A DNA stretch of 64,000 nucleotides, from the NCBI GenBank assembly GCA_023974075.1, contig JAMFTG010000531.1, positions 47,580 to 111,579 of the forward strand. The letters are read 5' to 3'. Shown here piece by piece: positions 1-64,000 of this stretch; positions within the stretch are counted from its first letter, which is position 1, and the number at the start of each line of letters is the position of its first letter. The notes below the pieces were generated by a model, which ran no database searches, was not told the origin of the DNA, and saw only the letters and a list, made by a program, of their open reading frames with translations. Source of the DNA: Chaenocephalus aceratus. Lineage: Eukaryota > Chordata > Actinopteri > Perciformes > Channichthyidae. The position numbers and the translations under genes are program-made.

Positions 1-121
1 ACGAGCAGGATTTCTCCCCCGGTTTGACTGCAAAAGACTCTGACTTTTCTCCAAGGGGATCCGCTTGAGTGTCAGTAAGTTTCCTTAAGGTGTCATAAAG
101 AGTGAGCTTTTGATTATCTAT

Positions 122-364
122 TCATGCGACGTTCACTGTTAGAATATAATGTAATACATGCCATAAAAAAGCCCGTACGAAGAGCCTGAATGTTTTACTT
201 TTCCCATTGCCCCAATTCACTCCATAAGGCCGTGTACTATTAGATTTTTTGTTGTACCCATAAAGAATCTGGTTTCTGCCCCAATTCACTCCATACGGCT
301 CCAGGCCGATCTGAACAAACGTGTTCATGGCAGACACACTACGGGGGGGCGAGAAAAGACACAT
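122..364 (-). other. Repeated motif with a doubtful small ORF (mirror 10712-10954)
   Basis: A minus-strand ORF of at most 68-80 codons is open here and in the mirrored position of the other arm. It contains the peptide PYGVNWG twice. The DNA behind it, CCCCAATTCACTCCATA preceded by CCCATAAAGAATCTGG, also occurs in degenerate form at about 1560-1600, just upstream of a promoter module. I read it as repeated regulatory DNA more readily than as a gene. No polyadenylation signal or conserved domain was seen. Confidence 0.25.
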
Positions 365-599
365 AGATAGCTACATTGGTAAGGAATCATTGATAGCTTT
401 CAGTCGAGATGGTTTCTCCAAAATGACAGGTTTTGCATACATAAAAAGTGTATCTTACAGTTCCTTTAGTTGTAGGATTGTGAACTAATGTATAATTACT
501 TTTATTAACTATAGGTTTGCATCCATTACAGTGTATCTTACAGTTCCTTTGTGAGTGAATTACACACAAATCTGCAGAGTGTCACTAATATATATATAT

Positions 600-835
600 A
601 TATATTCTTTATTTAACCAGGTAAAAAAACTCATTGAGATTAAAATATCTTTTCCAAGAGTGACCTGGCCAAGAAGGGACAGCATGCACAAAGTTACAAC
701 ATATAAAACACAGACATGAAAGGCAGACAAATACAGCTGTAAAACACAAATAAAATGGCACATTAGCCAGTCAATATGCGAAGTAAAACAAACTATTACA
801 ATCATTCAAAAACTGGCAACATTTAAAACGATATA
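600..835. repeat. Dispersed fish repeat inside the left arm (mirror about 10241-10476)
   Basis: After an AT microsatellite (about 587-605), the text beginning TTTATTTAACCAGGTAAAAA and continuing with a GACCTGGCCAAGA core matches a repeat type widespread in fish genomes. A diverged relative occurs at about 34263-34370. It sits at the same place in both arms, so it was present before the inverted duplication formed. Its family name is not certain. Confidence 0.6.
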
Positions 836-1039
836 CGAGCACTCACATCGACCAAAACTAAAAAAGTTGTACGCAGTGACTGACATTCTGTATGGGAGTT
901 CACACCCGAGCTGCTGTGGGGAGCTGAGTATATTATGGCTCTCGGGGGATGGTGGGTTAAGAGACAGATGCTTAGTTTTTGGACTGCCTCAGGGGGTTAA
1001 CGACATCTACTAAAAACAAAGTACTTCATTATCTACTTT

Positions 1040-1273
1040 TTTCAGCTTTTATACACAAAAGTGCAGGAAAATTCAGAGGATGAAGAAGCAGAAAACAGCC
1101 ATTATTCTTCACTCTTCTGTAAAACGGACAGTTTCAAGAAAGATGACACCGTGTTTATGCATGACATGCAAAATATATTGAAGCCCTATTTAAAAAAACA
1201 AGTTACAAGTATATTGTGTGAAAATATCTTTACACATAATCTGCCGAATGTCTGTAAAAAAGTCTTTAAATAA
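1040..1273 (+). CDS. Putative acidic small ORF or exon, unknown function (mirror about 9806-10035)
   Basis: An open frame of about 70 codons ends with TAA at 1271-1273 and starts with an acidic stretch (ENSEDEEAE). There is no ATG near its 5' end; the frame is open back through GTGCAG at 1061. A pyrimidine tract followed by CAG (TACTTTTTTCAG, ending about 1045) is a plausible splice acceptor, so this may be a terminal exon. The mirrored copy stops a few codons earlier because of an indel. I recognise no domain. Confidence 0.35.
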   Translation, partial: FQLLYTKVQENSEDEEAENSHYSSLFCKTDSFKKDDTVFMHDMQNILKPYLKKQVTSILCENIFTHNLPNVCKKVFK

Positions 1274-1284
1274 AAAAACTTGCC

Positions 1285-1480
1285 TTTTTAGAGTCAGAAT
1301 CCTAACGAAATCTCATCAAACAGAGTACTTTATGTTAGTGGTCCTCTTGTATACACAAAAGTGTATCTTTTCAGTAACTTTACCAGAGAATTTAAGCATA
1401 AATCTGGCAAATGTTCAAAACAGCCTTGTTTTTCACTGAAATAGCCTCAAAATCACAAACAGCCATTAAGAGTCAGGGGG
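1285..1480. repeat. Intergenic repeat module, copy 1 (mirror about 9596-9791)
   Basis: This block resembles 4600-4790 of the same arm. Shared text includes GAGAATTTAAGCATAAATCTG, GCAAATGTTCAAAACAGCCTTG-like sequence, CCATTAAGAGTCAG and CAGAGTACTTT. A TATACACAAAAGTGTATC-like element lies at about 1351. Overlapping ORFs are short and broken, so I read it as duplicated non-coding DNA. The two copies precede different genes and may have spread together with promoter modules. Confidence 0.6.
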
Positions 1481-1631
1481 TTAACTTCATTATCTACTTT
1501 TTTCAGCTTTTATACACAAAAGTGCAGGGAAGGTAGGCAGATTTAGAACACTGGGATAATACCCATAAAGAATGTGTGTTTCTGCTCCATTTCACTCCAT
1601 GAAGCCTCCAGCTTGTACAGGGGCTCCGCCT

Positions 1632-1690
1632 CCACTCAACATAACATGTCCCGCCCTCCTCACCAGAACATTTAAAAGTAAGGGGATGGA
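1632..1690 (+). promoter_or_regulatory. Promoter module 1, upstream of gene A (mirror about 9386-9444)
   Basis: CACTCAACATAACATGTCCC is followed by CGCCCTCCTCACCAGAACATTTAAAAGTAAGG. The layout (CTCAACRYAAYA block, C-rich block, then an A/T box followed by AAGG) recurs at 2553, 3336 and 4799. Here the A/T box is TTTAAAA and the gene A ATG is about 95 bases further on. TATA-box function is inferred from position and recurrence. Confidence 0.6.
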
Positions 1691-1770
1691 AATAGACGAA
1701 AATAAATACGCTCAAACTAGATAACAGGCCAGTCATTTCCAATCACTAAGGCACTTTTCAAAAAAGAAAA

Positions 1771-2477
1771 ATGGCAAAGAGAAGCATAGATATGGGTTTA
1801 ATCAGCGAGACGCCTGTGACAACGTACAGCCATCAGTCCGGAGCGCCAATCAAGAAACGAATGCAATATATGTGCCGGGTTCAGACGCCTCCAGCCGAAG
1901 AACTTCATGAAGAATGGAATCTAAAAAATGGAGATGTTTGGGGTTATGTATTCAACTATATGGCGAATTAACTGCATTTCTACAATCTGAAGAATGGAGA
2001 AACGTACGGACCCCCGCAGTGTTAAAGCGACACTGACCTCAACAGATTGTGTTAACTCTGGTGTCTTCCAGAGATCTCCACGCAACCACGGTACCGAAAG
2101 AAGTAGTGCATCAAGAAACCATAGTGGAACCAGCGGTGTACAAGATATTTGCAAAGAAAAGCAAAGAAACACAGACAGCATGCGAGATCAAAGAAGAGAT
2201 TTCATCGCCGCCCCTCAATGTGGAGGAAGAAAGAGTTATTTCCCCGCTGCCAGAAGTGAGAAGAGTCCTGACAAGCACCGTCTGGGAAACTAAAAGCGGA
2301 CCATCGGAGCGATGGTATTACCGTGCAAGCCATTTGGAGACGCTGGGGAAGGACCCCTCTGATGATTTTGTTTTGGAGACTTTTAATTCTACATGTGGAG
2401 TATTTCAGACAGCAGTGCGGGTATCATTGACTGCTTGGCTGAAAATGATTGATGGAAAAGCTACAAAGCTTAAATAA
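1771..2477 (+). pseudogene. Gene A, left copy: interrupted ORF of unknown family
   Basis: An ATG at 1771 opens a frame encoding MAKRSIDMGLISETP and containing the basic motif GAPIKKRMQY; it stops at TAA 1969-1971. The same frame would continue, but relative to the right copy the left copy has one extra C at about 2010-2015 and lacks five bases near 2050. The remainder is therefore open only in another frame (about 2049-2477). The downstream part is rich in Lys, Glu, Ser and Thr and ends in a more hydrophobic stretch before TAA. I recognise no domain. Its position behind promoter module 1 supports it having been a real gene. Confidence 0.55.
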
Positions 2478-2552
2478 CTTTTTAAACAGAGTCAGACATC
2501 GATGGACATTATACTGGTGAAAAAGAATCTCACCTTTACAGAGGACTCTGCC

Positions 2553-2612
2553 TCCCACTCAACATAACAAGTCACACCCTCCTCACCAGAGCATTTTAAA
2601 CTAAGGACCCCT
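2553..2612 (+). promoter_or_regulatory. Promoter module 2, upstream of the 42-codon gene (mirror 8459-8518)
   Basis: CCCACTCAACATAACAAGTC is followed by ACACCCTCCTCACCAGAGCATTTTAAACTAAGGAC. The A/T box (ATTTTAAACT, about 2593-2602) lies about 50 bases before the ATG at 2651, comparable to modules 3 and 4. Confidence 0.6.
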
Positions 2613-2650
2613 CAAGAAAGACATTGTGTATTCTACCTATGTAAAAAAGA

Positions 2651-2779
2651 ATGTCGGGGTTGTCTCTGTATCAAGAAGATGTGTTTAAAAATGAATTTTG
2701 TGAAAAATACCAACTGTGTGAGAGACGTCATAAAGACAGTCATTTTAACCACAGTGTTTGTACTCTACAAATGTTTTAA
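2651..2779 (+). CDS. Small Cys/His-rich protein, 42 residues, left copy
   Basis: ATG at 2651 and TAA at 2777-2779 frame 42 codons. Residues 16-37 contain Cys16, Cys23, His27, His31, His34 and Cys37, a spacing that could bind a metal ion; this is inference, and no named zinc-finger family fits exactly. A promoter module lies about 50 bases upstream and overlapping AATAAA signals lie at about 2800-2812, so the unit has promoter, ORF and polyadenylation signal within about 270 bases. The ORF is unchanged in the other arm. I cannot name a homologue. Confidence 0.5.
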   Translation: MSGLSLYQEDVFKNEFCEKYQLCERRHKDSHFNHSVCTLQMF

Positions 2780-2813
2780 GATTGTTACAAAATGTAAAAA
2801 ATAAAAATAAAAG

Positions 2814-3335
2814 GTATGGAGACTAAATTAATTCAGGTGACTCTGGCTTTATTAGGAAAACAAACATATAATACAAAGGGGTTAGGGGTTAAATGTAACC
2901 ATCGTGGACTTAATAGTCTAACAAAATACTTTTATCTGAATACATTTGTTCTTTTTAAGCGCACTTTTTGAAATTATTTATTTATTATTTTCAGTGGAAC
3001 AATCCAGTTTTTGTTAACATTAACGCTTTCTTCTCTTTTTCTTGTGTTACTAAGATACTTTTAGACATACTTTGGCGTATGCAACACTTGTTCAGATAAA
3101 CAAGGTTTTTTCTTTTCTGATAAACTTACATTTTTAGTTATTTTATGTTACCAAGATACTTTGAGATACACCCTGATGGTACGCAACTATACTTTTCTGA
3201 CTTTTTTCTGTAGAATCGTGACAAAACTATTACTTGTTCTTAAATGATGACCTATTGCTGGAGATGAGATGAAAAAGCTACAACGCTTAAAGAACTTTTT
3301 TCTAAAAACTCTCAATTCTATAATTGACTACCCCC
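2814..3335. other. AT-rich intergenic spacer between the small gene and gene B
   Basis: No ORF of useful length is seen on either strand. The sequence contains repeated phrases such as GTTACTAAGATACTTTTAGACATAC and GTTACCAAGATACTTTGAGATACAC, about 120 bases apart, an internal duplication of about 45 bases. The mirror copy occupies about 7736-8257. Confidence 0.5.
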
Positions 3336-3395
3336 ATTCAACGCAATAAGCCCTACCCTCCACTCAGCAAATCATCTAAAACGAAGGACCTCGCT
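3336..3395 (+). promoter_or_regulatory. Promoter module 3, upstream of gene B (mirror 7676-7735)
   Basis: CATTCAACGCAATAAGCCC, then TACCCTCCACTCAGCAAATCATCTAAAACGAAGGAC. The A/T box ATCTAAAAC lies about 45 bases before the gene B ATG at 3419. The downstream words GACGACCGTTGTAAACTAGCCATGG match those before gene D (GACGACCGTTAAAAACTAGCCATGG), so the 5' untranslated leader is duplicated too. Confidence 0.65.
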
Positions 3396-3418
3396 AAGAC
3401 GACCGTTGTAAACTAGCC

Positions 3419-3914
3419 ATGGAGCAGAGAAAAGCCAAGACTCCCCCGCGAGTTGCAGCCAGGAACAGAGTCCACCAGCAACACCACCATGGGGGAAACC
3501 CGAATCTTGCAATACTACAGCTGCTGATTTTGCTCCTTGGGCCAAAACGTCTCTGTTTATGGACACAGTGAAAGCGGTGTTGGTTGATATTGTGGAGAGG
3601 GTGATACATCGGTACAGAGAAGAAATATGCAACGGGTGCCGAGTCAGTCACCCCGGCCAGAGGCAACACGATTTCTGAATGACATGTCCGATTTTTACTT
3701 CAGAAACAATTACAACGCGTTAATGAAAAGACTCTGGCTCACCGACTTCATTACTGAGATCGACCAGACTCTTAATGATAAAGACATTTTCACGGATGAT
3801 TGGAGGATCCAAGGCGCTTCGGAGGCTTTTCTTCACAATCTCAAAAATTGCAGAGGCCTCAAGGAGAGACTTGAAAAGATCCATGCCGAGTTGGATGGAG
3901 AAGAAGAAGACTAA
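3419..3914 (+). pseudogene. Gene B, left copy: frameshifted ORF of unknown family
   Basis: ATG 3419-3421 follows promoter module 3. Compared with the right copy, the left copy lacks one C in a C-run (about 3445) and one T near 3673, so the frame is lost after about nine codons and regained only at about 3674; the open stretch to the stop at 3912-3914 encodes the C-terminal part. That part is acidic at the end (ELDGEEED) and looks helical. AATAAA at 3979-3984 follows. I recognise no domain. Confidence 0.5.
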
Positions 3915-3985
3915 CAACCAGCAGTTGGATGGAGAAGCCAGGGACTTGTTCGATACAGTGACTTTTTTCTTTAAGTAAAATAAAA

Positions 3986-4450
3986 ATGGGAAACTACTAT
4001 GCAAAACGCTCTGTATATATTGATCATAATGTAGTCATTACCCGTGTAATAAGTGTGATGATGGGGACGATTGAAAACAGAACGAGTAGTGACCCCTGTG
4101 TAAAAAGAATGGCTGAAGTTTGTAAACTAGAAGACATTTTGGATATAGTTCGTTCTGGCAGTACTATTCCGGGTCATTGGGAAACGATTGTAAACGAAAC
4201 ATTTAAAGTGGTCCTGGAATCTTCATTTTCCGAAACATTCTGTAACATTATCTCAGAAATGAAACAAACATCAAAAGTGTATCATGTGCTCTCATTGTAT
4301 GCTCTGTTTGTAGATGTAATGCATCTGTGTGTTGAAAACAGCATACACGTGAATATTTTGACTGAAGTGAAAAAACTCCATCACGATATCTCCAGTAATA
4401 TGGGGAATTCTAAGCTGGAGACTGTCCTGGGGATGCTACAATCAGTATAA
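3986..4450 (+). CDS. Gene C, 154 residues, intact only in the left arm
   Basis: ATG 3986-3988 directly follows the AATAAA of gene B (3979-3984), and the frame is open to TAA at 4448-4450. ATTAAA lies at 4475-4480. The protein appears all-helical with a hydrophobic segment (VYHVLSLYALFVDVMHLC) in its second half and no signal peptide. Such a plan is compatible with viral Bcl-2-like proteins, but the NWGR-type BH1 signature is absent, so this is only a guess. No separate promoter module precedes it; it may share a transcript with gene B or be reached by splicing. Confidence 0.55.
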   Translation: MGNYYAKRSVYIDHNVVITRVISVMMGTIENRTSSDPCVKRMAEVCKLEDILDIVRSGSTIPGHWETIVNETFKVVLESSFSETFCNIISEMKQTSKVYHVLSLYALFVDVMHLCVENSIHVNILTEVKKLHHDISSNMGNSKLETVLGMLQSV

Positions 4451-4599
4451 CTATTGATTTTGTGTGTGAAAAAAATTAAAAAAGTGTACATCTACATCTA
4501 AAAAACCGTTGTCATCATTATAGCAAGGGGAGCGTGTCTGATACATGTGTTTTTCAGTGTTTTTCAGTGTTTTCTGTGTGTCTGTACACACAAAGCACA

Positions 4600-4790
4600 C
4601 TTCATTATCTACTTTTCAGCTTTTTAAAAAGAAAAGTGTATCTTTCGGTAACTTTCTCAGAGAATTTAAGCATAAATCTGTCAAATGTTCAAAACAGCCT
4701 TGTTTCACTGAAATACCCTCAAAATGACAAACTGCCATTAAGAGTCAGATTCTTAACCAAATCTACTGAAACAGAGTACTTTCTACAGAT
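4600..4790. repeat. Intergenic repeat module, copy 2 (mirror about 6520-6710)
   Basis: This block resembles 1285-1480 (see that entry). It starts with TTCATTATCTACTTTTCAGC, a phrase also present near 1025 and 1488 as TTCATTATCTACTTTTTTCAGC, each followed by an A/T-rich AAAAGTG word. It lies directly upstream of promoter module 4. Confidence 0.6.
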
Positions 4791-4798
4791 GAAGCCTC

Positions 4799-4855
4799 CC
4801 ACTCAACGCAATATGTCCCACCCCACTCAGCAAATCATATAAAACTAAGGACGAC
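4799..4855 (+). promoter_or_regulatory. Promoter module 4, upstream of gene D (mirror 6455-6511)
   Basis: CCACTCAACGCAATATGTCCC, then ACCCCACTCAGCAAATCATATAAAACTAAGGAC. It contains the best TATA-like box of the set (CATATAAAAC, about 4837-4846), about 25-35 bases before the gene D ATG at 4871. Confidence 0.65.
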
Positions 4856-4870
4856 CGTTAAAAACTAGCC

Positions 4871-5638
4871 ATGGATCTGAGAAAAACCAAGTCTGATGTA
4901 GCCTGCCCTTATTATCACCAGGATAATGGATACGGGCTTAATGACTGGATGTTACAAAGTAGGGGAGAGGATGTTCCCGAAGAAGAGCTCTCGTCTATAT
5001 CATATCCATGTAAGGTCTTTAGGACAAAAGAGGACCATGATAACATGACATATGAAGAATATCTTTCTTTAAAAGATGGTATTATAGATAACCTTTATAG
5101 AAACAGTATATCTCATACCACTCGCCAAGATCGCAAACGACAATTAGCAGAAAAGACAAAAAGAAGGAAGGTGAAAAGAAAAAGAAACAAAGTGAAGAAA
5201 TTTAAACTAGAGGATGGTGTTGTAGAGCCATTACCGGATCATAATAATCTTATAGATCATCTCCCGCTAACCGACTGCTGCGAATGTGTTGAACAAATAC
5301 CAAAAGCAATGGCAGAAATTTGCTTCAGTATAATGAGAGAAAAAGCGCGATACTGTGGAATTGCCCAAATTGGCGACAGTGCCAGAATATGTATTAAAAG
5401 ACTGTTGGAGGATCTCTATTCTAGTGTCGGTTGTCATTACAGCGAAGGATACGCCAAAACGTGTGACGATATAGACAAAGCTTTTGAAGACAATTATATG
5501 GTACCTGTCCTTACAGCTAAACAAATCCTACGCCAGGTATTCAACAGACCACAAGAAGTCCCAGAAAGGATTACATTCAGAGCTAATAATGGAGAAAACC
5601 GAAGAAGAAGCAAAGCAGATTATAATCGTTGCGGGTGA
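4871..5638 (+). CDS. Gene D, 255 residues, basic nuclear-type protein, left copy
   Basis: ATG 4871-4873 is preceded by promoter module 4 and a GCC-ATGG context; the frame is open to TGA at 5636-5638. Residues 85-112 form a strongly basic patch (KRRKVKRKRNKVKKFK), a likely nuclear localisation or nucleic-acid-binding segment. A Cys cluster (DCCEC) lies near 135-139. The C-terminal half looks helical with several Cys residues. I know of no clear homologue. The gene overlaps gene E by 50 bases. The right arm keeps only the first 147 codons. Confidence 0.6.
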   Translation: MDLRKTKSDVACPYYHQDNGYGLNDWMLQSRGEDVPEEELSSISYPCKVFRTKEDHDNMTYEEYLSLKDGIIDNLYRNSISHTTRQDRKRQLAEKTKRRKVKRKRNKVKKFKLEDGVVEPLPDHNNLIDHLPLTDCCECVEQIPKAMAEICFSIMREKARYCGIAQIGDSARICIKRLLEDLYSSVGCHYSEGYAKTCDDIDKAFEDNYMVPVLTAKQILRQVFNRPQEVPERITFRANNGENRRRSKADYNRCG

Positions 5639-5998
5639 AAGGATAGAGAATTTGCATGTGATGTTAATGCATTTATCTGATATAAAAAATGCTTTCGTAT
5701 ACTTCCAAGAGACCCCTAAACATCTACTTGGGCTGTGTGAATTGAACGACAAACCGATCACTGTAAATGAAACGCGGAGAGAAGTAGCAGTGCAAATCGT
5801 TAAGTCTATTACCTTGTATGCACTACGACATTAACTTGGTCAAATGTAATATGTTTTCTATGAAAATGTGTTGAATGTTGTGTTTTTTCAATTAAACAAC
5901 CATTACAAAATGAAAATGTGTTTTATTTTTTTGCTTTCATATATAGTAATAGTATTGTAAACTAAACATTTATAGTGTATCATATGCTCTGTTTTTTA
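5312..5998. other. Single-copy loop between the palindrome arms
   Basis: This 687-bp segment is absent from the right arm. It holds the 3' part of gene D, all of gene E, an ATTAAA polyadenylation signal at 5891-5896 and an AT-rich spacer. In the right arm the truncated gene D runs straight into the spacer end, which supplies a TAA stop immediately after the breakpoint. Confidence 0.85.
5589..5834 (+). CDS. Gene E, 81 residues, overlapping the end of gene D
   Basis: ATG 5589-5591 lies inside gene D in another frame; the ORF ends with TAA at 5832-5834 and ATTAAA follows at 5891-5896. The product is acidic at the N-terminus (MEKTEEEAK) and appears helical throughout, without Cys pairs or a membrane segment. 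The 50-base overlap suggests expression from the same transcript as gene D, or by splicing. It exists only in the loop. Function unknown. Confidence 0.45.
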   Translation: MEKTEEEAKQIIIVAGERIENLHVMLMHLSDIKNAFVYFQETPKHLLGLCELNDKPITVNETRREVAVQIVKSITLYALRH

Positions 5999-6439
5999 CA
6001 TTGCTTTTGGTATTTGTTCAACACATTCGCAGCAGTCGGTTAGCGGGAGATGATCTATAAGATTATTATGATCCGGTAATGGCTCTACAACACCATCCTC
6101 TAGTTTAAATTTCTTCACTTTGTTTCTTTTTCTTTTCACCTTCCTTCTTTTTGTCTTTTCTGCTAATTGTCGTTTGCGATCTTGGCGAGTGGTATGAGAT
6201 ATACTGTTTCTATAAAGGTTATCTATAATACCATCTTTTAAAGAAAGATATTCTTCATATGTCATGTTATCATGGTCCTCTTTTGTCCTAAAGACCTTAC
6301 ATGGATATGATATAGACGAGAGCTCTTCTTCGGGAACATCCTCTCCCCTACTTTGTAACATCCAGTCATTAAGCCCGTATCCATTATCCTGGTGATAATA
6401 AGGGCAGGCTACATCAGACTTGGTTTTTCTCAGATCCAT
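5996..6439 (-). pseudogene. Gene D, right copy: truncated at the palindrome breakpoint
   Basis: The first 147 codons match left gene D, including the basic patch; the frame then meets a TAA supplied by the spacer immediately after the breakpoint at 5999. The promoter module and leader are intact, so a short basic protein could still be made. Confidence 0.7.
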
Positions 6440-6858
6440 GGCTAGTTTTTAACGGTCGTCCTTAGTTTTATATGATATGCTGAGTGGGGTGGGACATATT
6501 GCGTTGAGTGGGAGGCTTCATATGTAGAAAGTACTCTGTTTCAGTAGATTTGGTTAAGAATCTGACTCTTAATGGCAGTTTGTCATTTTGAGGGTATTTC
6601 AGTGAAACAAGGCTGTTTTGAACATTTGACAGATTTATGCTTAAATTCTCTGAGAAAGTTACCGAAAGATACACTTTTCTTTTTAAAAGCTGAAAAGTAG
6701 ATAATGAAGTGTGCTTTGTGTGTACAGACACACAGAAAACACTGAAAAACACTGAAAAACACATGTATCAGACACGCTCCCCTTGCTATAATGATGACAA
6801 CGGTTTTTTAGATGTAGATGTACACTTTTTTAATTTTTTTCACACACAAAATCAATAG

Positions 6859-7269
6859 TTATACTGATTGTAGCATCCCCAGGACAGTCTCCAGCTTAGA
6901 ATTCCCCATATTACTGGAGATATTGTGATGGAGTTTTTTCACTTCAGTCAAAATATTCACGTGTATGCTGTTTTCAACACACAGATGCATTACATCTACA
7001 AACAGAGCATACAATGAGAGCACATGATACACTTTTGATGTTTGTTTCATTTCTGAGATAATGTTACAGAATGTTTCGGAAAATGAAGATTCCAGGACCA
7101 CTTTAAATGTTTCGTTTACAATCGTTTCCCAATGACCCGGAATAGTACTGCCAGAACGAACTATATCCAAAATGTCTTCTAGTTTACAAACTTCAGCCAT
7201 TCTTTTTACACAGGGGTCACTACTCGTTCTGTTTTCAATCGTCCCCATCATCACACTTATTACACGGGT
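6859..7269 (-). pseudogene. Gene C, right copy: 5' end deleted
   Basis: The last 136 or so codons match left gene C almost exactly, but the ATG and first 18 codons are missing. The 238-bp deletion joins gene B sequence (left 3801) to gene C sequence (left 4040) with the three bases ATT shared at the junction. An accidental open frame crosses the junction from 7296. Confidence 0.7.
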
Positions 7270-7313
7270 AATCATCCGTGAAAATGTCTTTATCATTAAG
7301 AGTCTGGTCGATC

Positions 7314-7652
7314 TCAGTAATGAAGTCGGTGAGCCAGTCTTTTCATTAACGCGTTGTAATTGTTTCTGAAGTAAAAATCGGACATGTCATTCAGAAAATC
7401 GTGTTGCCTCTGGCCGGGGTGACTGACTCGGCACCCGTTGCATATTTCTTCTCTGTACCGATGTATCACCCTCTCCACAATATCAACCAACACCGCTTTC
7501 ACTGTGTCCATAAACAGAGACGTTTTGGCCCAAGGAGCAAAATCAGCAGCTGTAGTATTGCAAGATTCGGGTTTCCCCCATGGTGGTGTTGCTGGTGGAC
7601 TCTGTTCCTGGCTGCAACTCGCGGGGGGAGTCTTGGCTTTTCTCTGCTCCAT
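7314..7652 (-). pseudogene. Gene B, right copy: N-terminal part intact, C-terminal part lost
   Basis: Read from 7652, the frame is open for about 106 codons through the region where the left copy is frameshifted. It then loses register because two bases are missing near 7336 compared with left 3730. The remaining C-terminal part is removed by the 238-bp deletion between 7269 and 7270. The N-terminal 40 residues are Pro, Thr and Ser rich; the middle looks amphipathic. Each arm therefore preserves a different half of the gene. Confidence 0.5.
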
Positions 7653-8291
7653 GGCTAGTTTACAACGGTCGTCTTAGCGAGGTCCTTCGTTTTAGATGAT
7701 TTGCTGAGTGGAGGGTAGGGCTTATTGCGTTGAATGGGGGTAGTCAATTATAGAATTGAGAGTTTTTAGAAAAAAGTTCTTTAAGCGTTGTAGCTTTTTC
7801 ATCTCATCTCCAGCAATAGGTCATCATTTAAGAACAAGTAATAGTTTTGTCACGATTCTACAGAAAAAAGTCAGAAAAGTATAGTTGCGTACCATCAGGG
7901 TGTATCTCAAAGTATCTTGGTAACATAAAATAACTAAAAATGTAAGTTTATCAGAAAAGAAAAAACCTTGTTTATCTGAACAAGTGTTGCATACGCCAAA
8001 GTATGTCTAAAAGTATCTTAGTAACACAAGAAAAAGAGAAGAAAGCGTTAATGTTAACAAAAACTGGATTGTTCCACTGAAAATAATAAATAAATAATTT
8101 CAAAAAGTGCGCTTAAAAAGAACAAATGTATTCAGATAAAAGTATTTTGTTAGACTATTAAGTCCACGATGGTTACATTTAACCCCTAACCCCTTTGTAT
8201 TATATGTTTGTTTTCCTAATAAAGCCAGAGTCACCTGAATTAATTTAGTCTCCATACCTTTTATTTTTATTTTTTACATTTTGTAACAATC

Positions 8292-8420
8292 TTAAAACAT
8301 TTGTAGAGTACAAACACTGTGGTTAAAATGACTGTCTTTATGACGTCTCTCACACAGTTGGTATTTTTCACAAAATTCATTTTTAAACACATCTTCTTGA
8401 TACAGAGACAACCCCGACAT
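8292..8420 (-). CDS. Small Cys/His-rich protein, 42 residues, right copy
   Basis: This is the reverse-complement copy of 2651-2779, with CAT at 8418-8420 and the stop at 8292-8294. I see no base difference between the copies over the ORF, while longer ORFs in the arms carry frameshifts. The upstream promoter module (8459-8518) and downstream polyadenylation signal are also preserved. Confidence 0.5.
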   Translation of the reverse strand: MSGLSLYQEDVFKNEFCEKYQLCERRHKDSHFNHSVCTLQMF

Positions 8421-8593
8421 TCTTTTTTACATAGGTAGAATACACAATGTCTTTCTTGAGGGGTCCTTAGTTTAAAATGCTCTGGTGAGGAGGGTGTGAC
8501 TTGTTATGTTGAGTGGAAGGCAGAGTCCTCTGTAAAGGTGAGATTCTTTTTCACCAGTATAATGTCCATCGATGTCTGACTCTGTTTAAAAAG

Positions 8594-9304
8594 TTATTTA
8601 AGCTTTGTAGCTTTTCCATCAATCATTTTCAGCCAAGCAGTCAATGATACCCGCACTGCTGTCTGAAATACTCCACATGTAGAATTAAAAGTCTCCAAAA
8701 CAAAATCATCAGAGGGGTCCTTCCCCAGCGTCTCCAAATGGCTTGCACGGTAATACCATCGCTCCGATGGTCCGCTTTTAGTTTCCCAGACGGTGCTTGT
8801 CAGGACTCTTCTCACTTCTGGCAGCGGGGAAATAACTCTTTCTTCCTCCACATTGAGGGGCGGCGATGAAATCTCTTCTTTGATCTCGCATGCTGTCTGT
8901 GTTTCTTTGCTTTTCTTTGCAAATATCTTGTACACCGCTGGTTCCACTATGGTTTCTTGATGCACTACTTCTTTCGGTACCGTGGTTGCGTGGAGATCTC
9001 TGGAAGACACCAGAGTTAACACAGCCCAATCTGTTGAGGTCAGTGTCGCTTTAACACTGCGGGGTCCGTACGTTTCTCCATTCCTCAGATTGTAGAAATG
9101 CAATTAATTCGCCATATAGTTGAATACATAACCCCAAACATCTCCATTTTTTAGATTCCATTCTTCATGAAGTTCTTCGGCTGGAGGCGTCTGAACCCGG
9201 CACATATATTGCATTCGTTTCTTGATTGGCGCTCCGGACTGATGGCTGTACGTTGTCACAGGCGTCTCGCTGATTAAACCCATATCTATGCTTCTCTTTG
9301 CCAT
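8594..9304 (-). pseudogene. Gene A, right copy: one in-frame stop
   Basis: Read from 9304 downward, the frame stays open for 66 codons, meets one TAA at 9104-9106, and then stays open for about 169 more codons to a stop at 8594. Both arms share the TAA, so it predates the duplication or is functional (two ORFs or readthrough). The frameshifts of the left copy are absent here. The protein has no recognised domain; the KKRM motif is also found in a fragment at about 11163-11215. Confidence 0.55.
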
Positions 9305-11162
9305 TTTTCTTTTTTGAAAAGTGCTTTAGTGATTGGAAATGACTGGCCTGTTATCTAGTTTGAGCGTATTTATTTTCGTCTATTTCCATCCCCTTACTTT
9401 TAAATGTTCTGGTGAGGAGGGTGGGACATGTTATGTTGAGTGGAGGCGGAGCCCCTGTACAAGCTGGAGGCTTCATAGAGTGAAATGGAGCAGAAACACA
9501 CATTCTTTATGGGTATTATCCCAGTGTTCTAAATCTGCCTACCTTCCCTGCACTTTTGTGTATAAAAGCTGAAAAAAGTAGATAATGAAGTTAACCCCCT
9601 GACTCTTAATGGCTGTTTGTGATTTTGAGGCTATTTCAGTGAAAAACAAGGCTGTTTTGAACATTTGCCAGATTTATGCTTAAATTCTCTGGTAAAGTTA
9701 CTGAAAAGATACACTTTTGTGTATAAAAGAGGACCACTAACATAAAGTACTCTGTTTGATGAGATTTCGTTAGGATTCTGACTCTAAAAAGGCAAGTTTT
9801 TTTATTTAAAGACTTTTTTTACAGACATTCGGCAGATTATGTGTAAAGATATTTTCACACAATATACTTGTAACTTGTTTTTTTAAATAGGGCTTCAATA
9901 TATTTTGCATGTCATGCATAAACACGGTGTCATCTTTCTTGAAACTGTCCGTTTTACAGAAGAGTGAAGAATAATGGCTGTTTTCTGCTTCTTCATCCTC
10001 TGAATTTTCCTGCACTTTTGTGTATAAAAGCTGAAAAAAGTAGATAATGAAGTACTTTGTTTTTAGTAGATGTCGTTAACCCCCTGAGGCAGTCCAAAAA
10101 CTAAGCATCTGTCTCTTAACCCACCATCCCCCGAGAGCCATAATATACTCAGCTCCCCACAGCAGCTCGGGTGTGAACTCCCATACAGAATGTCAGTCAC
10201 TGCGTACAACTTTTTTAGTTTTGGTCGATGTGAGTGCTCGTATATCGTTTTAAATGTTGCCAGTTTTTGAATGATTGTAATAGTTTGTTTTACTTCGCAT
10301 ATTGACTGGCTAATGTGCCATTTTATTTGTGTTTTACAGCTGTATTTGTCTGCCTTTCATGTCTGTGTTTTATATGTTGTAACTTTGTGCATGCTGTCCC
10401 TTCTTGGCCAGGTCACTCTTGGAAAAGATATTTTAATCTCAATGAGTTTTTTTACCTGGTTAAATAAAGAATATATATATATATATATTAGTGACACTCT
10501 GCAGATTTGTGTGTAATTCACTCACAAAGGAACTGTAAGATACACTGTAATGGATGCAAACCTATAGTTAATAAAAGTAATTATACATTAGTTCACAATC
10601 CTACAACTAAAGGAACTGTAAGATACACTTTTTATGTATGCAAAACCTGTCATTTTGGAGAAACCATCTCGAGTGAAAGCTATCAATGATTCCTTACCAA
10701 TGTAGCTATATATGTGTCTTTTCTCGCCCCCCCGTAGTGTGTCTGCCATGAACACTTTTGTTCAGATCGGCCTGGAGCCGTATGGAGTGAATTGGGGCAG
10801 AAACCAGATTCTTTATGGGTACAACAAAAAATCTAATAGTACACGGCCTTATGGAGTGAATTGGGGCAATGGGAAAAGTAAAACATTCAGGCTCTTCGTA
10901 CGGGCTTTTTTATGGCATGTATTACATTATATTCTAACAGTGAACGTCGCATGAATAGATAATCAAAAGCTCACTCTTTATGACACCTTAAGGAAACTTA
11001 CTGACACTCAAGCGGATCCCCTTGGAGAAAAGTCAGAGTCTTTTGCAGTCAAACCGGGGGAGAAATCCTGCTCGTTCCTTCAACCTTCCTTACAGAGCCC
11101 CTCCTCCAACACACGTGACCAGAAAGAGGCTGTACTCTAAACCCACCCACCCCTATGCCCGC

Positions 11163-11215
11163 ATTCGCTTCTTGACTGGCGCTTCAGACGGTTGACTCGG
11201 TAAGTTGAATTGTCT
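11163..11215 (-). pseudogene. Fragment resembling the KKRM region of gene A
   Basis: On the minus strand this encodes SEAPVKKRMRA followed by a stop, against SGAPIKKRMQYM in gene A; the underlying bases also match. Its flanks differ from gene A, so it looks like a diverged paralogue or a leftover of the cassette beyond the recognised end of the right arm. Confidence 0.4.
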
Positions 11216-11344
11216 GTCTTTTTTTAAATTTATTTTGAGTATATCTCTATATGGTCTTACCCCAGTCATTTATACAGATGCTTTCATCAGTGTGAAATTG
11301 CACATCAAGGGCAGGCATCAAAAGCTAATTAGATTAGACAACAA

Positions 11345-11968
11345 AGGGCTAATATAATTGCTGGCAATTACTCCACTCTCAGGGTCAGGGGTCAAATACC
11401 TTAGCTATCTTAATTGATGTAATAAATGGCCTGTACACAAAAAGGGGGTGCCTGGGGGTAATATAATTGAGGGGCAATTACTCCACTCTCAGGGTCAGGG
11501 GTCGAATACCTTAGCTATCTTAATTGATGCAATAAATGGCCTGTACACAAAAGGGGGGTGCCTGGGGGTAATATAATTGCGGGGCAATTACTCCACTCTC
11601 AGGGTCAGGGGTCGAATACCTTAGCTATCTTAATTGATACAATAAAAAGCCTGTACACAAAGGGGGTGCCTGGGGCTAATATAATTGCGGGGCAATTACT
11701 CCACTCTTGGGTCAGGGGTCAAATACCTATAACTATCTTAATTGCTACAATAAAAGGCCTATACACAAAGGGGGTGCCAGGGGCTAGTCTAATTGGGGCA
11801 ATTACTCCACTCTTGGGTCAGGGGTCAAACACCTATAACTATCTTAATTGCTACAATAAAAGGCCTGTACACAAAGGGGGTGCCTGGGGCTAGTCTAATT
11901 GGGGCAATTACTCCACTCTGGGGTCAGGGGTCAAATACCTATAACTATCTTAATTGCTGCAATAAAAG
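11345..11968. repeat. Tandem repeat, six units of 106-110 bp
   Basis: The phrase CAATTACTCCACTCT recurs at 11365, 11475, 11585, 11693, 11799 and 11905, in units that also contain GGGTCAGGGGTCAAATACC, AATTGATACAATAAA and GCCTGTACACAAAGGGGGTGCC. The first three units differ from the last three, so the array grew in steps. ORFs here simply follow the repeat. Confidence 0.9.
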
Positions 11969-12826
11969 AATCACTCCGGGGGGTCTTTCACGCCAATCTG
12001 ACATCAAAGGACTTAGCTCATTTGCATAAGTAGGGAGAGGTATGACCTGTCACACCACCTGTCACTTTTTTGAGGAAAGGAACATTTGTACTACTACTAA
12101 CCATCGATAGGCTTTGCAAATTGGGAGGGACATTTCCCCTGATTTTAATGAGGTGCATCCTGCAGGCCTTCCCAACACCTGTGGCTTTCAAAGCTGCCCG
12201 CGCTGATTCCCTGTGAGATAGCGTTTTGGTATCTCCCAAATGAAACTCCACCCCTTTGTTGGTTTTGGGACGTGCAACGTGTTGCTTCGTCCTCTCTTCA
12301 CGCCCGGACCGGGAGGTCGGGGCAGCCTGTGAACAAGGCCAGGAGTAGGCATACTCCTGACATTACTCATATGATATGGCTTCGTATGGTAATGTATTAT
12401 ATGGTATTGCATTATTACCGTTTATGATTAAAACAGATTTTTGTTTAACCCTCGTCCTAGTTGTTTTGAGTGTTTCTTCTTTTAAAGCAAGCTCATTAGG
12501 AACGGCGCGGAGAAAAGTAGTCCCAAACTCCTTCAGGCTCCATACATTTTTATTATCGATATAGTTGGATTCCACCTTCATGATTATGGATCTGTGAGTG
12601 AATTGTTTTCTAACACGACCCTTTTATTTATATTAGGTCTTAAAGTGTTTGCATTAATTAGGGCGTGGTCACGTTGATGGACACGTACATGCCTCACTGT
12701 CAGCTAACAGCAACTTGTCCACTCTGCTAGGCTACAACCATAGAGGCTACAACGTTAGTTAGTCATAGTACTGTACTTGACCCTTTAGCTTTAGCCGTGT
12801 TCGTGGTGATATACCAGACAATTAAG
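11969..12826. other. No recognised gene
   Basis: Unique-looking sequence with short ORFs on both strands (for example 12018-12251 minus), none with a recognisable domain. Imperfect repeats of TATGGTAATGTATTATATGGTATTG occur near 12385. It leads into the possible first exon of the THAP remnant. Confidence 0.4.
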
Positions 12827-12891
12827 ATGTCGTGCTGTGCGCTTGAATGTACTAACAGAACTCCCAAGAAGTCTACTCTCAGCTTTTTTCG
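12827..12891 (+). pseudogene. First exon of a THAP-domain gene remnant
   Basis: ATG at 12827 encodes MSCCALECTNRTPKKSTLSFF and ends at a strong splice donor (CG followed by GTGAGT at 12892). This matches the start of the THAP zinc finger: paired Cys near the N-terminus, Asn-Arg, then the LSFxxFP stretch at an exon end. The next visible piece is out of frame and incomplete (see 13688-14120), and no exon with the conserved Trp was seen, so it is probably not functional. Confidence 0.5.
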
Positions 12892-13687
12892 GTGAGTAAA
12901 ATGATAATATTATACATGTTAACCCCGTTAGCAGGTGTTTGTGTGCTTGTTAGCTTAGCTTGTTATGTAGCTTATTAGCCAGCTAAGGACGTAACCCTTT
13001 ATACATGTGTATATATATATACAGTTTAGTTTATGATTCAGCTTTGGGTAAGACGCCCATAAAGCTAAATGGGAGCAAATGTTAAAAGGGGACCCAATTA
13101 TCCCAGTGGTGGCCGCCGCTGAAGCTAACCGGAGCCGTAGCAAATAATTGTTATGGAACAGCTTGCACATCAGTGATCAGTAATATTCTTTTGATTAAAG
13201 GCCAAATTAAGATGTTTCCAGTTAAGTAAAGAAACATAGAAATCGATTATATCTTATAACTTATTTATCTTAACAGCTATCACTGTAAAAAAAAAAAGAT
13301 TTAATTTAACTATACAATATTTATCTTTACATTCTGTTCTTGGATATGTCTTATTATATTTACGTGTATATAGATTTCTGCCTGCACTAATTTATTATTC
13401 TTAATTTAATGTCTTATATAACTAAGTTGCATTGTTGGAGGAGCTCGGGACAGATGATTTGCATTGCCATTCCCACACTGTAGCCTATGTGCTATGACAT
13501 AAATCCTTTGAATCTGAATCTTGGAAACACGTAATTGTTGAATGGATTAACTGCATAGTTAACATGTTGGCCCTCTATTGTCTTTTATAATGCACTCTTA
13601 CATTTAAAACAACATTATTCAAAAGAACGTTGAATATCTACAGACCTCAACAAGTTATTTTATGTGTTTTTGTTTATTATTTTTATT

Positions 13688-14120
13688 AGGGAAGGAGATG
13701 CCTGAAAAACACTGCAGTGCCCACCATTTTCTATTGCACCAATGAACACCAGCCTGGAAGGAGAAGCAGGTGAGCAGCAATGACGAGGTCAGTGACAGTC
13801 CTAGTTCGACTGTTAACAGCAAGGAGGAGGAGGTTGCAGATGGAGACCATGGTAGTGGTGAAAACAGTCTTGCTGCTGATCAGAGCAATATCATTATGAT
13901 ACAAGGCACGCCTGAAGAAGCCTTTGTTGTTCCACATGTGGAGCGTAATGACATTCCAACAGCCAATGCTTGTGAGGAGGATGTTGGTTTGGGTAGCAGC
14001 AGCCAACAAACAGACTCCGCCTCTGTTCACTCCCTCTGTTCACTCTTACACTTGGGCTTTAAACCAAGTACTGAAGAGTTTGTGCACACATTTCTAACAT
14101 GTGATCTTTCTTTCATGTAG
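13688..14120 (+). pseudogene. Possible further exon(s) of the THAP remnant
   Basis: After TTTTTATTAG at 13688 the sequence encodes HCSAHHF in one frame, like the Cys-x-x-His Zn ligands and CSxHF of THAP domains, followed at once by a stop. From about 13770 another frame is open to 14118-14120; it is acidic and Ser-rich without a domain. Direct splicing from 12891 gives a stop after a few codons. I read this as a decayed gene or one missing an exon. Confidence 0.35.
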
Positions 14121-15103
14121 GACGCTTGAGGGAAGTTGCAACGCCTCGGCCAATGGGATGTCTTCTCCACGTGAAAGACATGGAAGGCATCATTTATAAC
14201 TTGAGACCATTTTCCAAAAGTGATGACTTGTACTGGCTTAGATAGTAATGGATTACATCTAACACGAATCAAGATCGTATAGAGAAAAAGGGAAGTGTAA
14301 TCCTTAGATACATAGGAAGAGATGTAATCGCATTAGTTTGACTTTTCTAATAATAGGGAAACTCAGGATTACAATCTTATTCAAAACCTAAAAAGAGCAG
14401 ATAGTGCTTGTTGTAAAATGATCAAATGGTATCTCTTCTCTGGAAGCCGTATGTTCTGTAGACTAATACTTTCATTGTGAATCTACACCTACGGCATTAT
14501 ATTATAAATTTCAGTAAACACATCATATTCATGTTTATTTGCATTGCATTTGATATTGAGGTAATCCAAAAGAAAAATAAAGTTATCAGGTTACATTACT
14601 TTTATATCTTGATACTCACATGAAGTTACTGGTTGTGTTTTTGGCAAGTCGCCCTCCCAACCCTGTACATAAGTTATATCATTTTAATTACTGATACAGT
14701 TGTTGCACATCTTTAATTTATTTTCTAGTGTACTTGAGTCATACAATGATTCGAAACCTTTACTTTTCATAAAATGCAAGATGTAACTTTCAATGTGTGT
14801 TTATCACATTTTCAATGTGAAATAGATCTGATTAAACAAAGAGTAAAAGCACAATCTTAAATGTTGACATTTATCATTTTCCTATGCTTATTGTTAATGT
14901 ACTGTAGTGGTGTTATAAACAAAATGTTGTCGTAAAGGAAATTAAGATGTTTTTTATTTGTTGACAAAAGATTTAAAGTTGATGCTCACAACATGTGGGA
15001 ACATTTATGGAGAAAAATGTTTCTATTGTAAAACAAATATGTATCTGCATACTGAACGAAACGAAAAAGGTATTATCTTCTGTGACGTTACGACCCTGTA
15101 GGG
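14121..15103. other. AT-rich DNA without recognised gene
   Basis: No ORF with recognisable content. A short open stretch at 14121-14247 follows an AG and could be a further THAP-gene exon, but nothing supports it. Otherwise simple AT-rich sequence. Confidence 0.4.
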
Positions 15104-15590
15104 CAGGGGTGGCCAACCCGCGGCTCTCGAGCCGCATGCGGCTCTTTGCCTAGTTTCATGCGGCTCTTCAGTTCATATTGAGTTTTATATGTGTGAGTTT
15201 GGGGGAGAGACACTGACTCCTGACTAGTGTGCCGATACTTGAAAGGTATACCGCGAAGAATGACGGCGGAAAGTACTTTTAATAAGAGCCGTGTGTGTTC
15301 AGCGCTCTGCTTCCACTCCCTGCACTGCAGCGTGCCTGCAGTCCCTCCCTCTCAAGCACGCTCAAGTGCCTCCCCGCTCTCGTGCACGCGCTAGCTGCCA
15401 GAGCATGTGAGAAAACAAGAAGCATGGCTGCAAGTGGGAGTGCAACTGCCGCTGCGCCTCGGCTTGTTGACAAAAAAGACGCCAGAAGCGACATTTTGAT
15501 GTATTTTAGCTATATCTCTGACAGTGAGGGCAAGCCTACGGACACCACGAGGCCTGTCTGTAAGAAATGTATTAATTGTATTTAATGCGA
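15104..15590 (+). mobile_element. hAT-type transposon fragment with BED-finger start
   Basis: CAGGGGTGGCCAACCCGCGGCTC followed by GAGCCGCATGCGGCTCTTT is the terminal pattern of a vertebrate hAT group. About 320 bases on, ATG 15424 opens a frame reading SDILMYFSYISDSEGKP and VCKKC, like the beginning of a ZBED transposase BED finger. It stops after about 53 codons, so only the 5' part survives. The matching 3' terminus was not found. Confidence 0.6.
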
Positions 15591-15800
15591 ATTCTTGTCA
15601 TTTATTTTATTTATTGTTCTCATTGTTTAAAAGTTTGTGTTATGGTTCTGGTGTGAAATAAAGCACAATAATTACATTTAAGACTGTTTCCCTTTTTTTA
15701 AGAAAAATATCGAAAAAGAATCGGAATCGCAGTTCTTGACTTGGTATCGAAACCAAAATGTTGGTACCGTGACAACACTACTCCTGACAGTTAACCCTGA
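15591..15800. repeat. Probable end fragment of another dispersed DNA transposon
   Basis: Text such as GGTATCGAAACCAAAATGTTGG and ACCGTGACAACAC resembles termini of fish hAT-like repeats. No coding content. Confidence 0.3.
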
Positions 15801-16189
15801 TATTTAGTAGGTCTGTTAAAGAGCCTGTGACACGGTTTTCCCCCATCATCCAAACCCATCAATTTGAGTACATATTGTCCCCTTGAAAACCGTTACTGAA
15901 CTGATTTTGGATATTTGTACTTTGATAACCATTAATCTGCCTTCAATGTTGACAATTTTCTGGATCTTCTCGCGGATTCTTCAAGTCCCGCCAAATGATG
16001 GGTGACGTCATTGCGGGCACAGCGCTCCAGCTGCACCGTCCAGGATCCCAGCATCTGCATGTAAACCTTTATATATATACAGTCAGATGTAAACGCACGA
16101 TGGTGCACACAGCAGCAAGCTCAGACAGCGATGACAGGTTAATGTTGAACGTGTCTGAGAGCTCATATGAGGCTGAAGGATCGGTTTAT

Positions 16190-17702
16190 GTTGTATCTGT
16201 TAGAAGTTTAGGAATGAGGTGCGTCAATATGGGCGATCATATGGTCATGTAGCCAGTGGTGGAATGGGACTACAAATCATCCCGGGACTCTCGACCGGCC
16301 CACTTCGGTACCGCTAGTAAAATGTCAACGGGGGGAGTGGGGGATGTCAGGGGCGGCGGGTGCTGTAGATAGTAAATGTAAATATGTAAATATTTGTGTC
16401 ACTGCATCCTGGTAAAATACAAATATAATGTATAATGTCTGTGTCTGTGTCTTTGACCTTAGCGCTGCTAGCCACCTGTGCCCTGTACTACGAAGCCAGT
16501 TCAACAGACCCTGGATATGTTTGAGTAACAAACAAACTAACAACAACAAACTAACAAACGAGATCTCGCTAAGCGGTCCTACGACGCTGGTTGTCAACTC
16601 GGTAAATCAAGCCAGGGTTTCTCTCTCCAGCTGAGAGCGCGTTCACGTCTAAGACACGAGTGGATCTGACTTTAATTACATTTGTCTCGAGTGTTTCGTC
16701 AACATAATGTGTTAAATAATACTTCTGCATACAGTCTGTGACACTGTGAGTGTTGCACGGCCAGATGAGGCTGGAGAAGCTGACTCAGATAAGGAAATAT
16801 ATGATATATTATGATCTGATTGATGATGTAATATGAATGATAAGTGCGACACGTCGGCGTCTTCTCTGCATACGGCAGTTTAAACTGTATTTCCTGTAAT
16901 ATGACTTGAGAGATGTAAACTCCACACACTGAGTTGATCTATTTTCTATAGACGCCGGAGGCGGGCAGCGTCAGGTAAAATAAGTTATTTAGCCTTCTCA
17001 AACCTGAGCCTCACGCGCCGCCTATGGGGGATGTGCTGGTGACTTATCCGACCGGCCCACTTCGGTACCGGCCCATCGGGATTCGTCCCGATGGCCAGTC
17101 CGCCACTGCACCCAGCCCACGTAAACTGTCAACGGGGGGAGCCTCGCTGCGGGGAAACGGTGGACCTAGTGTCCCGATCGGAGTGGGAATAATAATAATA
17201 ATCTGTGCATTTTATCCATTAATTTCCCCAACATTGTGGTAAAAAAACCACACGTTTAATCCATGTTGGTGTACTACAACTACAAAAAGCATCGGTTTGT
17301 TTTCTCATCAGGAAATGCAGACCGGCTCAAACAAACGATCATTTAATGTATCATATGTTCGCCGAATTGACATGAAAGCACTAATAAATGTAGTTTCATC
17401 CACTTGAGTTTACAACCACAAAAATAATCGATTTGTTTTTATATCACATCCGACGGGAGGAAATTCAGCAGCTCTCACTCCCGATTTGTAATCCTAATGT
17501 AATCATCATCTTCACCACGATCATTTATGTTTATGTCGCCGAATTGACATGAAAGCACTGACAAATATGAATATACTGTAGTCAACTTCATTAAAACGTT
17601 ATTAACGTGCCTAATCTCAGTAATTCACCATTTCTACGCATGACAACACACTTTGTCCGTGTTTGGCTCTCGAAGCGTTCCCGCATTGACGTCACTTCCG
17701 GC
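16190..17702 (+). mobile_element. Dispersed transposon copy 1 (paralogue of 60410-61240, inverted)
   Basis: This segment is the reverse complement of about 60410-61240, apart from a 679-bp insertion at 16348-17026. Shared landmarks are CAGTGGTGGAATGGGAC (16255), GACCGGCCCACTTCGGTACCG, GTCAACGGGGGGAGCCTCGCTGCGGGG and AAGCGTTCCCGCATTGACGTCA. Homology ends near 17702 (CACTTCCGGC). The element probably also includes the SGNH-coding exon that follows here, which the other copy lacks. Confidence 0.75.
16348..17026. mobile_element. 679-bp non-autonomous hAT-like element (MITE) with 8-bp TSD
   Basis: The insertion starts CAGGGGCGGCGGG and ends CGCGCCGCCTATG; the end read in reverse is CATAGGCGGCGCG, matching 10 of 13. 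It is flanked by GGGGATGT at 16340-16347 and again at 17027-17034. The paralogous copy near 61.1 kb carries a single GGGGATGT and no insert. No transposase is encoded. Confidence 0.85.
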
Positions 17703-17709
17703 AACAGCC

Positions 17710-18156
17710 CAGGACTGTCATGTCTAATGTTGGAGTGGTCAACAATGGCACCATTTAGGCTATGAACAAAAGAAGCCATCACACTGTTAACAAACTTCCG
17801 GGCCTTGTCAATTTTGACAGGATTTGCACCAGCCCTCCACCGGCGCCTCTGGGAGAGCATGATCTTCATGCCAGGGTGCCGATGGTGAAGCTGGTGCAGG
17901 TCCTTCTTCATCTGGTTCAGCAACTGAACACTGGGCACATCCCCCAAGTCATTGCCACCACAGTGGATGAGGAGGACATCCGGGACTGCTCTTCCTCGCA
18001 GGGAGTAGGAAAAGAAAGGGAGGACACCTCTCCAGCGCAGTCCACCCCAACCGAACCAGCACACCCTCAGGTCGAGGCCAAGGTTGCTGCTGATGGTCTC
18101 TGTAGCTCTCTGGGCTCCACGCCGGACATAGCTGTCTCCGATTATCCATACAGTCA
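17710..18156 (-). pseudogene. SGNH/GDSL-hydrolase-like exon of a mobile element
   Basis: Read from 18156 downward after an acceptor-like TTTTCCTCCCATAG, the frame gives VWIIGDSYVRRG and, about 60 residues on, DVLLIHCGGNDLG. These match block I (Gly-Asp-Ser, catalytic Ser) and block III (Gly-x-Asn-Asp) of SGNH hydrolases. The final Asp-x-x-His block is not seen, because the frame runs into the transposon copy near 17702. SGNH domains occur in several fish retroelements (for example Ngaro-type and CR1-type); which one this belongs to is unclear. Confidence 0.55.
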
Positions 18157-18327
18157 CTATGGGAGGAAAATAAATGAGAGTAACAAATGCTTCAGATAAT
18201 GAGGAATATCAAATTAAGTATAAAGGGTTGCTCATTTTGTTCCTTTGACAATAACATACAAAATAACTATGAAATCACACCTGTATGGTTAAAAGTAACA
18301 AGAGAGCAAAACCTCAAAAAACAGATT

Positions 18328-18377
18328 AACAGCACACAGTTTATATATATATATATATTTATATACTGTGTGCTGTT
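18328..18377. repeat. Perfect 13-bp hairpin with AT loop
   Basis: AACAGCACACAGT (18328-18340) is the reverse complement of ACTGTGTGCTGTT (18365-18377), around a TATATA-rich loop of 24 bases. Probably an AT-microsatellite-centred palindrome of the kind that expands in fish genomes. Confidence 0.7.
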
Positions 18378-19499
18378 TATCTACAATTGTGCACACATGT
18401 ATATGTATAGTATGTTTGTGTGTAATGTCAACCATCTGAAGTCATGTAAAGTAAGCCAGGACCATCAACTTACAGGTTGTGCAGTTTGGCGTGGAGGAGG
18501 TTGCAATTTTCTTTTTTCTTAATGCTGAAATAAATAAAAATGTTTTAATCAATATAAAAGCACCTTTTTTTTTCTACAGTCATATTTCATTAATCACATT
18601 TAATTCACGCAACACTGGCCATATCTCTGCTAGTTTACAAAGTTTAGTTACAAATGACATTTATATTTGAAAAACGGTGAAGCACTTAAAAAACAATTGT
18701 ATAGTGTAGGTTCAAGAACATTTAAATCAAAAGGACAAGTTTTGTAAAGTTACAGGGTATCTTACCTTCAGAATATGCCGGGAACGAGGAGCAGTGACCG
18801 CAAGCTGGGTTGTTAGCATAGGTTGTTAGCTTAATACTGAGAGCATGTTAGCTTAGCTTCTTAGCCTGAGCTAAGTCTGGAACGTCACGCTCGGTGGCAG
18901 CAGGTCCCGCCCTGTCGCGCCTCGGCTCACTTGGCATCAAAGCGCAGTTTCCACAACGGCACCTAAATAACAACAATTGTAGGTACATCTGATGACATCT
19001 GAAATGTAAAACGTACCACAATGACACTGTTTGGTCTTGCTCTAGTGAACGGCGAGGCAAGACTCGCAATTTGGTCTATTCTAGGATCGAACGGAGGTTC
19101 CAAATTGTATGCTCCATACGCCATTGTATGCTATATGTAAGCTATCTATTTATCTATATAACTCTCTATCTATCTATCGATTCTCAAATCTAGTATTGCT
19201 ATGTTGCTAAGTTCCCGCTAAACCACTTTACGGCAGATGTCAACAGAGGCAGAGCCTCTCTGGTGGTTGACTAATCAGAACAGAGTGGCAGAGCTGACCA
19301 ATCGGAGCACACTGGACGCACAGGAGGGTGGGGGCAGGAACTCCATCGAGCCGTTTAGCGCAGGGAGTGAACACTCATACTATCCAGAGATAATGTATGA
19401 GATACCAATCTGAGTTTGGAAAATTGCACAGTATTTTTCTATTGTAATATCCCTCAACAATGGTATTATGATCAGTAGAAAGGACCATGCCATGGGACC
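18378..19499. other. No recognised gene
   Basis: AT-rich sequence followed by mixed sequence near 18.8-19.4 kb with GATA/TCTA-type simple repeats at about 19140-19185. No ORF with recognisable content. Confidence 0.4.
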
Positions 19500-19580
19500 T
19501 TTAAAGTACCCATTTGAACCTTCTCAGAGACTCCATTGGTCTCCTTATTTCAAGTTTCTCTCCTGGTAGCGAGAGGAGCA
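19500..19580 (+). repeat. Fragment of the ERV LTR end
   Basis: AAAGTACCCATTTGAACCTT and CAGAGACTCCATTGGTCTCC match the R/U5-like end of the LTR at 39311-40336 (in reverse) and the copy at 37715-37780. Only about 75 bases remain. Confidence 0.6.
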
Positions 19581-19744
19581 TCACAGTTTTCTTCAGCATC
19601 AATTTGTGCATTTGATACAGATAATGGAGCAGATACTTTATGGCCCTTAAGGTCAAATAATGACACACCTTCAAAAAGAGCCCCCACCACATATCAAATC
19701 CCAATTTAACCCTTGGACACGACCCGTATATTTTCAACATTTTG

Positions 19745-19841
19745 CTTATTATTTTATTTAATTTGCTTTAACATAATTGTTTATGGTGGGGCTAAGCCAT
19801 TTCTTGGTATGGCTGTAGCCTACCCCAGCGCCACCACTGTA
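19745..19841. repeat. hAT-terminal fragment, related to 61427-61530
   Basis: TGGTGGGGCTAAGCCATTTC, TTGGTATGGCTGTAGCCTAC and CCCAGCGCCACCACTG are the reverse complement of text at 61427-61530. The CCACCACTG end is typical of hAT termini. Confidence 0.6.
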
Positions 19842-19905
19842 TTTGTTAGACATAAAACATATTGTAGAAATCAGATTACAGGTGCAGCTCACAAAATAAC
19901 TAGAA

Positions 19906-20487
19906 TGTCCATCCATCTTCTCCCGCTTATCCGTGGTCGGATCGCGGGGGTAGCAGTTCCAGCAGAGAGCCCCAAACTTTCCTTTCCCTGGCGACATCAA
20001 CCAGCTCTGACTGGGGGGTCCCAAGGCGCACCCAGGCCAGCGAAGAGATATAATCCCTCCACCTGGTCCTAGGTCTACCCCTTGGTCTCTTCCCAGCTGG
20101 ACGTGCCTGGAACACCTCTCTAGGGAGGCGCCCAGGTGGCATCCTAACTAGGTGCCCGAACCACCTCAATTGGCTCCTTTCGACGCGAAGGAGGAGCGGT
20201 TCAACTCCGAGTCCCTCCCTGATGACCGAACTTCTCACCTTATCCCTAAGGGAGACACCAGCCACCCTGCGGAGAAAACCCATCTCGGCCGCTTGTATCC
20301 GCAATCTTGTTCTTTCGGTCATGACCCATCCTTCATGACCATAGGTGAGGGTAGGAACGAAAATGGCCCGGTAGACAGAGAGCTTTGCCTTCTGGCTCAG
20401 CTCCCTTTTCGTCACAACGGTGCGGTAAAGCGACTGCAGTACGAAGACGAAGTGGGCTATATATAGTCCTGTCTGGTGTCTGGCCAA
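19906..20487 (-). mobile_element. LINE 3'-end fragment (reverse transcriptase C-terminus)
   Basis: The minus strand encodes the end of a non-LTR reverse transcriptase (TYGHEGWVMTERTR, RWFGHLVRMPPGRL, RPRGRPRTRWRDYI), closing with a short GATG-type tail at the CCATCC side. It is nearly the same as the copy at 32883-33586 but 5'-truncated earlier. RTE/Rex-type affiliation is likely from the tail and sequence. Confidence 0.8.
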
Positions 20488-20599
20488 AGTGTTCCCGGAT
20501 CAGACCTCACGACATACCGCAGCTACTGTGTTCTACTGATTCGACACAAGCTACCTAAAGAGGCAGTGGTGGAATTCCAGGTAAGTGCTTCTGACCAGA

Positions 20600-20930
20600 G
20601 GTGGGAAGTAACTAAGTACATGTATTGAAATAACGTTAGGACTGTCACGATAATTAATTTTGTTGGACGATATATTTTCTGGAAAATTATTGCGATAAAC
20701 GATAATATTGTCGGCACCGTTGTAAGACCATTTTAGACCACTGACATAATGATAATATATAATAATAATAATTCAATTACATCCTTTCAAACAGAACTTT
20801 TTATTGAACATCCAACATTGCAAATTAAATGTGAAATAATATTCAAATATAATAAATAAAACAAATAATTTTTTTATTAAAATCACACACAACCAAAACA
20901 ATCAATTAAATCGAGTCAGGCTGAAAAACA
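20600..20930. repeat. Probable hAT-like dispersed repeats
   Basis: CCAGAGGTGGGAAGTAACTA and GGACTGTCACGATAATTAATT are starts of common fish DNA-transposon repeats. The second is followed by AT-rich sequence with no ORF. Boundaries are uncertain. Confidence 0.35.
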
Positions 20931-20945
20931 GAGCCCTCTCTCATA

Positions 20946-21145
20946 TCAATCAATCAATCAATGTTTATTTATATAGCCCAATATCACAAATGTTACATTT
21001 GTCTCAGTGGACTTCACAGTTTGTACAGAATATCAGTATGACAATACGACACCCTCTGTCCTTAGACCCTCACATCGTACAAGGAAAAACTTCCGGAGAA
21101 AACCCACAGTTTAAAGGGAAAAGTGGGAGAAACCTCAGGGAGATA
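20946..21145 (-). repeat. Dispersed fish repeat ending in a (TCAA)n / (TTGA)n tail
   Basis: TCAATCAATCAATGTTTATT, TATAGCCCAATATCACAAATG and GTGTCGTATTG-type text (reversed) match 42085-42383 in opposite orientation. This is a very common fish SINE- or LINE-tail-like repeat. Confidence 0.75.
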
Positions 21146-21227
21146 GGGTTCTCTAAATTGGGCCTCCATTTAACCCTTAAGAGTCCCTTAAAAAAAAAAG
21201 TATTTGTTCCTAAAGCCATAAAATTGT

Positions 21228-21592
21228 CACGGGTGAGTGAAGGAAGCAGGACCCAAATGCAGATAACTCTTGAAAAACCCTTTATTCCAAGGACACAGAC
21301 AAACACAGAACAGAACACTCTCCGGTGAACTCCGTCACCAACAAACAATGACCCAACACTGAACACAGACAGAGACAAGACTAAATACAAGAAGGGGTAA
21401 TCATGACAACGAGAAACAGCCGGGCAGGGGAGGAGAAACACAAGGACAACAGGTGAACACAATCGGGTAATCAGGGAGGGAAACAGACAGAAAGCAGACA
21501 GGCAGGAAACGGGGGTGAACACTTAACACAATGAGACAGGAAACCCAAAGACAAGAAAAACACCAACACAGACAAAACTACAAGTGTGACAT
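21228..21592. mobile_element. Non-coding repeat nested in the piggyBac element
   Basis: Starting TGTCACGGGTGAGTGAAGGA and ending ACAAGTGTGACATAA, this block matches a non-autonomous repeat type common in fish. It carries only fortuitous ORFs and lies outside the transposase gene. Confidence 0.5.
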
Positions 21593-21769
21593 AACATGTG
21601 CATTGTGACAAAAATGCCACCTTCACAAAAACTGCTATAAAAATATGATATATTCATATTTTTTCCCACTTTCAAAGAGTCAATCTTTTAAAACTACTCC
21701 AGCCTGACTAAAATGAATAATACTAGATCATTTTGAATCAGAAAAACATTTATTTTACAAAGATGAACA

Positions 21770-23691
21770 TTGAATGAACACTGTGTGTCTGGCTGTGAGA
21801 GTCCAGCTCAGGTGGAGCAGGGGCTGCAAATGGACAGACTGTGGTCCTTGCATATTAATTTCCCACATTTGCAGCAGGTGCTGCAAACTCTTCTGTCCAT
21901 GCAGAAGTGGCACTGCCTCCTGCTCTTCCGTTCACTGATGAGAGGGGCCTGCAGCAGCACCCTGCAGATCTGACACCATTGTTGCAGCGGCTGATGAGCG
22001 GGGAAGGCGCCCTCTCTTCTTGATGTGTGGGGTCACCAGCATTTCTCCCACCTCTTCAATGAAGAGCCTCCTCCTGTATGGTTTCTGCTGCTGCCAGGAT
22101 GGCTCCATTGATGTCCACAGGACGTAGGCGTTGTAATGGGAAATGTCAACCAGGTTGTGGAAGAGGGCATTGGCCAGCGATTTGTTCTCCTCCTGCAGGA
22201 GTAGGTGGTAACAACCTAACAAAAACATAAAACAAGACAATTTGAATAAATTATTCCAAGCATTTTCTCTCATGATGCAAATATTAATTATTTTATAGGA
22301 AAATGCTCATTTTAAAAAAAACCTACATATATTTCAGACAAGAATATAAGAGTAAGAATACATGTGTGCCTACCTTATCAAGGTTGTAGACACCTCCTTT
22401 GCATCGGTTGTAGTCTTTGATTATGACTGGCTTTCTCTTCATTTCGTCGCTTACGTCTGGACGTGTGTTTCGTGCTTAGAAGCAGCACATTCCTGCCCCG
22501 TAGAGGGATGTAAGAGACCAGTGTGTGGGTCTTCGTAAAGGCAAAGGTGGAGGAGAGGATCGCTCTCGCTCTTGCCTGGAGCAAAATAGGGGGAAGCTCA
22601 GGCTTGTTTCGGCGAATTGTGCCAACCAGGGCCAGTTTTCTCCTGAGCAGCTCCTCAGCCAGTGCGAAGGACGTGAACAAATTGTCACAGGTAATGATGT
22701 GTCCCTAGAGCCCCTCTGTCATCTCCAGGACCACCCTCATCCCCTGGTTGACTTCAGAAGGATTGCCAGCTGCTTTGCCTGTATACACCTGCAGTCTCCA
22801 GGCGTATGATGATTTTACATCACAGTTTGCCCAAATCTTTATACCTTATTTGGCCGGCTTTTTTGGCATGTACTGCTTGAAGCTGCACCTGCCTCTGAAT
22901 GGGATGAGCTGTTCATCCACGCAGACGTCGCTGAATGGGCTGAACTGCATCGGCAGGCGGTGCGTCCACATATCCCAGACTTTGCGGAAGGCAGCCAGCT
23001 TGTCATCACGGCGCCGCGGTCGGGATAGCTTGTCGTCGAACCGCAGTGTTTGGCTGATCTGGTGAAACCTCCTGTGGGACATCGTGGCTCGGAAAATGCT
23101 CCGTCCCGATTTCTCACTCCAGAGGCTGAGGGTCGATTCATTTTTTGATCTGTAAACACCGGCCAAAATGAGCAGCCCCACGTAAGCCTGAAGTTCCTCT
23201 GTGTCCATATCTCGCCACTCTGCAATTGACCGTCTCCCATGCAGGTTTTTCATGGACACAATATGCTGCAGGATGTCATCTGTCATCAGCAGTGTAAAGC
23301 TGGATGCCGGGTCACTGATTCGGGTGACAGCATAGTGTGTTGGTCCCGGGGTCAAACGTCTGGCTGCTGGGACGTAGCGGAGCGTCTCAGTGTTTGTGGG
23401 AGACCAAAACACTTTACCATTTTTTGAAGTCCATCCTGCAGCTGTTTCTTCCAACTCCCCTCCGGTCTCAGTTTCAGATGAGTCTGAGTTGGACTCTAGC
23501 TGGTCTGTTCCCACCTCTGAGGCGTCCTCCGTGGACTCTGAGGCGTCTTCTGTGTCAGCCTCACAGTCCACGGAGGATGATGAGGAGCCAGAGCTTCCTG
23601 TGTGCTGTAATACCTTGCCATCTCCAAAAAGACTACTCCTGCACTGATAGTAATACTTATAACCATGGCTGCAGTGCACCTGCATAAACAA
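21770..23691 (-). pseudogene. piggyBac transposase (PGBD4-like), broken
   Basis: From 23691 downward the protein begins with a long acidic Ser/Glu-rich region, then the DDE domain (HGRRSIAEWRDMDTEELQAY, LSLWSEKSGRSIFRATMSHR, VCDVDEQLIPF-type segment with the first catalytic Asp). A TAA at about 22843 interrupts just after QYMPKKPAK; downstream text (CDNLFTSFALAEELL and KPVIIKDYN) continues the transposase but with another stop (TAG near 22707) and frameshifts. An intron-like gap (about 22218-22375) is bounded by GTAGGC and TTGTTAG. The Cys-rich C-terminus lies near 21790-21920. The element cannot make active transposase. Confidence 0.85.
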
Positions 23692-24584
23692 CCTGAGCGA
23701 GAACCAAAACTTTGTTTTGCGAAAACCAAAACAAAGTTTTGGTTCTCACAACTCATTGTTTTTATTATTGAATTAGATTATTACGCAGTGTGGCCTTCTA
23801 AGAGAAAAGTCTTTTGAAGTTGGGCACAAACACGCGCACACACACACACCATTATCCAACATCAAAAGTGACACACACATATCATTTCAGTAGCATGTGA
23901 CCCTTGCAGAAAACAGTAAAAAGTGTGACATTTTGCTGCAGGCTACAAAGGGTTAAAATTATCGCCATCTTGTAGACAAATATAAAACATTGAAATTGAA
24001 AGCTAGAAGTTCAAAATTAAATCTTAACATCAAGGAAATCAAGAGTTTATGATAAGATAAATGTGGCGTCAAAAAAAGCGTTTTCAATGGGGCATTTTTT
24101 GCCGCTAGGAACTAATGTGTCGGTTTTTGTGTAGCTTAGCCATTTTAGGCTAATTTAAAAAACTGAGACGACAATTCAATATACAACTAAAAAATAAAAT
24201 CCTCAATATTCATTCAACACAGCCTGAACATGAAAACCCGAATGGCTGAAAAATGGCCCCAGGGACTCTTAAGGGTTAATTATTTCAGGCATGAAGAGGA
24301 GTAAACACGTGGGCGTTCATTTTAGGTTATGGCCTGGAAAAGGGGCGGTTAGGATTTGCCTTCAATTGAGGGCGAGGGAGTATCAGGCAGCGAACCGAGG
24401 GGCCATCGGAGAGCGCCAACCTACCCCAGAAATGAGAACATGGGGCACTGGCTGCGTTAGGGAATAAGAGTCTTGGATCCTACTGGGACCGGCTGTAAGA
24501 TCGAGTGCTCGGGCCATCCTTGTTCACCACCTCTTCAGTAGTAAACCAGGAGTCAGTAATTTTGTAACGGTTTTATTGTGAAAA

Positions 24585-24898
24585 TTATGGAAGCAAACAA
24601 GAGACAGAAGTATTTGAATTTTATTAGACACCGAATTTATAGCATTGAAAATAATTACTTTGAAAATCATGTATCTGAATGTTTTTGCTCCGAATTTACC
24701 TATGTGAAATAAAAATGTAAAAATGCGAAAAAAATTCGAATGTTCAAATTCAGATCCCAAAAATTCAAGTGAAAAAAATTCGACGTAAAAAAATTCGCTG
24801 TATAAAATTCGATGTCCAAAATTGCGATGCAGCATCATCCGGGCTACTTAGACAGGATAAGCAATCGAGCCCTAATGCAATCAAACCGACTTCTAGCC
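24585..24898. repeat. Dispersed repeat, inverted relative to 37013-37305
   Basis: AAATTCGGAGCAAAA-type, CACTTGAATTTTTGGGATCTG and GGCTAGAAGTCGGTTTGATTGC read on the reverse strand match 37013-37305. AT-rich with many AATTCG words; non-coding, MITE-like. Confidence 0.75.
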
Positions 24899-25043
24899 GC
24901 AACCGGAAGCTAGTGTTGCGCTGAATGTGGTGCATTTTGGGAATCCGTCAGTATTAGAGGATTCTTAGCTTTGGGTGAGTTGTTGCTCTGTTCACTCAGT
25001 TGTAGATATAATAATAATTGTGATCTACGTGTACTATTTTGTG

Positions 25044-25644
25044 TATAATCTGTGCATTTATTGGTTAGCTAAATGTCTTTAGATTCTGTAGTGTATCACT
25101 TTTTAAAAGAATTGTACATAAACTGAGAGTGAGCCGTTTTCCAGCTAACTAGTTAGCCGCTAACTAGTTAGCCACTAACGTTGTGGAGGAGTGCACGTGG
25201 CATTTACGTTACTGACTTGAAACTTTCCTTTGTAGAGCAACATCTCACTGAACTGTGGCTAAACTATGGGATCTGTCTGTTTATTCCATGGTTTGCAGGT
25301 ATGTTTATTTTGAACTGTTAAATGTTTTATTGAATACTGTTCATCTAAGTAATTTGATTAATCTTTATTGTCACAATTACAAACTAAATAGTTTTATGTT
25401 TGTAATAAATGTTATTGAGTTTCTTTATATTTAGAATCCTTTTTCTCTAAACAAATGATACCACTATACGATCACTGTAAAAGTATTAGAGGATTCTTAG
25501 CTTTGGAGCAACATCTCACTGAACTGTGGCTAAACTGTGGATCTGTGTGTTTATTCCATGGTTTGCAGAATAAACTAATTGATATCTCAAACTGACTCCG
25601 GTGCAGTACAAAAAGCAACAGCAAAGCAGGACCCAAGTGTCACA
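25044..25644 (+). mobile_element. 5' LTR of Ty3/gypsy element
   Basis: 601 bases matching 32222-32822 with only a few differences, ending GTGTCACA and followed by a primer-binding site. It contains two versions of one 60-base segment (AGCAACATCTCACTGAACTG to CATGGTTTGCAG): at 25235 it is bounded by TTTGTAG and GTATGT, as an exon would be; at 25507 it is joined directly to GTATTAGAGGATTCTTAGCTTTGG upstream and AATAAACTAATTG downstream. No TSD is evident. Confidence 0.88.
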
Positions 25645-25662
25645 TTGGTGCCGTGACCCGTC
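25645..25662 (+). other. Primer-binding site of the Ty3/gypsy element
   Basis: TTGGTGCCGTGACCCGTC follows the LTR directly; the TGG start and position are as expected for a tRNA-primed LTR element. The tRNA was not identified. Confidence 0.7.
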
Positions 25663-25870
25663 GACTCTCCGGCTGGATGGTGATTTCTTCAGCCCGGCCC
25701 GGGGACTGTTTCTGCTGTTGCTGCTCCTCCGTGTTGTCAGGTGGACACAGTACTTTGGCTCTATATGTATAGCACATGTGGCGTTTGTTTTAGTTTTTTT
25801 TTTTTATCTGCTACTGATCTGTGCTTGACATTTGTATTTTGAATATCTTTGTCGGTTTTTTTTTTTCGTG

Positions 25871-27217
25871 ATGACTTTTAATCTGGGGGGAACTAGTTTT
25901 GGCAGGGGGAGGGGAATGTTTGGTTCTCCTATGTTTGAGACCCCTGTTTGTGGGCGTGGTATTGTAATGGGGGATAGTCAGGGTACGCCAGGGTTCACTT
26001 TGGCCAGTAGGGATGTAGCCCCTTCTCTTAGCCCCTCTGTAGGCATTTTACATCAGCCTCGTTATGCAAGTACTGCTATTCCTAGCCCTGATGCCCTTGC
26101 TACTGAGATTGCTAATCAGATGGGAGATGTACTTCAGCAGGTTAGTCAGAAAGTAGTACAGAACATTATGACTCAACTAAGCCCATCTCTTAGTGCCCCT
26201 CTGACCAATACTGCCACCTCACCAGTAAATGTTGACATGTCGACTTCAAACGTGCTTGGTGCCTCTCACATGCAGATTGTATCCCACAGAAAGCTAAAAG
26301 ATCCCCCATGCTTTAAAGGAGACAGCTCTGATTTCACTTCAGTCAGAGAGTGGGAGGAACTCATGAGGGATTTCATTAGGAAAAACAACCTGAGACCTGA
26401 GGAACAGGCTGAGGAGATCCTTACCCATCTAAGAGGCAAAGCAAAATACGTGGTCAGGTTTGGTACCAGAAACAGTGACATAGACATCACACGTGAACCT
26501 GAAGCTATCTATGGTCTCCTGAGAAAGCACTTTGACTCTGCACCATGCTCACAGCTCTCTTTAGCAGACTTTTACACCACACTGCCTGGGAAAGGTGAGG
26601 ATGCATTTGACTACTGGCTCAGGCTGCACCGTGCGGTGGATCTTGCCATTGAGCGTCTCAGGGAGCAGGGCAAGACGCTCGATAGTCCTGGCACAGAAGT
26701 AACTCGAATGTTCATAAGGAACTGTCCCTCCCTTGAGCTTTCTATGACATTTCGGTCCAAGACGATGGACAAATGGACTGCTCATGAGGTTCAGGACATC
26801 TTAGATGAGTATCATTCAGTGAAGACATCCAGGATGAGTAAGGTAACTGAAGAGAAGGTAAGGGTGAACACACAGCATACTACCCCTATGCCACACATGC
26901 CACCTACCGGGGAACAGGGTGCACCACAAGCACACGCCACAGACTCTGCTACCCTGGAACGCCTTATTGGCATGCTGGAGAAGGTGCTTCTGCAGAGGCC
27001 TGTTCAGTCGAGTCCAGCCAGACAGTCTGGCCCCAGACGTCCCAGGATTGAAGGGCTGCATGAGACGCCTTGCTCTGTTTGTCATGACGTTGCACACTCT
27101 ACTTTCAACCACTGTCGTGACCATAGACTCTGTTTTCAGTGCCACTCACCAAACCATTCTAGGCTTACTTGTCCTGGTCGTATGTCGCCTGCGGCTCCCC
27201 CACAGTCGGAAAACTAA
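25871..27217 (+). CDS. Gag polyprotein of Ty3/gypsy element, 448 residues
   Basis: ATG 25871 is the first Met in a frame open to TAA 27215-27217. The N-terminal part is Gly, Ser and Pro rich; the central part (EWEELMRDFIRKNNLRPEEQ, LLRKHFDSAP) resembles a retrotransposon capsid; the C-terminus has a Cys/His-rich segment and a CX2CX4HX4C zinc knuckle (CFQCHSPNHSRLTC). It would package element RNA in the cytoplasm. Its stop overlaps the first pol ATG as TAATG. It appears intact. Confidence 0.9.
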   Translation: MTFNLGGTSFGRGRGMFGSPMFETPVCGRGIVMGDSQGTPGFTLASRDVAPSLSPSVGILHQPRYASTAIPSPDALATEIANQMGDVLQQVSQKVVQNIMTQLSPSLSAPLTNTATSPVNVDMSTSNVLGASHMQIVSHRKLKDPPCFKGDSSDFTSVREWEELMRDFIRKNNLRPEEQAEEILTHLRGKAKYVVRFGTRNSDIDITREPEAIYGLLRKHFDSAPCSQLSLADFYTTLPGKGEDAFDYWLRLHRAVDLAIERLREQGKTLDSPGTEVTRMFIRNCPSLELSMTFRSKTMDKWTAHEVQDILDEYHSVKTSRMSKVTEEKVRVNTQHTTPMPHMPPTGEQGAPQAHATDSATLERLIGMLEKVLLQRPVQSSPARQSGPRRPRIEGLHETPCSVCHDVAHSTFNHCRDHRLCFQCHSPNHSRLTCPGRMSPAAPPQSEN

Positions 27218-30200
27218 TGGGTCCGCACTTCAGGGAGGACAGTGTGGATCATGATAGTGACCCTCCCAGCTGTGACAGTGATGACTTGGAGTCTTTGTAT
27301 GAATCTCTTTGTTCCTTTGCACCGTCTGGAAAGACTGTCATTTTCCAAATGACGCAGAAACTTCAGAAATCCGACAGCTTGTTCTACACAAATGTTAGTG
27401 CTGCAAGTGGAGTTCCACTGAAAGCCATGATTGATAGTGGCTCTATGTCATGCTCTCTGAGCGAAGTTGCAGCTGCACGCCTCTTGCAACAATGCCCTGA
27501 TTTGAAGAGAAGTCCTGCTGATGACATTGTTGTTGTTGGTGCTGGTGGTCACCATATCTACCCGACAGCAGTCTATGATTTGGAGGTGACAATCTATGGG
27601 TCCAAGTTGCTCATCCCAACATTAGTCATCCCTGGACAAACAGACGACATGATTGTTGGTAGTAATGCTATCAAGATTCTCATACATCTGATGAAAAAGT
27701 CTGACGATTATTGGAGACTTCTGGCTACACCAGTTGACATTGCAGATGATGATTGTTGCCAATTTTTGTCCCTGCTTTCCAACTCTGAGAAATGGCGTGG
27801 GGGACCCCCGCCTGACAAGATCGGCACAGTGAAGTTGAGGCAGAGTGTTACTCTTGAACCACTGTGTGAACACCTTGTCTGGGGAAAATTGCCCGCATCA
27901 GCACCTTTGTCAGTGGGGAGCACAGTGGTTGTTGAACCGACTAACTCAAGATCAAGGCCCAGAAATGTGTTGGTTGGCCGTGTAGTCACACCTCTGTGGG
28001 GTGACAGGTGGGTTCCCCTCAAACTGATTAACCCAAGCAGTGAGCCGGTGACTCTGAGGAGAAACTGTAAGATTGCAGATGTCTTCCCATGTGTTGCAGT
28101 TGAAGAGCTGCCACCAGCTGAAAAGGTTTCAGTCAATAGCCATAGTGTCTCAAAGTGCTCTTCAACAACAAAGACCCCTGAACAAAGAAAGGACGCTCTA
28201 AACAAGCTGGGGCTACAAGATTTGGACTTGGAGAGTTGTGAGGTGTCTGAGCAGTGGAAAGATAGACTTTTTCAGCTTCTTGAGAAGTATGAGTCCATCT
28301 TTTCCAGAAACAAGATGGATTGTGGGGAGGCTACAGACTTTGTCCACAAAATACACCTTGTGGATGAGAGGCCGTTTCGCTTGCCCTACCGCCGGGTTCC
28401 ACCAAGCCAGTATGAGAAGCTGAGGACTGCACTGAATGAGATGGAGGAAAAGGGCATAATCAGGAAATCTCACAGTGAGTATGCATCCCCATTGGTCTTG
28501 GTGTGGAAGAAGGATGGCAGTCTGCGCATTTGTAATGATTTCAGATGGATCAATGCAAAGACTGTAAAAGACGCACACCCATTGCCTCATCAAGCTGATG
28601 CTCTTGCTGCACTGGGAGGAAATGTCTTCTTCTCTACCATGGACTTGACTTCTGGGTTCTACAACGTGCCACTTCATGAGGAGCACAAAAAGTACACAGC
28701 CTTTTCGTCACCCTTCGGCCTCCATGAGTACAATAGGATGCCTCAAGGCCTGTCCAACAGTCCCGCAACCTTCATGCGGATGATGATGTCAATATTTGGA
28801 GATGAAAACTTCAGCAGCTTACTCTGTTACCTTGACGACGTGATGGTTTTTGCCCCTAATGAACAGCTGGCTCTTGAACGTCTGGAAATGGTGTTCTCCC
28901 GTCTGAAAAATCACAACCTCAAGCTGGCCCCTAAGAAATGTCATCTCTTGAAGAGTTCAGTCAAGTTTCTGGGTCATATTGTTTGTCCAGATGGGGTGAG
29001 AACAGACCCTGACAAAGTGAAGACCATTGCTGATGTGGGGGAAGCAGAGTTGATGGAGAGCGATGGTGTCACGCCTTCCTGGAAGAAGATCAGGTCATTC
29101 TTGGGCATGGTCTTCTATTATCAGCATTTCATTGCCGATTGCTCTGCGAAGGCCAAACCTCTGTTCAGACTCATTTCTGGCCGACAAGTTCAATCACATG
29201 CGAAGAAAGGCAAGAAATTCAAGAAAAAGTCCTCGGCCCCAGCAGCTCTAACGTCTAATGACTGGACACCTGCGTGTCAGGAATCATTACAAACTCTGAA
29301 AAGTGAGCTCACTCATGGTGTTACGTTGGCTCACCCGAACTTCAATGAGCCTTTCATCCTCGCTGTTGATGCTTCTTTTGATGGTATTGGAGCCGTCTTG
29401 TCACAAGTGTCACCTGGTGAGACAGTTGCACAGCCTGTCACCTTTGCAAGTAAGACGCTGACTCGGTCTCAAATGAACTATCCAGCACACAGGCTGGAGT
29501 TTTTGGCGCTGAAGTGGGCTGTGTGCGACAAATTCAGCCATTGGTTGAAGTGGAGACATTTCACCGCTTGGACAGATAACAACCCCCTTTCGTACATTCT
29601 GACAAAACCACGTTTGGATGCCTGTGAACAAAGGTGGGTGGCCAAGCTTGCAGCATACAACTTCGATCTTAAGTACGTTCCGGGTGTTAAAAACATTGTT
29701 GCAGATGCCTTGAGCCGTGAGCCTTTTGTCCAGTCATGTGTTGGTTACCGCTTGTTGAAAGAGCCATATGTTGCACTACTGGATGAAGTCAATGGAGTTG
29801 TCAAGGGCACAGTGCAGGATGTTTTTCGGCTGACAAACAACTGCCAGGTTGTCCAAGACACTCGGTCAACGTCATCTGACCTTGGTGCTGGGCCTGTTCA
29901 CCAGTCTGTGGGAAGTTCCATCAGCTCAGAAGAAGTGTCAGCTGCATTGAGGGCTCATGGTGATCGTGGCCTACCCAGTGCTAACTTATCACTGCCACAG
30001 TTGCCTGAGGAAGACTCTTCCACTCCTATTCCTCAGAGCCAGCTTTTGAATCTCCAGGAGCAAGACAAGACCATAAGCAGGGTCCTGTTCTATATGCATC
30101 AAAAGAGGAAACCTACCAGACGCGAGGCAACATCTGAACCAGGCGGCGTCAGAAAACTCCTCAGACACTGGAGAAAGCTTAAAGTCCACAATGGAATTTT

Positions 30201-31707
30201 GTACAGAATGAGAACATGCCATCGACTGAACAAAAAGCTTTCCCAGTTCATTGTGCCGGATGATCTCAAGCCTCAGATTCTCCTTGGCCTCCACGACAAT
30301 GCTGGTCATCAGGGCCGTGCGAGAACACTGTTCCTTGCTAGGGAAAGGTTTTTTTGGACTGGCATGGAAAGAGATATAAATGACCATGTGCGACGATGTG
30401 AGAGATGTGTTGTTGGCAAAACACTTGAACCCGAAGCCCGGGCACCTCTGGAAAGCATTCAGACATCCGAACCTATGGAACTGGTGTGCATTTACTTTTG
30501 GACAGCTGAACTTGGTGACAAGAAGACAGTTGATGTATTGGTTGTCACTGACCATTTCTCAAAAATGGCACATGCTTTCCCCTGTCGGAGTCAGTCTGCA
30601 AAACATGTTGCTTGCCGGTTATGGAATGATTTCTTCTGTGTATACGGCTTTCCCAAGAGAATCCATTCAGATCAGGGTGCCAACTTTGAGAGCAGACTAA
30701 TTAAGGAACTTTTGGAAGTGGCGGGAGTGCAAAAGTCACACACCACACCTTACCACCCCATGGGTAATGGCGTGACAGAACGCTTTAACAGGACGCTGGG
30801 GAATATGTTGAGAACCCTTCCCCCAACAATGAAAGCCAGGTGGCCCCGGGTGTTACAGACGCTGACATTTTGCTACAACTGCACAGTACATGAGACAACT
30901 GGCTTTGCCCCTTTTTACCTCATGTTTGGTCGGGTGCCACGTCTCCCTATTGACATTGTGTTCCAGCATGGGCTTCAGGATGAAAGAGTGGTCAGCCATA
31001 ATGAGTTTGTCTCTCAGTTGAGACAGGACTTGTGTGAAGCTGCAAGGATTGCTCAAAATCACAGCTTTAAGGAGCAAGCCCGTCATGCTCGGCTTTACAA
31101 CCACAAAGTCAAGGGTTCTCCGCTGGCTGTGGGTGATCGAGTTTTGTTGGCCAACCGTGGTGAGAGGGGCAAAAGAAAGCTTGCTGACAAGTGGGTTTCT
31201 ACGCCCTATGATGTTGTGTCGGTGAGGGCTGGGATTAACGTGTACAGGATAAAAGATGCCCAATCTGGAAAAGAGAGAGTTGTGCATTGGAACCTGCTTC
31301 TCCCGGTTGACTTTCTTTTCATGGACAAGGTTGAAACTCCTGCCTCGTTTGTCAACTCAGATAATGGGGATGAGGAATGTGGAAGTGGTCAAGTCTCTGT
31401 GCATGTGGACAATGAAGATGGCTACGATCGCACTGTGGACTGGCTCATGAACTCACCTGACCCAGTCCCTGCCAGTGATGCTCACTCACCCGACCCAGTC
31501 CCTGCCAGTGATGCTCACTCACCCGACCCAGTCCTTGCCAGTGATGCTCACTCATCTGACTCAGACCCTGACAGTGTGACTCTTCCACCTGACCCAGACC
31601 CTGACAGTGTGACTCTACCATCTGACTCAGACCCTGTGAGTGCTGCTGACTTGACTGACCCAGACTCAGTTGGTGTTTTCTCGTTTAACATTCACAGAAG
31701 TTGTTGA
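27217..31707 (+). CDS. Pol polyprotein of Ty3/gypsy element: protease, RT, RNase H, integrase
   Basis: The pol frame is already open from 27169; its first ATG is 27217-27219, inside TAATG. Domains in order: aspartic protease (Asp-Ser-Gly at 27433-27441), reverse transcriptase (YLDD at 28828-28839), RNase H (LAVDASFDGIGAVLS, about 29360), integrase with an HHCC finger (HDNAGH and CERCVVGK) and core (IHSDQGANFES, TERFNRTLGN). Where relatives have Asp in the LVCIDF-type start of the integrase core this copy reads LVCIYFW (TAC at 30493-30495), so integration is probably disabled. The C-terminus carries Pro/Asp/Ser repeats and ends by frameshift (see 31670-31900). Confidence 0.92.
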   Translation: MGPHFREDSVDHDSDPPSCDSDDLESLYESLCSFAPSGKTVIFQMTQKLQKSDSLFYTNVSAASGVPLKAMIDSGSMSCSLSEVAAARLLQQCPDLKRSPADDIVVVGAGGHHIYPTAVYDLEVTIYGSKLLIPTLVIPGQTDDMIVGSNAIKILIHLMKKSDDYWRLLATPVDIADDDCCQFLSLLSNSEKWRGGPPPDKIGTVKLRQSVTLEPLCEHLVWGKLPASAPLSVGSTVVVEPTNSRSRPRNVLVGRVVTPLWGDRWVPLKLINPSSEPVTLRRNCKIADVFPCVAVEELPPAEKVSVNSHSVSKCSSTTKTPEQRKDALNKLGLQDLDLESCEVSEQWKDRLFQLLEKYESIFSRNKMDCGEATDFVHKIHLVDERPFRLPYRRVPPSQYEKLRTALNEMEEKGIIRKSHSEYASPLVLVWKKDGSLRICNDFRWINAKTVKDAHPLPHQADALAALGGNVFFSTMDLTSGFYNVPLHEEHKKYTAFSSPFGLHEYNRMPQGLSNSPATFMRMMMSIFGDENFSSLLCYLDDVMVFAPNEQLALERLEMVFSRLKNHNLKLAPKKCHLLKSSVKFLGHIVCPDGVRTDPDKVKTIADVGEAELMESDGVTPSWKKIRSFLGMVFYYQHFIADCSAKAKPLFRLISGRQVQSHAKKGKKFKKKSSAPAALTSNDWTPACQESLQTLKSELTHGVTLAHPNFNEPFILAVDASFDGIGAVLSQVSPGETVAQPVTFASKTLTRSQMNYPAHRLEFLALKWAVCDKFSHWLKWRHFTAWTDNNPLSYILTKPRLDACEQRWVAKLAAYNFDLKYVPGVKNIVADALSREPFVQSCVGYRLLKEPYVALLDEVNGVVKGTVQDVFRLTNNCQVVQDTRSTSSDLGAGPVHQSVGSSISSEEVSAALRAHGDRGLPSANLSLPQLPEEDSSTPIPQSQLLNLQEQDKTISRVLFYMHQKRKPTRREATSEPGGVRKLLRHWRKLKVHNGILYRMRTCHRLNKKLSQFIVPDDLKPQILLGLHDNAGHQGRARTLFLARERFFWTGMERDINDHVRRCERCVVGKTLEPEARAPLESIQTSEPMELVCIYFWTAELGDKKTVDVLVVTDHFSKMAHAFPCRSQSAKHVACRLWNDFFCVYGFPKRIHSDQGANFESRLIKELLEVAGVQKSHTTPYHPMGNGVTERFNRTLGNMLRTLPPTMKARWPRVLQTLTFCYNCTVHETTGFAPFYLMFGRVPRLPIDIVFQHGLQDERVVSHNEFVSQLRQDLCEAARIAQNHSFKEQARHARLYNHKVKGSPLAVGDRVLLANRGERGKRKLADKWVSTPYDVVSVRAGINVYRIKDAQSGKERVVHWNLLLPVDFLFMDKVETPASFVNSDNGDEECGSGQVSVHVDNEDGYDRTVDWLMNSPDPVPASDAHSPDPVPASDAHSPDPVLASDAHSSDSDPDSVTLPPDPDPDSVTLPSDSDPVSAADLTDPDSVGVFSFNIHRSC
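31455..31640 (+). repeat. Short tandem repeats within the pol C-terminus
   Basis: CCCAGTCCCTGCCAGTGATG and related words repeat in units of about 36 bases, encoding SPDPVPASDAH and variants, then related DPDSVTLP units. The unit keeps the reading frame. Confidence 0.8.
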
Positions 31708-31900
31708 TGAAACCAATGCTATTTGCACGCAACCCCATAGTGTTCATGCGGGCTGTGGTGGTTCAGTCACTACTAGATGTGGGAGGCATGTCAAACCTCC
31801 TAAAAAGTTGATATATGAGATGGCAGCACAGAAGGTTGAAGATACCTCATCTGTTACTAGTTCAGTTTTTGCATTCTTCCACAAGATATTTGAGGTTTAA
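31670..31900 (+). pseudogene. Out-of-frame tail of pol
   Basis: Overlapping the pol stop in another frame, this open stretch encodes TRCGRHVKPPKKLIYEMA, similar to the closing RSGRxVKPxxRLI motif of many gypsy pol proteins. The most likely explanation is a small indel near 31675 that truncates pol and strands its last 70 or so codons. Confidence 0.55.
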
Positions 31901-32221
31901 GCAGTCAGGATACTCTACCAGTTTTTGTATGGGTTATATCCGAGTAGTATTTGTATGCGTTTGTAGATTTGTGGGTATGCTATGTGTGTTGCCTTAGATG
32001 AGATGCTTTGAAGGTGTAAATGGCATCTTCTGCTGGTCTGAGAAAGGTATTGGGCCTGGTACCTCCCTATCCTTTTTCACTCCCTATGGGAGGATTTTGT
32101 ATCGACTGTAATTTGTGTCTTTGATTTGGTTTCACCTTAAACAGCCACCACACATATTTTTTTTTTTTCTTACCCTCTTGTCTTGATGATGTTCAGTATT
32201 TGCCTGGAGTTTAACAGAATT

Positions 32222-32822
32222 TATAATCTGTGCATTTATTGGTTAGCTAAATGTCTTTAGATTCTGTAGTGTATCACTTTTTAAAAGAATTGTACATAAA
32301 CTGAGAGTGAGCCGTTTTCCAGCTAACTAGTTAGCCGCTAACTAGTTAGCCACTAACGTTGTGGAGGAGTGCACGTGGCATTTACGTTACTGACCTGAAA
32401 CTTTCCTTTGTAGAACAACATCTCACTGAACTGTGGCTAAACTATGGGATCTGTCTGTTTATTCCATGGTTTGCAGGTATGTTTATTTTGAACTGTTAAA
32501 TGTTTTATTGAATACTGTTCATCTAAGTAATTTGATTAATCTTTATTGTCACAATTACAAACTAAATAGTTTTATGTTTATAATAAATGTTATTGAGTTT
32601 CTTTATATTTAGAATCCTTTTTCTCTAAACAAATGATACCACTATACGATCACTGTAAAAGTATTAGAGGATTCTTAGCTTTGGAGCAACATCTCACTGA
32701 ACTGTGGCTAAACTGTGGATCTGTGTGTTTATTCCATGGTTTGCAGAATAAACTAATTGATATCTCAAACTGACTCCGGTGCAGTACAAAAAGCAACAGC
32801 AAAGCAGGACCCAAGTGTCACA
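32222..32822 (+). mobile_element. 3' LTR of Ty3/gypsy element
   Basis: Matches 25044-25644 with a handful of substitutions, indicating recent insertion. It includes both the unspliced-like and joined-exon-like segments. It starts with TATAATCTGTGCATTTATTGG preceded by TTTAACAGAATT rather than a clear polypurine tract, and ends GTGTCACA followed by CTAGTATAATT. Confidence 0.88.
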
Positions 32823-32882
32823 CTAGTATAATTAGGAAAGTGTTGTTAAAGTATTTAAAGTCGACACAAGTTATACTATTAT

Positions 32883-33586
32883 CCATCCATCCATCCATCT
32901 TCTCCCGCTTATCCGTGGTCGGGTCGCGGGGGTAGCAGTTCCAGCAGAGAGCCCCAAACTTTCTTTTCCCTGGCGACATCAACCAGCTCTGACTGGGGGA
33001 TCCCAAGGCGCTCCCAGGCCAGCGAAGAGATATAATCCCTCCACCTGGTCCTAGGTCTACCCCTTGGTCTCTTCCCAGCTGGACGTGCCTGGAACACCTC
33101 CCTAGGGAGGCGCCCAGGTGGCATCCTAACTAGGTGCCCGAACCACCTCAACTGGCTTCTTTCGACGCGAAGGAGGAGCGGCTCAACTCCGAGTCCCTCC
33201 CTGATGACCGAACTTCTCACCTTATCTCTAAGGGAGACACCAGCCACCCGGCGGAGGAAACCCATCTCGGCCGCTTGTATCCGCGATCTCGTTCTTTCGG
33301 TCATGACCCATCCTTCATGACCATAGGTGAGGGTAGGAACGAAAATGGCCCGGTAGACAGAGAGCTTTGCCTTCTGGCTCAGCTCCCTTTTCGTCACAAC
33401 GGTGCGGTAAAGCGACTGCAGTACCGCTCCCGCTGCTCCGATTCTCCGGCCCATCTCACGCTCCATTGTTCCCTCACTCGAGAACAAGACCCCGAGATAC
33501 TTGAACTCCTTCACTTGGGGTAAGGACTCATTCCCTACTTGGAGTGGACAGTCCATCGGTTTCCTGCTGAGAACCATGGCCTCAGA
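32883..33586 (-). mobile_element. 5'-truncated LINE insertion with 12-bp target duplication
   Basis: On the minus strand it encodes the last 220 or so residues of a reverse transcriptase (KEFKYLGVLFSSEG, RRIGAAGAVLQSLYRT and the C-terminus as in 19906-20487) and ends in GATG repeats. TTATACTATTAT occurs at 32871-32882 and again at 33587-33598, the target-site duplication. Rex/RTE-type is likely. Confidence 0.92.
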
Positions 33587-33598
33587 TTATACTATTAT

Positions 33599-36500
33599 AT
33601 CATTTGTTTTATTGTTATTACCGATGCACGAGTTGACTTAACTGTTGTAGTTGGAGCTCATTTTGAACAATGAGCTAACTAATGATTACTTTCATAATGG
33701 TTTAATGTGCTGACTATTTTCTACATTAATAGATGAAGGTCTGGTTTGTTCAAACTCTCAAAATAGTAGGACATGCTGTCATAATTAGTCCGAAGGGACA
33801 CCTGTACAATGTTAAAGCTGTTAGATAAATGTAGTGAGGTAAAAACTAAAGTATTCAAGATAGTGTAGTGGAAAAGAGATAATGTTTTTTTTTTTTTAAA
33901 TGTTACTAAAACAAAATCTCTTGTTTTGGACTGACAGTAATGATTCAAGAAATAGTAAATACACATCAATCTGTGTGTATTTGTTGTGGATGGAACACAA
34001 CTAATGGTGCTCTTACCTGTGATGCCTCCTCCAAACATTATAACCAGACTGTATCATTCAAACTATAAGTAACAGTTCTAGCTACTTGACTTTAGACAAA
34101 TAATTCAAAAGACAAAAACACAATTTATTGACAGACCAATCTTTATTTTACAGTGCCTCTCCTTTTGTTTGTATTATTAAACCCTTTCAATCTAAAAAAC
34201 TGAGCAACTCAACAGTTAACTTTATATTTCTTATTGTCCAAATTTCATTTCATTTCAAACCTTTATTTATACAGATAAAATCCCATTGAGATCATTGATC
34301 TCTTTTTCAAGGGAGACCTGCTCAAGTAGTTCCACATGAAACATAAAAGCATAAACAGAACAACAAAAGGACAAAGCATCCATTACACTATTTTTCCCCT
34401 CTCATATTCACAGGATGGATGATTAGAGACTTTGGGGGAAACCTCAGCTTTATGAACGTCCTGTCTGTTGGTTTGGCCGGAGAGGGCTGAGGGTCTTTCC
34501 CAAAAAATTGTGATGGTTCATGCTTGATAACTTTTAGTTCACATTTCAATAAATTGTATTTGCATTGGCACTCCTTTTGTCTGTTATTCTTACTGAAAAT
34601 GTTAAGTTACACATTCACATCTGACTGAAGATTGGCACCATGTATTTATGACGTTGCAAACTCGGCACAAGTATTGTGAAGCTCATAAAGTGAGACAAAT
34701 GCATTTGATCAGCTGACTTTTTTTTTCTGTCAAACTTTATAGGCCTGACAATAATCACACTGTCTCTGAGGTGCAACGTAAAACACAAAACAACACACAA
34801 ATGAAGTTCCTGTTGGACTACAAAACTAGTCAGTGTGTAGGTCTTTGTGTTACAATATAAGTGTCTCTTAGTGAATGTCCTGTACTGCTCTTATATCTCA
34901 TCACATCAGCTTCTCCTTTCCCTCTTGGATGTTCTTCTGGACCCTCAGAGAAAGAGAACATGGTGAAGCAGTCCTGTCTCTCAGACGTGTCCTTTCCTAA
35001 CAGAAATATCAAAAAACATATTATTGCAGAGCAAGTGCGTTATTTAAGAAAGAGGTGTGTTTGTTTGTTCGTTCAGGGGCTATAAATATAATGATTTTTT
35101 GAATGTGTTTTTTTAAATCCAACAGTGTACTACAAAGATAATCAGGTTATGAATAAACCGTTCTAAATTCATCAACATTGAAATAAATGTATTATTAAAA
35201 TAATATGTAACTGTTATAAAAACTTAGTGCAACTGTAGAAGCTTGCTCTGTGCGGTTGTCTCACTGAAACAATCACTTTCAACATGTTGTTTACAGTCAG
35301 TATGCAGCAGAGACAAAGGGTCGCAGCTCTCACTATGTTCAATCATATTTGCCTTAAATACATTGAAATGTGAAAGTTGAACAAAAAAGTGATGTTGCTT
35401 GGTAAAATGTAAATGTAACCTTTTGCTAAGAAAGTACACTCCACATCACTGATGTGCAGGTGGTCTAGTATTCAGTCATGTTTAATGGCATGTATATCAG
35501 TGTATTAGAGTCATTACTTTATGCATTCTTTGTAAAGTATGAAAAAGGTATACCTTGGAATCCGTGCTGAAGTTCTCTGCTGTTAGGAGTCCAGATCTGT
35601 CTCTCCTCCTCTGGTCCAGCCTGTCTGGATCACCTTAAGGAGACTTTGAACAAACAGATGTAAAGTTACATGCGTGGCTTACAGACTTTACATGCAAACA
35701 ACTTTTTATCTTCTTTTAAAAACAGGTCATAATCTTATTGTTCTACTTAAGAAATTGCTGGATATCACAGTCAGTATCAGTACTGTATCAGTTTGATTGA
35801 GTATTATTGTGTAGGTCCTTTTTATTTTACTGTTACTTTGGATGAGTTAAGTCAGTCAAATTAATTTGTTTTCAAATGCTTTATTCATATGTATCACTCA
35901 CGTAAGACACAAACCTATTTAACAAATGCAATGCAATGGATAAGCTTCATTTCGACTAAAGTCACAGATAACGTCATACTGTATCTAATATTTAAACAAA
36001 TCATTTCCTTGTCACTAAAGCATTGACTACGCTATTCATCGTCCTTAAGTTACATGTTCTGTTCTACAGCCACGATAAGGCTGTTTCTCAAGTGTGATGA
36101 TAATACAATTAAAGGAGGCATTGGTAATAATATTAAAAACAACAATGTTTGGGTCGTTCATCGGATAGACGGTTAGCTGCAATAAATAACTCCAGTTCAA
36201 CAAACCATATTACAATATCTAAGGGAGCGTTATTATCTTGAAATGTGACGTTCATATTTTAAAGATACACACATTTTATTGTGAGGTTGATTTAATATAC
36301 ACTAAGCCTCTCTTCAACAATACGTTGACGTTAGCTAGTCTATTTTATGCTATAGTAGAGCATAGCGAATTTAAATGAACCTTAACAATGCATACAGTAA
36401 CCTAACTAGCAAACTAACTATCTAACGTACAAGGATGACCTTATTTTAGCAACCTCGCACAGAAGCCTTTTGGTATACAGTAGCATCCCACTTAATGTTT

Positions 36501-36880
36501 TACACTCTTGGATGCTACGCATAGCATCGTTAGCACAGATGGAGCTACGATTGCTCAAATGCTAACCCAACTCTAAACATTCATTAACGTTAGCTTAATA
36601 AAAACACCAGTAACATAACATAAAGTACGCAGGGTTGACTTACCGAAGAAACTGCATTCATGGACGGTCTGTTTTAACCGCAGATAAATCCTATATTTGC
36701 ATGACGAATAGTCCACCAGGAACCAACACAACAAACCGGGCCGAGTTCAAGTAGTGTTCTCCTCAAGAGCTGAGCCGCTGTAGCATCACGGAGCTAGCAG
36801 AGAGGAGCTAGGAGCAGCCGCCCCGTTGTCATGAAGGGGGAATCTAACTACAGAATATGTTTTTGTGGATCCAGGCTAGA
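33599..36880. other. Gene-poor AT-rich stretch; weak exon signals on the minus strand
   Basis: A diverged copy of the TTTATTTAACCAGG-type repeat lies at about 34263-34370. On the minus strand an ATG at about 36659 encodes a few codons up to CTTCG followed by GTAAGTC (donor near 36643), and another exon-like segment with AG and GT borders lies at 35554-35632. Joined, they give a stop early, so no protein is supported; a non-coding transcript or 5' UTR is possible. Confidence 0.35.
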
Positions 36881-37012
36881 AACATGTTCCTTTTCTGATG
36901 TTAAGTTGGACATTTTAACATAGGGTCTACGGGAATTGCTCCCATCTGCATCCATCGCCTACAGTTTGCAGCATTGGGCTTCACCGCACTGTCCCGGGGT
37001 TTGCCGCTTGGC

Positions 37013-37305
37013 TCTGATTGGCCAGAAGTCGGTTTGATTGCATTCGGACTCGATTGCTTATCCTGTCTGAGTAGCCCGGATGACGCTTCATCGCAATTTT
37101 TGACGTCGAATTTTATACACCGAATTTGTTGACGTAGAATTTTTTTCACTTGAATTTTTGGGATCTGAATTTGAACATTTTTATTTCACATAGGTAAATT
37201 CGGAGCAAAACAAATTCAGATACATGATTTTCAAAGTAATTATTTTCAATGCTATAAATTCGGTGTCTGATAAAATTCAAATACTTCTGTCTCTTGTTTG
37301 CTTCC
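37013..37305. repeat. Dispersed repeat, inverted relative to 24585-24898
   Basis: See 24585-24898. The copy here runs from GGCCAGAAGTCGGTTTGATTGC to CTTCTGTCTCTTGTTTGCTTCC. Confidence 0.75.
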
Positions 37306-37419
37306 ATAGAAAATACTTCCGGTTAGCTTTCGCCTGTGGTTCAAGTTTATTTTGAAAATCTATTCCGGAAGGGATCTCCGAAATACCAACAGTAGCTTGA
37401 CTTCAGGTTTTACGGAAAA

Positions 37420-37780
37420 CACGATTACAGCCGTTAAAATGTATTAAATAAAAAGTCATGAAAGAGATAAGGAGGAGAAAAGGCGCGTGGAAGTAAGCAA
37501 TGAATGTAAATGTTGAAATCCTCTGTTATGTGCGATATCAGACATTGGTGAAAGGAGGGGGGAAGATTACGTCACAGCAAAGGGGGATGCAGGCAGGCGG
37601 GAAGAACGAATGTGTGTCGGGCACTTCTCCACGGGCCGGACTGCGAAAGGAAGCTGCAGCTTCTCTCCCCCCAACTACCTTCCGTTTGTTTTATTACCGC
37701 GCCACTTAATTAAAGTACGCATTTGAACCTTCTCAGAGACTCCATTGGTCTCCTTATTTTAAGTTTCTCTCCTGGACGCG
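37420..37780 (+). mobile_element. Partial ERV LTR in plus orientation
   Basis: Segments ACAGCCGTTAAAATG, CTCTGTTATGTGCGATATCAGACATTG and AATTAAAGTACGCATTTGAACC to TCTCTCCTGGACGCG align in order with the reverse complement of 39690-39320. The interior is diverged. It forms an inverted pair with the LTR at 39311-40336. Confidence 0.6.
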
Positions 37781-38319
37781 AGGACAAGGAATATCCCAAT
37801 AGTAGCCCTGCAAGGTGATCAAATCCAAGCAGTGTGTATTATAGGAACATGTAGCTGTGCGTGTGAGTTTTCAGCATTCAGGATTCTTCATCATAATTCT
37901 TCATCATAGTAGCATGTAGCTGTGAGTTTGTGCTTTCAGCATTCAGGAGGATACCAGAGACGAGTAAGCAGGAGAGATGCCTTCGCTGCCATGCATCAGG
38001 ACAGAGTGAGCCAGAAATGGCTTCCACACGCTGTTTATATAGAGGTGTAGGAGGGGCTTATTTCCCATGTAACTTTCGTAGTTCTCAGAGATGACACAGA
38101 TGAAGGTGGGCCAGCCCTGGGCAATCCCCCAGTTCTGGGGGGCGATGTCACACACAGAGGCGGGTGCAATCGGGGCGTTACCCACTCTGGGCCGTCCTCT
38201 CCAGGCTCCTGAGAGGGACAGGCTGAGACAGGGGCTGCGTCTCAGGTCGACTATTTTCATTTCCTCTGTATCACCGGAAGTTGATTTGTCTGCGCCATCT
38301 TGAGTAGCGTCTATTAGAG

Positions 38320-38706
38320 CAGGGGTTCCCAACCTTTATTGTGCCAAGGACCGGCAGATACATTAAAAAAAAATCGCGGACCGGTTGTCAATTTTAACTG
38401 ATTTTAATATTTACTCACCACCAGCAGGTAGCAACAGAGTCTAATTGTATGTAACAGCCTGAACAAATACTAGAACAATATGCATCCAAAACATATTAAC
38501 AACGTTTAAGAAAGAACCGGTGTCGTTTTTAGTTTTTTTCGGAAAAAACGGAAAACCAAAAATCCAACGTTATTCGGTTTTTAAACCAAAACGAGAAAAC
38601 AGATAAATCAACGTTTTGGTTTTGTTTGTATGATTTACGGATAATCCATTGAATGCTGGGAAAACGAGGAGAAGGCGCATTATGAAGGAGATGTCCGGTC
38701 GCCAGG

Positions 38707-38738
<32 letters not shown>

Positions 38739-39298
38739 GTGTGTGTGTGTGTGTCATAAGATAGTATGATAGTGACGTTCGTTCCGGTGCACGTCCGACA
38801 GCATTTAGCACTACATCGAGATTAAGATTAAACTAATTTATTTTCGGAACACCCACATATAGGCTACCTATGGAGTTAGCCAGATGTGTACTGGTCATGG
38901 TCATTTGAAAATAAATGCCGGTGTCAGACAGACACAAACACACCGAACACACAGAGCTGAGCAGAGCGCACACACACACACACACACCTTGGTGACTGGA
39001 CATCTCCTTCATAAAACTAATAAAAGGGGGAGTAATCGGGCAGTTCGCGTTAATAACGGACATCATAAAAGCCATTTTCAACGGTTTTCTGGTGAAAGAT
39101 TAACTAGGCTACTGGATGAAATAATATGACTGGTATAGGTGCAAAAATTAAACACTTTTTGAAAAAAATATGATAAAATATTGTATATATATTTATAATT
39201 CTGCAAATATTACGCTAAACTCACAGCTATTTCGCGGCCCGCCAGAAACACCTCCGCGGTCCGGTACCGGTCCGCAGACCGGTGGTTGGGAACCCCTG
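38320..39298. mobile_element. 979-bp hAT-type element with perfect TIRs and TSD
   Basis: CAGGGGTTCCCAACC at the start and GGTTGGGAACCCCTG at the end are perfect 15-bp inverted repeats. TATTAGAG precedes (38312-38319) and follows (39299-39306). The interior is non-coding and contains a GT microsatellite at about 38706-38755 and a CA run at about 38970. Non-autonomous. Confidence 0.95.
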
Positions 39299-39310
39299 TA
39301 TTAGAGTATT

Positions 39311-40336
39311 TGTTATTCGCGTGTCCAGGAGAGAAGCTTAGGATAAATGAGACCAATGGAGTCTCTCGCATAAGGTTCAAATGGGTACTTTAATTAAAAT
39401 GGCGCGGTAATGTTACAAGCAGAATATGGTTCAGAGAGAAAACAGCTGTGTTCTCGGGTTCTCGAGAGCCGAAGAGAGAGACCCCAAACACGCACATCAG
39501 CTCCTTAAGTATCCTCCGATGGCCCCTCCTCGTGTGCCGGTTGGCGCTGCTGGGGGTCCGCCCTCCACATTTCTTCAATGTCCGTTGTTGCGCATAACAG
39601 AGGACTCAGCCATTGTACATTCGATACATAACTAAACACGCCTTTTCTCCTCATATTCTCTTTCATGACTTTTCATTTTAACGGCTGTAATTCATTACTT
39701 TAATAATACTGGAAATACTTCACGGCAGTAGTCCTGGATGTTGTCATATGCTACCCACGTCTGTAAACAAAACGTATTAAAATAAACTGTACCTTCATTT
39801 AATATTCAGCAATAATAATATCTCGACGTCTATAGATGTAGTGTTAAAATCAGTAGGTTTCGGAGTGCAACACTCCGTGTCATTTCACTTCTATATTCAC
39901 CTCTGTAGGGAAAGTAATATTAGCCACATGCTAAATGCTAACCGGAGATGAAGGATTTTCAGAATAAAAGCTTGGCATTAAGATTGTGCGAGAACTTCTG
40001 GTTTTTCAGAATAAAACAGCATTTAAGCTGACGGTATGTTTAAACTAAATCATGCCATAAGATATTGATTTTAATTGCTAACAGTTCCTCCTTACACACC
40101 TAAGGTGTGTAAATAATACTGAAATCAATGAGTTCTTCATCTGAACTTTGCATAGTACATAACTCATATCAAAAACATACAATCAAAATGGAATGGTTCA
40201 ATAGCCTCAACTTTACAAAAATACAAAAAATACTTTGGTTCTGTTCAAACATAACAGTTTTCCCTTGTGCATAACTTCTAGTGTTAACATTCAATATCAT
40301 TCTTCAAAATAGCAGCAATGGCTCGGTATCAGAACA
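39311..40336 (-). mobile_element. 3' LTR of a minus-strand gammaretrovirus-like ERV
   Basis: On the minus strand the LTR begins TGTTCTGATACC directly after a purine tract and ends GCGAATAACA. It carries a TATA-like ATACTTAAGG near 39505 and a TTAATTAAAG motif near 39390. Position downstream of the env 3' end supports the assignment. A partial inverted copy is at 37420-37780 and a fragment at 19500. Confidence 0.7.
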
Positions 40337-40355
40337 TTTCTTTCTCCCTCCTTTC
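40337..40355 (-). other. Polypurine tract of the ERV
   Basis: Read on the minus strand: GAAAGGAGGGAGAAAGAAA, immediately followed by TG of the LTR. Classic position for plus-strand priming. Confidence 0.75.
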
Positions 40356-40703
40356 ACAGAAACCTTTCCCATACCACGCTCAGTGTTAAGGCACTTGTTT
40401 TACAAAGTGAAAAGAAACATACCATTTGAGAATCGCAACAATTATAACAGTGTAATACATAAAAGGAACTAACCAGTTTAGAATACTGCAAAGTAATAAA
40501 AAACACTAAACTTACTATATTAGAATAGTATAAAATAATAAAGAATACAAATAAACTATCTTGGAATAGTGTAAAGTAAATTGAAATGGAAATAGCATTG
40601 TAGTTCGTTCACTTTTCACATGATTTCATCATTTAAAGTATCACATCAGCTGGACATTAATTGAACAATCTCATCTCTGAACATCCATATCATTTAACAT
40701 CAT

Positions 40704-40927
40704 TCAAACTAACTCATCATTTTCATCAATGTCTGTATACGGGGGTGGGTCATCCTGTTCTGCTAGCATTTGAAACTGTCCCCCCATTAGATATTGACGA
40801 CTAGCGTATTCCTGGTTGAGGGCCCCATTAATCATTCGGTTTGCTAAAGCGCGGATGCATGTTGAGCAACAACAACAGCACAGTGCCAATATCATGATCA
40901 CAGCTTTGCATTTCCAAACATTTGGAC
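40704..40927 (-). pseudogene. ERV env: transmembrane segment and cytoplasmic tail
   Basis: The minus strand encodes a hydrophobic segment with a Cys run (MILALCCCCCSTC) and a tail containing DDPPPYTDIDEND before the stop at 40704. This is the C-terminal end of an Env transmembrane subunit. It is cut off from the rest of env by the hAT element at 40928-42074 and a dispersed repeat beyond. Confidence 0.75.
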
Positions 40928-42074
40928 CAGAGATGTTCACAAGTCTTTTTTTGCAAGTCCAAGTCAAGTCTCAAGTCTTTGGTCACGAGTCCAAGTCAAG
41001 TCTCAAGTCTTTGTGGGGTGAGACTTGATCAAGTCTCAAGTCTTATGTCACGAGTCCAAGTCAAGTCTCAAGTCTCTAAAAGAATAAAAGTCTCATGTCT
41101 CTTCTGGTTGTAATAAGCCTTCTATTGTCTGCTGCTATCCAGTCTGTTAAGAATACTGCACAGCTATATCTAAGACATTCAAAGCATTTACTGTGTTATT
41201 ATCACTCCTATATCTATTAGCATACAGTATCAGTACTGATTAGTTGTTTGTTATATGATCACTTTAAACAGGCTATTGCAATGCAATATGAGGAAAAACA
41301 TCACACTTTAGCTAAATGCAAACAACTTATAAGCAAAACACACAGAATCAGAAATCAGTATCACAAATACTTTATTAATCCCCCGCAGTGAAACTGTTAA
41401 AAGTACTTAAAAGCGGGTAATGATTAACGTTACCGACCTTTTTTATGTCATGTCAAGAGTTGGATGTCAACGCCACTCAACTCAAACAAGTGTGACAAGC
41501 AATTCACTAATATTTTCAAATATTCAGTTACAAAGCCTTTTGATATTGCAGACTTTGCAGTGTGCGCTCCTTTTGTTGGTGCCGCCGGCGTTTTGTTCGA
41601 AGTTTTTGTAGTTGAACCTAATTACAAGCGGTACAGCCGCAGGTGTGCCGCCGGTCGCTATTGTGTTACTACGAGGTAGTAACAGAGGCGCGCACGTCTG
41701 CGTAATGAGCCCGGCTAAAATAACTGGATGGCCTACCTGCCTGTCAGCCTTCCATCTGGGCACAAATTTATCTCGTGCCCTCATTGGTCATGTGCACGTT
41801 CGTGTGTGTTGGAGGAGGCGGGCTCTATAAGAAAGTAGCAGCCTCTAGCAGATTATCTCCGGTTGTGTATTTTCAAATTCTAGCGATCTCGAGCCGGTTT
41901 CTCTCAAATGTACCTACCCCACCTTTAATAAGCCACAAATAGAAAACACAATGATTGTTCACGAGTCCCAACACACGAGTCCAAGTCGAGTCTGAAGTCT
42001 TTAGGTCACGAGTCCAAGTCAAGTCTGAAGTCTCTGTGTGTGCGACTTAAGTGCGACTCGAGTCCCCATCTCTG
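40928..42074. mobile_element. 1147-bp hAT-type element inserted in env region
   Basis: Begins CAGAGATG and ends CATCTCTG, with ATTTGGAC at 40920-40927 and 42075-42082 as an 8-bp TSD. The ends are full of repeated CAAGTCTCAAGTC and CGAGTCCAAGTC words, a known style of fish hAT termini. No transposase is encoded. Confidence 0.92.
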
Positions 42075-42084
42075 ATTTGGACTA

Positions 42085-42383
42085 CCTATGTTGCAAATGT
42101 ATTATCTTTTCAATTTACACACGGCATCTATTGCACGTCTGTCCGTACTGGGAGAGGGATCCCTCCTCTGTTGCTCTCCCTGAGGTTTCTCCCATGTCCC
42201 TTTAATCTGTGGGTTTTCTCCGGAAGTTTTTCCTTGTACGATGTGAGGGTCTAAGGACAGTGGGTCTAAGGACAGAGGGTGTCGTATTGTCATACTGATA
42301 TTCTGTACACACTGTGAAGACCACTGAGACAAATGTAACATTTGTGATATTGGGCTATATAAATAAACATTGATTGATTGATA
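42085..42383 (+). repeat. Dispersed fish repeat with (GATT)n tail
   Basis: TCTGTCCGTACTGGGAGAGG to ATATAAATAAACATTGATTGATTGAT; the same family as 20946-21145. It interrupts env between the ectodomain of the transmembrane subunit and the membrane segment. Confidence 0.75.
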
Positions 42384-42384
42384 C

Positions 42385-44517
42385 CTGAGACAGACATCAG
42401 TCCACTCAGTAAGAAATCCTTGTACTTCCCCAGCCAACCATCAAAGAAATCCCAGAGGGGGTTCTTCTCTATCCCACTGTTGGCTGCCAATTCCATGCTC
42501 AAAGTAGTGAGTCCCTTCAGAGCCTTGGTTACTGATCCATCAGATGAGGTATTATTTGGGATGAAAGTACAACATAATGTTCCAAACATTTTGCATTTTT
42601 TCTGCCAGCAACATATCTAGGGCCACTCTGTTCTGCAAATACATCAGGCTGGTCTTGTCCAGTTGTTCAAGTAGTCCCCTAATTGCATCCATGGAGTGAT
42701 TTATGAACCTCTGCTGATTGTAGTATATAAAGTTTCTAGCTTTAAACTCGTCTGGGACTCCCCTGGGCACCCCTATGCTGTCCATGTACACAGTGGAATC
42801 AAAACTCCCTCTAAAGACTGACCTTTTGGCCCTGGTTGTTTTGGGTTGGACTGCCATGTTTATCAGTTGCTCGGCCGTCATTGGTACTGCATAAAAAGGC
42901 ATCACTAGCTGTACCAGAGCACAGGTCCCTGTCCAATCCTGTGGTAAAACTGAGTACAGGGTTTTAGTGCCACAATACCACCACACATCTGCTCTGGGAT
43001 ACTGCCTAATGGGCATAGCTATACCTGGGAGAAAATCCTGGTTTATTACAGCCGTTGTAGAATTGCACCAACTAAGAGTTCCTACTTCTGTATCTTTTAG
43101 GTAGTCCCTTGTGATGCAGTCATATGGTCCCTCGTAAGACGTGAAGTCAGGTGGAATGTCATTCATTTTTACCACTGGATACTTTTGAGCAATGTCGACA
43201 CAATCTACTGGGGATTTTTGTCCATAGAGTTTGTACATACAGAGCTGTCCTCGTGGGTTATTGTGGGCGTTAAATGGAAATAGCACTGTTCCCAAACTTG
43301 GTCGAGCAGCCACACAGGCCAGACAGTCCGCCATATTGCTCTGCTTAACAGAATAGACAACCCAGTCCAATCAGGAATTTGTGTCCTCGTATCATGTTTC
43401 TAATAATAATTGAATAATTCCTTACATTTATTATAGCGCTTTTTCAATGACTCAAAGCGCTTTACATATACACACATTACACATATATCATACATGCAAT
43501 GGTCAGAAACTGTGGACAATGATCATTGCACAGCGCACTGCGCCACACCGTCCATCTTCACGCCTCGAGGTCATCGAGGCGCTTTTACAAGTACACATTG
43601 GTATTATACATGTACTGTGGACAATACCCACAGGAGCAAATCCGGGTGAAGTGTCTTGCCCAAGGACACAACGGCCTGCCGCAGTGGCGGCAGGAGCGGG
43701 TTTCGAACTGGAGTTCCCCAGCACTCCCCCTTGATCTGATGATCGGATGCACAGACCACTGCGCCACACGTCCCCGTTCTACTGCTATAACTTTCTGTAT
43801 AGAGGTCGTACTCAGATAGGTGACCAGTGGATTGATCACAGATTTAGCAGGGGGTATTTCTGGTTCTGGCTGAAGGAGGGATTCAGTATATTTTGGGCGA
43901 GATCAGGGATCAGCAGGGGGGGTCAAATATTTTCATCAAAATTGATCCCATTGGGTCTTTTCCAGGAACTTCTATCCCCATTAGTAAATGAAATGCAGTG
44001 ACGTCTCCCTTTTTCTTAAAATGGGGAGTGAGTGCGCTTTTAAAAGCAATTATTATTGGATTGTGTTTGCTTATATCTCCACTATGGCGACCTTTGGAAA
44101 AGGATAGTTGAGACCTAAACGCCAAACCAGGGGGATTATTATTTCCTTCTGCCCTAGCACTCCAATATACCTTCTCTGAACCGGGACACCATGAGTTATC
44201 ATCTGGCCGTCCCCAAGCATGAATGCACCCATAAACGGAATGAGTATTTCTAACCCCTCCTTCTGTTTCTCAGCTGATCTTTTGGCTCTGGGGATAAATG
44301 GAAGTCTCTTAAACACAGCTGAAGTTTTGTTAGTGATATTGGCATTTTCTACGAGTGCACGAATGGATTCGGGTTCTTCACGATGCTGTACCCCCCACCC
44401 AACCAGGAAAATGCCAATTGTGATGAACACAGCTAACAATGATATTACGATTCTTAGCCCTAGGGGGCCCCATAATTGTTCTGACTTCTTCAATGGCACT
44501 TCATCAATTTCATCCAT
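42385..44517 (-). pseudogene. ERV env: leader, surface subunit and start of transmembrane subunit, broken
   Basis: ATG 44517-44515 opens a leader with an internal hydrophobic segment (about residues 25-45) and a furin-type RAKR. After a frameshift and a SINE-like insertion (43420-43775) the frame resumes with a Cys-x-x-Cys motif (DCLAC), many Cys and Trp residues, and a second RAKR near 42830 marking the SU/TM boundary. The transmembrane subunit shows an immunosuppressive-domain-like helix (LQNRVALDMLLAEK) and a CX6CC motif, separated by a single-base frameshift in an A-run. CXXC plus CX6CC is the gammaretroviral Env pattern. Not translatable as one protein. Confidence 0.8.
43420..43775. repeat. 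SINE-like repeat inserted in env
   Basis: AGCGCTTTTTCAATGACTCAAAGCGCTTTAC, GTGTCTTGCCCAAGGACACAACG and GGGTTTCGAACTGGAG followed by CACTGCGCCAC are features of a common tRNA-related fish SINE family, read from its 3' side. Boundaries are approximate. Confidence 0.65.
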
Positions 44518-44712
44518 GGCTATATCAGTTTCAGAATTTAAACTAATGAGTGCAATATCAGTTACAAATGATGAGTACAAAGATAAAGTATATAGAAATT
44601 AATAGAACAAAAATATTGGACTCTTTTTGAGTGGACAACAAAAATAGGTATTCTGTTTTAGTATTCAATCTATAAAACCAAAAGACAATTCGTCTTTTGA
44701 GCGGTTTCTATC

Positions 44713-45051
44713 TTAATATCTCTTGATCTGATTTTTATTCATCGTGTTGTTCCAGCTCTGCCAAATCAGTCCTAACTTCCGAGAGCTTTCTGGTGCCGGT
44801 GCAGGGCGACAATGTGTCAGATGGTGCCAATTAGCTCCTTTTTTACCTTTTATCCGGAGAGCGTGTGAAGTTCTTTCAACAACTTCCCACTGACCCGTCC
44901 ACCTGGGTTCAGCCCACTTTCTTTTGTGAACTTTCAACCTCACCCAATCACCCGGTCGTACAGGAGTCTCTTCTGGTGTCTCGGCAGTTCTCTGAACCTG
45001 TGTAGACAAGACTTGGATAATATTACTCAGAGCCCTGACATATTCATCCAC
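44713..45051 (-). pseudogene. ERV pol: C-terminal part of integrase
   Basis: The minus strand encodes PGDWVRLKVHKRKWAEPRWTG and NWHHLTHCRPAP, matching the C-terminal domain of gammaretroviral integrases. Nothing upstream of it is recognisable, so gag, protease, RT and most of integrase are missing. It leads into env 200 bases downstream on the same strand, in the normal retroviral order. Confidence 0.8.
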
Positions 45052-45468
45052 TTCAATCCCACTGTCTGGCTTCCTGCAAAATAGTCAAGTGCTCGGTGCA
45101 GTTGTGGCGAAATGTCGCTCCTCTGTTTTCATTTAAACAGCTCCTTATATCCGTTAGCGCAGCTAGCTAGCACCAGATGCTAACAACAACAATGCACGTA
45201 AGGTCTCTCTCTCGCTCGTGCCACACATGCACACACCCTCCCGGTCCTCCCGATGGCCAGTCGGTGCCTGCCGGTGAGCGTGGAAGTGTGGTCTGCCACA
45301 AGCGGGCAGCAGGAGCGGGCTGTCAGCATCAGCTTGTAGATGGTATTTTAAACTCGATGCACTCTGAAACTACGGGGCGGCCGAGGAAACAAATACACAC
45401 GCGTTAATCGCGTTAAAATAATTAGTGGCGTTAATTTTTATATATCTTTTTATATATTTTATATATGT

Positions 45469-45515
<47 letters not shown>
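45052..45515. other. Transposon-end-like DNA and AT microsatellite
   Basis: ACGCGTTAATCGCGTTAAAATAATTAGTGGCG resembles the terminal region of the hAT family at 61315-62377. An (AT)n tract lies at about 45467-45511. No gene. Confidence 0.4.
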
Positions 45516-46621
45516 CAGTGGTGGCCGGCCCATAGGGGCGCTGCCCACCCTCTTCCCACATGTTTGATTGTCATTACAAAAAAAAAATATATATTTATTT
45601 TTTATTTTTAATGAACAAGGTAAATATTATATAATTGGTATCAGTAAAATGTATAATCTACAATACATCTTGTTTAAAATTGTTTTACGATGTCTAAAGT
45701 TACTGATAAGTCACATGTTTCCTGCCTGGCCGCAGCGTGCATCATTACCCTCTCTCGTCCGGGCGGTAGAAAGGAGCCCTCAGCCAGAGCAGCAGCAGCC
45801 CACAAGCTGACTGTTGCTATCTGTATACTATGCCGCCGAAACATAATTTCAGCCAATCAGCATCGTCAGATCTGATGCTCAAAGGGCGCCGTGTCAGCGC
45901 CCTGGCCTGTGTGTCTGTGAGTTGTTTGGACTCGTATCCAAGGTGACGCTACAGTAGTTATCTGCAGGTGGAGACTACGGTGCTAGTGGATCGCCGGAGC
46001 TGTAGATTAACATGTACATGCTTATTGTAGTTGTAAGGGCAATGCCTGTAGCACCATGGAGCATATGTGTGGGCTGGACCTGTGTTTTACAGGAAAGGAG
46101 TGAGCAGAGGGTTGAGTTGTCGATTCTTGTTCAGTTTTCATCTTCCTCACCCTCTCAAACATTGAATTGCGCACGCTGCTAGAGACACGCTAACATGGAA
46201 ACCAAACAATGGTAAAGTCCGAGTGGAAACAGTCGTGAATAAATCTGATTTGGTCAGAAATCGGGAGAAATATGACCCCGGGAGGAAACCGGGGAGAGGG
46301 CAATGAAATCGGGAGGGTTGACAAGACACACACAATGTTCATATATAGTCTCCTGATTTTAAATGGGAATTAAATCATTTGAGTGGGCCCAAAGCACCAG
46401 TGTTCTGCAGTTTGTGTGGGCCTACTGTACTGTTGCACAGTTTTGGAAGATTCATAGCTAACCACACTGAAGATTATATTTTTAAGCCTCAATTTTAAGA
46501 TAATTTAAGGGGTCATTTCTCAAAAATGTCTTCCGGGGGAGGATCCCCCCGGACCGCCTTAGTATGGTTTGGTCCCTATTTCCATAGCCCCACCAAAAAT
46601 ATTTTCCACCAGCCGCCACTG
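45516..46621. mobile_element. hAT-like non-autonomous element
   Basis: Starts CAGTGGTGGCCGGCCCATAG and ends CACCAGCCGCCACTG, imperfect inverted termini. Flanks TATACATA (45508-45515) and TATATATA (46622-46629) match at 7 of 8 positions but lie in AT repeats. No transposase ORF inside. Confidence 0.65.
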
Positions 46622-47044
46622 TATATATATACTGGGTTGATATACAATACAGCTTTATTTATATACTGCTGTGTTATAGTCACGAAATACAATTAATCTA
46701 TTTATACGTTCACCAACATGATGTTTCTCACGGAATGATAACGCTACAACAACAAAGTAGCGTCCATTTTGTATTTTGCGAGTGTGGAATTACTATAGAT
46801 TACACCAAATACACAACTAATAGATACAAACAGAGAGAGTACATACCTTTCCTGAAGTTCATAATCAGGGTTGCCTGCTGTTGTCTCTGTGTTCTCTGTT
46901 CGCTGTGTTCGTTGCTGCTGTGCTGTGCTGGTTGTGCGGCTGGCGGGGCTACGTCATGTGCGTAAAGTAGGGGTTTCACCAACTAATTGACTACCTTTAC
47001 CACTAGTCGGCGGTGTAGGCCCTAGTCAACTAGTCGTGAACAAA
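46622..47044. other. Upstream region of the ZBED/hAT gene
   Basis: AT-rich, then GTAGGGGTTTCACCAACTAATTGACT and CTAGTCAACTAGTCGTGAAC close to the ATG, which resemble an hAT terminal region and a leader. No ORF of interest. Confidence 0.4.
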
Positions 47045-47809
47045 ATGGAGGTAAACGAGGTGCTGCAAAATGCTCCAAAAAACGTCCGACATTCATATGT
47101 ATGGCAGTACTTCAACGAAGATGTAACCAACTCCACAGTGAAGTGTCAGTTGTGTACAGCTGTACTGAAGTACAACAAAAATACATCTGCCGTGCGCAAC
47201 CATCTAAAAATGAAACACCCGCTGCCGACAGCTAGCACTAGCAGTAATGCTAGCAGCACCAGTGAGCAACGGACCGCCGTCAGCACTGGACAGAGACAGA
47301 CGAGCATTATTGATTTTTCCAAGCGCCCCGTTACGGACAAAAGAAGACAGCAGATAACAGACTTGCTTATCAACTTTGTCGTAAAGGATGTTCGACCACT
47401 TTCTGCCCTTTCCGGAGAAGGCTTCAGGGACATTAGGAAGTTTTTCGAGCCAGGCTATAAGATCCCGTCACATGCTACACTTTGGAGCAACATCATGCTT
47501 CAGTACAACACTGTGAAAGCGAGGATTGCCAATGAGATGAAAGATAAAAGTGTCTCACTAACCACTGATCTGTGGACATCTTGCACCATGGATCCATACA
47601 TCACCATAACTGCCCACTACATCACAGACACCTGGGAGTTAAAATCCAGAGTGCTGCGAACCACTATCATGCCAGAGAGACACACCGCTGTGAATATAGT
47701 CCAGAGGCTCAAAGAAACAATTGAGGAGTGGGACTTAGTTGTGTTTTGCACCATTCATGACAATGCAGCATGAACCTGGCAATGGAGCTCTGCAAGCAGT
47801 TTCCCCACC
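47045..47809 (+). pseudogene. ZBED-type hAT transposase, N-terminal half
   Basis: ATG 47045 starts a frame with a BED zinc finger (residues about 20-60: VWQYFNEDV, CQLC, NHLKMKHP), a Ser/Thr linker and the start of the hAT catalytic domain (SLTTDLWTSCTMDPYITI). After HDNAA the frame is lost by a small deletion (stop TGA at 47771-47773), although the following bases still read NLAMELCKQFPHH in another frame. Coding sequence then ends abruptly near 47809, where foreign DNA begins; the next codons are found at 59650. Confidence 0.85.
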
Positions 47810-47810
47810 A

Positions 47811-47995
47811 TACCCTAGGGACCAGAGGGTACAATGGTTGGACATTTACTACCGGCCGCGGTCTGCCTAGTGCCAGGGTCCATATAACCGACCGCAATGC
47901 ATAGCGGGAAGTCGGTTATATAGACATCAACAAAATAAGTGTTTAACGGTGACTAGTTTATGCGGGGAAAAGAGTGCTCAAAATCGGATTCAACT
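47811..47995 (+). repeat. Duplicated end segment with 15-bp inverted hairpin, copy 1
   Basis: About 185 bases from TACCCTAGGGACCAGAGGGT repeat at 49203. Within them GTCCATATAACCGAC (47878-47892) and GTCGGTTATATAGAC (47911-47925) form an inverted repeat with one mismatch around 18 bases. The end of the insertion lies exactly at the start of this segment. Confidence 0.8.
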
Positions 47996-49100
47996 GGCCA
48001 TTTCATCCACACCTCACGACTCCCATCAAAAGTGATTGAAATGTACAGGAATCTGTACATTTCATCCACATTTGACGACCCGAGCAGGGTGACTTTGTTA
48101 CCCAGGAATAAGTGTCTGAAAGTCAGGGAAGATTACTTTAAACACAGGGTACACATGGCTGTATTACCCAGCAATTAGTGTGTGAAAGATGGGTAAGTTT
48201 GCTGTGAATTTAAGGGAGATATGGCCCTTTCAAACAGGGAGATGTACACGGCTTTATTACCCCGGATTTAGTGTCTCAAAGCCCGGTAAGATTACTTTAA
48301 ATGCATGGTGCACATGGCTGTATTACCCATGAATTAGTGTGTGAAAGCTGGGTAAGTTTGATGTGAATTTAAGGAAGATATGGCCATTTCATCCACACCT
48401 CACGACTCCCATCAAAAGTGATTGAAATGTACAGGAATCTGTACATTTCATCCACATTTGACGACTCGAGCAGGGTGACTTTGTTACCCAGGAATAAGTG
48501 TCTGAAAGTCAGGGAAGATTACTTTAAACACAGGGTACACATGGCTGTATTACCCATGAATTAGTGTGTGAAAGATGGGTAAGTTTGCTGTGAATTTAAG
48601 GGAGATATGGCCCTTTCAAACAGGGAGATGTACACGGCTTTATTACCCCGGATTTAGTGTCTCAAAGCCCGGTAAGATTACTTTAAATGCATGGTGCACA
48701 TGGCTGTATTACCCATTAATTAGTGTGTGAAAGCTGGGTAAGTTTGATGTGAATTTAAGGAAGATATGGCCATTTCATCCACACCTCACGACTCCCATCA
48801 AAAGTGATTGAAATGTACAGGAATCTGTACATTTCATCCACATTTGACGACCCGAGCAGGGTGACTTTGTTACCCAGGAATAAGTGTCTGAAAGTCAGGG
48901 AAGATTACTTTAAACACAGGGTACACATGGCTGTATTACCCAGCAATTAGTGTGTGAAAGATGGGTAAGTTTGCTGTGAATTTAAGGGAGATATGGCCCT
49001 TTCAAACACACCTCACGACTCCCATCAAAAGTGATTGAAATGTACAGGAATCTGTCCATTTCATTCACATTTGACGACCCGAGCATGGTGACTTTGTTAC
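47996..49100 (+). repeat. Satellite block I, about 387-bp higher-order units
   Basis: CATTTCATCCACACCTCACGACTCCC recurs at about 386-388 base intervals (about 47999, 48386, 48773). Each unit is a 227-type satellite (as in block II) enlarged by an extra segment containing AGGGAGATGTACACGGCTTT and CCCCGGATTTAGTGTCTC. Confidence 0.85.
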
Positions 49101-49202
49101 CCAGGAATAAGTGTCTGAAAGTCGGGGAAGATTACTCAGGGTATACAGGACTTTCACCCTCCCCCGTTGGCACTTAGCCGTTTTTCGAGAATCATCCATA
49201 CA

Positions 49203-49389
49203 TACCCTAGGGACCAGAGGGTACAATGGTTGGACATTTACTACCGGCCGCGGTCTGCCTAGTGCCAGGGTCCATATAACCGACCGCAATGCATAGCGGG
49301 AAGTCGGTTATATAGACATCAACAAAATAAGTGTTTAACGGTGACTAGTTTATGCGGGGAAAAGAGTGCTCAAAATCGGATTCAACTGG
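49203..49389 (+). repeat. Duplicated end segment with hairpin, copy 2
   Basis: Repeats 47811-47995 at an offset of 1392 bases, with hairpin arms at 49270-49284 and 49303-49317. It follows the phrase CCCCGTTGGCACTTAGCCG and TTTTTCGAGAATCATCCATA, which recurs at about 59213-59250 without this segment. Confidence 0.8.
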
Positions 49390-51720
49390 CCATTTCATCC
49401 ACACCTCACGACTCCCATTAAAAGTGATTGAAATGTACAGGAATCTGTACATTTCATCCACATTTGATGACCCGTCATGGGTGACTTTCTTCCCCAGGAA
49501 TTAGTGTCTGAAAGCTGGGTAAGATTACTTTAAATACTGGGTACACATGGCTTCATTACCCATGAATTAGTGTGTGAAAGATGGGTAAGTTTGATGTGAA
49601 TTTAAGGAAGATATGGCCATTTCATCCACACCTGATGACTCCCATTAAAAGTGATTGAAATGTACAGGAATCTGTCCATTTCAATCACATTTGACGACCC
49701 GTCCAGGGTGACTTTGTTACCCAGGAATTAGTGTTTGAAAGCTGGGTAAGATTACTTTAAATACAGGGTGCACATGGCTGTATTACCCATGAATTAGTGT
49801 GTGAAAGCTGGGTAAGTTTGATGTGAATTTAAGGAAGATATGGCCATTTCATCCACACCTGATGACTCCCATTAAAAGTGATTGAAATGTACAGGAATCT
49901 GTCCATTTCATTCACATTTCTTACCCAGGAATAAGTGTCTGAAAGTCGGGGAAGATTACTTTAAATACAGGGTGCACATGGCTGTATTACCCATGAATTA
50001 GTGTGTGAAAGCTGGGTAAGTTTGATGTGAATTTAAGGGAGATATGGTCATTTCATCCACACCTGAATACTCCCATCAAAAGTGATTGAAATGTACAGGA
50101 ATCTGTCCATTTCAATCACATTTGACGACCCGTCCAGGGTGACTTTGTTACCCAGGAATTAGTGTCTGAAAGCTGGGTAAGATTACTTTAAATACAGGGT
50201 GCACATGGCTGTATTACCCATGAATTAGTGTGTGAAAGATGGATAAGTTTGCTGTGAATTTAAGGAAGATATGGCCATTTCATCCACACCTGAATACTCC
50301 CATCAAAAGTGATTGAAATGTACAGGAATCTGTCCATTTCAATCACATTTGACGACCCGTCCAGGGTGACTTTGTTACCCAGGAATTAGTGTCTGAAAGC
50401 TGGGTAAGATTACTTTAAATACAGGGTGCACATGGCTGTATTACCCATGAATTAGTGTGTGAAAGATGGGTAAGTTTGCTGTGAATTTAAGGAAGATATG
50501 GCCATTTCATCCACACCTGATGACTCCCATACAAAGTGATTGAAATGTACAGGAATCTGTCCATTTCAATCACATTTGACGACCCTTCCAGGGTGACTTT
50601 GTTACCCAGGAATTAGTGTCTGAAAGCTGGGTAAGATTACTTTAAATACAGGGTGCACATGGCTGTATTACCCATGAATTAGTGTGTGAAAGATGGGTAA
50701 GTTTGCTGTGAATTTAAGGAAGATATGGCCATTTCATCCACACCTGATGACTCCCATACAAAGTGATTGAAATGTACAGGAATCTGTCCATTTCAATCAC
50801 ATTTGACGACCCTTCCAGGGTGACTTTGTTACCCAGGAATTAGTGTCTGAAAGCTGGGTAAGATTACTTTAAATACAGGGTGCACATGGCTGTATTACCC
50901 ATGAATTAGTGTGTGAAAGATGGGTAAGTTTGCTGTGAATTTAAGGAAGATATGGCCATTTCATCCACACCTGATGACTCCCATACAAAGTGATTGAAAT
51001 GTACAGGAATCTTTCCATTTCAATCACATTTGACGACCCTTCCAGGGTGACTTTGTTACCCAGGAATTAGTGTCTGAAAGATGGGTAAGATTACTTTAAA
51101 TACAGGGTGCACATGGCTGTATTACCCATGAATTAGTGTGTGAAAGATGGGTAAGTTTGATGTGAATTTAAGGAAGATATGGCCATTTCATCCACACCTG
51201 ATGACTCCAATACAAAGTGATTGAAATGTACAGGAATCTGTCCATTTCAATCACATTTGACGACCCTTCCAGGGTGACTTTGTTACCCAGGAATTAGTGT
51301 CTGAAAGATGGGTAAGATTACTTTAAATACAGGGTGCACATGGCTGTATTACCCATGAATTAGTGTGTGAAAGATGGGTAAGTTTGATGTGAATTTAAGG
51401 AAGATATGGCCATTTCATCCACACCTGATGACTCCCATTAAAAGTGATTGAAATGTACAGGAATATGTCCATTTCAATCACATTTGATGACCCGTCCAGG
51501 GTGACTTTCTTCCCCAGGAATTAGTGTCTGAAAGCTGGGTAAGATTACTTTAAATGCAGTGTGCACATGGCTGTATTACCCAGCAATTAGTGTGTGAAAG
51601 ATGGGTAAGTTTGATGTGAATTTAAGGAAGATATGGCCATTTCATCCACACCTCACGACTCCCATACAAAGTGATTGAAATGTACAGGAATCTGTCCATT
51701 TCAATCACATTCGACGACCC
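49390..51720 (+). repeat. Satellite block II, about 227-bp units
   Basis: GTGTGTGAAAGATGGG recurs at 50455, 50682 and 50909, a period of 227 bases, with about ten units in the block. Units contain GGGTGACTTTGTTACCCAGGA, GGTAAGATTACTTTAAATAC and GATATGGCCATTTCATCCAC. Several units in the middle are almost identical, showing recent expansion. Confidence 0.92.
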
Positions 51721-52109
51721 CATTAGAAATGCATGAAATGTACAGGACTCTGTCCATTTCATCCACATTTGACGACCCGTCAAGGGTGGCTTTCTTAACC
51801 ATTATGTACACCGACAAAGCCACCTCTTCGGGGCCGCTCCAAGACCCCCAAAACACGGACGCAGCAGCCCCAGCATCTCTCCCTGACATGAGCAAACAGG
51901 TTATTTCAGACTTCCATGAAATACCCCGGGGAAAAGCACCTCTCTGTGGCCGCTCCAAGACCCCCAAAACACGGACTAAGGAGCTCCAGGATCTCTCCCT
52001 GACATGCGTACTTCCAGAACCTCGCACACCTTGGGTCCCCGGGCCCCCGAACTTAAGCACTCCCCCACGGACTAAACCAAGATGATCACACCCTCAACAA
52101 TCTCGTGCC
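51721..52109. other. Junction region between satellite and 120-bp array
   Basis: Includes a duplicated stretch (GGCCGCTCCAAGACCCCCAA at about 51831 and 51951) and CGGACTAAACCAAGATGATCACACCCTC, which recurs near 59296 as CGGACTAAACCCAGATGTTCACACCCTCC. The ORFs crossing it are not supported as genes. Confidence 0.5.
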
Positions 52110-52545
52110 CCTGGGAATCTTAAAGGGGGGTGTATTTTGCGGTGCTTTACCGTCCGCCCATCGGCACCCATAGTCGGCCTTCTTCACAGCAGCACCACCC
52201 ACCCTCCAGTGGAGGATTTTTCTCGTGCCCCTGGCAACACTTAAAGGGGGTCTACTTTGCGGTGCTTTACCGTCCGCCCATCGGCACCCATAGTCGGCCT
52301 TCTTCACAGCAGCACCACCCACCCTCCAGTGGAGGATTTTTCTCGTGCCCCTGGCAACACTTAAAGGGGGTCTACTTTGCGGTGCTTTACCGTCCGCCCA
52401 TCGGCACCCATAGTCGGCCTTCTTCACAGCAGCACCACCCACCCTCCAGTGGAGGATTTTTCTCGTGCCCCTGGCAACACTTAAAGGGGGTCTACTTTGC
52501 GGTGCTTTACCGTCCGCCCATCGGCACCCATAGTTGGCCTTCTTC
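52110..52545 (+). repeat. 120-bp tandem array, about four units
   Basis: TTTGCGGTGCTTTACCGTCCGC recurs at 52136, 52256, 52376 and 52496, exactly 120 bases apart. 120 is divisible by three, so all frames stay open or closed together and give repetitive ORFs on both strands. One full and one partial diverged unit recur at 59365-59520. Confidence 0.95.
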
Positions 52546-52788
52546 ACAGCACCACCTGCCCTGCTGGAGGTTCACACTTTAACTTTTTTTACCCTCTTCT
52601 ACCTTACAAATCATCCCACACTTGAGCACTCCTCACTCGGACTAAACACCTCCATGCTACCACCAGAACCAGAATATCGTGCCCCTGGAGATCTTAAAGG
52701 AAAAAAACCCATAGTGGGCTTTAAAAACAGAAGACTTAGTAATTTTAACAAACTTTATTTACAGTAATATTGACAGTAATAAATACAT

Positions 52789-55163
52789 TCACACAGGATA
52801 TAAAGTATTTACAAGGGGACTGATTACAACAACACACTGCATATTTACAAGTTGATCACTGGCAAAAGTGGGTGAAGTTGGGGCAGAGTATGGCACCCTC
52901 TCTTCACCCATGTCTGAGGGGCTGTGTTCGGCCAGTGACTGGTCCCTCGTCGCTCGCCAAGCGTTGACATGTCTTGGTAGGGAGTCTTGGTAGGGAGCCG
53001 GGCTGTGCTCCTCTCCAGAGATGTCACTGTCGATGTCAATACCCGCAAAAGTGTCTTCATTTCCCGCTGCTACTGCTGTCGATGCCGCCGCCGCTGCTTG
53101 CAGTGACTCTGTGAAGAGCAACCGAATGTCCGCAGCCTCCTTCAAAGAAGGATTATTCGCGTAAAATGTGTCCGCAGTTGCAGTGTTGTGACACATGAAA
53201 TCACTCACTCGTTGGCGGTTGCCTTTGTCTTGAAACCTCTTCGCATTATCGGCGTGGACTGTGCGGAGGTCGGTGAAGTTAATGGGACCGTGGAGCCCCA
53301 CATCAGCCCATGCCAACCTCAGGGAGTAGGCAAGCTTCCTGAACGGGTTCTTCCCCTCTGTGTATAGAAAGTAACGGCTCTGGGTGCAGGTCAGCGTACC
53401 CTTGATTTCCAGCCACCTCTTCATCCATCCAAATTCTTCTACGGTGAGGTACAGCTGCGCTTCCCCGAACGCGTTGGCCGTCTTGTGGTTGCTTACCTGT
53501 TATGACAGAGTTAGAGAGTGTCAATACAATGTCAATCATGCATATAACTGCCAGAATAAATGCATTGATTAATAGCACTCACATGAACCAGGTAGCCGAA
53601 GGCAGTGCCAGTTGTATCCGCCTTTCGGACCTCGGCGTTGGTCATGTTGGAGTAGACCCCCGGACGATGGCCGTAAATGCAGCTCCAATGAAGAGTCATA
53701 TACCCATAGAGCAGGGTCCGGGTTGCGGTAGTCGGATTGCTGGCCATCACATCCAGGAGCTGAGGGATGCGAGTGGTGGTCGAAGTCAAGCATGTCATTA
53801 GGTCGTTGTGGCTCGGCAGACCTTCCATCTTGTCACGCTTCACTTGCATCTGGTGGATAAGTACTTTTCTCTTCAGGGACTTCAAGATGGCAACTACTTC
53901 CCGTTTGATTAAAATCATGTCGGTTTGGCTGAGCCTGCTCCCCTTGCACGGTGTGTCGGCCATGTACTTGAGAAAGTGTGATATATTCTTGATGTAGAAG
54001 TCGGAGGTCGTGACCTGAAGGCTTGACTTCATCAGGCTCCGGGACCACCCACGTATCCTCTTGAGATCCCTCAAAAAGAGCCAGTCAGACAGGCGATTGA
54101 ACCCGTGAGCCATGAAACTTAGGAACGACTTCACTCTGCTCAGTTTGGAAACTGTGTTTTCCTGGAGCCTCACTGGTGGGTCGATACCTGCATAATGCTC
54201 CCGGTATCCTTGAAGATACTCCTCTGTGAAATATAAACAGTACTTTAATGACAACACATCGTGTGTTACAGAAACTGCATGTGTCACATAGCCAACACAC
54301 TTACCCATGACCCGTGGGAATGTGATGTCCCGCATTATATTTCCCCGGCCCCTGCCCCGGAACCAGGGGGAATGGATGGGAGGGGAGGTTGACGAGGCCT
54401 CGGTATGCATGGATGCAGGCTCTGAGGAGCTGGATGAATGTGTGTGAGAGCCAGTGGGGGACTCACTGCAGGCGGGAATGGGAGACTTGCTGCAGGAGGG
54501 ACCTTTCGACTTGGACAGCCTCGTTGGTGTCGACTCTGTTCGGGGTCGTTTCTTCAGAATGACCCGCTCTCGTTCCTCCCCATCGAACGCGGGCATGTCC
54601 CCGGCCCGCTGATCCATCCTCTGTCGCTTGTGCTTTATCCTCTGCTGCAACTTGCAGCGCAGGGATTTCACCTCAGCAGCATATATGTCCCGCTGAGCCC
54701 TCACTGCGTTTGCCTCCAGCCTCCATTCTTTGCAGTCCGGGTTGTCACATTCATTCACCGGGGACAAGGGTGGAGGTTGTGACAGTATATCGTCGTCTGC
54801 CACCATGTCAACAGCCCAAGCGGTAATCATTTCTATGGTGGGGTTTGTCATTCGGAGTTCATAAAGCTCCTTCTTGGCCACTGTCATTTTCAGTTTATTT
54901 CGAACCACATGTAGTTCCTCCCGGGCCAGCTCAACATGGTCTCTGGCCAAGTGGCGATCCAGCCTTGTGCCCCGGTACTCGCATCCCAGAATGGTACAGG
55001 GATGGAGCCTAATGTTGGTCCGTCCGTTGGCCAACAACAGCAGAATTTTTCTTTCAACCAAGTTACGCACACCATGGCGCCTCTGCAGGTGCTTGCTCAG
55101 GGCACGGTAGGAACTATTACAGATCGGACAACGGACCGCCATCCGACCTGTATTCTTGAGCAT
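52789..55163 (-). CDS. Tyrosine recombinase-like protein with two N-terminal zinc fingers, 735 residues
   Basis: Three exons on the minus strand: 55163-54305, 54223-53583 and 53496-52789. Introns of 81 and 86 bp have GT...AG borders (GTAAGT/CACAG; GTGAGT/AACAG), and the exons total exactly 736 codons with stop. ATG 55163-55161 is followed by two C2H2-type fingers (Cys12, Cys15, His25, His30; Cys56, Cys61, His71, His76), a charged central region and a Ser/Pro linker. The C-terminal domain has the tyrosine recombinase signature: Arg473 (GHRPGVYS), Lys505, a box II start with Thr575 for the usual His and Arg578, His603 (MCHN) and Tyr612. AATAAA lies at 52754-52759 on this strand. It looks intact. 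Probably the recombinase of a Crypton-like or unknown mobile element; a domesticated gene is possible. Confidence 0.8.
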
Positions 55164-55439
55164 TTCGGTACCGGGAAATGTCACCAGAATCGTGGGTAAA
55201 AAAGAAGGAAGCGTGAAAAGACTCACGAAAGATGCACTCAGCTTATTTTCAAATCGGTGTTTGTTTTCATTTGCATCATGGTGCGGTGTCCCATTTAGGC
55301 ACTCGTTAGGCGGGCAGAGATCCCTGTAATCTCCCCTCACGTTCCTCCAGAGTCTGGTTCTCCCAAAGGATACCCGACAGTTTCGGGTACGACAACGTGG
55401 GGATAACAGTACCCTCCGGGCGATCCGTCCCCCAGGGGG

Positions 55440-57200
55440 ACGGAGGCATTGAACCCCTCTCACCTGCTCCCGGAGGAGGCAGGGGAGTCAGGGGAGTCAG
55501 GTACCCAGAGGGCGCACGGTGGACGGCCAGGGCGAGGCCGCCACACCGCGCTGGAGTCAGGGTCCCGGTGAGGCGCAGGACGGAGCACCCGGCAGTAGCC
55601 TCCAGCAGACCCCCGCGCGGTTCCCTCGTCCCTCGGAAGAGGTGGAGAGGCGGGTGTTTCCATCTGCTGGCGGGTTGCCGGGGTAACAGCATCCTCCGGG
55701 GAGGCATTGAACCCCTCTCACCTGCTCCCGGAGGAGGCAGGGGAGTCAGGGGAGTCAGGTACCCAGAGGGCGCACGGTGGACGGCCAGGGCGAGGCCGCC
55801 ACACCGCGCTGGAGTCAGGGTCCCGGTGAGGCGCAGGACGGAGCACCCGGCAGTAGCCTCCAGCAGACCCTCGCGCGGTTCCCTCGTCCCTCGGAAGAGG
55901 TGGAGAGGCGGGTGTTTCCATCTGCTGGCGGGTTGCCGGGGTAACAGCATCCTCCGGGGAGGCATTGAACCCCTCTCACCTGCTCCCGGAGGAGGCAGGG
56001 GAGTCAGGGGAGTCAGGTACCCAGAGGGCGCACGGTGGACGGCCAGGGCGAGGCTGCCACACCGCGCTGGAGTCAGGGTCCCGGTGAGGCGCAGGACGGA
56101 GCACCCGGCAGTAGCCTCCAGCAGACCCTCGCGCGGTTCCCTCGTCCCTCGGAAGAGGTGGAGAGGCGGGTGTTTCCATCTGCTGGCGGGTTGCCGGGGT
56201 AACAGCATCCTCCGGGGAGGCATTGAACCCCTCTCACCTGCTCCCGGAGGAGGCAGGGGAGTCAGGGGAGTCAGGTACCCAGAGGGTGGACGGCCAGGGC
56301 GAGGCCGCCACACCGCGCTGGAGTCAGGGTCCCGGTGAGGTGCAGGACGGAGCACCCGGCAGTAGCCTCCAGCAGACCCCCGCGCGGTTCCCTCGTCCCT
56401 CGGAAGAGGTGGAGAGGCGGGTGTTTCCATCTGCTGGCGGGTTGCCGGGGTAACAGCATCCTCCGGGGAGGCATTGAACCCCTCTCACCTGCTCCCGGAG
56501 GAGGCAGGGGAGTCAGGGGAGTCAGGTACCCAGAGGGCGCACGGTGGACGGCCAGGGCGAGGCCGCCACACCGCGCTGGAGTCAGGGTCCCGGTGAGGCG
56601 CAGGACGGAGCACCCGGCAGTAGCCTCCAGCAGACCCCCGCGCGGTTCCCTCGGAAGAGGTGGAGAGGCGGGTGTTTCCATCTGCTGGCGGGTTGCCGGG
56701 GTAACAGCATCCTCCGGGGAGGCATTGAACCCCTCTCACCTGCTCCCGGAGGAGGCAGGGGAGTCAGGGGAGTCAGGTACCCAGAGGGCGCACGGTGGAC
56801 GGCCAGGGCGAGGCCGCCACACCGCGCTGGAGTCAGGGTCCCGGTGAGGCGCAGGACGGAGCACCCGGCAGTAGCCTCCAGCAGACCCCCGCGCGGTTCC
56901 CTCGGAAGAGGTGGAGAGGCGGGTGTTTCCATCTGCTGGCGGGTTGCCGGGGTAACAGCATCCTCCGGGGAGGCATTGAACCCCTCTCACCTGCTCCCGG
57001 AGGAGGCAGGGGAGTCAGGTACCCAGAGGGCGCACGGTGGACGGCCAGGGCGAGGCCGCCACACCGCGCTGGAGTCAGGGTCCCGGTGAGGCGCAGGACG
57101 GAGCACCCGGCAGTAGCCTCCAGCAGACCCCCGCGCGGTTCCCTCGTCCCTCGGAAGAGGTGGAGAGGCGGGTGTTTCCATCTGCTGGCGGGTTGCCGGG
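55440..57200 (+). repeat. GC-rich 258-bp minisatellite, about seven units
   Basis: GGAGGCATTGAACCCCTCTC recurs at about 55442, 55700, 55958, 56216, 56467, 56718 and 56969. The first steps are 258 bases (86 codons); later units are 251 or shorter because of small deletions. Because 258 is a multiple of three, frames on both strands remain open for hundreds of codons; these are not treated as genes. The array borders the recombinase gene's 5' side. Confidence 0.93.
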
Positions 57201-57214
57201 GAGAACGCCCTTAA

Positions 57215-57800
57215 CGTTGTGTGAGAACCATGATTGGGGGTCATACAGGCAACCATTTTAGCCGAAAATAGTGTCTCGTTATTCCGTGACAACTCCCCTT
57301 GCATTCATCCAGAGTGAAAATGGATAAAATGTATCCGAAAATAGTGTTCCATAAGGCGGGTAGAGTCCCCTGACAACTCCCCCTACCTCCCTCCAGAGTC
57401 GGAAAAAGTATAAGTCAACTTTTGGAAGAACCAGAGAAAAGGGTGAAAATGGATAAATTGTATCCGAAAATAGTGTTCCATAAGGCGGGTAGAGTCCCCT
57501 GACAACTCCCCCTACCTCCCTACAGAGTCGGAAAAAGTATAAGTTAACTTTTTGGAAGAACCATAGAAAAGGGTGAAAATGGATAAAATGTATCCGAAAA
57601 TAGTGTTCCATATGGCGGGTAGAGTCCCCTGACAACTCCCCTACCTTCCTCCAGAGTCGGAAAAAGTATAAGTTAACTTTTTGGAAGAACCATAAAAAAG
57701 GGTGAAAATGGATAAAATGTATCCCAAAATAGTGCCTCTTGAGGCGGGTAGAGTCCCCTGACAACTCCCCTTGACTTCCTCCAGACACCAGTTTGAAAAC
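57215..57800 (-). repeat. 129-130-bp tandem array, about four units
   Basis: GTATCCGAAAATAGTGTTCC or variants recur at 57331, 57460, 57590 and 57719. Units carry GGCGGGTAGAGTCCCCTGACAACTCCC and GAGTCGGAAAAAGTATAAGT. A related leader lies at 57230-57300 and again at 57810 (GTGAGAACCATGATTGGGGG). Confidence 0.9.
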
Positions 57801-58255
57801 TTAAAGTTTTGTGAGAACCATGATTGGGGGTCCTCCTGGCAACAATTTCATCCGATCCAAAGTGCTCCTCAGGCGGATACATTCCTCCATGATTTCCCCA
57901 TCATGTGAAAATAGCTCGTTTTTTTCTAAGTGCTCTCAAAAACCGGGTTTCCGATTTCGTGCAGATGGTAGCTTGGAAAAGATGAATGCATTTTTTGGAC
58001 GGAGGAGGGGAGCTCTGGTTTCCCCTCTCCGTTGTAAATTGCAACGGGGGAGTGCAAAAGTGTCCGGGGCTTCGTCCCGAAGCGCCGAAGACTTGACCCC
58101 CTCCCCCGTTGGCACACAAACTTCATTTTTGATTATTTTAACATATAATTGACCGTTTTCTTTACTTTTTTTTGCTTTCCACGGGTGGGGACGCATGGCA
58201 GGCCGCCTATGAGCTTCCAAATTCGGCCTGGAACCTCCGGGAATTATGGGTTAAG
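57801..58255. other. Spacer with phrases shared by other parts of the insertion
   Basis: Contains CCCTCCCCCGTTGGCAC (58093-58109), also present at 49165 and 59210. Short ORFs on both strands have no recognisable content. Confidence 0.4.
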
Positions 58256-59200
58256 CTCCATATACTGACGACTCCCATTAAAAATGCATGAAATGTACAG
58301 GAATCTGTCCATTTCAATCACATTCGACGACCTCATTAAAAATGCATGAAATGTACAGGAATCTGTCCATTTCAATCACATTCGACGACCCCATTAAAAA
58401 TGCATGAAATGTACAGGAATCTGTCCATTTCAATCACATTCGACGACCCGTCCAGGGTGACTTTGTTACCCAGGAATTAGTGTCTGAAAGCTGGGTAAGA
58501 TTACTTTAAATACAGGGTGCACATGGCTGTATTACCCATGAATTAGTGTGTGAAAGCTGGGTAAGTTTGATGTGAATTTAAGGGAGATATGGTCATTTCA
58601 TCCACACCTGAATACTCCCATCAAAAATGCATGAAATGTACAGGAATCTGTCCATTTCAATCACATTTGATGACCCGTCCAGGGTGACTTTCTTACCCAG
58701 GAATTAGTGTCTGAAAGCTGGGTAAGATTACTTTAAATACAGGGTGCACATGGCTGTATTACCCATGAATTAGTGTGTGAAAGCTGGGTAAGTTTGATGT
58801 GAATTTAAGGAAGATATGGCCCTTTCAAACACACCTCACGACTCCCATCAAAAGTGATTGAAATGTACAGGAATCTGTACATTTCATCCACATTTGACGA
58901 CCCAAGCAGGGTGACTTTGTTACCCAGGAATAAGTGTCTGAAAGCCGGGGAAGATTACTTTAAACACAGGGTGCACATGGATGTATTACCCAGCAATCAG
59001 TGTGTGAAATCTGGGTAAGATTGATGTGAATTTAAGGAAGATATGGCCCTTTCAAACACACCTCACGACTCCCATCAAAAGTGATTGAAATGTACAGGAA
59101 TCTGTACATTTCATCCACATTTGACGACCCGAGCAGGGTGACTTTGTTACCCAGGAATAAGTGTCTGAAAGCCGGGGAAGATTACTCAGGGTATACAGGA
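58256..59200 (+). repeat. Satellite block III: 60-bp and 227-bp units
   Basis: Begins with three short units of about 61 bases (AAAAATGCATGAAATGTACAGG to CATTCGACGACC), then 227-type units like block II. It ends with GATTACTCAGGGTATACAGG, as before 49200. Same orientation as blocks I and II. Confidence 0.9.
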
Positions 59201-59646
59201 CTTTCACCCTCCCCCGTTGGCACTTAGCCGTTTTTCGAGAATCATCCATACTTCCATAACATGAGACCCCGAACCCCGGAATTAAGCACTCCCCAACGGA
59301 CTAAACCCAGATGTTCACACCCTCCAGAACTTAATGCCCCTGGTGAGTCAGAAAAGAGGTGTATTTTGCAGTTCTTTATCGTCCGCTCATCGGCACCCAT
59401 AGTTGGCCTCTTTCACAGCAGCAGCACCCACCCTCCATGGAGGGTATTCTCGTGCCCCTGGCAACACTTGAAGGGGGTGTATTTTGCGGTGCTTTATCGT
59501 CCGCCCATCGGCACCCATAGTCGGTCCAGTCGCTGACAGGTACTTGACATCGGAGGTTGACATCGCATTTCCATTGAGCGGACATGCGTACATCTGAAGG
59601 GCAAGTTCCACGGTACCCTCCGTCTCTAAGGCTGACATTTGCCTTA
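59201..59646 (+). repeat. Right-hand copy of the satellite/120-bp junction and insertion end
   Basis: Text near 59264-59340 (GACCCCGAACCCCGGAATTAAGCACTCCC, CGGACTAAACCCAGATG) and 59365-59520 (120-bp units) repeats the order seen at 52020-52260. From about 59525 to 59646 the sequence is not repeated elsewhere in the window and ends at the ZBED junction. Confidence 0.65.
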
Positions 59647-60296
59647 CACCTTGGATGCGCCGGACACACCATTCAACTAGCAATAAAAGCAGGGTTGCCA
59701 GAAATCGCCAAGACCACAGATGCTGCCAGGCGTGTTGTCAGTCATTTTCGTCACTCCTCAGTAGCAGTTTGTGCTTTGAAGAAACGTCAAGAACAGCTTG
59801 GAGTAAGAGTACACAAACTCCAAAACGTCTGTGCGACCCGCTGGAATTCAACGTTCACTATGCTCGAGTGACTGTATGAGCAGAGACTCCCGGTGCAGGC
59901 CGTCCTTGCGGATGAGACAGTGACAAAAGTTGGCATCCGAAGATCCCTCGCCATGAGAGAGTGCCAGCGGGAACTGGTGGAACAGCTGATCCCGGTGCTC
60001 AGGCCTCTAGCAAGGCGACAAACTATCATGTGCGGAGAAAATCACGTCGGGCTGTCCTTCATCTACCCCGTCCTACTGAACATGGCTAACAACACGCTAA
60101 GTGCAAATGAGTCCGATCTGGCGGCTATTCCTTCCTTCAAGAATACCGTGAGGAAATAGCTCATAACCCGCTTCAAGCTGTTGTCTCGCCTGCTGGCAGA
60201 ATCCATCCCGATCACGACATGCATGCTAGATCCACGATTTAAAGAGCCTGTGACATCATCCCAACAACTGTTGTGCAATGAAATATTGGGCTACTA
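59647..60296 (+). pseudogene. ZBED-type hAT transposase, C-terminal half
   Basis: The sequence resumes with LGCAGHTIQLAIKAGLPEI, followed by CATRWNSTFTMLE, a stop (TGA 59869-59871), RQTIMCGENHVGLSFIYPVL, another stop (TAG 60157-60159) and TTCMLDPRFKEP. These are hAT dimerisation-domain landmarks in correct order. It continues the fragment ending at 47809, so one gene was split by insertion and later decayed. Confidence 0.85.
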
Positions 60297-60409
60297 GTCA
60301 TCTCGAACCGTCAGTTTAAAAAAGAAAAAGCGATACCGTTCCGTTAAATATCAATAATTTCGAACATCGCGGGAAATTCCTTCGACTCATTTTGAAGTTT
60401 TGGGGGAAG

Positions 60410-61240
60410 CCGGAAGTGACGTCAATGCGGGAACGCTTCACTGTGCGGCGAGAGAGCCAAACACGGACAAAGTGTGTTGTCATGCGTAGACATTGTGAAT
60501 TACTGAGTTTAGGCACGTTAATAACGTTTTAATGAACAGTATATTCATATTCGTCAGTGCTTTCATGTCAATTCAGCGACATAAACATAAATGATCGTGG
60601 TGAAGATGATGATTAAATTAGGATTAAAAATCGGTAGTGAGAGCTGCTGAATTTCCTCCCGTAGGATGTGATATAAAAACAAATCGATTATTTTTGTAGT
60701 TGTAAACTCAAGTGGATGAAACTACATTTATTAGTGCTTTCATGTCAATTCGGCGAACATATGATACATTAAATGATCGTGAGGATGATGATTAAAAATT
60801 GTTTCTTTGAGCCGGTCTGCATTTCCTGATGAGAAAACAAACCGATGCTTTTTGTGGTTGTAGTAGGCATGTTTAATCCAACATGGATTAAACGTGTGTT
60901 TTTTTTTACCACAATGTTGGGGAAATTAATGGATAAAATGCACGGACTATTATTAATTCCCACTCCCCGCAGCGAGGCTCCCCCCGTTGACAGTTTTACG
61001 TGGGCTGGGTGCAGTGGCGGACCGGCCATCGGGACGAATCCCGATGGGCCCGTACCGAAGTGGGCCGGTCGGATAAGTCACTAGCACATCCCCCACTCCC
61101 CCCGTTGACAATTTACTAGCGGTACCGAAGTGGGCCGGTCGAGAGTCCTGGGATGATTTTTAGTCCCAGTCCACCACTGGCCGTATTATCACCCATATTG
61201 CCGCACCTAATTCCTAAACTTCTAACAGATACACTCAAAT
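60410..61240 (-). mobile_element. Dispersed transposon copy 2 (paralogue of 16190-17702), without MITE
   Basis: Reverse complement of 16190-17702. At the place of the 679-bp insertion it has a single GGGGATGT (read on the minus strand), so it represents the unoccupied site. It starts shortly after the ZBED remnant, and lacks the SGNH exon that follows copy 1. Confidence 0.8.
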
Positions 61241-61314
61241 CCATTCACGCCATTTTATTATTTTTTCTAAAGTACAGTTTGCAAGCAGTAGTTCTTATTA
61301 TTATTCATTATTAT

Positions 61315-62377
61315 TAGTGCTGTCAAAATTATCGCGTTAACGGCGGTAATTAATTTTTTGAATTAATTGCGTTAAAATATTTAACGCATTTAACGCATGT
61401 GCAGAATGGCCCGCCCCATACGTGCCACCAGTGGCAGCGCCAGGGTATGGCTGGGGTAGGCTACACCCATACCAAGAAATGGCTTAGCCCCACCATGAAA
61501 AATGATGTTAAAGTAAGCAAAATAAAGTGTGCCAACTCGCGCGGAGTAAATTGCACAGACAGCAGTTAGTAAGATTGATTTCAGTAGCCACGGTTTTGAA
61601 AACTTTTGTCACTTAGTGATCGTCTTCTCAATAGAAACATCTTTGATAACGGCGTGGTGTTGTTGCAGGAAGTCCGACGCAGAATACTTTTGCTGTAGTA
61701 CAGGGCAGAGCCATATAATAGTAATAATATGGCTCTGGTACAGGGGTGCACATAACTGGTACGCAGGTTATGTGCGTAATCTGAAATGCGTACCGTCACT
61801 TGTGTCACAAAGCGCATTTGCGTACCGACATACTTGTGAAGCTTTTCCAGAAGGCGGTTAGATCACCGGACGACAGAGTCGGTCTCCGTGTGCACAGACA
61901 GGGCTGCTGTTAACGTCGGTCTGTACAACGGAACTGTGCCAAAACTACGCCAACCGGCTGCAGAGGGAGACTCCCCCCCCCCCCCTTCACTGGAGAACTG
62001 CGCTAAAACAGCTGATCACAACGTTCACCGCTCTGTGGTCACGAAGTACTCCACTAGCCCCCCCCCCCCTCTGTCGACTTTCCTGAAGTACTCCCCGTTG
62101 ATAGAAATCAACACGTAATGAATTAAGACCCCACGTTTGATGATTGATAGGTGTTTGGGTTGTCTTTCATTTTGACACGCAGAAATTGTTTATAATAAAT
62201 ATAGATACTGTATGTTAAATGGATATATCCGCCTTCTTTCATTTATCTTTCCATTCCCAACAATATACATAAATAAATGGCATATTTTGGACATAGTTCG
62301 AATGGTGATTAATCATGATTAATTAATTTTAAGCTGTGATTAATCTGATTAAAAATGTTAATCGTTTGACAGCCCTA
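61315..62377. mobile_element. 1063-bp hAT-type element with perfect 8-bp TSD
   Basis: Begins TAGTGCTGTCAAA and ends TTTGACAGCCCTA, inverted termini with one or two mismatches, flanked by ATTATTAT at 61307-61314 and 62378-62385. The termini are rich in TTAATCG/CGATTAA-type words. It contains a fragment of another transposon at about 61427-61530, a hairpin (AGAGCCATAT/ATATGGCTCT near 61706-61734) and C-runs near 61972 and 62060. No intact ORF. Confidence 0.92.
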
Positions 62378-62391
62378 ATTATTATATGATT

Positions 62392-62645
62392 GGACAACTT
62401 TGGCAGTCTTTCAATTGGAGATTGTGGGTTCGATCCCAGTCAACATGATGTGTCCTTGGGCAAGATACTCAACCCCGAGTTGCTCCTGATGGCCAGCTGT
62501 GTGAGAGTGTGTGAATGTTAGCTTCCCTGAGCAGGTGGAGCCTTGCATGGCAGCCTTTGTGTCTGGATTCATGGCTGTGAATGGGTGAATGATGACATTT
62601 ATATATACGCATTGCCACAGCTCTGTAACCACATCCATACACAAA
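62392..62645 (+). repeat. tRNA-derived SINE
   Basis: GGTTCGATCCC at 62427-62437 is a polymerase III B box; the following CCTTGGGCAAGATACTCAACCCCGAGTTGC and GAATGGGTGAATGATGACATTTATA are the body of a common fish SINE. The A box end appears truncated or diverged. Confidence 0.75.
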
Positions 62646-63064
62646 TACACATTTGAAACAAACTGCTCAATTCTGAACATGTTTTTTTTTCGAGGGAACA
62701 CAAGAAAGGAAAATGCAGGCAATTTATATAATACATTAATAAGAAAATAATAATAGAAAATAAAAAAAAGACATGAGATGTGAGAGCTGGTGTCAGTCTG
62801 ATTCCCTCATACTGTGGCAGGCAGACAAACTGTCCTGTAAGAATGCAGCTTTCTTTATTTGGCCCCAGTAATATTTAGAGTTTTGATTTTCTTTTTCAAG
62901 AGAAGAATTGTTGACGTGCAGGTTGAACTTGTGGCATTGTGGTGACTCGGAGGGCTGCTGCTCTGTTTTCCACAGCAGTTCCTCCCCACTGTTGGCATAC
63001 TCGCTCCTCTTTGGCAGCCATGTTTTCTTATACCTGCTACCTGTTGCTATGGCCAGGCTGAGAG

Positions 63065-63720
63065 CAAGGCAAGGCAAGCCAAGTTATTTATATAGCACTT
63101 TTTCAACGCAAGGCAATTCAAAGTGCTTTTACAAAAATGAAAGACATTAAGCATTAAAAAGAAAAGCTAATAAAATAAACATTAAAAGGAAAATGTTACA
63201 GTGCAGTCTAAGATATGAATAGTTCAATTAAACATTAAAAGAAAAAGTTACATGGATAAAAGTTACAGTGCAGACTAAGATATGAATAGTTCAATTAAAA
63301 AGCAGCGACAAAAGAAAAGTCTTCAGGCCTGGATTTAAAAGTAATAAGAGTTGCAGCGGACCTGCAGGTTTTCAGGGAGTTTGTTTCCAGATATTTGGAG
63401 CATAATAACTGAACGCTGCTTCTCCATGTTTAGTTCTGACTCTGGGGACAGAAAGCTGACCAGTCCCTGAAGACCTGAGAGATCTGGATGGTTCATAATT
63501 TATCAGGAGGTCAGAAATGTATTTTGGGGCCTAAACCATTCAGTGCTTTATAAACCAGCAGCAGCATTTTGAAATATATTCTTTGACACACAGGAATCCA
63601 GTGTAAAGACTTCAGAGCAGGAGTGATGTGATCCACTTTCTTAGAGTCAGTGAGGACTCGAGCAGCGGCGTTCTGAATCAGCTGCAGCTTCCTAATAGAT
63701 GTTGTAGTGAGACCTGCGTC
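63065..63720. repeat. Dispersed fish repeat abutting the third viral-like copy
   Basis: TTATTTATATAGCACTTTTTC, GGCAATTCAAAGTGC, GTGATGTGATCCACTTTCTT and AGCAGCGGCGTTCTGAATCAGCTGCAG form a very common fish interspersed repeat. Homology to the cassette starts within a few bases of its end, so the repeat either inserted into the cassette or marks its boundary. Confidence 0.7.
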
Positions 63721-63724
63721 CTCA

Positions 63725-64000
63725 TCACCACACTTATTAAAAGGGTATTGACTACATTATGATCAATATATACAGAGCGTTTTTGCATAGTAGTGTTCCC
63801 ATTTTTATTTACTTTAAAGAGAAAAAGTCAATGTATTGAACAAGTCCCTGGCTTCAGTCAACTGCTGGTTATTAGGCTTCTTCTTCTCCATCCAACACTC
63901 GGCATGGATCTTTTCAAGTCTCTCCTTGAGGTGTCTGCAATTTTTGAGATTGTGAAGAAAAGCCTCCGAAGCGCCTTGGATCCTCCAATCATTCGTGAAA
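63725..64000 (-). pseudogene. Third, diverged copy of the virus-like cassette (genes B/C)
   Basis: Reading the minus strand, this matches left-arm positions about 3788-4065: the end of gene B, the AATAAA/ATG overlap and the first codons of gene C. By eye about one base in ten differs, including indels that break the frames. The match runs to the last base of the window, so the copy continues beyond it. It covers the segment that is deleted from the right palindrome arm. Confidence 0.88.

What the first reader, a model, noticed from the sequence alone, without database searches (positions are those of the whole stretch)
1..11075. A multigene virus-like cassette arranged as a giant, nearly perfect palindrome
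Two arms of at least 5.1-5.3 kb, each carrying the same run of compact small genes with their own promoters and polyadenylation signals, face each other around a 687-bp loop. I recognise none of the proteins. Gene density, repeated promoter modules and multiple copies in the region suggest an endogenised DNA virus or large virus-like element with unknown accessory genes (adintovirus/Maverick-like, adenovirus-like and alloherpesvirus-like origins remain open). Seen: the palindrome and ORFs. Inferred: viral origin.
Basis: partly seen in the sequence, partly recalled or inferred. Interest (0 to 1): 0.88.

Follow-up and report, generated by a model that had tools for sequence, protein, structure and literature searches.

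The report
Palindromic non-autonomous Maverick satellite in fish
The giant palindrome is a 13-kb mobile element that looks like a mirror-image offshoot, lacking a working polymerase gene, of Maverick (Polinton) virus-like transposons; it occurs in many copies in this fish genome and is probably carried by full Mavericks with the same ends.

Summary
The palindrome is real and is one copy of a dispersed family. It is larger than reported: 13,199 bp, from 1,101 bp left of the window to 12,098, between 6-bp target-site duplications (AACCAT) and (AGT)n//(ACT)n ends. These are Maverick/Polinton features. The terminal 141 bp also bounds three polymerase-B-bearing elements in the same 1.06-Gb genome; the one sampled has an open polymerase frame and an ATPase and shares ~1.4 kb of end with the window copy. 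Five of ten loci examined carry a polymerase-B remnant, up to 99.5% identical to full genes; gene D has a relative at a Maverick's right end. No intact core gene was seen in the frames scanned. All ten loci (nine insertions) share one fold-back breakpoint, so one founder spread. Its loop-specific stretch gives 150 matches. Arms of one copy are mostly more alike than copies are to each other. Best reading: a copy-back, defective-interfering-like satellite of Mavericks, mobilised in trans. Ends and founder are shown; trans-mobilisation and the way arms are kept alike are inferred. I saw no description in the papers searched.

The parts
1..5318 (+). left arm of the palindrome (the arm continues 1,101 bp left of the window, C531:46479-47579)
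5319..5991 (.). single-copy loop: 3' part of gene E, gene F, and a fold-back junction with patches resembling gene C
5992..12098 (-). right arm of the palindrome, ending in (ACT)3
12090..12098 (.). (ACT)3 terminal motif of Maverick type (partner (AGT)3 at C531:46479)
   Evidence: motif described in PMC8097293
12099..12104 (.). 6-bp target-site duplication AACCAT (its partner lies just left of C531:46479)
11363..11906 (.). subterminal ~110-bp tandem repeats (mirrored at the left end outside the window)
10676..12098 (-). outer arm sequence shared with the left end of a polymerase-bearing Maverick (93-98%); mirror of the element's first ~1.5 kb
1771..2474 (+). gene B, left arm; frame broken in this copy (open pieces 1771-1971 and 2037-2474)
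   Evidence: without stops in copies C37, C21, C6b
8597..9304 (-). gene B, right arm; frame broken
2663..2919 (+). remnant similar (78% DNA) to the 3' end of the C6 Maverick's adenovirus-endoprotease-like gene
   Evidence: the protease label is weak (Peptidase_C5 E 0.069, below cut-off)
8152..8408 (-). same protease-like remnant, right arm
3419..3914 (+). gene D, left arm; frame broken here, open at 165-187 aa in 12 of 19 start contexts of the loci examined
7314..7652 (-). gene D, right arm, 112-aa remainder
3986..4450 (+). gene C, left arm, 154 aa open
6859..7296 (-). gene C, right arm, 145 aa with altered N-terminus next to the 238-bp deletion
4871..5638 (+). gene E, full 255 aa, running from left arm into loop
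5996..6439 (-). gene E, right arm, cut at residue 147 by the fold-back junction
5589..5834 (+). gene F, 81 aa, in the loop only
63717..64000 (-). partial second copy (gene D/C boundary, 91%) at the end of the contig

Best explanation
The element is a non-autonomous, giant-palindrome derivative of a Maverick/Polinton. Founding (inferred from the junction): during replication of a linear Maverick-type genome the polymerase switched strand inside gene E and copied back to the end it came from. The product carries the same Maverick end and the same accessory genes (B, D, C, E) twice in inverted order, with E's 3' part and F in the loop and no intact replication or capsid gene seen. [quoted passage not shown] Helper (inferred): Mavericks with near-identical ends in the same genome supply polymerase, integrase and capsid in trans, as for a defective-interfering genome or satellite. 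Arm homogenisation (pattern shown, mechanism open): the two arms of a copy are mostly kept alike, either by gene conversion in the chromosome or because a displaced single strand folds into a long hairpin that is repaired or copied.
For: Maverick ends: (AGT)n//(ACT)n and a 6-bp duplication at 7 of 7 loci where both ends were in hand, of 10 fetched (6 perfect, 1 with one mismatch; C531 and C97 are one insertion, so 6 insertions). Control: 40 deliberately mismatched flank pairs gave 0 perfect, 1 with one mismatch, 39 with two. Such ends characterise vertebrate Mavericks. Relatives: the terminal 141 bp matched 40 places (40 of 364 candidates scored); three end pairs enclose polymerase-B matches by coordinates: C6:11653759-11668723, C22:876795-891948, C61:104991-121148. 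Pieces of the C6 one have an open polymerase frame (PF03175, 6.9e-44) and an ATPase (Pox_A32, 5.8e-8); its left end shares ~1.4 kb with the window copy (93-98%) and its right end carries a gene-D relative (tblastn 5e-13). Derivation: C21, C6b, C17, C15 and C37 (5 of 10 loci) carry a truncated polymerase B. Two were compared with 15 polymerase loci: C21 is 90.3-99.5% identical over ~430 bp (98.4% to the C6 Maverick's gene), C37 86.8-96.8% over 597-910 bp. One founder: same junction at 10 of 10 loci, nine insertions. Copy number: 150 matches of the loop-specific part of gene E (150 of 212 candidates scored; some split or paired at one locus). Arms: within-copy substitutions 0-1.25% against between-copy means of 1.83% and 1.47%; partner arm nearest in 13 of 16 and 14 of 16 arms.
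Against: Trans-mobilisation and protein-primed copy-back were not observed. The polymerase remnant points towards the end, whereas in the C6 Maverick the gene points inward, and the protease-like remnant also sits differently, so the arm is a mosaic and not simply an end of the Maverick sampled. No Maverick carrying B, C, E and F was found: listed E/C hits were not near full polymerase genes (by eye). The C6 Maverick shows no clean 6-bp duplication (flanks, by eye). Between-copy distances overlap within-copy ones (minima 0.40% and 0.09%), and in 3 of 16 and 2 of 16 arms another copy is nearer than the partner. In one region the two contigs of the same insertion (C531, C97) differ by 0.72-0.99% while the arms within each differ by only 0.27% and 0.18%: this favours gene conversion after insertion over homogenisation during replication. 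The gene-C-like patches at the junction (49 bp 90%, 24 bp 96%) are only suggestive: 49 of 200 random 80-mers of the inner arm also have a second match. pN/pS is about 1 for C and D, so the genes may be passengers.
Confidence: 0.8

Rival explanations
1. A second genome component: the palindrome is a useful partner segment of the Mavericks, supplying accessory genes in double dose, and not a parasite.
For: Arms carry accessory-type genes with repeated upstream modules; E lies in a 365-codon open frame at many loci; a D relative is also a Maverick gene; D occurs as two allele types, mixed between copies and even between the arms of one copy.
Against: pN/pS 1.05 for C (105 pairs) and 1.00 for D (66 pairs) among copies, hence no sign of purifying selection; many copies are broken, including the one in the window.
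Confidence: 0.12
2. An endogenised autonomous DNA virus of unknown family.
For: Compact intronless frames with repeated upstream modules.
Against: No replication or integration gene recognised in the window frames scanned; polymerase only as a truncated remnant in sister copies; ends are those of Mavericks in the same genome. Capsid genes were not specifically tested.
Confidence: 0.04
3. Palindromes formed repeatedly in the chromosome from solo Maverick fragments, not mobilised as units.
For: Long palindromes can form in chromosomes (general knowledge).
Against: Same breakpoint at 10 of 10 loci and 6-bp duplications outside the whole palindrome.
Confidence: 0.02
4. Assembly artefact.
For: Long palindromes are a known product of hairpin reads (general knowledge).
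Against: Facing pairs at 11 assembly positions (by eye); arms differ by substitutions and a 238-bp deletion; two contigs, C531 and C97, show the same insertion.
Confidence: 0.01

Closest known systems
Vertebrate Maverick/Polinton elements
   Same: (AGT)n//(ACT)n ends, 6-bp target-site duplications, terminal inverted repeats, accessory genes near the ends, size class (described range 12.7-24.6 kb, PMC8097293 section 7)
   Different: inverted repeat covers almost the whole element (arms 6.1-6.4 kb against 46-1,447 bp in that paper); no intact polymerase B, ATPase or protease seen; same accessory genes in both arms
Copy-back / snap-back defective-interfering genomes of linear viruses (recalled; for adenovirus incomplete particles only passages and a reference entry were seen)
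   Same: one genome end duplicated in inverted order around a breakpoint; core genes lost; presumed helper dependence
   Different: here it is inherited in the germ line at many places with target-site duplications; interference was not tested
Foldback/Galileo transposons (recalled)
   Same: very long inverted repeats with internal tandem repeats
   Different: ends and 6-bp duplication are of Maverick type; Mavericks with the same ends lie in the same genome
Teratorn (piggyBac-alloherpesvirus, PMC5601938, passages only)
   Same: virus-derived mobile element of fish, with long inverted repeats
   Different: 180 kb, piggyBac ends; here Maverick ends, 13-15 kb and no herpesvirus gene seen

Membership tests
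Maverick/Polinton | (AGT)n or (AG)n end motif with inverted termini | tested here: met
   motif
Maverick/Polinton | 6-bp target-site duplication | tested here: met
   6 of 7 loci perfect, 1 of 7 with one mismatch (two of the seven are one insertion); 0 perfect in 40 mismatched pairs
Maverick/Polinton | intact protein-primed DNA polymerase B | tested here: not met
   none in the window frames scanned and no DNA match to the polymerase loci; truncated remnant at 5 of 10 loci
Maverick/Polinton | integrase, ATPase, protease genes | tested here: not met
   no Pfam match above cut-off in 8 window frames of the element, nor in 5 frames of copies C21 and C6a apart from the polymerase remnant; only a protease-like 3' stretch
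Maverick/Polinton | major and minor capsid genes | tested here: inconclusive
   no match seen, but no dedicated Maverick capsid profile was run
Defective-interfering / satellite genome | derived from helper, same ends, core genes lost | tested here: met
   capsid loss not specifically tested and the exact parent not found
Defective-interfering / satellite genome | helper dependence and interference | not testable with these tools
   needs experiments
Adintovirus (integrated) | polymerase B, integrase and capsid genes (recalled) | tested here: not met
   polymerase and integrase not found in the window frames scanned; capsid not specifically tested
Teratorn / piggyBac-herpesvirus | piggyBac ends with TTAA duplication (recalled) | tested here: not met
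   duplications are AACCAT, GGGGAA, TAGGTA, GATGGG, GGCCTA and AGCCTA/ACCCTA
Foldback-type transposon | its own characteristic target duplication and transposase relatives | not tested
   only the shape resembles it; recalled

The most novel reading that the evidence does not exclude
A germ-line-inherited palindromic satellite of Maverick viruses: a single copy-back accident became a family with well over 100 matching places, apparently more than the polymerase-bearing loci (rough reading). It lives on their polymerase and integrase, keeps its arms alike, trades end segments and variable gene-D alleles with its helpers, and may limit them as a heritable defective-interfering agent.
Probability: 0.26. 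Interest if true: 0.85.

Novelty: new variant of a known kind. Interest (0 to 1): 0.64.

Why it matters
Mavericks are thought to be viruses with protein-primed replication, yet their particles had not been observed when the 2021 phylogenomic study was written (abstract start seen). A palindromic family sharing one fold-back breakpoint would be inherited evidence that Maverick genomes replicate as linear molecules with strand switching, and that defective satellites of such viruses can persist in a vertebrate germ line. It also gives a large set of sister copies in which arm homogenisation and exchange with helpers can be measured.

Tried and rejected

Literature: no description of a palindromic or satellite-like Maverick in the listings (titles and abstract starts only). 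PMC8097293: section 7 and passages; PMC5601938, PMC11071296 and PMC12090768: passages only; PMC10522714: start of abstract only.
Full report
What is there. The window lies at C531:47580-111579 of a 1.064-Gb genome in 3,032 contigs. The sequence at 1-11075 is an inverted repeat with a ~673-bp loop. The left arm continues 1,101 bp beyond the window and the right arm to 12,098. The full element is 13,199 bp, starts with AGTAGTAGT, ends with ACTACTACT and sits between AACCAT duplications. Near both ends lie ~110-bp tandem repeats. Arm differences are few; the right arm lacks 238 bp and its gene E stops at residue 147.

It is a family. A 1.28-kb query from the inner arm gave 81 matches (40 of 1,444 candidates scored), including facing pairs at 11 assembly positions: C531, C97, C21, C22, C6 twice, C17, C14, C15, C16 and C13; three more (C859, C17:7.0M, C1146) have a 258-bp second arm (pairs read by eye). 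C531 and C97 share flanks and target site, so they are one insertion in two contigs. Seven further facing pairs show (C5:16.49M, C13:11.17M, C7:34.80M, C6:14.45M, C8:16.48M, C10:8.25M, C990; by eye, from a list cut short of 247 matches). The loop-specific part of gene E gave 150 matches (150 of 212 candidates scored); some are fragments or lie twice at one locus, so the number of elements is lower but well over 100. Twenty-nine rows share one score (200.0 bits), which hints at a recent burst.

It has Maverick ends. I fetched ten loci; seven had both ends inside the fetched stretch. All seven have a 6-bp duplication, six perfect and one with one mismatch; flanks of different loci paired with each other gave 0 perfect of 40 (1 with one mismatch, 39 with two). 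The 2021 survey of vertebrate Mavericks reports (AGT)2//(ACT)2 ends and 6-bp duplications, terminal repeats of 46-1,447 bp, and accessory regions beside the core modules.

Its relatives are Mavericks of the same genome. The polymerase-B profile gave 134 matches, several in open frames above 1,000 aa. The terminal 141 bp of the palindrome matched 40 places (40 of 364 candidates scored), and three end pairs enclose polymerase matches: C6:11653759-11668723, C22:876795-891948 and C61:104991-121148. Only the C6 element was sampled, in pieces: polymerase B (6.9e-44), ATPase (Pox_A32, 5.8e-8) and a weak, below-cut-off adenovirus-endoprotease match (0.069). Its left end shares about 1.4 kb with the outer arm of the window copy at 93-98% (85-99% for the other copies compared), and its right end carries an inward accessory gene related to gene D (5e-13). 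Copy C6a carries that gene, open at 220 aa, in both arms, within a 1.43-kb stretch aligned to the Maverick's right end at 92.5%. So palindromes and Mavericks exchange end segments, or share recent ancestry of them. The C6 Maverick itself shows no clean 6-bp duplication (flanks, by eye).

Traces of the parent. C21, C6b, C17, C15 and C37 (5 of 10 loci) contain a truncated polymerase B (PF03175 1e-7 in C37 and 2.5e-12 in C21). Two of the five were compared with 15 polymerase loci: C21 reached 99.5% over 429 bp and C37 96.8% over 908 bp; the lowest matches were 90.3% and 86.8%. A 3' protease-like stretch at 78-82% is in the arms of C531, C21, C15 and C22, not detected in C6a. The orientation of these remnants differs from that in the C6 Maverick, so the arm is a mosaic whose exact parent I did not find.

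One founder, arms mostly homogenised. At all ten loci the truncated gene E ends at the same place and runs into the same junction sequence, with small indels. The junction resembles two patches of gene C, but second matches are frequent in this repeat-rich arm (49 of 200 controls), so a templated insertion is only suggested. Arms of one copy differ by 0-1.25%, while copies differ by 1.83% and 1.47% on average in two regions, with overlap (minima 0.40% and 0.09%). The partner arm was the nearest relative in 13 of 16 and 14 of 16 cases, C531 and C97 not being compared with each other. Because these copies descend from one palindrome, the arms should be at least as old as the split of the copies; their likeness therefore points to homogenisation. 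In one of the two regions the two contigs of the same insertion (C531, C97) differ by 0.72-0.99%, more than the arms within either (0.27% and 0.18%); in the other region they differ by 0.13-0.26% (arms 0.00% and 0.13%). This favours gene conversion after insertion, though a duplicated locus instead of two alleles is not excluded. Copy C22 is an exception in gene D, whose two arms carry different alleles.

Genes. B, C, D, E and F have no known domain above cut-off (the PDB searches covered C and E only). Relatives of C, of E and of the D relative exist in other short public contigs, and one is a hypothetical protein of the icefish Champsocephalus esox. The genome size and contig number are close to a published Chaenocephalus aceratus assembly (1,065.72 Mb, 3,135 scaffolds; abstract start of PMC10522714); this is a lead to the host, not a test. 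C is open in 15 of 22 start contexts and D in 12 of 19, with pooled pN/pS of 1.05 and 1.00; the two D allele types differ with dN 0.20-0.21 and dS 0.18-0.21 in the three pairs computed. So there is no sign of constraint among copies, and the function of the genes stays open.

How it most likely works. Shown: Maverick ends and target duplications, one founder for the loci examined, many copies, shared ends and a shared gene family with Mavericks of the same genome, arms mostly alike. Inferred: the founder arose by a strand switch and copy-back in gene E; the copies are replicated and integrated by Maverick enzymes in trans; gene conversion, or hairpin formation of displaced strands, keeps the arms alike. 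This is how a defective-interfering or satellite genome works. It is not filed as a Maverick, since intact core genes were tested and not met.

Noticed in passing
window 25044-32521: Retroelement with 99%-identical direct repeats at both ends and an open 1,514-aa pol frame with reverse transcriptase, RNase H and integrase domains.
   Followed up: partly
window 22849-23745 (-): piggyBac-type transposase fragment (PF13843, 6e-35; the piggyBac label is recalled); no link to the palindrome seen.
   Followed up: no
window 42555-43370 (-): Fragment of a retroviral-type envelope gene (TLV_coat, 6e-6).
   Followed up: no
window 46991-47770 (+): BED finger / Hermes-type DNA-binding domain of a hAT-like transposase.
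   Followed up: no
window 47867-59215: Large 227-bp and 258-bp minisatellite arrays, with GC up to 70%.
   Followed up: no
L019/L020 (C22) and L005 (C18), gene D: Gene D occurs as two allele types roughly 35-43% different in protein between otherwise similar neighbours, mosaic in C18 and different in the two arms of C22.
   Followed up: partly
L015:2669-3328 and L046:3-371: D relative with a C-x2-C ... H-x-C pattern; C115 is invariant and C112 nearly so in 11 sequences. A zinc site is a guess from the pattern.
   Followed up: partly
P0007 N-terminus: A relative of the D family carries a PLDLS stretch, which recalls the CtBP-binding motif of E1A proteins (from memory).
   Followed up: no
C531 against C97 (L011, L012): Two contigs hold the same insertion in opposite orientation; they may be two alleles or a duplicated locus.
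   Followed up: partly
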